Assembly: GCA_949297365.1 (NCBI GenBank)
Contig: CASFSL010000018.1
Location: 1 to 33,957 of the forward strand
Direction: 5' to 3'
From: an uncultured Bacteroidales bacterium
Lineage (GTDB): Bacteria; Bacteroidota; Bacteroidia; Bacteroidales; UBA932
Length of the DNA: 33,957 nt
Position numbers and translations under genes: made by a program. Every line of letters begins with the position of its first letter. Position 1 is the stretch's first letter. Shown here one piece after another: positions 1 through 33,957 of the stretch. Below the pieces are notes generated by a model that saw only the letters and a list, made by a program, of their open reading frames with translations, was not told the DNA's origin and made no database searches.

Positions 1-141
1 CCGAGGCGCAACAGTATATGTGGACGAAGTCCAAATTGCGCAGAAGCCGAGAGCAATGCAAGCTTGTTTGCAATTGCCGAGGCGCAACAGTATATGTGGA
101 CGAAGTCCAAATTGCGCAGAAGCCGAGAGCAATGCAAGCTT
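1..141. repeat. Two direct copies of a 65-bp structured repeat
   Basis: Bases 1-65 and 77-141 are identical as read, separated by 11 bp, giving a 76-bp period. The array may continue left of the window. Each unit contains a short hairpin (TGGAC, loop gaa, GTCCA; 21-33 in copy 1) nested inside a second inverted pair (GCGCAA at 6-11 with TTGCGC at 36-41), so the transcript could form a compact two-tier stem. The array lies 34 bp beyond the mutS2 stop codon. No convincing protein is encoded. Function is unknown; an intergenic repeat family or a 3' mRNA element are both possible. Confidence 0.9.
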
Positions 142-175
142 ACCGCAAAATGACTGCCGCACGGTATTACAGTTG

Positions 176-2764
176 TCAAGCCAACTTGACGACGGTGATG
201 CCGGCACCGCCGCGCTCGACGTGCTCGTCAGCGAATGAGACTACACCGGGGGTAATCTTCAGGAACTTGCGAATCTCTTCCTTGAGGACTCCGGCCCCCT
301 TGCCGTGGAGGATGGACACCTCGGAGACCCCGACCATCAGGGCGTCGTCGATAAAGTCGGTGACTGCCGGTATGGCCTCCTCCAGATGCATACCCCGGAC
401 ATCTATCGAGGGCTTGAAATTGAGCTTGCGCTCCGAGATGGAAGACGAGAGCCGCACACCGGACTTGACCGAAGCGGAAGACTTTACCGAGGCACGATAC
501 TGGTTGGCCGACAGAAGCGCAAGTTTGGAAACATCCACACGGGTCAGTATCTCACCTACGGCCACAGTGGCCTTCTTGCCAGAGACCTGTACCACCTCGC
601 CGGTCATGCCGCTGTCTTCAAGCCGTACATATGCACCGGGTTTGATACTTTCAGGTGCAGCATCATCCGGGGCACCGGCTCCAGGTACGCCGCCGGAAGT
701 TCCTCCAGAGAAGCCAAGCCCTGAAGGTGCGACAGAACTGCCGGAAACTGCCGGCCGACCATCCGGGGTTCCAGAGGCTGCGCGGCGGGCACGGCGTTCC
801 TCCTGCCGCCTCTTGCGCTCCACTATCTGGGCCATCTTCCGCTCGATGCGGGCCTCCATCTCGCTGCGGGCCGCCGAGTCATCGGCTACCGACGCGGCAA
901 AGTCCCGCAGTTCGGAACGCACCAGCTGAGTCCGCTCCTTCTCGGCCTGGGACTCGCGTATCTCCCGTATAGTCCGCTCTATCTGTCTGTTGGCCTGAGC
1001 CACTATCTCCGCTGCCTGGGCCTTGGCTTCTTCGAGCACGCTCTTGCGCAGGGCCTTTATCTCGGACAGCTCTTTCTCGTATTTTTCCGTCATGGAATCC
1101 AGAGTACGGTCGGCTGCCTTGACACGCACAAGCCGTTCCTCCAGTTCGCGCTTGTTGCGGGCTATCTTGCGCAGATTGCGCTCCACGGCCACATAATCCT
1201 TGCCGGCCCTCTCCTCGGCTCCGTGTACGATACTCTCCGGAAGTCCTATCTTCCGGGCCAGCTCAAAGGCAAAGGAATTGCCGGGCAGCCCTATCTCCAG
1301 ACGGAACAGCGGCTGGATCTTCTGCACGTCAAAGAGCATCGCCCCGTTGACGATACGGCTGCTGTTGCTGGCATAGAATTTCAGGTTGGTATAATGGGTG
1401 GTGATGACCCCGTAGCAGCCTTTTTTCTCAAACTCACTGAGTATCTCCTCGGCTATCGCGCCTCCGGCCGCCGGCTCGGTACCTGAGCCGAACTCGTCTA
1501 TGAGCACCAGAGAACGGTCATCGGCCAAGGTAACGGCCTCCTTCATGTTCAGCAGATGCGAGCTGTAGGTACTCAGGTCGTTCTCCAGCGACTGGTCATC
1601 GCCGATGTCCACGAACATATCGTGGAAGACCGTCAGTTCCGAGCTCTCCGAGGCCGGTACGGGCAGGCCCCACTGGAACATGTACTGCAGCAGGCCGACA
1701 GTCTTGAGGCATACCGACTTGCCGCCCGCATTGGGCCCGGATATCAGCAGGATGCGCTTGGCCGGAGTCAGCACGATATCCAGCGGCACTATCTTCCTGC
1801 CCTCCTTGGTCAGAGCCTCCTCCAGCAAAGGATGACGGGCCTGGCGCAGAATCAGCTCGCCCCTGTCGGAAAGCACCGGCTTGCCGCCCTTGAAGCGGGA
1901 GGCCACAGAGGCCTTGGCCATGATGAAATCCAGCTCGCCCATGAACTTCTGCGACTCGATGACATCGTCGATATAAGGTCTGAGAAAATCCGTAAACACC
2001 GTCAGTATCCGAAGTATCTCCCTCTGCTCCTCGAAGTGAAGCTCACGCAGCTGATTGTTGAGCTCGACCACCTCCATCGGCTCGATGAACGAGGTCCTGC
2101 CCGAAGCCGACTCGTCGTAAACTATGCCCGGCAGCTTTCTCTTGTTGCTGGAGGACACCGGTATCAGTACCTTGCCCTCACGTACAGACACCGAGGCATC
2201 GGCATCGGCCACACCCTCCTCCTGTGCCTTGCGCAGTATAGCCTGAATACGCCGCGACACAGCCCCCTCCTTGTCCTTGATGGCCCGGCGGATGGCATAC
2301 AACTCCTCGGAGGCGTTGTCGCGCACCTCCCCGTATTTGTCCAGAATCTCATCTATCCTCCGCAGAACTTCCGGGAAAGACAGCACTGCAGAGGCCATCT
2401 CCCTCAGCAGCGGATACTGCCCCTCCTTACAGCCGCTGAAAAATGCCAGAATCCTGCGCAGGGCATCCAGAGAGCCGCGCAGCACTATCAGCGAAGGCAG
2501 GTCGATATGTGAGTAAGGACTGCGCAGCGGCACCAGAAAGGGGATGCAGTCCCCGAAGCCGGAATTGGGAAATGCCGTCTCGAACATCAGGATCACCCGC
2601 ATCTCGTCGGCCAGACCCAGACGACGCTCTATCTCCGCCGGCTCAACGGACACAATCTCGCCCTCCGCCCTTTCCCGGCCATAACCGGTGGAACAACGGG
2701 CGGCGACACTCCCGCGGAGTTTGTCAAAACCCAGCTTGGCCTCTATCTTTACCTCATTTGTCAT
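176..2764 (-). CDS. mutS2: MutS2 family ATPase/endonuclease
   Basis: This 862-residue protein has the full MutS2 layout: an N-terminal core and clamp region, a MutS-type ATPase with Walker A GPNAGGKS near residue 342 and Walker B LVLIDEFGSGTEP near 416-428, a long charged coiled coil (about 520-670), and a C-terminal Smr nuclease domain with DVRGMH near 786 and LHGKGAG near 819. MutS2 proteins act in the cytoplasm on branched DNA, suppressing recombination, or on stalled ribosomes; the sequence does not say which applies here. A Gly/Ala/Pro/Ser-rich linker of about 45 residues precedes the Smr part. The start codon overlaps the stop of cdaA (ATGA, 4 nt), which supports both this start and translational coupling. 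It is the last gene of the C69 peptidase-cdaA-mutS2 unit. Confidence 0.97.
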   Translation of the reverse strand: MTNEVKIEAKLGFDKLRGSVAARCSTGYGRERAEGEIVSVEPAEIERRLGLADEMRVILMFETAFPNSGFGDCIPFLVPLRSPYSHIDLPSLIVLRGSLDALRRILAFFSGCKEGQYPLLREMASAVLSFPEVLRRIDEILDKYGEVRDNASEELYAIRRAIKDKEGAVSRRIQAILRKAQEEGVADADASVSVREGKVLIPVSSSNKRKLPGIVYDESASGRTSFIEPMEVVELNNQLRELHFEEQREILRILTVFTDFLRPYIDDVIESQKFMGELDFIMAKASVASRFKGGKPVLSDRGELILRQARHPLLEEALTKEGRKIVPLDIVLTPAKRILLISGPNAGGKSVCLKTVGLLQYMFQWGLPVPASESSELTVFHDMFVDIGDDQSLENDLSTYSSHLLNMKEAVTLADDRSLVLIDEFGSGTEPAAGGAIAEEILSEFEKKGCYGVITTHYTNLKFYASNSSRIVNGAMLFDVQKIQPLFRLEIGLPGNSFAFELARKIGLPESIVHGAEERAGKDYVAVERNLRKIARNKRELEERLVRVKAADRTLDSMTEKYEKELSEIKALRKSVLEEAKAQAAEIVAQANRQIERTIREIRESQAEKERTQLVRSELRDFAASVADDSAARSEMEARIERKMAQIVERKRRQEERRARRAASGTPDGRPAVSGSSVAPSGLGFSGGTSGGVPGAGAPDDAAPESIKPGAYVRLEDSGMTGEVVQVSGKKATVAVGEILTRVDVSKLALLSANQYRASVKSSASVKSGVRLSSSISERKLNFKPSIDVRGMHLEEAIPAVTDFIDDALMVGVSEVSILHGKGAGVLKEEIRKFLKITPGVVSFADEHVERGGAGITVVKLA

Positions 2765-3555
2765 ACGTTCTCCTTACGGTAGGAATTCTCAATCGAGAGC
2801 TTCAGCTCGCTCATGCTGGTGATGGTCTTCATCTCGCCCCCGCTTACGAAAGATATGTTGCCCGTCTCCTCAGACACCACGATGGCATCCGCGTCGGTAT
2901 CCTTGGTGATGCTGACGGCAGCCCTGTGCCTCATGCCGTACTGCGGCGGGATATCAGGGTTGTCCACTATCGGAAGGGTGCAGCGGGCGGCGATTATGCG
3001 GTCCGCGTCGATGACCATCGCCCCATCATGTAAAGGTGTGTTCTTATAGAAAATATTCTCTATCAGACGCCTGTTGACCGCCGCGTCTATGCGGTCCCCG
3101 GTCTCTGTGACGAACTCCAGGGAAGAGTTGTGCTGCAATACGATGAGGGCACCGGTGCGGGTATCGGCCATCCTGCGGCAGGCCTGGGTAATCTCGTCCA
3201 GGGCCGTGGCCTGTATTTCCTTGTCATTGCGTCCCAGCAGCAGACGGGTAAAAAGATTGTTGCGGGACGACGAGAGGTACTTGCTCCCTATGTGCAGCAG
3301 AAAACGGCGTATCTCCGGCTGGAAAATGACGATCAGCGCTATCACTCCGACTCCGAGGATCTGACCCAGAATCGAGGACAGCAGTTTCATGTTCAAGGCC
3401 TTCACCACTACCCATACCAGATAGAACAGCAGTATGCCGGTGACGATGTTGAACACAGAGGTACCGCGTATTATCCGCATCATCTGGTAGATCAGAAGAC
3501 CTACCAGGATGATGTCGATAATATCAATGACCGATATGTTGATGAAGTCAAACAT
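2761..3555 (-). CDS. cdaA: Diadenylate cyclase CdaA (c-di-AMP synthase)
   Basis: The 264-residue protein has three predicted N-terminal membrane helices (about 10-28, 34-53 and 60-81) followed by a DAC domain carrying the two signature motifs, DGA near 177 and RHR near 209. The family converts two ATP to cyclic di-AMP, a second messenger for osmotic and envelope homeostasis, at the inner face of the cytoplasmic membrane. Length and layout are those of a standard CdaA/DacA. It lies 19 bp after the C69 peptidase and overlaps mutS2 by 4 nt, so the three are probably cotranscribed. No CdaR-type regulator is adjacent. Identification is firm; the reason for this operon partner set is not known. Confidence 0.96.
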   Translation of the reverse strand: MFDFINISVIDIIDIILVGLLIYQMMRIIRGTSVFNIVTGILLFYLVWVVVKALNMKLLSSILGQILGVGVIALIVIFQPEIRRFLLHIGSKYLSSSRNNLFTRLLLGRNDKEIQATALDEITQACRRMADTRTGALIVLQHNSSLEFVTETGDRIDAAVNRRLIENIFYKNTPLHDGAMVIDADRIIAARCTLPIVDNPDIPPQYGMRHRAAVSITKDTDADAIVVSEETGNISFVSGGEMKTITSMSELKLSIENSYRKENV

Positions 3556-3574
3556 CCGGAGACTTAATACTTGA

Positions 3575-5284
3575 TTACTTTACTTCCAGGACCTCGCCTG
3601 CATCCTTGGCCACGACCTCTTTCCACTTGTCACTGTAGCCGGGCTGGTCGGGAGAGGCGGGGATGCGGTCGGAATATCCGTTATTGAGGAATGTTCCGTG
3701 CCCGTTCTCCTTCTTCACGTTGCCGTCCATATACTTGACGAGCAGGTAGATATCCAGCTCTTTCCATGTATCGAACAGACTCTGGGCCTGAGCGATGCTG
3801 TAAGTGGTCAGGAAGTCGCGGGTAGCCGCAATGCTCTCCTCGGTAGGAGTCTCGCCCAGAATCTTCAGAGCGGCGGCATCTATCTCCGGCTGTTCCTCTA
3901 TGGCTGCATTCTCACGGGCATCGATGACCTCGCGCACCTCGGGCTCGATACGGTCATAGAGCATATAGGCGAAATTGGCTATACGGTTGGTGACCCAGAA
4001 GAGGGATGTGGGGGAATACTCCAGCATACTGCCGTTGCCGACCTTGATGCAGCCAGGAATCTCATTGACTGTGGTATAGACGGGAGTAAGGCAGGAAGTA
4101 GCGGCATCGTCCGTGCCGAACCATATTACGCCTCCTATCTCGTCGGGCAGCCAGCTGCGGCTCTGGCACACAATCCAGAATCCGGTCTGCTGGGTGGCGA
4201 TGGCACGCTCATTGACATAGGTCTTGCCGTCATACTCGAACTCCATCGGTCTCCACCTGTAGGGAGTGTGATGTCCGCCTGCACCGGCATCAACGGTCAT
4301 GTCCATGGGCGAGCCCTCAAAATGGTCGCGCATCACGTCGGCCACATCCTTCAGGCTGACCTTCTCGGAAGGCTTCACGAAGAGAGGCAGACGGTTGTCG
4401 GCATTGTAACCCATGGCGAAATCCAGATACTCATCGGCCGGACGGTCTCCTATCACACCGTCGCAGAGGATGTTGAATGCCGACCATACCCTGGCCTCGC
4501 AGCCTCTCAGGGCTCCGAAGTTCAGGGGAGCATATGCGTCGCAGAAGCTGAACTCCTCGTCGGTACCCTCGAAGTAGCCCATCTCGCGGGCGAAATCCAC
4601 CACGTCCTCAGAGTAGAGCCAGTTCTCAGGGTCATCAAAGTTGATGTTGGTGATACGGGCCTGGTTGGCATGGGCGCAGATATATCCGTCCGGGACACGG
4701 GCTGCCACCCATACGATGCCCTTACGGACATTGCGGCCCTTCTTGTCCAGCTTGCTGCCCTTACCGATGAGCTCCATGATCCACACCTCGTCCTTGTCGG
4801 CTATCGAGAATGACTCGCCGCTGGAGGCATAGCCGTACTCATTGGCCAGGTCCGCTATGATCTGAATGGCCTCACGGGCTGTCCTGGCCCTCTGCAGGGT
4901 GATATAGATAAGCGAGCCGTAATCCATGATACCGTCCGGATCATAGAGCTCGGGACGGCCGCCGTATGTAGTCTCGGTGATGATGACCTGGTGCTCGTTC
5001 ATATTGCCCACTGTCTGATAGGTCCGGCCTATCTGGGGTATCTGGCCGAGGAAACGGCCTGTGTCCCATTCGGTCACATTGAGCATGATACCCGGCTTGA
5101 AGAAGCCCGCAGGGGTAAAATACAGTTCTCCGTAGAGCTGATGCGAGTCGGCCGCATAGGTCACAAGCACCGATCCGTCCTTGGAGGCACCTTTGGTTAC
5201 CAATACATTAGTACATGCAAGACCGCTCTGCACGGACATTATGGCAAAAGCGGCGCATAGTGCTGATTTCAGGAATTTATTCAT
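3575..5284 (-). CDS. C69 (U34) family dipeptidase, exported
   Basis: The 569-residue protein starts with a hydrophobic signal segment (residues 1-23) ending just before Cys24 in SGLACTNVLVTKGASKDGS. In the C69 family this cysteine becomes the N-terminal nucleophile, and the CTNVLV.KGAS.DGS pattern around it is typical. The family are Ntn-hydrolases that split dipeptides or short peptides; this one probably works in the periplasm or at the cell surface. Cys24 could be read as a lipobox cysteine, but the conserved catalytic context favours the nucleophile. It is the first gene of the unit leading to cdaA and mutS2, with a good promoter 41-72 bp upstream. The substrate cannot be read from the sequence. 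Confidence 0.93.
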   Translation of the reverse strand: MNKFLKSALCAAFAIMSVQSGLACTNVLVTKGASKDGSVLVTYAADSHQLYGELYFTPAGFFKPGIMLNVTEWDTGRFLGQIPQIGRTYQTVGNMNEHQVIITETTYGGRPELYDPDGIMDYGSLIYITLQRARTAREAIQIIADLANEYGYASSGESFSIADKDEVWIMELIGKGSKLDKKGRNVRKGIVWVAARVPDGYICAHANQARITNINFDDPENWLYSEDVVDFAREMGYFEGTDEEFSFCDAYAPLNFGALRGCEARVWSAFNILCDGVIGDRPADEYLDFAMGYNADNRLPLFVKPSEKVSLKDVADVMRDHFEGSPMDMTVDAGAGGHHTPYRWRPMEFEYDGKTYVNERAIATQQTGFWIVCQSRSWLPDEIGGVIWFGTDDAATSCLTPVYTTVNEIPGCIKVGNGSMLEYSPTSLFWVTNRIANFAYMLYDRIEPEVREVIDARENAAIEEQPEIDAAALKILGETPTEESIAATRDFLTTYSIAQAQSLFDTWKELDIYLLVKYMDGNVKKENGHGTFLNNGYSDRIPASPDQPGYSDKWKEVVAKDAGEVLEVK

Positions 5285-5305
5285 GTCGTTTATTCTGATT
5301 TTGTA

Positions 5306-5313
5306 TACATTTG
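5306..5313 (+). promoter_or_regulatory. Possible -7 element for the small secreted protein
   Basis: TACATTTG fits TAnnTTTG and lies 46 bp before the plus-strand start at 5360. No good -33 TTTG is seen at the right distance, so this is a weak call. If real, it would form an overlapping divergent arrangement with the minus-strand promoter at 5325-5356. Confidence 0.35.
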
Positions 5314-5324
5314 CAAAATAAATT

Positions 5325-5356
5325 CAAAAGTAACACTTTTTAAATTCATATACAAA
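5325..5356 (-). promoter_or_regulatory. Bacteroidota-type promoter for the C69 peptidase-cdaA-mutS2 unit
   Basis: On the minus strand there is TTTG (5353-5356), a 20-bp spacer, then TACTTTTG (5325-5332). This matches the phylum's -33 TTTG and -7 TAnnTTTG consensus with correct spacing. Predicted transcription start is near 5319, leaving a leader of about 35 nt. The -33 end reaches to within 4 bp of the opposite gene's start codon. Confidence 0.65.
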
Positions 5357-5359
5357 AAG

Positions 5360-5797
5360 ATGACACGGGACATTATCATCAAGCTGATGCTCACACTGGC
5401 CGTACTGATATCGGCGACAGTGCTCCGCGCTCAGAACAAGGAAGAAGAGAAAACTCCGGAAGACATGGCGACAGAGGAAGCCAACCGCCTTGAGAGACTG
5501 CTCAAACTGGAGCCGCACCAGACATTTTTCATAGACTCCATACTGCAGCACGACATGAGGGCCATGCACGATGAGATTGAGGCCCTCAGGGCATCAGGGA
5601 CACAGGAATACACTGTATACAAGCAGGTTCAGAACAGATGGGTGGACCAGATAGACAGCTCGTATAGAAAAATCCTGACAGAATACCAGTACATGATATA
5701 CCGCCGGGACATCGGCAAACTCAGCAAGGAAGAGCTGAAAGTCCTCAAAGCTATGGAAAAGGCCGAGAAAAAAGCCCGCAAGGCCCAAAAAGAGTAA
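5360..5797 (+). CDS. Small secreted charged helical protein
   Basis: This 145-residue protein has a signal peptide (1-24, cleavage after LRA before Q25). A charged, mainly helical body follows, ending in a Lys/Glu/Ala-rich tail (about 118-145) likely to be a coiled coil. The core carries EANRLERLLKLEPHQ followed by helices with spaced Glu and Asp. This loosely resembles the small periplasmic helical proteins of the Spy/DUF4890 sort, which use a LxLTxxQ-like segment, but I do not firmly recognise a family. There is no Shine-Dalgarno sequence, only an A-rich stretch before the ATG, as is usual in this phylum. It stands alone, divergent from the C69 peptidase and convergent with the PHP gene. 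Envelope stress or chaperone-like work is a guess from the fold only. Confidence 0.85.
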   Translation: MTRDIIIKLMLTLAVLISATVLRAQNKEEEKTPEDMATEEANRLERLLKLEPHQTFFIDSILQHDMRAMHDEIEALRASGTQEYTVYKQVQNRWVDQIDSSYRKILTEYQYMIYRRDIGKLSKEELKVLKAMEKAEKKARKAQKE

Positions 5798-5809
5798 GGC
5801 CGACGGGCT
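5773..5809. terminator. Possible shared hairpin between convergent genes
   Basis: AGCCCG and GGCC (5773-5785) can pair with GGCC and CGGGCT (5798-5809), giving an interrupted hairpin across the convergent stop codons of the small secreted protein and the PHP gene. There is no strong T-run on either side, so termination activity is doubtful. Confidence 0.3.
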
Positions 5810-5812
5810 ATA

Positions 5813-6649
5813 CTAAAGAGCCACAAAACCGGGGCGGCGGTCCTTATAGTAGACCTCGTATCTGAGGCCGGCAGCAAGAGCCGTCTGACGGCACCAGTCA
5901 AAGCGGTCGGCTATGCGCGTGATGTCATGGGCATCCGAGCCGAAGGACACGGCCTCGCCCCCGAGCTCCCGGAAACGCTTCAGGATATTGATATCCAGTT
6001 CCGGATGCCTTCCACGGTACAGTTGATAGGTCTTGGTGTTTATCTCCAGGGTCTTGCCGTTCTGCACCAGAAAAGTCAGGATTGAGTCCAGCACATCCGC
6101 AAAATCCGAATAGTATATCGTCACTTCCTTATAGTCCGGATAACGGACGATATAGTCGTAATGCCCGAGTATGTCAAAGTCCGGCATGACCCTTATAAGC
6201 CGGTCGAACTCCTCCAGATAGTGCCCGTACGCATACCGCCAGTCATAAGGCTTGTAGTAGTCCCCGAAATACGGGTCGTGGCCGTCTATCAGATGCAGGG
6301 AGGCTATCACGCAGTCAAACCTGTTGTCGGCTAGGATTCTCCGTATAGTCGGCATACTCTTGTCCTGCAGACCTATCTCCACTCCCTTGAGCAGCTGGAA
6401 GTCTCCGTACTTCCCTCCCCTGCCGTTCAGGCCCAGAAACTCCACGTCCTCGTCTATGGCCGTCTGCTGGGACGGTACGTCAAACGTGAAGTCAGCCACT
6501 CCCGCCGGAGGGTCAAAATCCAGATGGTCAGTAAGACACAGACCGCTCAGACCTCTCTCATACGCCGTCTTGACCGCATCCACTATATCCATGCGGGAGT
6601 CGGCAGAAAAATACGAATGACTGTGGTTGTCGAATAATCCGCCCTTCAT
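5813..6649 (-). CDS. PHP-domain phosphoesterase (HisJ-like)
   Basis: The 278-residue protein is a complete PHP domain. Metal-binding motifs are visible in order: DNHSHS (7-12), TDHLD (40-44), a glutamate in LKGVEIG, a histidine in IASLHLIDGHD, GHYDYIVRY near 162, and GSDAHD near 240. It most resembles HisJ-type histidinol phosphatases and has no signal peptide, so it should be cytoplasmic. There are no histidine biosynthesis genes nearby. It is the last gene of the seven-gene operon, 1 bp after the small lipoprotein. Other PHP enzymes remove phosphate from nucleotides or oligonucleotides, so in a nuclease operon a nucleotide substrate is an attractive alternative to histidinol phosphate. That is inference from context; the domain assignment itself is firm. 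Confidence 0.92.
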   Translation of the reverse strand: MKGGLFDNHSHSYFSADSRMDIVDAVKTAYERGLSGLCLTDHLDFDPPAGVADFTFDVPSQQTAIDEDVEFLGLNGRGGKYGDFQLLKGVEIGLQDKSMPTIRRILADNRFDCVIASLHLIDGHDPYFGDYYKPYDWRYAYGHYLEEFDRLIRVMPDFDILGHYDYIVRYPDYKEVTIYYSDFADVLDSILTFLVQNGKTLEINTKTYQLYRGRHPELDINILKRFRELGGEAVSFGSDAHDITRIADRFDWCRQTALAAGLRYEVYYKDRRPGFVAL

Positions 6650-6650
6650 A

Positions 6651-7064
6651 CTACCTTATCTCCTCCACGCTCCACGTTCCGGCCTCCGGGTCACGGACTA
6701 CCAGCACGCTGTTGCGCATAGGCTCCATCTCGTCCGGCACAAGGATATCAAAATCCACCATCACCGAGTCCCTGCTCAGCTCGTACACCTCGCCGGCCTG
6801 AGGCTCCAGCTCCGCAGCCAGTTCCAGAAACGCCGACTTGAGCGAGTCCGGCAGAGTCTCTATCTGCCTGGCGGACTCCTCCACCTTGGCGCGGAGCTCT
6901 TCCCCGCACATCGCCGCAGCCTTGTCATATTCGGCCGCGAAATACGCTTTCACAAAGCTTTCCGCCATATCTCCGGCTTCCCGTATATGGCGGTCAGCAC
7001 AGCCCTGGACAGCAGTCAGCACCACTGCCAGGGCCATCACTGCCAATACCTTTCTCATCGTCAT
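6651..7064 (-). CDS. Small lipoprotein, possibly NTF2/DUF4878-like
   Basis: This 137-residue protein has a signal peptide with a lipobox ending at Cys22 (AVQGC). The mature part pairs a helical N-terminal half (ESFVKAYFAAEYDKAAAMCG) with a beta-rich C-terminal half. That layout and the 'pool of substrate plus cavity' spacing recall NTF2-like/DUF4878 lipoproteins, but similarity is loose and I would not assign a function. It sits 6 bp after the DUF5689 lipoprotein and 1 bp before the PHP gene, deep in the operon. Either of two nearby methionines (MTMRK) could be the start; both give a good signal peptide. Confidence 0.85.
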   Translation of the reverse strand: MTMRKVLAVMALAVVLTAVQGCADRHIREAGDMAESFVKAYFAAEYDKAAAMCGEELRAKVEESARQIETLPDSLKSAFLELAAELEPQAGEVYELSRDSVMVDFDILVPDEMEPMRNSVLVVRDPEAGTWSVEEIR

Positions 7065-7070
7065 ACCCTG

Positions 7071-7910
7071 TTAGTCCAACACCTCGACTCCGTCCAGATC
7101 CAAAAGGACGAGCTGCCAGGTGTCGTTGAATTTTGTAAGAATACCGGTCAGGTTGCACCTCGTACCCAGAGATGTGATACCGCTCTCGATCACCTCCGTG
7201 TCCGCAAATGAGGCATATCCGCTGGTACGCACCACGACAGTGGCGTTATCCAGCCCGAAATTCTGCTCCCCGTAAGCGGCCTCACGTCCGGTATAAGGGT
7301 CGTTGCTTACAGCCCATGTACGGAGTCCGTCGGAACTGCCCTGGTACGACACATTCATAAGGCGCACGTAACGGCACACCATGGCGTCAGTCAGCATGGA
7401 GGATGTATCAATATCCGTGGGAGGCAGAGGGTCTCCGAACTCTCCCCTGAATATCGTCTTGTCGATAAGTCCCTGCACGTCCAGCCAGGATGTCTCGTAC
7501 CTGTCCTCGAAAGACTGCGCCCCGAGCTGTACGCTTCCGCCGTAAGTACCGAGATACAGGCCCTGCGGCTTCACATACAGAGTCTGGCCGAGCTTGTAGT
7601 CGTTGTACAGACCGGTCTTGCCTATCTTGACCTCCAGGCCGGCCGTGCTGTCCTCTATATAAAGAGTCCTGTAGACATTGCCGCTGCGGTCGGAGCTGAT
7701 AATCTTGCCCTCCAGGACGATTGATGCGTCCGTTATCTCCGTCGGCCCGCCCGTGTACATGGCCTTGAAATCCCTCAGAGTCATCGTGGCCGTCATGTCC
7801 GCGAACTCATACGGTGCCGGCTCGTCAAATTTCTTGCATCCAGAAAATGCCATGCAGGCTATAAGCAGCGCAGCTGAATATTTGATAATATTTCTCATCA
7901 CTGTATTCAT
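7071..7910 (-). CDS. DUF5689 domain lipoprotein
   Basis: The 279-residue protein has a lipoprotein signal peptide with lipobox cysteine at Cys25 (AFSGC), followed by KKFDEP. The acidic residues just after the cysteine resemble the Bacteroidota export signal for surface lipoproteins. The rest (about 40-279) looks like one DUF5689 unit: a first segment with TLRDFKAMYTGGP, then an OB-like beta barrel (GKIISSDRSGNVYRTLYIEDSTAGLEVKIG, positions split here by reading only), and a second beta half ending in WQLVLLDLDGVEVLD. It follows the TonB receptor with no spacing at all. It probably sits with the receptor on the outer membrane, in the place SusD has in sugar systems, but a ligand cannot be named. 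Confidence 0.9.
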   Translation of the reverse strand: MNTVMRNIIKYSAALLIACMAFSGCKKFDEPAPYEFADMTATMTLRDFKAMYTGGPTEITDASIVLEGKIISSDRSGNVYRTLYIEDSTAGLEVKIGKTGLYNDYKLGQTLYVKPQGLYLGTYGGSVQLGAQSFEDRYETSWLDVQGLIDKTIFRGEFGDPLPPTDIDTSSMLTDAMVCRYVRLMNVSYQGSSDGLRTWAVSNDPYTGREAAYGEQNFGLDNATVVVRTSGYASFADTEVIESGITSLGTRCNLTGILTKFNDTWQLVLLDLDGVEVLD

Positions 7911-10706
7911 TTAGAATCTGAAATATACGTTAATCATATAGTTGATGCCGTGCAGGTAGAAATACCTGGTGTCGAACGGCTCGTAGTGCATGAACTCGCC
8001 CTGGGCATCCTCCACGCGGGACAGTCTCATCTGCTCGTAACCGCCGGTCTTGATGTTGCGGTTGTTGAGGATGTTGTTGATGTTCGCGCTGACTCCGAGC
8101 AGATACTTGCCGCCGATGTACCAGGACTTGCCTATGTTGGCGTTGAGCACAAATGCGTGGGGGAACTGCTCCTGTTCCCTCATGGCGTTTATGAGAGCCA
8201 TGCCCTCCTCCGTGGAAGCATCCATGCCTTCAAGAGCATAGTCGGTACGGCGCAGGGGGTTCATGGAGATGTACATGCCGTCAAAGTAGTTCAGTTCGAT
8301 ACCGGCGAACAGATAGCCGGGACCGGCCCAGGTCAGGCCGATGGATGAGGCCAGATGAGGGGTACGCGCCACCTTGAAGCCCTCCCAGTACACAGTCTGG
8401 TTCTCCAGCACTGTCCTGGCGCTGTTGTCCACAGTCTGGGTGAAATTGGGATTGGACGTGTACTCGTAGTTGCCCCAGCTTACAGCGCCCTCGAATGCCA
8501 GACCGCCCCAGATAGGCACCTTGATTCCGGCCTCGATACCGTAATTGCGCTGGTCAATACCGGTCATGGAGAAGTTGGTGAAAGCTCTCTGGATATCATC
8601 ATAGAAGCTGATAAGGTCCGTCTGGTCGTTGATGGTGGTGTAGAACGCCGATACGCGGAGGGATATCCACGAGGTTTTCAGCATATAGTTGATATCCGCG
8701 CTGAATATCTTCTCGGTCGTAAGGCCGTCCACCACGCTGTTACGCGTTCTCGGCGACAGGAATGCCTCCTCAAAATAGGGGGCCTGCGTCATGTAGCCGA
8801 CATTGGCGTATATCATGTTCTGAGGTGAGAACTTGTAGTAAAGGCCCAGTTTAGCCTTGTATGTCAGGAAATTCAACTTTTCGGAATTGCCGAGAGAGTT
8901 GTCGGGGAAAAGGCCCTTGCGTACGAGACCCTCTCTCCAGAAAGTATTGTACCCCAGCTCAGCGCCGAGAGTGGCCTCGAAGCCGCCCACATTCAGGTCC
9001 CAGGCCGTCCACAGTCTGTGGTTGCGGATATGGGCATAATAGTCATAACCGTACTTGTCTCCCTCCTTTACCAGACGGTTGGGATTGTCCAGGTCATTCT
9101 GGTAAGCATCCTGATCCGAGCCGAAGTCCCTCTCGGCGAACTGGTCGATGTTGAGCCAGTAGTCACCGCCGAGCAGGTCCTTGACTATCTTGTAGTACTC
9201 GGTACGGTTCCAGCGGAAGTTGTATCCGAGCGAGCCTTTCAGTATGGAGCCGAAACTCTTGGTCACCTGACCGGTGACGTTGATGTCGTTCTGGTCCGTG
9301 CGTCTCTCCTCCAGGATGTACTTGGAGCGTGAGGCATTGGTCACGTCTATGGCCGGGTTATAGTCAATGCCCTCGTCAAATGTACTGTTGCGGTTCACAT
9401 CATATAGCCTGTCCCAGTTGATGTGCTGCACGTTGCTGTTGTATCTCCAGCCGTCCACGGCCCACGCGTATTTGTCGGGGTCATCGTCAAAATAGCTCGG
9501 CAGATAGCGGTAGTAGTCCGGACGAGGGTCGGGAGCATCGTACCAGTCGAGAGCCGAGTAGCCATTGCGGCCGAAACGCCATGACACGCCGGCCGTCACT
9601 TTCAGGTCATCGAACGGAGTGTACTCGTAGTTGAACAGGAGCACCGGCTCATGGTTGTTCCTCACACGGGCATTGCGCACCTTGCCGTTCTGGTAGCCCC
9701 AGTTGGAGTTGTAGTAGTTGCTGCCCATCAGGTCGTACACCTCCTGGGTGGAGGCGTTCTGGGCACCGCGCTGTACGGGCGAGCCGAAGAGGGTCAGCGA
9801 GAAACGGTGCTGGTCATTCAGTCTCTTCTCCGCCGCAAGGAAATATGCAAAGGCGTTGTAGTACACGCCGGTGATATAGTCGTTGCCGCCCAGACGGGTA
9901 GACACTGAGGCCGCGAAGGCCCAGCCGTTGTCCATAAGGCCGGTGGCATAAGTGGCCATCAGACGCAGACGGTAGGTGGAACTGTTGGTCAGCACGCTGA
10001 AACGGTATCCTTTGGCAACCGTAGACGCATAGGCATTGACATTGGTGAGTCCGTTGATTCCGCCCACACCGTAGTCGGACAGGGCCATGCCGCCCACTGC
10101 CTCTTTCTCTCTTGTTGCCTCGTTCAGACCACTGAAGAGAGAATAGGGAGTGTAGCCGCTCAGGGCGTCATTGAACTTGATGCCGTTGATGTAGATATCC
10201 GACATTCCGCTCTCGTAACCTCGATTGAGGAAACGCATCGCGCTGAAACTGAACGACGCTATGTTGTCGAACACGTCCTGCGAGGCGGACAGTACCGACG
10301 GCACGTCCTCATAGCCTGAGCCGGACTCGTCCTCCACCTCGAAGTCCGCGAACATATCGTCGCTCATGAAGTCCGTCATCGGCACATCGGGAGTCAGGGA
10401 CACATTCATAAGGTCGTAGACCTCCCCTCCGCTGACCCTGACACTGAGCCGTGTCTTCAGGTATCCGGCGGCGGAGACCTCCATATCGTACACTCCGTCC
10501 TCTATGTCCAGGAACTCAAATACGCCGTCCTCTCCGGTATATACAAACATTTCCCTCTCAGTGTAGAACAACGTCACTTTCGCGTCTTTCACCGGGCGGG
10601 ATGCGTCGCGGTCCATGACCGTTCCCTTCACTCCTCCGGTCTGCGCCAGGGCGGGAAGGGCGGCCAGCATCAGCACAAACGCTGCAATAGCTGTCTTGAT
10701 TTTCAT
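7911..10706 (-). CDS. TonB-dependent outer membrane receptor
   Basis: The 931-residue protein has a cleavable signal peptide (1-21), a carboxypeptidase regulatory-like beta sandwich (about 25-108) typical of Bacteroidota transporters, an acidic linker, a plug region (about 150-240, with SDIYINGIKFNDAL and EAVGGMALSDYGVGGI) and a C-terminal 22-strand-type barrel rich in Tyr, Asn and Gly, ending in aromatic YFRF. Such receptors import substrates across the outer membrane using TonB energy. There is no SusD partner; a DUF5689 lipoprotein follows directly instead. Upstream in the same operon are two secreted nucleases, so nucleic acid fragments or nucleotides are the likely cargo. That substrate is inferred from context. 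Identification as a receptor is firm. Confidence 0.94.
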   Translation of the reverse strand: MKIKTAIAAFVLMLAALPALAQTGGVKGTVMDRDASRPVKDAKVTLFYTEREMFVYTGEDGVFEFLDIEDGVYDMEVSAAGYLKTRLSVRVSGGEVYDLMNVSLTPDVPMTDFMSDDMFADFEVEDESGSGYEDVPSVLSASQDVFDNIASFSFSAMRFLNRGYESGMSDIYINGIKFNDALSGYTPYSLFSGLNEATREKEAVGGMALSDYGVGGINGLTNVNAYASTVAKGYRFSVLTNSSTYRLRLMATYATGLMDNGWAFAASVSTRLGGNDYITGVYYNAFAYFLAAEKRLNDQHRFSLTLFGSPVQRGAQNASTQEVYDLMGSNYYNSNWGYQNGKVRNARVRNNHEPVLLFNYEYTPFDDLKVTAGVSWRFGRNGYSALDWYDAPDPRPDYYRYLPSYFDDDPDKYAWAVDGWRYNSNVQHINWDRLYDVNRNSTFDEGIDYNPAIDVTNASRSKYILEERRTDQNDINVTGQVTKSFGSILKGSLGYNFRWNRTEYYKIVKDLLGGDYWLNIDQFAERDFGSDQDAYQNDLDNPNRLVKEGDKYGYDYYAHIRNHRLWTAWDLNVGGFEATLGAELGYNTFWREGLVRKGLFPDNSLGNSEKLNFLTYKAKLGLYYKFSPQNMIYANVGYMTQAPYFEEAFLSPRTRNSVVDGLTTEKIFSADINYMLKTSWISLRVSAFYTTINDQTDLISFYDDIQRAFTNFSMTGIDQRNYGIEAGIKVPIWGGLAFEGAVSWGNYEYTSNPNFTQTVDNSARTVLENQTVYWEGFKVARTPHLASSIGLTWAGPGYLFAGIELNYFDGMYISMNPLRRTDYALEGMDASTEEGMALINAMREQEQFPHAFVLNANIGKSWYIGGKYLLGVSANINNILNNRNIKTGGYEQMRLSRVEDAQGEFMHYEPFDTRYFYLHGINYMINVYFRF

Positions 10707-10723
10707 AAATTCTGTATTCTGTT

Positions 10724-11755
10724 CTATTTACCTATTACTATATATACCGGAAGATGGTCGCTGTATCCTCCGAGGAACGAATTGCCGCTGAACGAGCGCA
10801 GGGGATAGTTCTTGTACCGGCCCTTCTGCTGGATCATGTAACTGCGCTTGAATATCCTGCCGTACATATCCTTGTCCGAAGGAAGCAGATGCAGCGAGCC
10901 GCTGTCCTGCCCTATGAGATTGTAATTGACAACGATATTGTCGAATAAATTCCACGCATCCTGATAGCCGATGGTGCCGTAACCGGCCCTGTGCAGGCTC
11001 CACATGGGATTGAAATATCCGCCTGGCTCCACTTGGGAGACCTTCTCCTTGGCCCCGAGGGTCTCGGAAAGGCTCTTGTTGTACGGGTCGTCGTTCATGT
11101 CGCCCATGATTACGATCTTGATATCAGGGTACACAGTCTGGAGCGAATCGGCATAGCGGCGCACTGTCTCGGCGCAGCCCACCCTAAGATACTCCGAGGC
11201 GGCCGAGCCTCCGCGGCGGGAGGACCAGTGATTGACGAAGAAACAGAACCGCTCGCCCTCTATCGTGCCGCATACGGCCAGGATGTCACGGGTCTTGAAA
11301 TCCGGAATCTCGGGTATCACCGGCTGGAACACGTCGCTCCACTCCAGCTGGAACACATCCGGACGGAAAAGTAGGGCCACATCGATACCCCTTGGCTCCG
11401 GCGAGTCGTACTGCACTATCTGATAACGGGCAGGACGCAGACTCTCAGTTGAGACCAGGTCCTCCAGCACCCTGCGGTTCTCCACCTCGGAGAGACCGAT
11501 GACTGCCGGATAGTCCTTATTGGCAGCCGCTATCCCGTACAGCACCCGGGATATGTTGGCCAGCTTCTTGTCGTACTTGGCCTGCGACCACTCCTTGGGA
11601 CCGTCGGGAGTGAACTCCTCGTCCCTCGTTGCGGGATCGTCGTAGATGTCGAAGAAGTTCTCGACATTGTAGAATGTCACCACGTAGCTCTTGTCCTCAG
11701 CCCTGAGGGAGAAGACAGCCAGAAGCAACACTGCGGTCAGAATCAATTTCCTCAT
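10724..11755 (-). CDS. Secreted endonuclease/exonuclease/phosphatase family protein
   Basis: This 343-residue protein has a signal peptide (1-19, cleavage after LRA) and a full EEP-fold domain. Active-site motifs are in the expected order: YNVENFF (Asn30, Glu32), SEVENRR near 88, VNHWSSRRGG near 174, GDMNDDPYN near 218 and SDHLPV near 333. The fold is metal-dependent and cleaves phosphodiesters in DNA, RNA or phospholipids; NVENFFD and NHWSSRRGG are features of the secreted nuclease subgroup in Bacteroidota. It lacks a lipobox, so it is probably periplasmic or released. It lies 17 bp before the TonB receptor and 24 bp after the DRGH endonuclease, fitting a shared role in breaking down nucleic acid outside the cytoplasm. 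Confidence 0.93.
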   Translation of the reverse strand: MRKLILTAVLLLAVFSLRAEDKSYVVTFYNVENFFDIYDDPATRDEEFTPDGPKEWSQAKYDKKLANISRVLYGIAAANKDYPAVIGLSEVENRRVLEDLVSTESLRPARYQIVQYDSPEPRGIDVALLFRPDVFQLEWSDVFQPVIPEIPDFKTRDILAVCGTIEGERFCFFVNHWSSRRGGSAASEYLRVGCAETVRRYADSLQTVYPDIKIVIMGDMNDDPYNKSLSETLGAKEKVSQVEPGGYFNPMWSLHRAGYGTIGYQDAWNLFDNIVVNYNLIGQDSGSLHLLPSDKDMYGRIFKRSYMIQQKGRYKNYPLRSFSGNSFLGGYSDHLPVYIVIGK

Positions 11756-11779
11756 CTTATACAGGTTTTGGTTTTTAGT

Positions 11780-13327
11780 TTAAAATCCCCATCGGCTCGG
11801 CTCGCACTGGTCCTTCACTGACTCAGCCACGCCCCGGGGCAGGTTGTTGAAAAATGCAAATCCGGTCATCGCCTCGACTTCCGCGACGGAGCACATATCC
11901 GACGAATTAGGATTGCTGCGGCTGTATTCCTCATTGTCAAATACAAACGCCACGGAATAATATGCCGAAGTGGAGACCGTATAACTCAGCACGGCCTTGA
12001 AATAGCCGTCAGGGACAGCCACCCGGTTGCCGGCATTGTCCTCCGTCCAACGCGACGGTTCTCCTTTGTCAAATATAGGCCCCGTAACCACATACAGAGT
12101 GTCAGGATTTAAGTTCTTACCATCACTCAAAAAGCCGCGCACCCTGTTTTCCAGATTGGCCCAGATATTCTGATTGAAACCGGATACCTGAGCAGTCATG
12201 TTGGTATAATAGAATGTCTGGCGGTTCATGGCCGTGTTGGCGTTGCGGGAGCCTGAGGGTATCTGATGCCCCCGGTCGAAGCCTCTCTCGGGCCAGCCGT
12301 GATTGAGCAGCGGCTCATACTCGTCCGGTATCTTGGGGTCATATCCCCATGCGTCCGTTCGCCCGCTGCCTATATAGTCGCTGCACAGCGGGTATGCCAC
12401 CCATAAGGCAATCCTCCCGGCCGCATCATACAGCATGGAGTAATTGCGTTTCTGCTGTCCGTCCACCTCCGCTGTATGGTATATGAATGCCCTGCCCTCC
12501 TCATCTTCCACTGCAGGAAGTTCCAGCCAGCCCGACTGATACGGATCGGACTTCAGGCCCGGCCAGTCCGGATCGGTCCCGGGATCTTCTCCCTCCTTAT
12601 GCGAGATGTAATAGGCCGGAGTGTCCGTTCCGCCTCCCTGGGCCTCTCCCCGATGCTCACCTCTAACCGTAGCCAGAGTGAGGATATCTCCCTCCCTGAG
12701 TCCGAGGGATGAGAACGATTTGTCGTTGCTGTCCAAAGGGCCTTCGGCTGTCAGGCCGTAGATGTACACCTGACCTGTCCCGTCCTCTATGGTCAGATTG
12801 CCGTATGTGCCGTCCTCTATATCCGTTATGTATCCGGTCAGCTTATACCAGACCGTATCGTCCGGCTCCGCCGCCAGAAACTCCTCCACTGTGGCAGTGA
12901 TGAGCCCCTCTATATCCGGGTCTGGGTCTTCACCGCCGGAAGCATTCGGGTCTCCTTTCTGCACCAGTGTGACCGTTATCAGTTCTCCGTCCGAAAAACT
13001 GACATTCACGGCTACCTCCCTGTCCGAACGGCTTTCATTCTCCGAGTACAGCAGCATCACGTTATTGGCACTGCCGCTGCCGGACTCCGGAGAGACACTT
13101 GCCCACCCTGTCTGCGCACCGTCATAGCCGAGCGATATGCTCCAGTCCCCGAACGACTCTATCGTCACGAACTGTCCCGTATGGTCATACGCGACAGTAT
13201 CCCTGGACAGCACTACCATGTTCTCCTTCCCGGCCTCACGCCCATCGTCCGTACATGAAGACAGTAATACTGCCGGCATCACTGCCAGCAGTACCACAAT
13301 CCTCAATAATATATGCTTAAATGACAT
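11780..13327 (-). CDS. Surface lipoprotein with BACON, OB-like and DNA/RNA endonuclease domains
   Basis: The 515-residue protein has a lipoprotein signal (Cys25 in LLSSC, then TDDG, acidic as in surface-export signals). A BACON-like domain follows (about 37-125), then an OB-like module (about 140-248) nearly the same as one in the lipoprotein encoded just upstream, and finally a NucA/EndA-type DNA/RNA non-specific endonuclease domain (about 265-515). The catalytic motif DRGHQIPSGSR is near 349-359, and a downstream N-rich helix (FNQNIWANLENRVR) supplies the expected metal-binding asparagine region. Such enzymes cut single- and double-stranded DNA and RNA. Placement in the operon, 15 bp after the lamin-tail lipoprotein, suggests a surface nuclease feeding the TonB receptor. 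Confidence 0.92.
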   Translation of the reverse strand: MSFKHILLRIVVLLAVMPAVLLSSCTDDGREAGKENMVVLSRDTVAYDHTGQFVTIESFGDWSISLGYDGAQTGWASVSPESGSGSANNVMLLYSENESRSDREVAVNVSFSDGELITVTLVQKGDPNASGGEDPDPDIEGLITATVEEFLAAEPDDTVWYKLTGYITDIEDGTYGNLTIEDGTGQVYIYGLTAEGPLDSNDKSFSSLGLREGDILTLATVRGEHRGEAQGGGTDTPAYYISHKEGEDPGTDPDWPGLKSDPYQSGWLELPAVEDEEGRAFIYHTAEVDGQQKRNYSMLYDAAGRIALWVAYPLCSDYIGSGRTDAWGYDPKIPDEYEPLLNHGWPERGFDRGHQIPSGSRNANTAMNRQTFYYTNMTAQVSGFNQNIWANLENRVRGFLSDGKNLNPDTLYVVTGPIFDKGEPSRWTEDNAGNRVAVPDGYFKAVLSYTVSTSAYYSVAFVFDNEEYSRSNPNSSDMCSVAEVEAMTGFAFFNNLPRGVAESVKDQCEPSRWGF

Positions 13328-13342
13328 CCGTCAGACAGTTAT

Positions 13343-15802
13343 TTAGAATGAGCCCAGGCCTGAGACATCATCTTTTGATGATTGCTCCCATTCATCAATA
13401 TTAAATTCCGTAGTGGGTGCCGTAACGGTCGTTTTACGCCTGAATGTTTTATCTTTGCCCCATTCTATCTTTTCTCCTATATATCCGACTACATCTGCAT
13501 TCTCGCCATTGCATGTCAATACTATAGCGTCATCTCCATTGAAGTTTACCGCCGTATTGGATTCCGAATCAACCCCTTCCGGCAAAGTCAATGCAGCGTC
13601 TGCGTGTTTATAAACTTTAACAGCACCCGGTTCAAGAGTTCCCTCTAAAGCGACTGTTGATTCAGGAGATGTTTTTCCATTAGAGTACAACACAAGCGCA
13701 TACGATGCAAGGTTTACAGTTTTGTCAGAAATATTTGCAATCTCTATGTACTTATTAGAACTGCTGCCCTCAACATACTCGGAAATGATAAGAGCTGTAG
13801 GATCTCCTTCCGGAACATCCGGTGTCTCTCCTTCCTCGTGCGAGATATAATATGCAGGTCCGCCTACCTGAGCCTTGCCGTTATACTCATCTCTGGTACC
13901 AACCAGCGTCACGATATCTCCCTCCTTGAGTCCGAGTTCCGAGAAAGACTGGTCATTACTGCTTACTTTCTCCTTTGTCAGACCATAAACCAGAACAGAA
14001 CCGGTCCCGTCTACAAGAGTGAAGTTTCCGTACGACGTGTTGTAAAGGTCAGTTATCTCGCCGGTAAGCTGATACCAGACACTGCCACTTACTGATGCTT
14101 TAAGAAACTCATCAACTGATACTTTCTTAATCGTAGGATCATCCGGCTCGTCACCGCCGCCCTGATTTTCTCCACTGCCGAATGCCACATCATCTATACG
14201 GTAGGTGTTGCTCTTACCGGTATAACGGATAGCTATAGCAAGTGACGATGCTGACGAATACGCCGACAGATCCACTGTCTCCTCTGAATAAACATTCAAT
14301 TTACTATCATTGGGGATAGTGCAGTCCTTGATTACTGTCCATGTGGCAGTCTCAAAGTTTCCTGTAAAATTGGAAGAGACCACTACTTCCAACTTGCTGT
14401 CATCTCCGTTGTCTCTGTAATAAAGAGCCTTGCGGAAAGTAAACGTCTTCGGATCGGCCTTGGTAACATCAGCCCTCGGCGGCAAAGCATAGGCCACTAC
14501 CTGATCAGCCGAAGAATTAAACGGTGCTATACTTATGTACTTGGTACCGTCTTTATCGAATATTTCAGTCTTGAAGCCTGTAGTAATATCAGAACCATCA
14601 GATGTGTAGAACATCCAGTTGTCATTCTCATATCGCTGGTATTTTTCCGTTATAGATTCAAAATCATCTGAGAATGAAGCAAGAGGACCTACTGCGTTCC
14701 ACGCATTATAGTCTCCTGTGGTCTCGCTTATTACAGGTATCTCCCCCTCATCAAAGCGCTCACCGGTAAGACCGGCATAGTCATCAGTGGATGTAATGCT
14801 GATCTGGTATGTGCCGCCACCATATACTGCTGCAATACCCTTAAGAGTTCCGCTGCCTTCAGGCACTGTCTCTTTTCCAAACGTGGAGTATGCGGATGAA
14901 AAAAGAACGAATCTCTCACCTGTCCTTGCTATAAAATTGATGGATCTATGACTGCTATCCGCGGGCCCATATTCCACAAATGTCTTGCCGCGATCGGCAT
15001 CGCTGACCTGTACATCGGTCACAGCCACATACTGGGACTCATACTCGCCGGTCACAAGCTCGGATGCCGAGATAGTCTTGGCCTCAACCTGCTGGCCTGA
15101 TGTCAGCTTAGTGACTCTGTCCATGGGTACGGCATCAATCTGGAGTGACCCATTCTGATAACGCTGGAGAGTCAAGTCCTTGACTTTTACCTCCACTTTG
15201 TCTCCAAGAGCAAAGTCAGTGTTGTTCTCTGCCAGATACAGAGTGATACCGGCTGTCTCGTCCTGTATAACCATCGTCTTCTGCGATGTAGCATTGTTCA
15301 GTCCGCCGCTTTTTGCGTGACGGTAGTTGCTGATGACAGTTCCGCAGATAGTCCAGTCTTCGGTAATTGTCACATTCTCTCCATTATACAAAGCCCTTAC
15401 GTCAGCTATAGCATCATACTGCCTGGCTATCTCGCCCGGCTGAGATACTGAGACAGTAGCACTTACTGCACCTGCCTTAAATGTTACAGTCGCATATCTG
15501 TCCTCATTTGAATTGGGTACCGCCGTGAATACCACCGACACAGAATCAGTCGACGGTGCTCCGCTGGCCGGAGACACTACCAGCCAGTCCACTTCTCCAT
15601 CGGTACTGGTTATCTCTGCTGTCCAGTCACGGGTTGAGAGTATCCTGATTGTCTGCTCTCCTCCGTCTTTAGTGAAAGTCACGGATTCCGTACTTGCCCC
15701 GATATTGGCTATTCCGAAATCCTGGTTTTCGTTCTTTTTGCAGGATGCGATTGCAGCCAGAATCATGACTGCGCCTGCCAGTTTAACTAAAAATTTTAAC
15801 AT
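13343..15802 (-). CDS. Multidomain lipoprotein: BACON, DUF5689, jelly-roll-like, OB-like, lamin-tail
   Basis: This 819-residue protein is a chain of beta modules after a lipobox at Cys21 (AIASC, then KKNENQD). In order I see a BACON-like domain (about 30-125), a DUF5689-like segment (about 128-345), a beta-sandwich resembling choice-of-anchor J domains (about 365-545), an OB-like module (about 560-665) shared with the endonuclease lipoprotein, and a C-terminal lamin-tail domain (about 680-800; ISEYVEGSSSNKYIEIANIS and NGDDAIVLTCNG are characteristic). Lamin-tail domains often accompany secreted nucleases and phosphoesterases and may bind nucleic acid or act as scaffolds. It is the first gene of the seven-gene operon. 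No catalytic motif is seen, so it is probably the surface capture or scaffold part. Confidence 0.9.
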   Translation of the reverse strand: MLKFLVKLAGAVMILAAIASCKKNENQDFGIANIGASTESVTFTKDGGEQTIRILSTRDWTAEITSTDGEVDWLVVSPASGAPSTDSVSVVFTAVPNSNEDRYATVTFKAGAVSATVSVSQPGEIARQYDAIADVRALYNGENVTITEDWTICGTVISNYRHAKSGGLNNATSQKTMVIQDETAGITLYLAENNTDFALGDKVEVKVKDLTLQRYQNGSLQIDAVPMDRVTKLTSGQQVEAKTISASELVTGEYESQYVAVTDVQVSDADRGKTFVEYGPADSSHRSINFIARTGERFVLFSSAYSTFGKETVPEGSGTLKGIAAVYGGGTYQISITSTDDYAGLTGERFDEGEIPVISETTGDYNAWNAVGPLASFSDDFESITEKYQRYENDNWMFYTSDGSDITTGFKTEIFDKDGTKYISIAPFNSSADQVVAYALPPRADVTKADPKTFTFRKALYYRDNGDDSKLEVVVSSNFTGNFETATWTVIKDCTIPNDSKLNVYSEETVDLSAYSSASSLAIAIRYTGKSNTYRIDDVAFGSGENQGGGDEPDDPTIKKVSVDEFLKASVSGSVWYQLTGEITDLYNTSYGNFTLVDGTGSVLVYGLTKEKVSSNDQSFSELGLKEGDIVTLVGTRDEYNGKAQVGGPAYYISHEEGETPDVPEGDPTALIISEYVEGSSSNKYIEIANISDKTVNLASYALVLYSNGKTSPESTVALEGTLEPGAVKVYKHADAALTLPEGVDSESNTAVNFNGDDAIVLTCNGENADVVGYIGEKIEWGKDKTFRRKTTVTAPTTEFNIDEWEQSSKDDVSGLGSF

Positions 15803-15854
15803 ACCTGAAATTTTTATAAAAGATTATACTTTACGTTCTTTTACCTTTTTGGCG

Positions 15855-15862
15855 CAAAGATA
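15855..15862 (-). promoter_or_regulatory. -7 promoter element of the nuclease/TonB operon
   Basis: On the minus strand TATCTTTG exactly fits TAnnTTTG and lies 53 bp before the lamin-tail lipoprotein start in an AT-rich stretch. Predicted start of transcription is near 15848. No clear -33 TTTG is found at 19-21 bp, which could mean the promoter needs an activator or is weak. Confidence 0.5.
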
Positions 15863-16210
15863 TAACTTTTTATAAATACACTATTTTAAATTTTCGTTAC
15901 AATCTTTTTTATGTCGGATTTTTCCTATCCATCAGCACCTTTATCCATACTTTCCATTCAAGTCCAGGACCACACCCGCGACACCTGTCCAGTGCTCCTA
16001 TAGAAGCAACTCGATGTTTATTAAGCATATACCAAAGATAGTCCGAAGACAGGTCCCCGCAGCCGACTGGACATCCGACATTGCTTCAATGCCCGGTCAA
16101 TCAGGCGGTTGCGATACAACTAAAAAGCAACGTGAGAATGCCGGAAGGATTGGATCGGAAGAATTGGGCCGGAAGAATGGGGCTGAGAGATGGGCCGGGC
16201 GGTCGTTCTT

Positions 16211-16287
16211 GACTGCTGGATACCGAGAGCAGCATGTTGCGCCGACGGGATTGCGGCCCGACCATTGATAGCGAGCATCCAGCAGTC
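16211..16287. repeat. 11-bp perfect inverted repeat, 55-bp interior
   Basis: GACTGCTGGAT at 16211-16221 is exactly complementary to ATCCAGCAGTC at 16277-16287. The 55-bp interior is GC-rich and could fold further. This could be the closing stem of a structured RNA. Confidence 0.6.
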
Positions 16288-16359
16288 CTCAACCCATAAG
16301 GCACCGGCATCAATCATAACAGGCTGTCAATCAACTACTATTGAATATGACGGTTGCGG

Positions 16360-16383
16360 TATGGTCTGAAAAAACAGACCATA
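16360..16383. repeat. 9-bp perfect hairpin with A6 loop
   Basis: TATGGTCTG (16360-16368) and CAGACCATA (16375-16383) form a perfect stem around a loop of six A (six U if read on the minus strand). No T-run follows on either strand, so it is not an ordinary terminator. Confidence 0.65.
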
Positions 16384-16565
16384 GGGCACCTACGTCAGAG
16401 GAATGCACCTGGGAATCAGAGTCTTAATGAGTCAGACGGTGCTTCATGGGTAATCCTCACGCTGTGCGGAGTGCTGCGGAGGGCAGCGACATGCATCGGT
16501 GTGTCAAAAACAGCAATCCGGCCCGGGCTTGTCTTAGACAGATGAAGTCCGCCACGAATTATTTT

Positions 16566-16596
16566 TTTGCTTTATCGGGAATTTATCATATCTTTG
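16566..16596 (+). promoter_or_regulatory. Promoter of the SPFH gene unit
   Basis: TTTG (16566-16569), a 19-bp spacer, then TATCTTTG (16589-16596): an exact match to the Bacteroidota -33/-7 consensus with ideal spacing. Transcription should start near 16602, about 22 nt before the ATG. Confidence 0.75.
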
Positions 16597-16623
16597 TGAT
16601 ATCATTTTAATATCATACAAGCC

Positions 16624-17595
16624 ATGAAAACTCATTCCGACTCCAAGATTTCAAAGGACACTCCCTTCCAGGGACTTGCATGCAACGGATTCCTGATGAT
16701 ATTTGTCAGCATCCTCCTGTTTGCCGCCGCCGTCTTTTTCGTTTACATCACAGATACCTACGAACCTGAGGTAATCGGCAGTGCTGTCTACGGCATTCTC
16801 TGCACATCAGCCATACTCCTCTTCATCATTTCCCCAGTACTTCTTATCGGTCTCATGATCCTGGAGCCGAACCAGGCCAGGGCAATGGTATTCTTCGGCA
16901 AGTACCGGGGGACATTCTCCCGCACCGGCTTCTTCTGGGTCAATCCCTTCTACTCCAAGAAGAAAGTCTCGCTCCGCGCCCGCAACATCAACGTAGACCC
17001 CATCAAGGTCAATGACCGCAACGGCAACCCCATCCTCGTCGGCCTCATCCTCGTATGGAAGGTAGAGGACGTCTACAAGGCCATCTTCGAGATAGACACC
17101 CAGAACATCGCCGCCAGCAAGGCAGGCATAATGACAGCCCTCGAGTCCTTCGTCCGCGTACAAAGCGATGCGGCCCTGCGTCAGGTGGCCGGCAACTACG
17201 CCTACGACAACCTCGGCATAGAGCAGGGCGACACCATTACCCTGCGCAGCGGAGGCGATACCATCAACAGCGAGCTGGTCGAGAAACTCAACGAACGTCT
17301 GGAGATGGCCGGCATCTCGGTACTCGAGGCCCGCATCAACTACCTTGCCTACGCACCCGAGATCGCCGCAGTCATGCTGCGCCGCCAGCAGGCAGAGGCC
17401 ATCATCTCCGCCCGCGAGAAGATAGTCGAGGGAGCCGTATCCATGGTGCAGATGGCCCTCAAGGAGATAGACGACAAGGATATCGTAGAACTGGACGAGG
17501 CCAAGAAGGCCGCCATGGTCAGCAACCTGCTCGTGGTCCTCTGCGCCGACGAGTCCGCCCAGCCTGTACTCAACACCGGTTCGCTGTACCAGTAG
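16624..17595 (+). CDS. SPFH/Band 7 membrane protein
   Basis: This 323-residue protein has two N-terminal membrane segments (about 20-42 and 53-77) followed by an SPFH/prohibitin-like domain (about 78-240: EPNQARAMVFFGKYRGTF, then beta strands and helices with ISVLEARINYLAYAPEIAAVMLRRQQAEAII) and a helical region likely to drive oligomer formation (about 250-300). SPFH proteins form ring or cage assemblies in membrane microdomains; roles range from protease control to envelope organisation. The start is supported by a consensus promoter 28 bp upstream. It is the first gene of a unit with two tiny ribbon-helix-helix type proteins, which is an unusual pairing of a membrane scaffold with putative DNA-binding partners. 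Confidence 0.93.
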   Translation: MKTHSDSKISKDTPFQGLACNGFLMIFVSILLFAAAVFFVYITDTYEPEVIGSAVYGILCTSAILLFIISPVLLIGLMILEPNQARAMVFFGKYRGTFSRTGFFWVNPFYSKKKVSLRARNINVDPIKVNDRNGNPILVGLILVWKVEDVYKAIFEIDTQNIAASKAGIMTALESFVRVQSDAALRQVAGNYAYDNLGIEQGDTITLRSGGDTINSELVEKLNERLEMAGISVLEARINYLAYAPEIAAVMLRRQQAEAIISAREKIVEGAVSMVQMALKEIDDKDIVELDEAKKAAMVSNLLVVLCADESAQPVLNTGSLYQ

Positions 17596-17613
17596 CGGCA
17601 TAAGCCAACAGCC

Positions 17614-17790
17614 ATGCCTAAGGAACAGTCCAAGACCAAGAGTTTCGTGCTTCGCGTAGACGCAGCCACGATGGAAGCCCTGGAGAAATGGGCCGCTGAC
17701 GAGTTCCGCTCGATCAACGGCCAGCTCCAGTGGCTCATCGACGACGCCCTGCGCCGCTCCGGCCGTCTCCCCGCCAAAAAGCCACAGTAA
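17614..17790 (+). CDS. Small Arc-type ribbon-helix-helix protein
   Basis: A 58-residue open frame begins 18 bp after the SPFH stop codon. It reads as a beta strand (TKSFVLRVDAATM) followed by two helices (MEALEKWAADEF and SINGQLQWLIDDALRRSGR). This is the Arc/MetJ ribbon-helix-helix pattern, with the typical R.D...ALE.WA..E.RS.N.Q....I..AL spacing of Arc-like proteins. Such proteins bind DNA as dimers through the paired strands. There is no partner toxin next to it. It may autoregulate the unit, but its short spacing to the SPFH gene suggests a shared task. Family call is good; target is unknown. The basic tail (PAKKPQ) is short. Confidence 0.82.
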   Translation: MPKEQSKTKSFVLRVDAATMEALEKWAADEFRSINGQLQWLIDDALRRSGRLPAKKPQ

Positions 17791-17855
17791 ACCAACGCAG
17801 TAAGACACATTATGACGTACTTGATTGACAATACTGACTTAAAAAGCATGAAACA

Positions 17856-18050
17856 ATGAGCATACTGAATTATAAAGGATATACCGGCAGCGTAGAATTC
17901 AGTCAGGAGGACAACTGCCTTTATGGAAAGTTTCTCCGTATGCCGTCAGACCTTCATAGCAGAGTCGCAGCCACCGCAGCAGGACTCGGAATGACTATAA
18001 ACGGCTTTATCAACACCGCTATACTGGACGAATTAAGCAAATACCAATAA
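17856..18050 (+). CDS. Mini HicB-like protein lacking the central domain
   Basis: The 64-residue protein starts like a HicB antitoxin (YKGYTGSVEFSQEDNCLYGK, residues 6-25) and then goes straight into a HicB-type C-terminal ribbon-helix-helix segment (FLRMPSDLHSRVAATAAGLGMTINGFINTAI). Ordinary HicB proteins of this type are about 100-140 residues, with a partial RNase H-like domain of some 45 more residues between these parts. That middle is absent and the frame is open across the join, so it looks like an in-frame internal deletion or a distinct short form. No hicA toxin is found on either side. It lies 65 bp after the Arc-type gene, probably in the same transcript. An upstream out-of-frame ATG at 17848 reaches a stop after two codons. 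Confidence 0.78.
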   Translation: MSILNYKGYTGSVEFSQEDNCLYGKFLRMPSDLHSRVAATAAGLGMTINGFINTAILDELSKYQ

Positions 18051-18064
18051 ACGCGGTGACAGAA

Positions 18065-18103
18065 ACGAAAAGATGGTGCATCGTACATTCCGACACACCA
18101 TCT
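18065..18103 (-). terminator. Hairpin terminator of the 22403-18125 lipoprotein operon
   Basis: AGATGGTG (18071-18078) pairs with CACCATCT (18096-18103). On the minus strand the hairpin is followed by TTTTCGTTTC, giving a reasonable Rho-independent terminator just past the lipoprotein stop. On the plus strand the following bases are not T-rich. Confidence 0.55.
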
Positions 18104-18124
18104 CCCCATTAAGGTTCAGACAGT

Positions 18125-19621
18125 TTACAATATTGCCGTATTTCTATAATACGAAGTCCGCGCAGAAGTATGCCGAATAGCCACCTCATTTGCCTCGTTC
18201 TGTTCTGAATTGTCCGGCAATTCCAGTATCTTTCCTTCTGCCACATCCTTACGCACCAGATAGTACATACCCATAGGTTCGGCATGCATTCCGTCCAACA
18301 ACTCAACGTCTCCTTCAGAAGACTCTCCATAGGGCCACAATGCCATCATGAAAAAGCCCTCTCCTCCCATATCAGAATAGTCATTCCCGACGATTTTGAT
18401 CACTGTACGGTTCATATTGGCGATATAGCCCCTGAATCCTACGGCTATTGATGGTACAGTCTCCGCCCAGTAAACACTGTAGGGATAGTAGTATGATACA
18501 TACTGCCCGTCAACATCACCCTGAAACAGGAACCACGAAGTATAACTCCATTCCGTCCCGTCCTCTTCCGTGATATACTGCGGAAAAGAGACAGTGAACG
18601 AATTGTAACCATTTCCATCATCTGTAAGTTCCATCATCAACGGACTGGATAAAAACCTGTTACGCTCACCACCCCAGCCCTTCAACTCCAGTATGCCATC
18701 TGAGGGAGATGTCACAGTCACCGAAAACGTCTCACCACTGTCCTGCCCGATTGAGCCGTTTTCCGAAATAATGGTTCCGGACGTAGTGAGTATCCAGTCT
18801 CCAACATAGTCTTCCGGAACAGCCTCATGCTGTATATAGCTGTCTACTGACTCGGCCCAGAACTGATGACTGTGAAACAACCGTGGATACAAGGTGATGC
18901 CCGACATTGTCAGACCTACCGGTACCGCCGTGAACAAAAAGTTTCCGTAACCGTTAAAATGAAATGTAAGAGACTGAGCCCGACCTTTCATTATAAGACC
19001 AGCATCCAAAAGTTCATCCCAACCGGCACCCATCTCCTCATAATACCGAATGTCATCCTGTACCCATACCAACGCGTCATCCACACTCTCCAGGGGCACT
19101 GCACTCACCCAGTAATATACATTCTCGTCCGACGGCGCAACTGAAGCAAAGGGGTAGACATATCCGCTATCCTCATACTTTTCCATAGGGACAACAGCCC
19201 ATTCATCCCCCATATCCGAAGTCACAACTGTTGTATCAGACCAGTTGTCTGATGTCTTTCCATCAGAACGCGCTGAGATCCTTACATGATACTCTGTGAA
19301 CGGCAGAAGATAGTCCAGTACAAATGACGTGTCCTCGGTATTTTCAATTACGACTGCAGATTTTTCCCCGGCCGATGTAAAACTCACTTCATACCTATAC
19401 TCATCAGCACCATTCACACTACCCCACACCGCTTTAAATGATGATGCCGTCACATCCTCAATCCTGACCGACGGAGCAGCAAGTTCCGCATCATCTGAGA
19501 TTACTGTTGTATCAGAGCCCGGCACATCCGGTCCCGGGAGCTTTTCTGGTTCTGATTTTGAACAAGAAACGGCTGTCACGCCCATGACTGCACAAAGAGC
19601 CATTAACAATCCTGCTTTCAT
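18125..19621 (-). CDS. Lipoprotein with N-terminal FN3-like domain
   Basis: I chose the start at 19621, giving 498 residues, because it opens a clean lipoprotein signal (MKAGLLMALCAVMGVTAVSC, Cys20) and lies 11 bp after the previous stop. A start at 19645 would overlap the previous gene and add eight residues. After a Pro/Asp-rich linker there is a fibronectin type III-like domain (about 45-135, with FKAVWGSVNGADEYRYEVSF and LPFTEYHVRISARS). A long beta-rich region without recognised motifs follows. It is the third and last gene of a lipoprotein operon and ends at a terminator. A surface-adhesin or fimbria-associated job is plausible by type and context, but no specific function can be read. 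Confidence 0.85.
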   Translation of the reverse strand: MKAGLLMALCAVMGVTAVSCSKSEPEKLPGPDVPGSDTTVISDDAELAAPSVRIEDVTASSFKAVWGSVNGADEYRYEVSFTSAGEKSAVVIENTEDTSFVLDYLLPFTEYHVRISARSDGKTSDNWSDTTVVTSDMGDEWAVVPMEKYEDSGYVYPFASVAPSDENVYYWVSAVPLESVDDALVWVQDDIRYYEEMGAGWDELLDAGLIMKGRAQSLTFHFNGYGNFLFTAVPVGLTMSGITLYPRLFHSHQFWAESVDSYIQHEAVPEDYVGDWILTTSGTIISENGSIGQDSGETFSVTVTSPSDGILELKGWGGERNRFLSSPLMMELTDDGNGYNSFTVSFPQYITEEDGTEWSYTSWFLFQGDVDGQYVSYYYPYSVYWAETVPSIAVGFRGYIANMNRTVIKIVGNDYSDMGGEGFFMMALWPYGESSEGDVELLDGMHAEPMGMYYLVRKDVAEGKILELPDNSEQNEANEVAIRHTSARTSYYRNTAIL

Positions 19622-19632
19622 AATATAACTTC

Positions 19633-20340
19633 TTAGAACCTGCATATTGCCCTAAAAGGATACTCATTGGTCTTTGTGGCCGTTTCTTGGTCCAGAGAAT
19701 TCGTATTTGTCGCCATGTCAAAGACATATGCTATCTGAGGTCCCATCTCACCTGATGTCCAGTACAAGGTATCTTCCAGAGCAGAACCTCCGTTTGATGT
19801 CAGGCACTCGTTAAACCACTCTTTGTCCGCCTCAGACCCTTCCCCATGGAAAGCGTTGTACATAAGCGACATCTCTGCACTGGACGGGATATACCAACTG
19901 TCCAGTCCAAGTATATTCTTCTCTTCTGCCCACAAGAACCCGGGATAATTCTCTTTCCATCCTTCCATAGACTCAACCATATCGCAGTTGTAATTTCCGT
20001 CAGATGAAGGAAGACCGTACATAACATTCTCAAACTTATATGACCATACTGTCACTATCTCATCAAGTGCCATTACATAACCATGTTCTCCTGTAGAGTC
20101 CACGTTAAAGACTATGCCCTTAATAAAGCCCTCACTGTAATAGTCCCCTATTCTGTAGGCCAGTTCAACCGTATCAGTGGTATCGTCCGGCACATCAGGT
20201 TCATCATCGTGACCGGGGTCGTCGTCAGGATTCTCCACATCAGGCTGCTGCGGCTCCGGGTCAATATCCTTGCCGCATCCGACAACGAATACGGCAAGGA
20301 GCATTATCACACATAACTTTTTTATCATGATAAGAAGCAT
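19633..20340 (-). CDS. Lipoprotein with FISUMP/DUF1566-like C-terminal domain
   Basis: The 235-residue protein has a lipobox at Cys22 (VVGC, then GKDIDPEP, acidic), an Asp/Pro-rich linker (about 28-55) likely to be a flexible stalk, and a globular C-terminal part. That part has WYIPSSAEMSLMYNAF and ends with LYWTSGEM...NEYPFRAICRF, which is the pattern of FISUMP/DUF1566 (Lcl C-terminal) lectin-fold-like domains. The start at 20340 overlaps the upstream stop by 1 nt (TAATG), suggesting coupling. An internal start at 20328 (MIKKL) gives an equally good signal peptide and cannot be excluded. Role is unknown, probably exposed on the cell surface. Confidence 0.87.
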   Translation of the reverse strand: MLLIMIKKLCVIMLLAVFVVGCGKDIDPEPQQPDVENPDDDPGHDDEPDVPDDTTDTVELAYRIGDYYSEGFIKGIVFNVDSTGEHGYVMALDEIVTVWSYKFENVMYGLPSSDGNYNCDMVESMEGWKENYPGFLWAEEKNILGLDSWYIPSSAEMSLMYNAFHGEGSEADKEWFNECLTSNGGSALEDTLYWTSGEMGPQIAYVFDMATNTNSLDQETATKTNEYPFRAICRF

Positions 20341-22403
20341 TAGAGAACAGTTGTCAGATCAAAATCTATAAATTCATAGTTGGCCCCACCTTCTCCATTC
20401 TCGGCTGAAACTGTATGAACAATCCTATACACATCCGTAGGTATACCCTGCGTATCAAGACACACTGCATAGCAGTACCATGTACTTCCCCAGCCTACGG
20501 TAATGTTAGTAGCACTTGAGTATTTATATCTGTTCCCGGTATCTTCAAGCAGCGTCACAATTTCATCCGCAGACTTGCCGCTCCACTCATCATTGTCAAT
20601 GAATGTCTTGGTATAATAGCATCCATAACTGCCGCCAGGTGTGCCCCATATTGCATATAGTGTCCGTCTCTCAGAAGTTTCGTCCGTAGCCGCCACATCA
20701 AAAGTCAAAGTCGCAAGTGTCTTCTCCTCGGCTACTGTCTCAAACTCTTCCGTCACCGCATCAGTAGTGAATGTGCCGTCAGCTTTCATTCCGAACAGAT
20801 ACACCACATACTCCGTACCGGGTTCCAACCCTGTCAGATCATAATCGGCATACATTCCCGCGTCATCCATAAGGCTTCTTGAAAGATACTCCTTACGGTC
20901 CATCTGCCCGTCCGCACCATGCGTACTGTTCCACTTTTCAAGACTACTGTCAATAAATTCATCCATAAGGGACTGCAGTTCTTCCTCCACAGAGCCCCCG
21001 AAATAGTCTACCTGTGTAACAATACTCTCATATTCCTCTTTGGTCATATAGTTGAAGAGGAATGTCTCCGCACTGTATCTGGAAGACGCGTTCACATTGA
21101 CGACCGCGCTTGTTTTCTCCACATCGTATATATTAATGCTGAAATCTGCATCTGAAGGGGTTGCAGGCGCGGTATGAAGATTCTCTTTCATAAGATTGAT
21201 CTTACCGTCCTCCAACTTCGGAGAGCCGTCAGGCGAACAAGCGAAAATCAACAATATATAATCCTCATCGGGAATCAGTCTGGTAAATTCCACATTTGCA
21301 GATCTTGAGTAAATATACTGCGAAATGTCATTGCCGTTTGCCAGCATAAGGGACTCTATGATATCCTTATCCGTATCCTGCTCCGAAAAATACACAGCAC
21401 GCTCAAGCATAACTGCAAAATTTTCGTCCTGAGAAGCAGAGATTGATGCAGTGTAGCCTACATCAGAGATATTGGATGCAACTATCTCGTATTCATTTCT
21501 CGGAGTCTCGTTTGTATAGAATTGCTCTACGGAAGCATCTGTATATGCCGTTCCGTCATTTGCAACACCCACGGCAAACGCATAATACGCACTTTCAGGA
21601 ATCAGATCAATGAAGGACTGACTATCAGTTGATTCTCCCCTCACCGTCATCGCATATATGAATTCCGGCATGGTGTATCCGGCAAAATTCTCAGATGCCT
21701 TCACTGTTGCAAGATAGTTCTCAATAAAGGCCGGGATAAGTTCAGGATCGCCGCCGCAATACTCATCGTATGTACTTTCAGGCATCATATCATAATAGTA
21801 GAATACAAGAGTATCGTCAGGGACAACATTAACAGTCATTGAATTAGCAGTGATATCCGAAGCAGATATAGCGAATTTCACATTCTGGAACTGCACTTGA
21901 GGAGTCGCAAATTCATACAGGTTGACCCCTGTCAGGCTTTTTCCTTCTGTTGAGATACCGTAAGCATAAAAAACATAATCTGTTGCCGGAGACAAAGAAA
22001 AATACGGCCACTTTTGCTCTCCCGAGACAAGATTCTCCAGAAGCAACTGCTCCAATGACATCCCCTCAGACTCCGCCAACTGTCCGAACCAATCCAGATT
22101 GGATTGCTGCAGGACTTCTCCATCCTCACTAAATGTGGACTTCCAGTCCTCAGCAGTGATGAGACCGAAATAATAAGTAGCATTCCTGTCTTCAGGGATT
22201 ATTCTCACTTTAAAAGAACCTTGAGTAAGTTCAAGTGTCTCAAATACGAAATCTGCCGCAGCAGTTGTATCCGGAGGCGTGACCTCCGTCGTATCCCGGT
22301 CTATCGGATCATCGGGGGTATCGGGTTTCTCGTTCTTAGAACAACTCAGTGTTGCCATCACAAGCAACAAACAGACAATCACATAATTAAGATAGATTTT
22401 CAT
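20340..22403 (-). CDS. Large lipoprotein with five tandem beta modules
   Basis: The 687-residue protein has a lipobox at Cys21 (ATLSC, then SKNEKPDTPDD) and an acidic Pro/Thr linker. By eye the rest divides into about five related modules starting near 48, 168, 300, 413 and 561. Each begins with a beta hairpin (F.....ITANSMTVNVVPDD-like), carries a helical insertion rich in Glu, and closes with L.P.T.YVFYAYGI...G...T. This is the closing motif of FN3-like repeats, but with a 40-60 residue helical insert in each. I do not recognise a named family. It is the first gene of the three-lipoprotein operon, divergent from a Crp/Fnr-type regulator, which probably controls it through the palindrome at 22458-22473. 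Confidence 0.88.
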   Translation of the reverse strand: MKIYLNYVIVCLLLVMATLSCSKNEKPDTPDDPIDRDTTEVTPPDTTAAADFVFETLELTQGSFKVRIIPEDRNATYYFGLITAEDWKSTFSEDGEVLQQSNLDWFGQLAESEGMSLEQLLLENLVSGEQKWPYFSLSPATDYVFYAYGISTEGKSLTGVNLYEFATPQVQFQNVKFAISASDITANSMTVNVVPDDTLVFYYYDMMPESTYDEYCGGDPELIPAFIENYLATVKASENFAGYTMPEFIYAMTVRGESTDSQSFIDLIPESAYYAFAVGVANDGTAYTDASVEQFYTNETPRNEYEIVASNISDVGYTASISASQDENFAVMLERAVYFSEQDTDKDIIESLMLANGNDISQYIYSRSANVEFTRLIPDEDYILLIFACSPDGSPKLEDGKINLMKENLHTAPATPSDADFSINIYDVEKTSAVVNVNASSRYSAETFLFNYMTKEEYESIVTQVDYFGGSVEEELQSLMDEFIDSSLEKWNSTHGADGQMDRKEYLSRSLMDDAGMYADYDLTGLEPGTEYVVYLFGMKADGTFTTDAVTEEFETVAEEKTLATLTFDVAATDETSERRTLYAIWGTPGGSYGCYYTKTFIDNDEWSGKSADEIVTLLEDTGNRYKYSSATNITVGWGSTWYCYAVCLDTQGIPTDVYRIVHTVSAENGEGGANYEFIDFDLTTVL

Positions 22404-22428
22404 ATTGTATTGATATTGATTTACTTTG

Positions 22429-22436
22429 CAAATTTG
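22429..22436 (-). promoter_or_regulatory. Possible -7 element of the three-lipoprotein operon
   Basis: On the minus strand CAAATTTG matches TAnnTTTG at seven of eight positions. It lies 25 bp before the lipoprotein start. No -33 TTTG is found. The palindrome at 22458-22473 is centred about 41 bp upstream of the predicted transcription start, the position where Crp/Fnr-type activators often bind. Confidence 0.35.
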
Positions 22437-22457
22437 ATTATTAAATCTTTCTTACTA

Positions 22458-22473
22458 ATTGACAATTGTCAAT
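22458..22473. promoter_or_regulatory. Perfect 16-bp FNR-like palindrome, probable operator
   Basis: ATTGACAATTGTCAAT is an exact palindrome. Its core TTGAC-N4-GTCAA has the size and spacing of Fnr-family sites (TTGAT-N4-ATCAA) with one symmetric change. It lies in the 108-bp divergent gap between a Crp/Fnr-type regulator and the lipoprotein operon, and its left end coincides with the putative -33 of the regulator gene. Autoregulation plus control of the lipoproteins is the natural reading; binding is inferred. Confidence 0.65.
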
Positions 22474-22488
22474 AATTACATACTTTTG
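22458..22488 (+). promoter_or_regulatory. Promoter of the Crp/Fnr-type regulator gene
   Basis: ATTG (22458-22461) is followed by a 19-bp spacer and TACTTTTG (22481-22488), matching the phylum's consensus apart from one base in the -33. Predicted start is near 22494, 18 nt before the ATG. The palindrome overlaps the -33 and spacer, so a bound regulator would probably block this promoter. Confidence 0.55.
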
Positions 22489-22511
22489 TTGAAATCTATC
22501 TATTAAATAAT

Positions 22512-23111
22512 ATGGATGACGTAACCAGATGCTTTGCATGTGAGGGAGGGTTCCGTCTCTCGGATGCGCTTGCCGAACAGATAATCAACAAAGCTGAGGA
22601 TGTTTATCTTCAAGCTGGAGAAAACATCATTGAATATGGGAAAATAGATACAAATGTCTATGTTGTGGCCGAAGGAGTACTGCGGATTGCATATTTTGAC
22701 GGAAACAGGGAACAGACCAACGCCTTTATGGACAAAGGAACTATATTCATGTCCCTTCACGGATATTTTGCGGGGAAACCGGCTTTCTTTTACTATCAGG
22801 CATGCTGCAGGGCCTTGGTCAAGAAAATCCCGAAAGAATATTTTGATTCCGTTATACGTAATAGTCATGAATTTTCAAATTGGATTTACTCAGTCGCTAT
22901 TCACCAGCTGTATGGATTGGAGATGAGAGCATCCCTAATCCACGGCACCGTCAAGGAAAGATATATCGCGTTTATCAAGAACAGGCCCAATATCGTCAAA
23001 AATGTCCCGATGAAGATTATTGCAGGATATCTTGGAGTTGACCCCTCCTATCTGTGCCGGATAAAAAAGACATCGCACACAGTACCGGACGACGACAGTC
23101 AGTCTTATTAA
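22512..23111 (+). CDS. Crp/Fnr family transcriptional regulator
   Basis: The 199-residue protein has a cyclic-nucleotide-binding-like beta roll (about 30-110; VYLQAGENIIEYGKIDTNVYVVAEGVLRIAYF), a dimer helix, and a C-terminal helix-turn-helix (about 155-185; PMKIIAGYLGVDPSYLCRIKK) of the kind common in Bacteroidota Crp-like regulators. The phosphate-binding cassette residues of true CRP are not evident, and the Fnr cysteine cluster is not evident either, although Cys8 and Cys11 lie near the N-terminus. The effector is therefore unknown. It is divergent from the three-lipoprotein operon with a perfect palindrome between them, so it likely controls that operon and itself. Confidence 0.9.
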   Translation: MDDVTRCFACEGGFRLSDALAEQIINKAEDVYLQAGENIIEYGKIDTNVYVVAEGVLRIAYFDGNREQTNAFMDKGTIFMSLHGYFAGKPAFFYYQACCRALVKKIPKEYFDSVIRNSHEFSNWIYSVAIHQLYGLEMRASLIHGTVKERYIAFIKNRPNIVKNVPMKIIAGYLGVDPSYLCRIKKTSHTVPDDDSQSY

Positions 23112-23149
23112 AAGCATGATTCAATAAATAAGTATCCTGCGTCACGGAA

Positions 23150-23165
23150 CCGGCCTCTAAGCCGG
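23150..23165. terminator. Weak hairpin between convergent genes
   Basis: CCGGC (23150-23154) and GCCGG (23161-23165) form a five-pair GC hairpin with a six-base loop between the convergent stops of the Crp/Fnr-type and AraC-type genes. No T-run follows, so termination is uncertain. Confidence 0.3.
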
Positions 23166-23585
23166 CTACTGTTCCTTAACTGACGATAACGCCTTTTTAT
23201 ACTGAGTTGGCGTAACTCCTGTCTCGCTGCTGAACGCCTTAGTAAACAGAGTCGGAGACGTGAATCCTACTGTATCGGCAAGCTGCTTCAACAGGACATT
23301 ATTGTCTTGAGATATAATCTCAACCGCCTCACGTATGCGGTACATATTGACATATGCGGCGAATGTCATGTTGCCGGCACGGTTTATCGCATTGGACACA
23401 TAAGTTCTGTTGGTATTGAAATGCTCTGCCAGCATATCCAGGGACAGTTCCTTTCTGCGCCAGGCCTTCTCCGACACCATATAATCATCTATTCTCCTAA
23501 ACAGTTCCCTTTCCGCATCAGACCTGTCCGTCCTGATCTCAGCAGAGGATTTCCCGGGCACGAGCTGACGGTTCTCCGGACTCAT
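23166..23585 (-). CDS. Short AraC-type HTH regulator
   Basis: The 139-residue protein is little more than an AraC/XylS DNA-binding domain: first helix-turn-helix SLDMLAEHFNTNRTYVSNAINR (about 48-69) and second KQLADTVGFTSPTLFTKAFSSETGVTPTQYKK (about 100-131). The sensor domain usual in the family is absent. A start further upstream is blocked by an in-frame TAG, so this is the full gene. Such HTH-only proteins often act with a separate sensor. It lies 27 bp after the FISUMP-like lipoprotein, probably in the same transcript, and opposite the membrane TPR-HTH protein that may supply the sensing. Confidence 0.88.
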   Translation of the reverse strand: MSPENRQLVPGKSSAEIRTDRSDAERELFRRIDDYMVSEKAWRRKELSLDMLAEHFNTNRTYVSNAINRAGNMTFAAYVNMYRIREAVEIISQDNNVLLKQLADTVGFTSPTLFTKAFSSETGVTPTQYKKALSSVKEQ

Positions 23586-23612
23586 AACAATGCCCTCCCT
23601 CTATATCAATAC

Positions 23613-25196
23613 TTAATTCTCACGGATAGGTCTGATGCTGAATCCTTGGCAACGTGCGGCCCCATGAACACTGTAAGCCACGGCTCCGACAAACCCGCTG
23701 CTGACACTCATCGTAGGCGCAAGATCCGTATTGAATGGAGATGCGCTCCAATAATAGCCTATTTCTCCGGCACACAGCAAGCCTCCTTCCATTGTATTAC
23801 TTCTGAATCCGGATGCCGGGAAATATGTACTCTCATATACATAACCCTTTATATCCGCATTCCACGTAGCGATTATACCTGCCCAGTACCGCCCGGCGGG
23901 GACTCTCCAACCCTCGGGACACGGATCGTATATAGTTTTCTCGTTCTCAACAAAACTGTATTCCGTATGAGACGTAGATCCTCCCCATCTATTGTATCCC
24001 TTATCTCCCGACAAATGTCCATCAACAAAAACATCCGCACTGCTGTCCCAAAAACTGTCAGAATAATAATACACGTCGGGATTCATCACGCTTTTCAGCA
24101 AATTGCCGAGATGCTCTATCTTCTGAGTGCCGCCCTCCGGATAGGCATACACCGGCTCGGTATTGTCCCACTGTCTAAGACCCAGGAAAGGATCTTTCCT
24201 GCCCCACTGATAGAAAAGACCGATGCTGAGAGGATCATTCTGCGCATTGACCGATGCTCCCAGATTACGATCCATAATCTCCCGGCCGTGATTGATAAAG
24301 TCTTCCTGAATGGCACCTTCAAACACATCCGGCAACAGCACTTTGCCGTTTTCAGGATTCTCCGGGTCATAAGCTGTAATCCACAGATGCCAGCTCCACA
24401 GATACGACTCGCCGCCTACCTTCTTCAAGCCTATCAGGATATTTCCCTCACCAGTCAGTCCCTGCACAGTCACAGCCGCCCTTTCGTCTCCTATTCCAGG
24501 CTCGTCCTCAGTCTGCCCCATGACCAGGCATTCATACCCCTGCATATCAGACCAGATAAGCTCCAGATACCACTGGTCATCCTCTCCGATAACATTGTCC
24601 AGATTACCTGAAGCGATATATCCGTCTCCGTCGCCTGACCGGGATGGATGGTCTCCGACAACACCGCCGCCGGCAGCATCACCCCAGAACTGATTGACAC
24701 GCGCGACAGCATCAAAACTCAGCACATCGTATTTTGCAGGATCCACCATATAACAGTTTGATATTCCGCCTTTCAGTTCTCTGATCTCCACCGGAGGCTC
24801 CTCATTGTTTATTTCAAACTCAGCGGACACGGTATCCGAGCACACCTCCTCCAGAGCAGAGAAAGCCTCGAAAACATATGAAAAGACACCATACTCCTGG
24901 ATATCAGGTTCCAGAGTCAAGTTATAACTTCCATCTCCTGATATCTCAAGTTCGTTCCAGGCAGCACCGTCAGGCTGGTTGCCGGACAAATAATACCTAT
25001 AAGATACTTTGTCGCTATTAAGTACATCAACAGTCACAATAACGGTATCCGCAGAGACTACGTCCGTTTTCGAGATAGACAATGAAGGCTGAGGGCCCTG
25101 TTGGGGTTCATTAGGTTCAACACCTTCGCGGTCATCCTTACTGCAGGAGAAGAGCAGAAGCGCAGACAAAGCTGCGGCAAACAATACTTTTTTCAT
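23613..25196 (-). CDS. Surface lipoprotein with FISUMP-like domain
   Basis: The 527-residue protein has a lipobox at Cys18 (LLFSC, then SKDDRE, an acidic export-type signal). An Ig/FN3-like beta domain follows (about 35-130). The large C-terminal part (about 140-527) carries motifs seen in fimbrillin-tip and FISUMP-type proteins: SNCYMVDP, WSWHLWITAYDPENP, MDRNLGAS, GLFYQWGRKDPF, YDPCPEGWRVPAG and GYYWSASP. These proteins are typically exposed at the cell surface, sometimes at the tips of fimbriae. No fimbrillin anchor or shaft genes are seen nearby. It is the first gene of a two-gene unit with the AraC-type regulator, divergent from the TPR-HTH membrane protein. Confidence 0.9.
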   Translation of the reverse strand: MKKVLFAAALSALLLFSCSKDDREGVEPNEPQQGPQPSLSISKTDVVSADTVIVTVDVLNSDKVSYRYYLSGNQPDGAAWNELEISGDGSYNLTLEPDIQEYGVFSYVFEAFSALEEVCSDTVSAEFEINNEEPPVEIRELKGGISNCYMVDPAKYDVLSFDAVARVNQFWGDAAGGGVVGDHPSRSGDGDGYIASGNLDNVIGEDDQWYLELIWSDMQGYECLVMGQTEDEPGIGDERAAVTVQGLTGEGNILIGLKKVGGESYLWSWHLWITAYDPENPENGKVLLPDVFEGAIQEDFINHGREIMDRNLGASVNAQNDPLSIGLFYQWGRKDPFLGLRQWDNTEPVYAYPEGGTQKIEHLGNLLKSVMNPDVYYYSDSFWDSSADVFVDGHLSGDKGYNRWGGSTSHTEYSFVENEKTIYDPCPEGWRVPAGRYWAGIIATWNADIKGYVYESTYFPASGFRSNTMEGGLLCAGEIGYYWSASPFNTDLAPTMSVSSGFVGAVAYSVHGAARCQGFSIRPIREN

Positions 25197-25223
25197 TTTT
25201 TACAGTTTTAGTGATTTGCTTTT

Positions 25224-25256
25224 CAAATTTAGCAGCCTCATAGGGCTTTCTCCAAA
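25224..25256 (-). promoter_or_regulatory. Promoter of the FISUMP-like lipoprotein/AraC unit
   Basis: On the minus strand TTTG (25253-25256), a 21-bp spacer and TAAATTTG (25224-25231) fit the Bacteroidota consensus, with spacing at the long end. Predicted start is near 25218, about 21 nt before the ATG. Confidence 0.5.
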
Positions 25257-25287
25257 AATAATGTATATACAAATATTAATGCATATA

Positions 25288-25322
25288 TACACTTGTACAT
25301 CTTTTTTATATTTTTACACTTG
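25288..25322 (+). promoter_or_regulatory. Promoter region of the TPR-HTH gene with repeated TACACTTG
   Basis: TACACTTG occurs at 25288-25295 and again at 25315-25322, 27 bp apart. The second copy is a seven-of-eight match to the -7 element, and TTG at 25293-25295, inside the first copy, is placed as a -33 with a 19-bp spacer. Predicted start is near 25327, just ahead of the ATG at 25338. Confidence 0.4.
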
Positions 25323-25337
25323 AAAAAACGATCTACC

Positions 25338-27038
25338 ATGAAAAGCCATCCACTGTTTAATCTTTCACTTATTCCGCTGATACTCGCAGTAATCTGCCTT
25401 CAAAGAGCATCCTTTGCCCAAAATACTGATTCCACTTTCTACTATCTGTATACAAACGAGACCGATGAGGACAAGGCTATTCAATACGCAGAACTGTTTA
25501 TAAACGGACTGGACACCTTAACAGACAATCCGAAGACAATCACCCTGCTCAATGAGATAAGCAGATATTATGGCCACGTTCAGTTTAAGTTTTCAAAATC
25601 CATAGGATATCTTGAAAGACTCATTTCTCTTTATAAACACCATGACACCAGGACCGGAGAATCCTACTACGAACTCGCCAACATCTATCATCGGCTCAAG
25701 CGTTATGACAAGACATTGGAATACACTCTCAAGTCTATTGACTTTGCCAGAAAAAACGGCGACAGCACAACTGTAATGAAAAACTACAATCTACTTGCCA
25801 TCACGCATATGGTATGCAAAGATTTCTCTGTCTCAAAAAGATATTTCGACGAGTTCTACAAACGGGCTGTGGAGAGCGAGGACAGCGTTACGATGTTTCT
25901 GGCCATTAATAATCTCGCTGCTTACTATTACACTTCCGGAGATACTGCGAGGATCATGCCCCTGCTCGATAAAGCCTTGGAGATGGTCCCTGAAAACGAC
26001 ACAGCCTCGTGCCTGTTCAAGGTCAAAATGAATCAGGCTTCCTACATTATGTCATACAAGGACTGGAAAAGTTTTGAAGAACTGATTAAGGAGGTGTCCA
26101 AACTGGCATCCAACATTGAAGAGCACGGAAGGGTTCATCACAACTTAGGTTATTATTACAGTATAACCGGAAAACCTGAGCTCGCTGTTGAGGAATATCA
26201 ATCCGCCCTCAGTTATTTTCAGCAGGGAGAGTTCTATCAGGAGCAGAAAGATATCCTTATGTCTCTGGGCAACCTCTATGCCTCAATAAAAGACACTGCA
26301 AACGCTTACGCATTCCTTAAACAATATGTGGATATAACGCAGGCTCAACCTGAAACGGAAAATATGCTGACCGATCTGTTTCACTACAAGAACACTATTG
26401 AGGCCAACGCACACAATGAACTTCTGAGCAGACTCAAACACAAACAGACGCTCACTATTATCATCATCGCATCATTGTTTATTGTAATCAGCTGTATATA
26501 CACATCCCTGTATATTGTATCCAGACTACGTAAAAAGCACGAACTGCTGGAAATAGATGCACAGAAAAAACTCAACGAACAGATAGAGAAAGAAATGAGG
26601 AACTCTCTTGAACTGAAGAAAATGTATGAGTTCAAGAACAGACAGGTCATACACGATATCTATCAGGACCTGCAGACTCTGCAGACCAAAACTGACAGCA
26701 CTTCCACTAAAAACGACATCAACACTTTATGCCGTAAACTGTTGAGGGCCGGGGACGAGGTGTCTGCACCGACCCCCTCTGACTCACAATACGTACCTGA
26801 GTTCAACAGCCAGCTTATCAGCAGACTTTCATCGGACTTTCCCTCTCTTTCCATCAACGACAGACGGCTGTGCGCATTCCTCAACTTGAACATGACGACA
26901 AAAGAGATCGCAGATATTACCAAGCAGAATCCACAGACCATAAATATAGCACGGGCAAGACTAAGAAAGAAACTGGGACTTAACGGCTCCAGTATGAGTA
27001 TTCACGAATTCCTCCTCAGATATCAGAACGGACAATAG
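25338..27038 (+). CDS. Membrane TPR protein with C-terminal HTH
   Basis: I place the start at 25338 (566 residues) because it opens a good signal peptide (MKSHPLFNL to SFAQ, about 1-28) just after the promoter. An ATG at 25293 would precede the predicted transcription start. Tetratricopeptide-like helices fill about 40-360 (SYYELANIYHRLKRYDKTLEY and similar). One membrane helix (about 371-396) leads to a coiled coil (about 400-450) and a LuxR-like helix-turn-helix near 500-548 (LSINDRRLCAFLNLNMTTKEIADIT). The layout places the TPR part outside and the DNA-binding part in the cytoplasm, so it is a one-piece membrane regulator. It is divergent from the lipoprotein/AraC unit, its likely target. 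Confidence 0.9.
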   Translation: MKSHPLFNLSLIPLILAVICLQRASFAQNTDSTFYYLYTNETDEDKAIQYAELFINGLDTLTDNPKTITLLNEISRYYGHVQFKFSKSIGYLERLISLYKHHDTRTGESYYELANIYHRLKRYDKTLEYTLKSIDFARKNGDSTTVMKNYNLLAITHMVCKDFSVSKRYFDEFYKRAVESEDSVTMFLAINNLAAYYYTSGDTARIMPLLDKALEMVPENDTASCLFKVKMNQASYIMSYKDWKSFEELIKEVSKLASNIEEHGRVHHNLGYYYSITGKPELAVEEYQSALSYFQQGEFYQEQKDILMSLGNLYASIKDTANAYAFLKQYVDITQAQPETENMLTDLFHYKNTIEANAHNELLSRLKHKQTLTIIIIASLFIVISCIYTSLYIVSRLRKKHELLEIDAQKKLNEQIEKEMRNSLELKKMYEFKNRQVIHDIYQDLQTLQTKTDSTSTKNDINTLCRKLLRAGDEVSAPTPSDSQYVPEFNSQLISRLSSDFPSLSINDRRLCAFLNLNMTTKEIADITKQNPQTINIARARLRKKLGLNGSSMSIHEFLLRYQNGQ

Positions 27039-27056
27039 TCTTCCGAAAGATAAAAA

Positions 27057-27084
27057 GCTGCCTTCCCGGAGAGGGGAAAGCAGC
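27057..27084. terminator. Hairpin after the TPR-HTH gene, T-run on minus strand
   Basis: GCTGCCTTCCC (27057-27067) pairs with GGGGAAAGCAGC (27073-27084), with one mismatch. The T-run lies on the minus-strand side (five A precede the hairpin on plus), so it looks like a terminator for a minus-strand gene, although the only complete gene ending here is on plus. It may serve both strands weakly. Confidence 0.5.
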
Positions 27085-27116
27085 TGCGGTATAATGGGAA
27101 TCGATTTTTTGTGTAC

Positions 27117-27260
27117 CTATTCAATGCGGAAGGAGGGCAGTGCCTCAGGCTGTGACGGAGCGGAAGGCAGCGGGAAGACATGGATGTTCTCAGTCTCAGA
27201 GACGGAAGCGGCAGTCACTTGTTCTCTGGCAGGGGCAGGCATCTCCAACGACAGATAAGA
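27117..27260 (-). pseudogene. Possible 3' remnant of a minus-strand gene
   Basis: On the minus strand the last 48 or so codons before a TAG at 27117-27119 have a protein-like composition (LSLEMPAPAREQVTAASV, then ENIHVFPLPSAPSQPEALPS) and are followed 33 bp later by a hairpin plus T-run. Upstream the frame stays open but runs into the AbiEi promoter and coding region and loses this character. I read it as the tail of a gene cut off by rearrangement. I do not recognise the family. A short stand-alone protein starting at 27242 (41 residues) is the alternative. Confidence 0.3.
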
Positions 27261-27298
27261 AACACTATAAAAAGTACTGCATATTAAGATATTTGCAG

Positions 27299-27306
27299 TA
27301 TATTTG
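27299..27306 (+). promoter_or_regulatory. -7 element of the AbiEi-like gene
   Basis: TATATTTG exactly fits TAnnTTTG and lies 21 bp before the ATG at 27328. No clear -33 is present. The partly repeated upstream copy GATATTTG (27289-27296) may be a binding site, since AbiEi-type antitoxins repress their own promoters. Confidence 0.45.
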
Positions 27307-27327
27307 CAAGGGAAATCTATATTAGAT

Positions 27328-27897
27328 ATGCTCATAACGGATAAACTGAAAAAAAAAGGCTTTGTCTCTACTAAAGGACTAAGTGCCTGGCAAGAACAGC
27401 AGCTGCAGGCTGCTGTGCGCAAAGGTGAGGCCATACGTCTTAAAAACGGCGTATATGCAGATATTGATGCCTTGGCAAACACGATGGTAGATATTCGGAT
27501 GATTATTCCTGACGGTGTGCTTTGCCTTTGGTCTGCATGGTCTGTCCATAATCTGACCACACAAATACCCAATGCCTACTATGTTGCCATTGAGCGCACC
27601 CGAAAAATAACCTTGCCGGATTACCCTGAATTTCAGTTGATTTATCAATCAGACAAACTGCTTGAAATTGGAGTGACCGAAAAGACTGTACAAGGTTTCA
27701 ACGTACCTTTTTTTGATTTGGAACGTTCAGTGTGTGATGCCATCAAATACAGGTATAAAGTCGGTATAGACGTGATGGCTGAAATCCTGCAAACTTACCT
27801 TAAACGTCCCGACAAAAATATCTCAAAGCTGATGGACTACGCAGCAAAACTAAGAATCCGAAACACACTTAAACAATATCTTGAAGTATGGGCATAA
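27328..27897 (+). CDS. AbiEi-type antitoxin/regulator without partner toxin
   Basis: I place the start at 27328 (189 residues); an ATG at 27304 falls inside the promoter's -7 element. The protein has an N-terminal winged helix (LITDKLKKKGFVSTKGLSAW, then QAAVRKGEAIRLKNGVYAD) and a C-terminal domain with GVLCLWSAWSVHNLTTQIPNAYYVAI and FFDLERSVCDAIKYRYKVG, the pattern of AbiEi-like regulators of type IV toxin-antitoxin pairs. The usual partner AbiEii, a nucleotidyltransferase-like toxin, should follow directly but does not; a minus-strand gene stub begins 12 bp on. It could be an orphan that now only regulates, or part of a degraded phage-defence pair. Confidence 0.87.
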   Translation: MLITDKLKKKGFVSTKGLSAWQEQQLQAAVRKGEAIRLKNGVYADIDALANTMVDIRMIIPDGVLCLWSAWSVHNLTTQIPNAYYVAIERTRKITLPDYPEFQLIYQSDKLLEIGVTEKTVQGFNVPFFDLERSVCDAIKYRYKVGIDVMAEILQTYLKRPDKNISKLMDYAAKLRIRNTLKQYLEVWA

Positions 27898-27909
27898 AAG
27901 AAATACATA

Positions 27910-28092
27910 TCAATCTTTGTCGATCTGCTTCTTGAGGCGGCAGAGGTGCTGGGGCGTGATATCGAGATATGAGGCTAGCACCTTATTGGTAACGGACTCT
28001 ATGATCTCGGGACGGTTCTCCAGCACCGACTTGTATCTTTCCAGGGCCAAGCCGTGAATAAGAGACAGTTTCTTTTCACAGATGCCGCGCAT
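27910..28092 (-). pseudogene. C-terminal stub of a Crp/Fnr-type regulator
   Basis: The 60 residues match only the dimer-helix end and helix-turn-helix of Bacteroidota Crp-like regulators (KLSLIHGLALERYKSVLENR, then NKVLASYLDITPQHLCRLKK). They align closely with residues about 138-188 of the regulator at 22512-23111 (ASLIHGTVKERYIAFIKNRP, GYLGVDPSYLCRIKK). The cyclic-nucleotide-like N-terminal two thirds are missing: upstream is the promoter of the next gene. It may be untranslated debris, or a short DNA-binding protein, since an ATG opens the frame. Confidence 0.75.
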
Positions 28093-28139
28093 GGGTCAAA
28101 GACCGATAAAATTGTCCTCACTTTTTCCTTTTAAAATGC

Positions 28140-28147
28140 TATATTTG
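28140..28147 (+). promoter_or_regulatory. -7 element of the LPP20-like/PEGA unit
   Basis: TATATTTG exactly matches TAnnTTTG and lies 29 bp before the ATG at 28177. The T-rich stretch at 28121-28132 takes the place of a clear -33 TTTG. Confidence 0.5.
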
Positions 28148-28176
28148 TAGCCTTAAATGAAAAACTTAGGACTACA

Positions 28177-30024
28177 ATGAGATTTTCCGCATTAAGGATA
28201 TTGCTGCTGATATCTTTATCCTCATGCTGCTTAAGCATACATGCACAGACATGGGACGACCTGCAGAGAAACAAAAGCGAGTGGCTCATAGGACATGGAT
28301 ACGGAAGCTCATCCAGAGAAGCCGATCAGAATGCCCTGAAAGACGTAGCTTCCCAGATAAGGGTAAAAGTCTCCTCAGAGATAATGCTTAAAAGCGGCAG
28401 TACACAGACGCAGGTGAGAAACAAGGTCAAGGAAACTCTGACCGACTCCCTGGAATCCATCATCTCCACTTACTCCAGTGTCACACTCAACAACTGCCAG
28501 AGGATGATTATTGAGAACGGGCCGAAGCGATACCATATAGTAAGGTACATCTCGATTACGGATGTGAACAAGGTCTTTCAGGAAAGGGAGGAGAAGATAA
28601 AATATATGCTGAAAGTAGCCGAGCAGGCCGAGAGAGAACTGAAAATAGACGCTGCCCTCAAAAACTTCTACTGGGCCCAGATACTCATCAACACCCTGCC
28701 TTCCCCGTCGGACGTCACGTACTATGACGATGAAGGCAACAAGCAGATTATCTCCGTATGGGTACCGGGCAAGATCAGTTCCATCCTGGACGGACTTGAT
28801 TTTGAATTCGGAGGCTATACCTCAGAAGACCATACTTTGGGGAAACTGCTGATAACCTACGACGGCAAGCCGGTATCGGCTGTGGACTACGTGTACATGG
28901 ACGGTATCAGCTGGAGTACCATGACATCTGCCAAAGACGGCCTTGGTGTCCTGGAGTTCCGGAAGGACGTGGATGTTCCTTCAATCAGCATTACTGTGGA
29001 ATACCAGTACAACAACGAGCTTCATCAGGATCCGGAGATAGAAAACATCATCGCAATCATGGACCCGATGACTTTCAACGAAGCATACAAGACCGGCATA
29101 CCTCTTAAAGAGAAAGACAACTCCGGCAAAAAAAGAGCACAGCAGATACAGGGGCCTAAGGAAGATGAGGCCGTATACAGTTTTGCGAGCATGGATGCCT
29201 ACGAGACCGCTTCCTATGAGGAGTCCATACATAAGATACTTGATGCGGTCAGTCATAAAGGCAGCGGGGATATCAGCGGGCTTTTTACTCCCGAAGGATA
29301 CGACACCTATCAGAAACTTCTTCTATACGGTAACGCGAGAGTACTTGACGACAGCCATCTCAAATTCATGAAATTCAATGATGAGGTCTACTGCCGCAGC
29401 GTACCCATGGACTTTGCATTCCAGACCAACGACAAGCATTTTGTCGAAGACATCGTGTTCATATTCGACAGCACCGGCAAAGTATCCGGACTCACTTTCG
29501 CACTGGAGGACAAGACTGTCCAGGATATCAACGCCATGGCGATGTGGAAGGACGAGCACAAGATGATACTCATCCAGTTCCTCGAGAGCTACAAGACGGC
29601 ATTTGCTCTCAAAAATATTGATTATCTGGAATCCATATTCTCCGAGGACGCACTTATAATCACCGGGCGCGTGGTGCAGAAGACTGTCATCGAGAATCAG
29701 ATTACCCTCCAGAAGCAATATGTGGAATACAACAGGCAGTCCAAGGCCGAATACATGGGCAATCTGCGCAGGAGCTTCAACAGCAAGGAATACATCAATC
29801 TGAAGTTCTCCAACACATCCATAGGTTCCTGGAGAGACGGTCTGTTCGGGGTCTCGCTCAAGCAGGATTATTATTCCTCCAACTACGGCGACTGCGGATA
29901 CCTCTACCTATACGTGGACCTGAGAGACTACAAGAAGCCCATAATACATGTCCGCACCTGGCAACCTGAACCCAACAAGGATGTTGACAGTCTGTCAGGA
30001 CTTTACGGACCCGGAAATTTCTAA
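28177..30024 (+). CDS. Secreted LPP20-like protein
   Basis: The 615-residue protein has a signal peptide (about 1-23, ending SIHAQ) and an LPP20/SIMPL-like N-terminal domain (about 30-130): EWLIGHGYGSSSREADQNAL, then ALKDVASQIRVKVSSEI, is the usual 'GxG...A...Al..ia.qi.v.v.s' pattern. A helical stretch (about 145-175) and two beta-rich regions follow, the last (about 460-600) resembling NTF2-like folds. LPP20-type proteins are envelope proteins, often tied to flagella or to surface organelles in other bacteria, but this one has no such neighbours. It lies 22 bp before the PEGA protein and the two are probably made together. Function is not known. Confidence 0.85.
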   Translation: MRFSALRILLLISLSSCCLSIHAQTWDDLQRNKSEWLIGHGYGSSSREADQNALKDVASQIRVKVSSEIMLKSGSTQTQVRNKVKETLTDSLESIISTYSSVTLNNCQRMIIENGPKRYHIVRYISITDVNKVFQEREEKIKYMLKVAEQAERELKIDAALKNFYWAQILINTLPSPSDVTYYDDEGNKQIISVWVPGKISSILDGLDFEFGGYTSEDHTLGKLLITYDGKPVSAVDYVYMDGISWSTMTSAKDGLGVLEFRKDVDVPSISITVEYQYNNELHQDPEIENIIAIMDPMTFNEAYKTGIPLKEKDNSGKKRAQQIQGPKEDEAVYSFASMDAYETASYEESIHKILDAVSHKGSGDISGLFTPEGYDTYQKLLLYGNARVLDDSHLKFMKFNDEVYCRSVPMDFAFQTNDKHFVEDIVFIFDSTGKVSGLTFALEDKTVQDINAMAMWKDEHKMILIQFLESYKTAFALKNIDYLESIFSEDALIITGRVVQKTVIENQITLQKQYVEYNRQSKAEYMGNLRRSFNSKEYINLKFSNTSIGSWRDGLFGVSLKQDYYSSNYGDCGYLYLYVDLRDYKKPIIHVRTWQPEPNKDVDSLSGLYGPGNF

Positions 30025-30046
30025 CACACGACATAAAGGCACAACT

Positions 30047-33000
30047 ATGAAAAAAGCATTGATACTGCTTATATCGTTGATTGTACCTGCACTGTGCATG
30101 GCGCAGAACCTGTCGATGACATCCGACGGGGAACTGACATACGTCAGCAACGATCTGGACGGCAAGCTCAACTTTCCGGTCATGGACCGCAACAACAAGC
30201 AGTGCGCCCTCATCAAGGTAACTGTAATCAACGAATTGAAGAACCCCCTGACTCTCTCGGTAGGAACCACACTGGAAGTCGTCAAGACAGATTACAGAAC
30301 AGACGGAGAGGTCTGGTTCTACATCCCCACTGAAGTGAAGAACCTGGAATTCCGCTGCAAGAGTTATCCTCCGGTCAAGATTCCGGTAACTGCCAGGCTC
30401 ACTCCGGGAGGAGTCTACCGCATCACCATCACCGCCAACTCCACCGGGACTTACGTGGAAAGTGCCGTCGTCACATCCAACTATCTGAAGATAAATGTCA
30501 ATCCCATTAACGCTGTATTCTCCATAGGCCGTACTCAGGAATACGAGATATCATCCAAGATTCTGACTGACGGTAATTTCTCCATGCGTCTGGATTACGG
30601 CGAGTACTACTACAAGATCGAGCACGAGTTCTATGAGACCAAGACAGGGACACTGACTGTCAGCAGTGACGCCACCCCTCTGTCGATAGATCTGACCCCG
30701 GCATACAGCTACCTTAATATCAACACCGTGCCCGACGGAGCGACTGTCTCCGTTGACGGCAGGTACATCGGAACCTCTCCGGTCCGGATATCAAGTAAAA
30801 TGAAAAAAGGCGAGGTTACCATCAGGGCTCAGAAAGACCTCTACTACCCTGAGGAGATTACGTTCTCCGTGCCAGGTGACACTCTGCTCCATACTGCCAC
30901 CATCAACCTCAAGCCTCAGTTCGGAACAGTCACATGCACATGTGAGGACAGTGAGGCCGAACTGTGGATAGACAACCAGAAAGTCGGTATAGGAACATGG
31001 ACCGGCCACCTGAGCAGCAGCAGTTCACACTATCTGGAAGCCAGGAAGAAAGGCCATCTCAGCCGGAGCATCAACTTTGAGGTCAGGGACGGAGAGACAT
31101 CCACCCACACAGTAGGCGGTCCCGAGCCTCTGTACGGTACGATAGAGATTACCAGCACTCCTGACGAGGCAGAAGTCAGGATCGACGGACAGACAGTCGG
31201 CACTACACCTTTCATTCTCAACAATGTCCTGATAGAAGACCATCGGATAGAGCTGTCGAAAGAAGGATACATTCCCTACCGGACAACTTTCATCCTGGAG
31301 CACAACCAGCATCTTATGTTGGCATATACCCTTGAGAAAGGAATAGTAGAAGGCTACATCAACATCAAGGCAGACCCTGACTCACATATCTTCGCAGGAG
31401 ACAGAAGCCTCGGCAAGGGCAGCTGGTCAGGCAAGTTGCCGGCAGGAGAATACAGGCTCAGGGCCGTCAAGGACGGTTATTATGACGGCACTACCACCGT
31501 CATTCTGGAAGAGAACGGCAACCTCAATGTTACGATTCCGTCACCACGGCTCATAACCGGTCAGCTGCATGTCACCTCCAATGTCGAGAATGCCTCAATC
31601 CATCTCCAGAAAGTGGGTACGGACAAATATATTTACGGCGAGACTACTCCGTACACTTTCTCGGTAACACCGGGGACATACTCCATGTATCTCAGCAAGA
31701 AAGGTTACAAAAACTCTGAGACACAGTATGTCTCCGTCTATGAGAACCGGACCTCCAACGTAGACCTGAAAATGAAGCGCGAACCCAGGGACTTCAGTAC
31801 GTCGCATCATTTTATTGAACCGACATACGGATACGGAGTCAGTCTGAAGAATGACGCTGTCTCCACCAACTACATAGGAGTCAATTACGGCTACCACAAA
31901 TCCCGCGTAGGCATGAACACATCCCTCGCATTTGGAATTGAGCACAAGGATTTCAGTTTCAGCATAGGCCCCGCAGTCCGCCTGACAAGCCAATACAGCG
32001 ATGTAGATGTACAGCTTTATGCCGGTCCTGGATTCCGCTATGACCCGAAGTCAACAGCTTTCGATCCGGTCTTTAAAGGAAACAAATGGCATCTTATGGG
32101 TGACGCCGGCATAAGGCTGAACTTTGACGGCATATCCTACACCGATGTAAGCTGGGCCTCGCTGTATCTCGGATGTAAGTTCTCCAGCAATTTCGTTATC
32201 CCGACTGTAGGCGTAAGTCTCTTCCCCGTAGCCTTCGCACTTGAAGATGAGGAGACCAGTTTCGCATCACATTTTATCAACTTCATCGGAGGTTATGATA
32301 TAGGCGGCGAGGGTATGCTTGGAGCACGCTACTCATGGATTCAAGCTCATTTGGGAGTATACGGTTCCTTCATGCTCGGACTTAAGGACGCCTCCAACTT
32401 CTCCGTATCACTGGGACCGACATTCAGGTTTACCGACGATTACTCCGATCTGGACTTACAGATGTACGCAGGCCCCGCCTACATACAGAACGAATTCGGC
32501 GGAGACATGGGCCTGCGGTTCGGCTGGAAAAGCGACTACGCCATCAGCCGCTGGGACTTCACAGTCGGATGCCAGGTGTCCAAATCCCATGTAATACCGA
32601 CAGCCGGTATAGGATTTTTCCCTGCTGCACTGGCCACATCCAGCGATGAGCCTGATTTCGCCTCACATTTTATTGATTTGGCAATAGGTTATGATGTCGA
32701 TGGAGAAACTTTGATGGGAGCAGGATATTCATGGATAAAGACGCACCTCGGTGCATACGGATCATTCCTAATCGGCTTGGAGGACTCAGAGATGTTTACC
32801 ATAGCTATGGGCCCCGTATTCAGACTCACTTCAGACAACTCCCCTCTTGACCTTCAGATCTACGGAGGACCTGCCTATATCTATGATGAGTTTGGCGGAG
32901 ACGTGGGGCTGCGGTTCGGCTGGAAAAGTAATTCCAGCGTAAGTATGTGGGATTTCTCAATAGGCTGCCAGGCATCCGGCTCTTACGTCATCCCGACAAT

Positions 33001-33073
33001 CAGCCTTGGTCTTGGCTTAGCACTTATAGGAGGCATTACAGTGCCTGCGATTATATATGGTGATGAGGAATAA
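30047..33073 (+). CDS. PEGA-repeat protein with triplicated C-terminal beta module
   Basis: I place the start at 30047 (1008 residues): it opens a signal peptide (MKKALILLISLIVPALCMAQ) 22 bp after the previous stop. After an N-terminal beta domain, six PEGA-like repeats begin near 145, 221, 294, 363, 435 and 504. Each has the 'I.....P.GA.V.VDG..IG.TP' and 'G.Y......GY' marks, clearest in GTIEITSTPDEAEVRIDGQT. From about 581 to the end there are three related beta-rich modules (starting near 581, 738 and 870). Copies two and three share SHFI, then YSWI..HLG.YGSF and GLRFGWKS. PEGA domains are surface or periplasmic binding modules; the tail could be a membrane barrel. It probably works with the LPP20-like protein. 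Confidence 0.88.
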   Translation: MKKALILLISLIVPALCMAQNLSMTSDGELTYVSNDLDGKLNFPVMDRNNKQCALIKVTVINELKNPLTLSVGTTLEVVKTDYRTDGEVWFYIPTEVKNLEFRCKSYPPVKIPVTARLTPGGVYRITITANSTGTYVESAVVTSNYLKINVNPINAVFSIGRTQEYEISSKILTDGNFSMRLDYGEYYYKIEHEFYETKTGTLTVSSDATPLSIDLTPAYSYLNINTVPDGATVSVDGRYIGTSPVRISSKMKKGEVTIRAQKDLYYPEEITFSVPGDTLLHTATINLKPQFGTVTCTCEDSEAELWIDNQKVGIGTWTGHLSSSSSHYLEARKKGHLSRSINFEVRDGETSTHTVGGPEPLYGTIEITSTPDEAEVRIDGQTVGTTPFILNNVLIEDHRIELSKEGYIPYRTTFILEHNQHLMLAYTLEKGIVEGYINIKADPDSHIFAGDRSLGKGSWSGKLPAGEYRLRAVKDGYYDGTTTVILEENGNLNVTIPSPRLITGQLHVTSNVENASIHLQKVGTDKYIYGETTPYTFSVTPGTYSMYLSKKGYKNSETQYVSVYENRTSNVDLKMKREPRDFSTSHHFIEPTYGYGVSLKNDAVSTNYIGVNYGYHKSRVGMNTSLAFGIEHKDFSFSIGPAVRLTSQYSDVDVQLYAGPGFRYDPKSTAFDPVFKGNKWHLMGDAGIRLNFDGISYTDVSWASLYLGCKFSSNFVIPTVGVSLFPVAFALEDEETSFASHFINFIGGYDIGGEGMLGARYSWIQAHLGVYGSFMLGLKDASNFSVSLGPTFRFTDDYSDLDLQMYAGPAYIQNEFGGDMGLRFGWKSDYAISRWDFTVGCQVSKSHVIPTAGIGFFPAALATSSDEPDFASHFIDLAIGYDVDGETLMGAGYSWIKTHLGAYGSFLIGLEDSEMFTIAMGPVFRLTSDNSPLDLQIYGGPAYIYDEFGGDVGLRFGWKSNSSVSMWDFSIGCQASGSYVIPTISLGLGLALIGGITVPAIIYGDEE

Positions 33074-33101
33074 AAAGTCTGACTACCTCGCACAATAACT
33101 T

Positions 33102-33137
33102 AAGAGGCTGTATCGACCACAATCGATACAGCCTCTT
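33102..33137. terminator. Strong terminator between PEGA gene and rpsC
   Basis: AAGAGGCTGTATCGA (33102-33116) and TCGATACAGCCTCTT (33123-33137) form a perfect 15-bp stem with a six-base loop, followed on plus by TATTT. It lies between convergent stops and probably ends transcription from both sides, including the ribosomal operon. Confidence 0.9.
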
Positions 33138-33164
33138 TATTTAAGCTGACCTTTATTTGCTGGC

Positions 33165-33938
33165 TTACTCTGCTGCGCTCTCGCGGTTGCCGCCACGGGG
33201 ACGGCGGTCACGACGGCGTCCGCCACGTCCGCCTCCACGGCGGTCATCACGACGCTCGCCGGCTCCTGCTGCGGGCTTTGTAGTCACACCGGCATTGGGA
33301 GAAAGATCGCGCTTTCCGTAGACCTCACCAAGGCAGATCCATACCTTGATACCCAAAACGCCTACCTTGGTATGAGCCTCGGCAAGAGCGTAGTCGATGT
33401 CGGCACGGAAGGTGTGCAGAGGTGTACGGCCTTCCTTGTAGAGTTCCTTACGGGCCATTTCAGCACCGCCGAGACGGCCGCTGATGAGCACCTTGATACC
33501 CTCGGCGCCCATACGCATGGTGCTGGCAACTGCCATCTTGATGGCACGGCGGTATGATACACGTCCTTCCACCTGACGGGCTATGTTGTTGGCCACGATA
33601 TTGGCATCGAGCTCAGGTCTCTTCACCTCAAAGATGTTGATCTGCACTTCCTTGTTGGTAATCTTGCGGAGCTCCTCCTTCAGCTTGTCCACCTCCTGGC
33701 CGCCCTTGCCGATGATGGCACCGGGACGGGATGTGTGGATGGTCACTGTGATGAGCTTGAGAGTCCTTTCGATTACTATCTTGGAAAGGTTGACTTTGGA
33801 GATACGGGCGTACAGGTACTCACGTATCTTGGAGTCTTCGAGCAGCTTGGCTGCATAGTCATCCCCGCCGTACCAATTGGAGTCCCAGCCGCGGATGATT
33901 CCTATTCTGTTGCTGATAGGGTTGATTTTCTGTCCCAT
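33165..33938 (-). CDS. rpsC: 30S ribosomal protein S3
   Basis: The 257-residue protein is a full S3: the N-terminal [20 protein letters not shown], a KH domain with [20 protein letters not shown] (GxxG loop at GKGG) and the S3 C-terminal domain with [21 protein letters not shown]. It helps form the mRNA entry channel and binds 16S rRNA. The C-terminal tail (about 222-257) is low-complexity, rich in Arg, Gly and Asp, as in several Bacteroidota S3 proteins. A strong AGGAGG lies 8 nt before the ATG. It is normally followed by rplP in the S10 cluster; here the next thing is a terminator. Confidence 0.98.
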
Positions 33939-33946
33939 TTATTTTT

Positions 33947-33952
33947 CCTCCT
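33947..33952 (-). promoter_or_regulatory. rpsC: Strong Shine-Dalgarno of rpsC
   Basis: AGGAGG on the minus strand, 8 nt before the rpsC ATG. It fixes the start. Such strong sites are rare in this phylum and in this window. A TAA at 33955-33957 may be the stop of rplV, whose body would lie beyond the edge. Confidence 0.8.
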
Positions 33953-33957
33953 GATTA

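Follow-up and report, generated by a model that had tools for sequence, protein, structure and literature searches.

A conserved Bacteroidales gene block related to the Riemerella transformation locus and its probable role in DNA import

In Riemerella anatipestifer, clean deletion of either RA0C_RS04915, which encodes an outer-membrane protein with a CarboxypepD_reg domain, or RA0C_RS04920, which encodes a DUF5689-DUF5017 protein, lowers natural transformation below detection according to the accessible text of PMC8459023, in which no complementation of the two deletions was found. Riemerella tonBA and tonBB mutants likewise show lower transformation, in the case of tonBA without a defect in iron uptake (accessible text of PMC8383284). 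In Porphyromonas gingivalis, a member of the Bacteroidales, ComEA, ComEC and ComF are needed, and the outer-membrane step was described as unclear in 2024 (accessible text of PMC11532111). Here we describe seven genes within 33,957 nucleotides of DNA from a Bacteroidales gut bacterium (the window) that probably encode a cell-surface DNA import machine.

Other described systems share some of its parts. The SusCD nutrient importers of the Bacteroidota, like the window, combine a TonB-dependent transporter carrying an N-terminal CarboxypepD_reg domain with a surface lipoprotein; however, none of the seven window proteins matches the SusD family, and the window transporter belongs to one receptor clade kept across orders, with BtuB ranked highest in the fold comparison and BtuB-BtuG among its rows. 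The extracellular ExeM/NucH nucleases are matched by the lamin-tail part of the first lipoprotein (131.1 bits with NF033680, far under the cut-off of 1300) and by the EEP nuclease (31 bits with NF033681, far under the cut-off of 300), but in the window these parts reside on separate proteins next to a transporter. EndA of Streptococcus pneumoniae is a DRGH-class cell-surface nuclease that is used in DNA uptake; the window nuclease shares the DRGH class, yet belongs to PF01223 and is a lipoprotein of a Gram-negative bacterium.

The seven-gene operon and its products

Seven consecutive open reading frames on the minus strand, separated by gaps of 15, 24, 17, 0, 6 and 1 bp, were re-located exactly in the window, which confirms the layout given by the original prediction, and its domain calls were upheld by family scans of the Pfam/NCBIfam type. 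A promoter-like motif, TATCTTTG, which we take to be the Bacteroidetes-type -7 motif, lies at 15855..15862 (minus strand) in the gap before the first gene, 52 bp ahead of its start codon, and again at 16033-16040. The pattern TANNTTTG occurs 20 times in the window against 12.5 expected, a count reached in 3 of 100 shuffles. At the other end, a terminator-like hairpin with a T run (5772..5786, minus strand) follows 26 bp past the last stop codon; since the 11 such hairpins in the region are near the expectation of 7.9 +/- 2.6, it is weak as sole evidence, although its position does fit.

The first gene (13343..15802, minus strand) encodes a surface lipoprotein with BACON, DUF5689, weak OB and lamin-tail (LTD) domains. 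With an OB profile built in this analysis, its residues 577-653 score 50 bits, and OB-domain matches were obtained in 31 of 57 first-gene proteins. Its lipid-bearing Cys21 is unchanged in all 52 aligned proteins (that of the window and 51 of the 56 from the best 80 of 582 stretches), and a loose lipobox pattern is present in 50 of 55 relatives from the best 80 of 582. The product is likely a DNA-capture protein, i.e. one that may bind DNA at the surface.

The second gene (11780..13327, minus strand) encodes a lipoprotein composed of a BACON-like part and a DRGH (Endonuclease_NS) nuclease, which scores 155 bits with PF01223 (curated cut-off 23), keeps the catalytic H, N and E residues and, among PDB entries, resembles nucleases of bacteria as well as EndoG/EXOG. 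Residues H354, N385 and E393 are conserved in 61 of 61 aligned proteins, and the lipoprotein Cys25 in 98% of the aligned relatives. The third gene (10724..11755, minus strand) encodes an exported Exo_endo_phos_3 (EEP) nuclease (375.8 bits with PF19580, curated cut-off 27) that retains the conserved residues, of which N30, E92, H176, D219, N221, D333 and H334 are invariant in 69 of 69 aligned proteins; the residues listed for both nucleases are those of the active site. For export signals, the sequences were inspected by eye and their relatives matched to a loose lipobox pattern, which occurs in 45 of 61 NS and 7 of 62 EEP proteins (best 80 of 582 stretches). The EEP protein, which has no lipobox, is probably exported to the periplasm. 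The original claims that both nucleases carry export signals and intact catalytic motifs hold.

The fourth gene (7911..10706, minus strand) encodes an 'A-type' TonB-dependent outer-membrane transporter, assigned by its N-terminal CarboxypepD_reg domain and a fold model and likely to be the DNA channel. The family scan gave no match to Pfam Plug or TonB_dep_Rec; we ascribe this to a limit of the Pfam models, since the structure model predicts a complete TonB-receptor fold with plug and beta-barrel, in which the linker 108-141 is modelled at low confidence. In a receptor search, 195 of 197 genomes had a match at E values up to 0.001, a threshold that admits paralogues, and all but 6 of the 197 had one at 1e-100 or better.

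Directly downstream (7071..7910, minus strand) lies the gene of a DUF5689 lipoprotein (Pfam, 156.7 bits), likely the surface partner of the transporter; the loose lipobox pattern occurs in 67 of 75 of its relatives (best 80 of 582 stretches). With 73.6 bits against NF052645 (the M949_1556 family, curated cut-off 475), it falls outside this subfamily. Its DUF5689 profile found nothing better than E 1 among solved structures, and pairwise profile comparison pointed weakly (probability 65%) to an OB-like part at residues 61-125.

The two remaining genes are lineage-specific additions, namely a small lipoprotein (6651..7064, minus strand) with no family over its cut-off, and a HisJ-like PHP-domain phosphoesterase (5813..6649, minus strand; 105.2 bits with the HisJ family, cut-off 90.2) in which no export signal was seen. 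The PHP gene is present in 6 and the small lipoprotein gene in 8 of 10 receptor loci of the same genus, and in 2 and 3, respectively, within the mapped stretches of the best 80 of 582 loci. Both have been seen only in the genus of the window, and neither the PHP enzyme, which had been counted as part of the system, nor the small lipoprotein appears to have a general role in it.

Conservation of the gene block and its relation to the Riemerella locus

Five of the seven genes form a conserved block. Conservation of gene order had been set beforehand as the first of several tests of the original prediction; when relatives (those named here are the best 80 of 582 confirmed stretches) were checked, the order was kept and the reading was not refuted. 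The five-gene order recurs across many Bacteroidales and a three-gene core extends to other orders, and among the best 80 of 582 loci the conserved order far exceeds chance expectation. The DUF5689 gene is next to the receptor gene in 75 of the best 80 of 582, in agreement with the proposal that this lipoprotein takes the place of SusD. An EEP gene adjoins the receptor in 71 of 76 judgeable loci (none there in the other 5), and an NS nuclease gene, always together with a same-strand EEP gene, in 57 of 67; from these counts, 4 and 13 of the best 80 of 582 loci, respectively, are omitted for too little upstream sequence. The first lipoprotein and the DRGH nuclease are additions to the core that are present in many Bacteroidales. 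In loci L046, L048 and L162, the DUF5689 gene is followed by a second nuclease gene, EEP or NS. A gene for a protein of about 670 residues is also frequent at this position in other loci, and in the one that was scanned it encodes an M3 peptidase.

Among 20 loci picked by their lipoprotein match (18 from the same class and 2 from the same order), in which linkage to the lipoprotein is hence given by selection, a receptor is present in 19 and an EEP gene in all 19 of 19. In a sample across the phylum comprising 59 receptors of at least 600 bits (a further receptor, in G280, is split by a stop) and from which C-terminal-only NF052645 matches were discarded, the lipoprotein gene lies at most 600 bp from the receptor gene in 52 of 59 genomes; in the other 7 it is found at 608-820 bp in 5 and 37.9 kb away in G362, and in G075 none is listed on the receptor contig. 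Neither the five-gene nor the seven-gene operon was found described in the open-licence literature of PubMed Central, where 'DUF5689' appeared in one paper.

The counterpart of the Riemerella locus was located in genome G500, which we infer from its gene order to be Riemerella anatipestifer. Here recA is followed by four open reading frames, comEC, two further frames, EEP, the receptor and a DUF5689-DUF5017 gene, in agreement with the numbering RA0C_RS04870-04920. The lipoprotein scores 599 bits with the M949_1556 family (cut-off 475) and the receptor 713 against 242 bits in the profile comparison. In a tree obtained by a quick method, the receptors of the window and of G500 share a clade of 40 rows from which 16 paralogues are separated, with an SH-aLRT of 100. 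A 'B-type' receptor family, considered as candidate for the transformation receptor, was rejected on the basis of this tree and the comparison of loci. Between window and G500, the receptors are only 30% identical, the lipoproteins likewise 30% over the 302 columns of the half that they share, and the EEP proteins 39%, the Riemerella-like one retaining the conserved residues. Judged by sequence, the Riemerella transformation locus has the same core of neighbouring genes, namely EEP, transporter and DUF5689 lipoprotein.

The two loci nevertheless differ. In the window, EEP and the other genes form one same-strand block that includes a DRGH nuclease, an OB/lamin-tail lipoprotein, a PHP enzyme and a small lipoprotein, the DRGH nuclease and the first lipoprotein not being seen in the Riemerella-like locus; the DUF5689 lipoprotein of the window lacks the DUF5017/choice-of-anchor J half; and comEC of the window genome resides on a different contig. 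In 12 further loci of the same flavobacterial family, EEP is present in 11 and comEC lies beside the receptor in 3 (L220-L222), which share one genus with three others that have no such link (L218, L219 and L223). No comEC was seen in L111 and L112, from another genus of this family, where Rho, superoxide dismutase and DUF6146 genes accompany the receptor.

Possible functions of the operon

From our point of view, the operon is probably a cell-surface DNA import machine (probability roughly 0.7), because its transporter and lipoprotein have relatives that are needed for DNA uptake and because nucleases and a surface protein are encoded alongside. The OB/DUF5689/lamin-tail lipoprotein and the DUF5689 lipoprotein would hold DNA at the surface, where the lipidated DRGH nuclease could nick or shorten it; the transporter and its DUF5689 partner would then move it across the outer membrane with energy from TonB, and the exported EEP nuclease may trim it in the periplasm. 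The imported product could then enter transformation by way of ComEA/ComEC, feed nucleotide salvage, or do both. Besides ComEC and DprA, the window genome contains a ComEA-like HHH protein (a frame of 282 residues) and a ComF-like protein (82.7 bits, under the cut-off of 233.55). The original prediction of nucleic acid uptake thus has genetic support, as deletions of the Riemerella receptor and lipoprotein genes abolish natural transformation, while its proposal of feeding does not share this support, the published function being transformation (accessible text of PMC8459023). A tested member of the Bacteroidales was not found in the open-licence literature.

Two of the alternatives are narrower forms of the DNA import machine. 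In a nutritional locus, which overlaps with it and to which we give slightly less than an even chance, surface nucleases would cut DNA or RNA, the transporter would import the pieces and other enzymes would free the phosphate, sugar and base. An importer adjoined by two nucleases whose catalytic residues are invariant, the constant company of the NS nuclease and the same-strand block (best 80 of 582 loci) and the second nuclease in three loci are all consistent with feeding, as is the presence of a PHP enzyme in a genome (95% complete) in which hisB (IGPD) was not found. The competence genes point the same way: ComEC and DprA are present in 18 of 18 genomes of the same genus, whereas the receptor is present in 10 and missing in 8. 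Among relatives in general the two are near-universal (58 and 57 of 59), and the idea that their presence tracks the receptor was rejected. In Flavobacterium johnsoniae, the EEP protein Fjoh_0074, which is not known to be the one discussed here, is listed as weakly raised on phosphate depletion; however, the nucleases of the phosphate-starvation response are labelled orphan in the same source (accessible text of PMC8115612). Against feeding also stand the sole genetic data found on the transporter-lipoprotein pair, which concern transformation, and the family scan, in which none of the seven proteins matched a nucleoside kinase, a phosphorylase or a nucleotide transporter family. The other narrow form, transformation with no feeding, in which incoming double-stranded DNA would be made single-stranded by EEP before it reaches ComEC and the DRGH lipoprotein would play the part of EndA, appears rather unlikely to us. 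EEP does adjoin the transporter in most of the best 80 of 582 loci as well as in the comEC-linked L220-L222, its residues are kept in the Riemerella-like protein, and the accessible text of PMC8459023 leaves strand degradation to an unnamed protein or perhaps to ComEC itself; yet in that text the EEP gene is absent from the matches of a screen of 3,000 mutants. The receptor is, moreover, patchy in the genus of the window, and ComEC is short: its open frames span 357-494 residues in the window genome, in 18 of 18 genomes of the genus and in 30 of the 34 relatives from the family, compared with about 690-770 residues in 13 of the 23 matching genomes from other families. Besides ComEC and DprA, the window genome contains a ComEA-like HHH protein (a frame of 282 residues) and a ComF-like protein (82.7 bits, under the cut-off of 233.55).

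It is improbable, in our view, that the transporter serves envelope or surface assembly and that its loss blocks transformation indirectly. Such an effect is conceivable since M949_1556, which defines the Riemerella lipoprotein family, has been tied to lipopolysaccharide and antigenicity in the accessible part of its source, but it would leave unexplained both the constant nuclease neighbours (best 80 of 582 loci) and the OB-domain matches in the first-gene proteins. That unrelated genes stand together by chance can hardly be credited: the PHP and small lipoprotein genes do vary between close relatives, but conservation of the five-gene order in many Bacteroidales, and of the three-gene core beyond this order, already contradicts it.

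Within the preferred reading of a DNA import machine, one could further speculate, though the odds are against this full version, that the Bacteroidota possess a route of DNA import independent of a type IV pilus, in which OB/lamin-tail and EndA-like lipoproteins feed a TonB-dependent transporter, EEP makes the single strand for ComEC and the seven-gene form is of dual use for recombination and feeding.

Overall, the operon offers a candidate, open to experimental test, for how DNA passes the outer membrane in the Bacteroidales, and it adds to the published Riemerella model an EEP nuclease that is missing from it. The named genes exist in relatives that have been cultured, among them the termite-gut species Bacteroides reticulotermitis, whose strain JCM 10512 carries the five-gene block at locus L162. 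If long DNA is indeed handled, a polymer for which other Gram-negative bacteria use a pilus would here enter through a TonB-dependent transporter.

Structure of the operon

The seven ORFs of the operon (15802 to 5813, minus strand) encode a first lipoprotein, a DRGH (Endonuclease_NS, NS) nuclease lipoprotein, an Exo_endo_phos_3 (EEP) nuclease, a receptor, a DUF5689 lipoprotein, a small lipoprotein and a PHP protein, and their positions and gaps are confirmed as originally predicted. The predicted families were also recovered with Pfam and NCBIfam, with two differences, namely that (i) the Pfam match of the receptor is its N-terminal CarboxypepD_reg domain only, with no Plug or barrel match in that search; and (ii) the PHP protein scores above the cut-off of the NCBIfam HisJ model. 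The nearest TANNTTTG motif 5' of the first gene reads TATCTTTG (15855-15862, minus strand), a further copy lies at 16033-16040, and a terminator-like hairpin stands 3' of the last gene (5786-5772, minus strand). Because of the TATCTTTG motif before the first gene and the hairpin after the last, a single transcript across the seven genes is likely.

Downstream lie a C69 dipeptidase and the diadenylate cyclase CdaA (2761-5284), which adjoin the block in 8/10 receptor loci of the genus. They may form a separate unit, as a promoter-like motif stands at 5325-5332; a MutS2-like gene comes next. Outside the operon, at 28177-33073, an LPP20-like protein overlaps a protein of 1041 aa that contains PEGA repeats and a CarboxypepD_reg domain.

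The first-gene proteins are strongly divergent (mean column identity of 12% among 52 aligned) with an invariant lipid cysteine. Their domains (n = 52, E up to 0.01) are BACON in 43, the OB-fold family tRNA_anti-codon in 21, DUF5689 in 16 and lamin-tail in two, and a profile built for this analysis matched OB domains in 31/57. A nucleic-acid-binding surface protein would fit this composition. At C21:55567-56169 the genome has a third protein with DUF5689, which belongs to an ORF of 799 aa with DUF6562, DUF5689 and lamin-tail domains and is related to the first gene; no receptor lies within the 3.6 kb retrieved there.

Conservation in the Bacteroidales and the phylum

Conserved gene order in relatives, proposed as a check of the prediction, was found both in the genus and in other genera of the family. 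The receptor occurs in 10/18 same-genus genomes (67-98% identity), and the five genes from first lipoprotein to DUF5689 are present at all nine loci with enough upstream sequence, the tenth, which begins within the EEP gene, being left out. The small lipoprotein accompanies eight and PHP six of the ten. The five-gene order is retained at 5/6 loci from other genera of the family. Outside the family but within the order (eight loci mapped), EEP adjoins the receptor divergently at 5/6 loci reaching upstream, and these divergent loci are without NS.

The best 80 of 582 confirmed loci in named genomes include some from cultured species, such as Bacteroides reticulotermitis and B. pyogenes. The DUF5689 gene directly follows the receptor in 75 of these 80. 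In the same set, EEP is a same-strand neighbour in 62, divergent in nine and absent in five of the 76 loci with upstream sequence; NS is present in 57/67 with longer upstream sequence, all 57 also having same-strand EEP. At 20 further loci across the phylum chosen by lipoprotein matches (18 from the same class, two from the same order), the receptor was found at 19, each with EEP. A phylum sample of 395 genomes held 59 with a full-length receptor, 52 of them with an NF052645 lipoprotein match within 600 bp. Directly after the DUF5689 gene, B. reticulotermitis carries a second DRGH nuclease gene (L162:12844-14112), and two members of the window's family carry a second EEP gene (L046:13198-14223 and L048:6072-7094).

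Relation to a Riemerella transformation locus

In the searched open-licence literature, DUF5689 was found in a sole paper, a transposon screen of natural transformation in Riemerella anatipestifer (PMC8459023). This paper reports that RA0C_RS04915, a CarboxypepD_reg outer-membrane protein, adjoins RA0C_RS04920 (DUF5689 and DUF5017), and that clean deletion of either lowers transformation below detection. Reduced transformation is also described for TonB mutants, the tonBA mutant having no iron defect (PMC8383284).

A receptor search of a flavobacterial family gave matches in 195/197 genomes (E up to 0.001, paralogues included). One genome, G500, carries recA, four ORFs, comEC, two ORFs, a divergent EEP gene, the receptor and a DUF5689-DUF5017 lipoprotein, an order that agrees with locus tags 04870, 04895, 04910, 04915 and 04920; we infer that it is R. 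anatipestifer. Among five further genomes from the genus of G500, the comEC link recurs in two and is missing from three. In the receptor tree, 40 'A-type' rows including the window and G500 separate from 16 paralogues (SH-aLRT 100). Pairwise identities between the window and this presumed Riemerella are 30% (receptor), 39% (EEP) and 30% (DUF5689 part). A paralogous family of TonB receptors, the 'B-type' (L060-L075, L114), shares 20-30% identity with the receptor of the window. The sole neighbour scanned (L065) has DUF5017, and at L114 a B-type gene lies ~1.8 kb from an A-type receptor.

Proposed function and alternative roles

The original prediction of a surface nucleic acid uptake system was right in outline as to uptake. 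A Riemerella-type DNA import system, supplemented with nucleases in Bacteroidales, has the better support. From the anatomy of the parts, lipidated OB and DUF5689 proteins would capture DNA, the lipidated DRGH nuclease would cut it, the TonB-type transporter would import it, driven by TonB, and the exported, soluble EEP nuclease would trim it, the product passing to ComEA/ComEC, to salvage, or to both.

The window genome has ComEC and DprA, an HHH protein with, by eye, a hydrophobic N-terminal stretch, and a ComF-like protein scoring below cut-off. Its ComEC (at C5:33700-34425) is a 460-aa ORF whose Competence domain breaks off at position 236 of 270. Short ComEC is found in 18/18 same-genus genomes and 30/34 family relatives; open frames of ~690-770 aa occur in the remaining four and in 13 of 23 matching genomes of other families. 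Since the Porphyromonas gingivalis ComEC domain spans 213-488 of its protein (PMC11532111), the short form is no proof of loss.

Transformation as the only role is argued against, as the receptor is patchy within the genus whereas ComEC and DprA are present throughout it, and active surface nucleases could destroy donor DNA. Feeding as the only role is opposed by the sole genetic result, which is on transformation. A salvage role of PHP is possible, if unsupported: hisB was not found in a search of the window genome and, if it is truly absent, PHP could not serve the usual histidine pathway.

For P. gingivalis, the outer-membrane step of DNA uptake was termed unclear in 2024 (PMC11532111). The operon makes this step in Bacteroidales directly testable.
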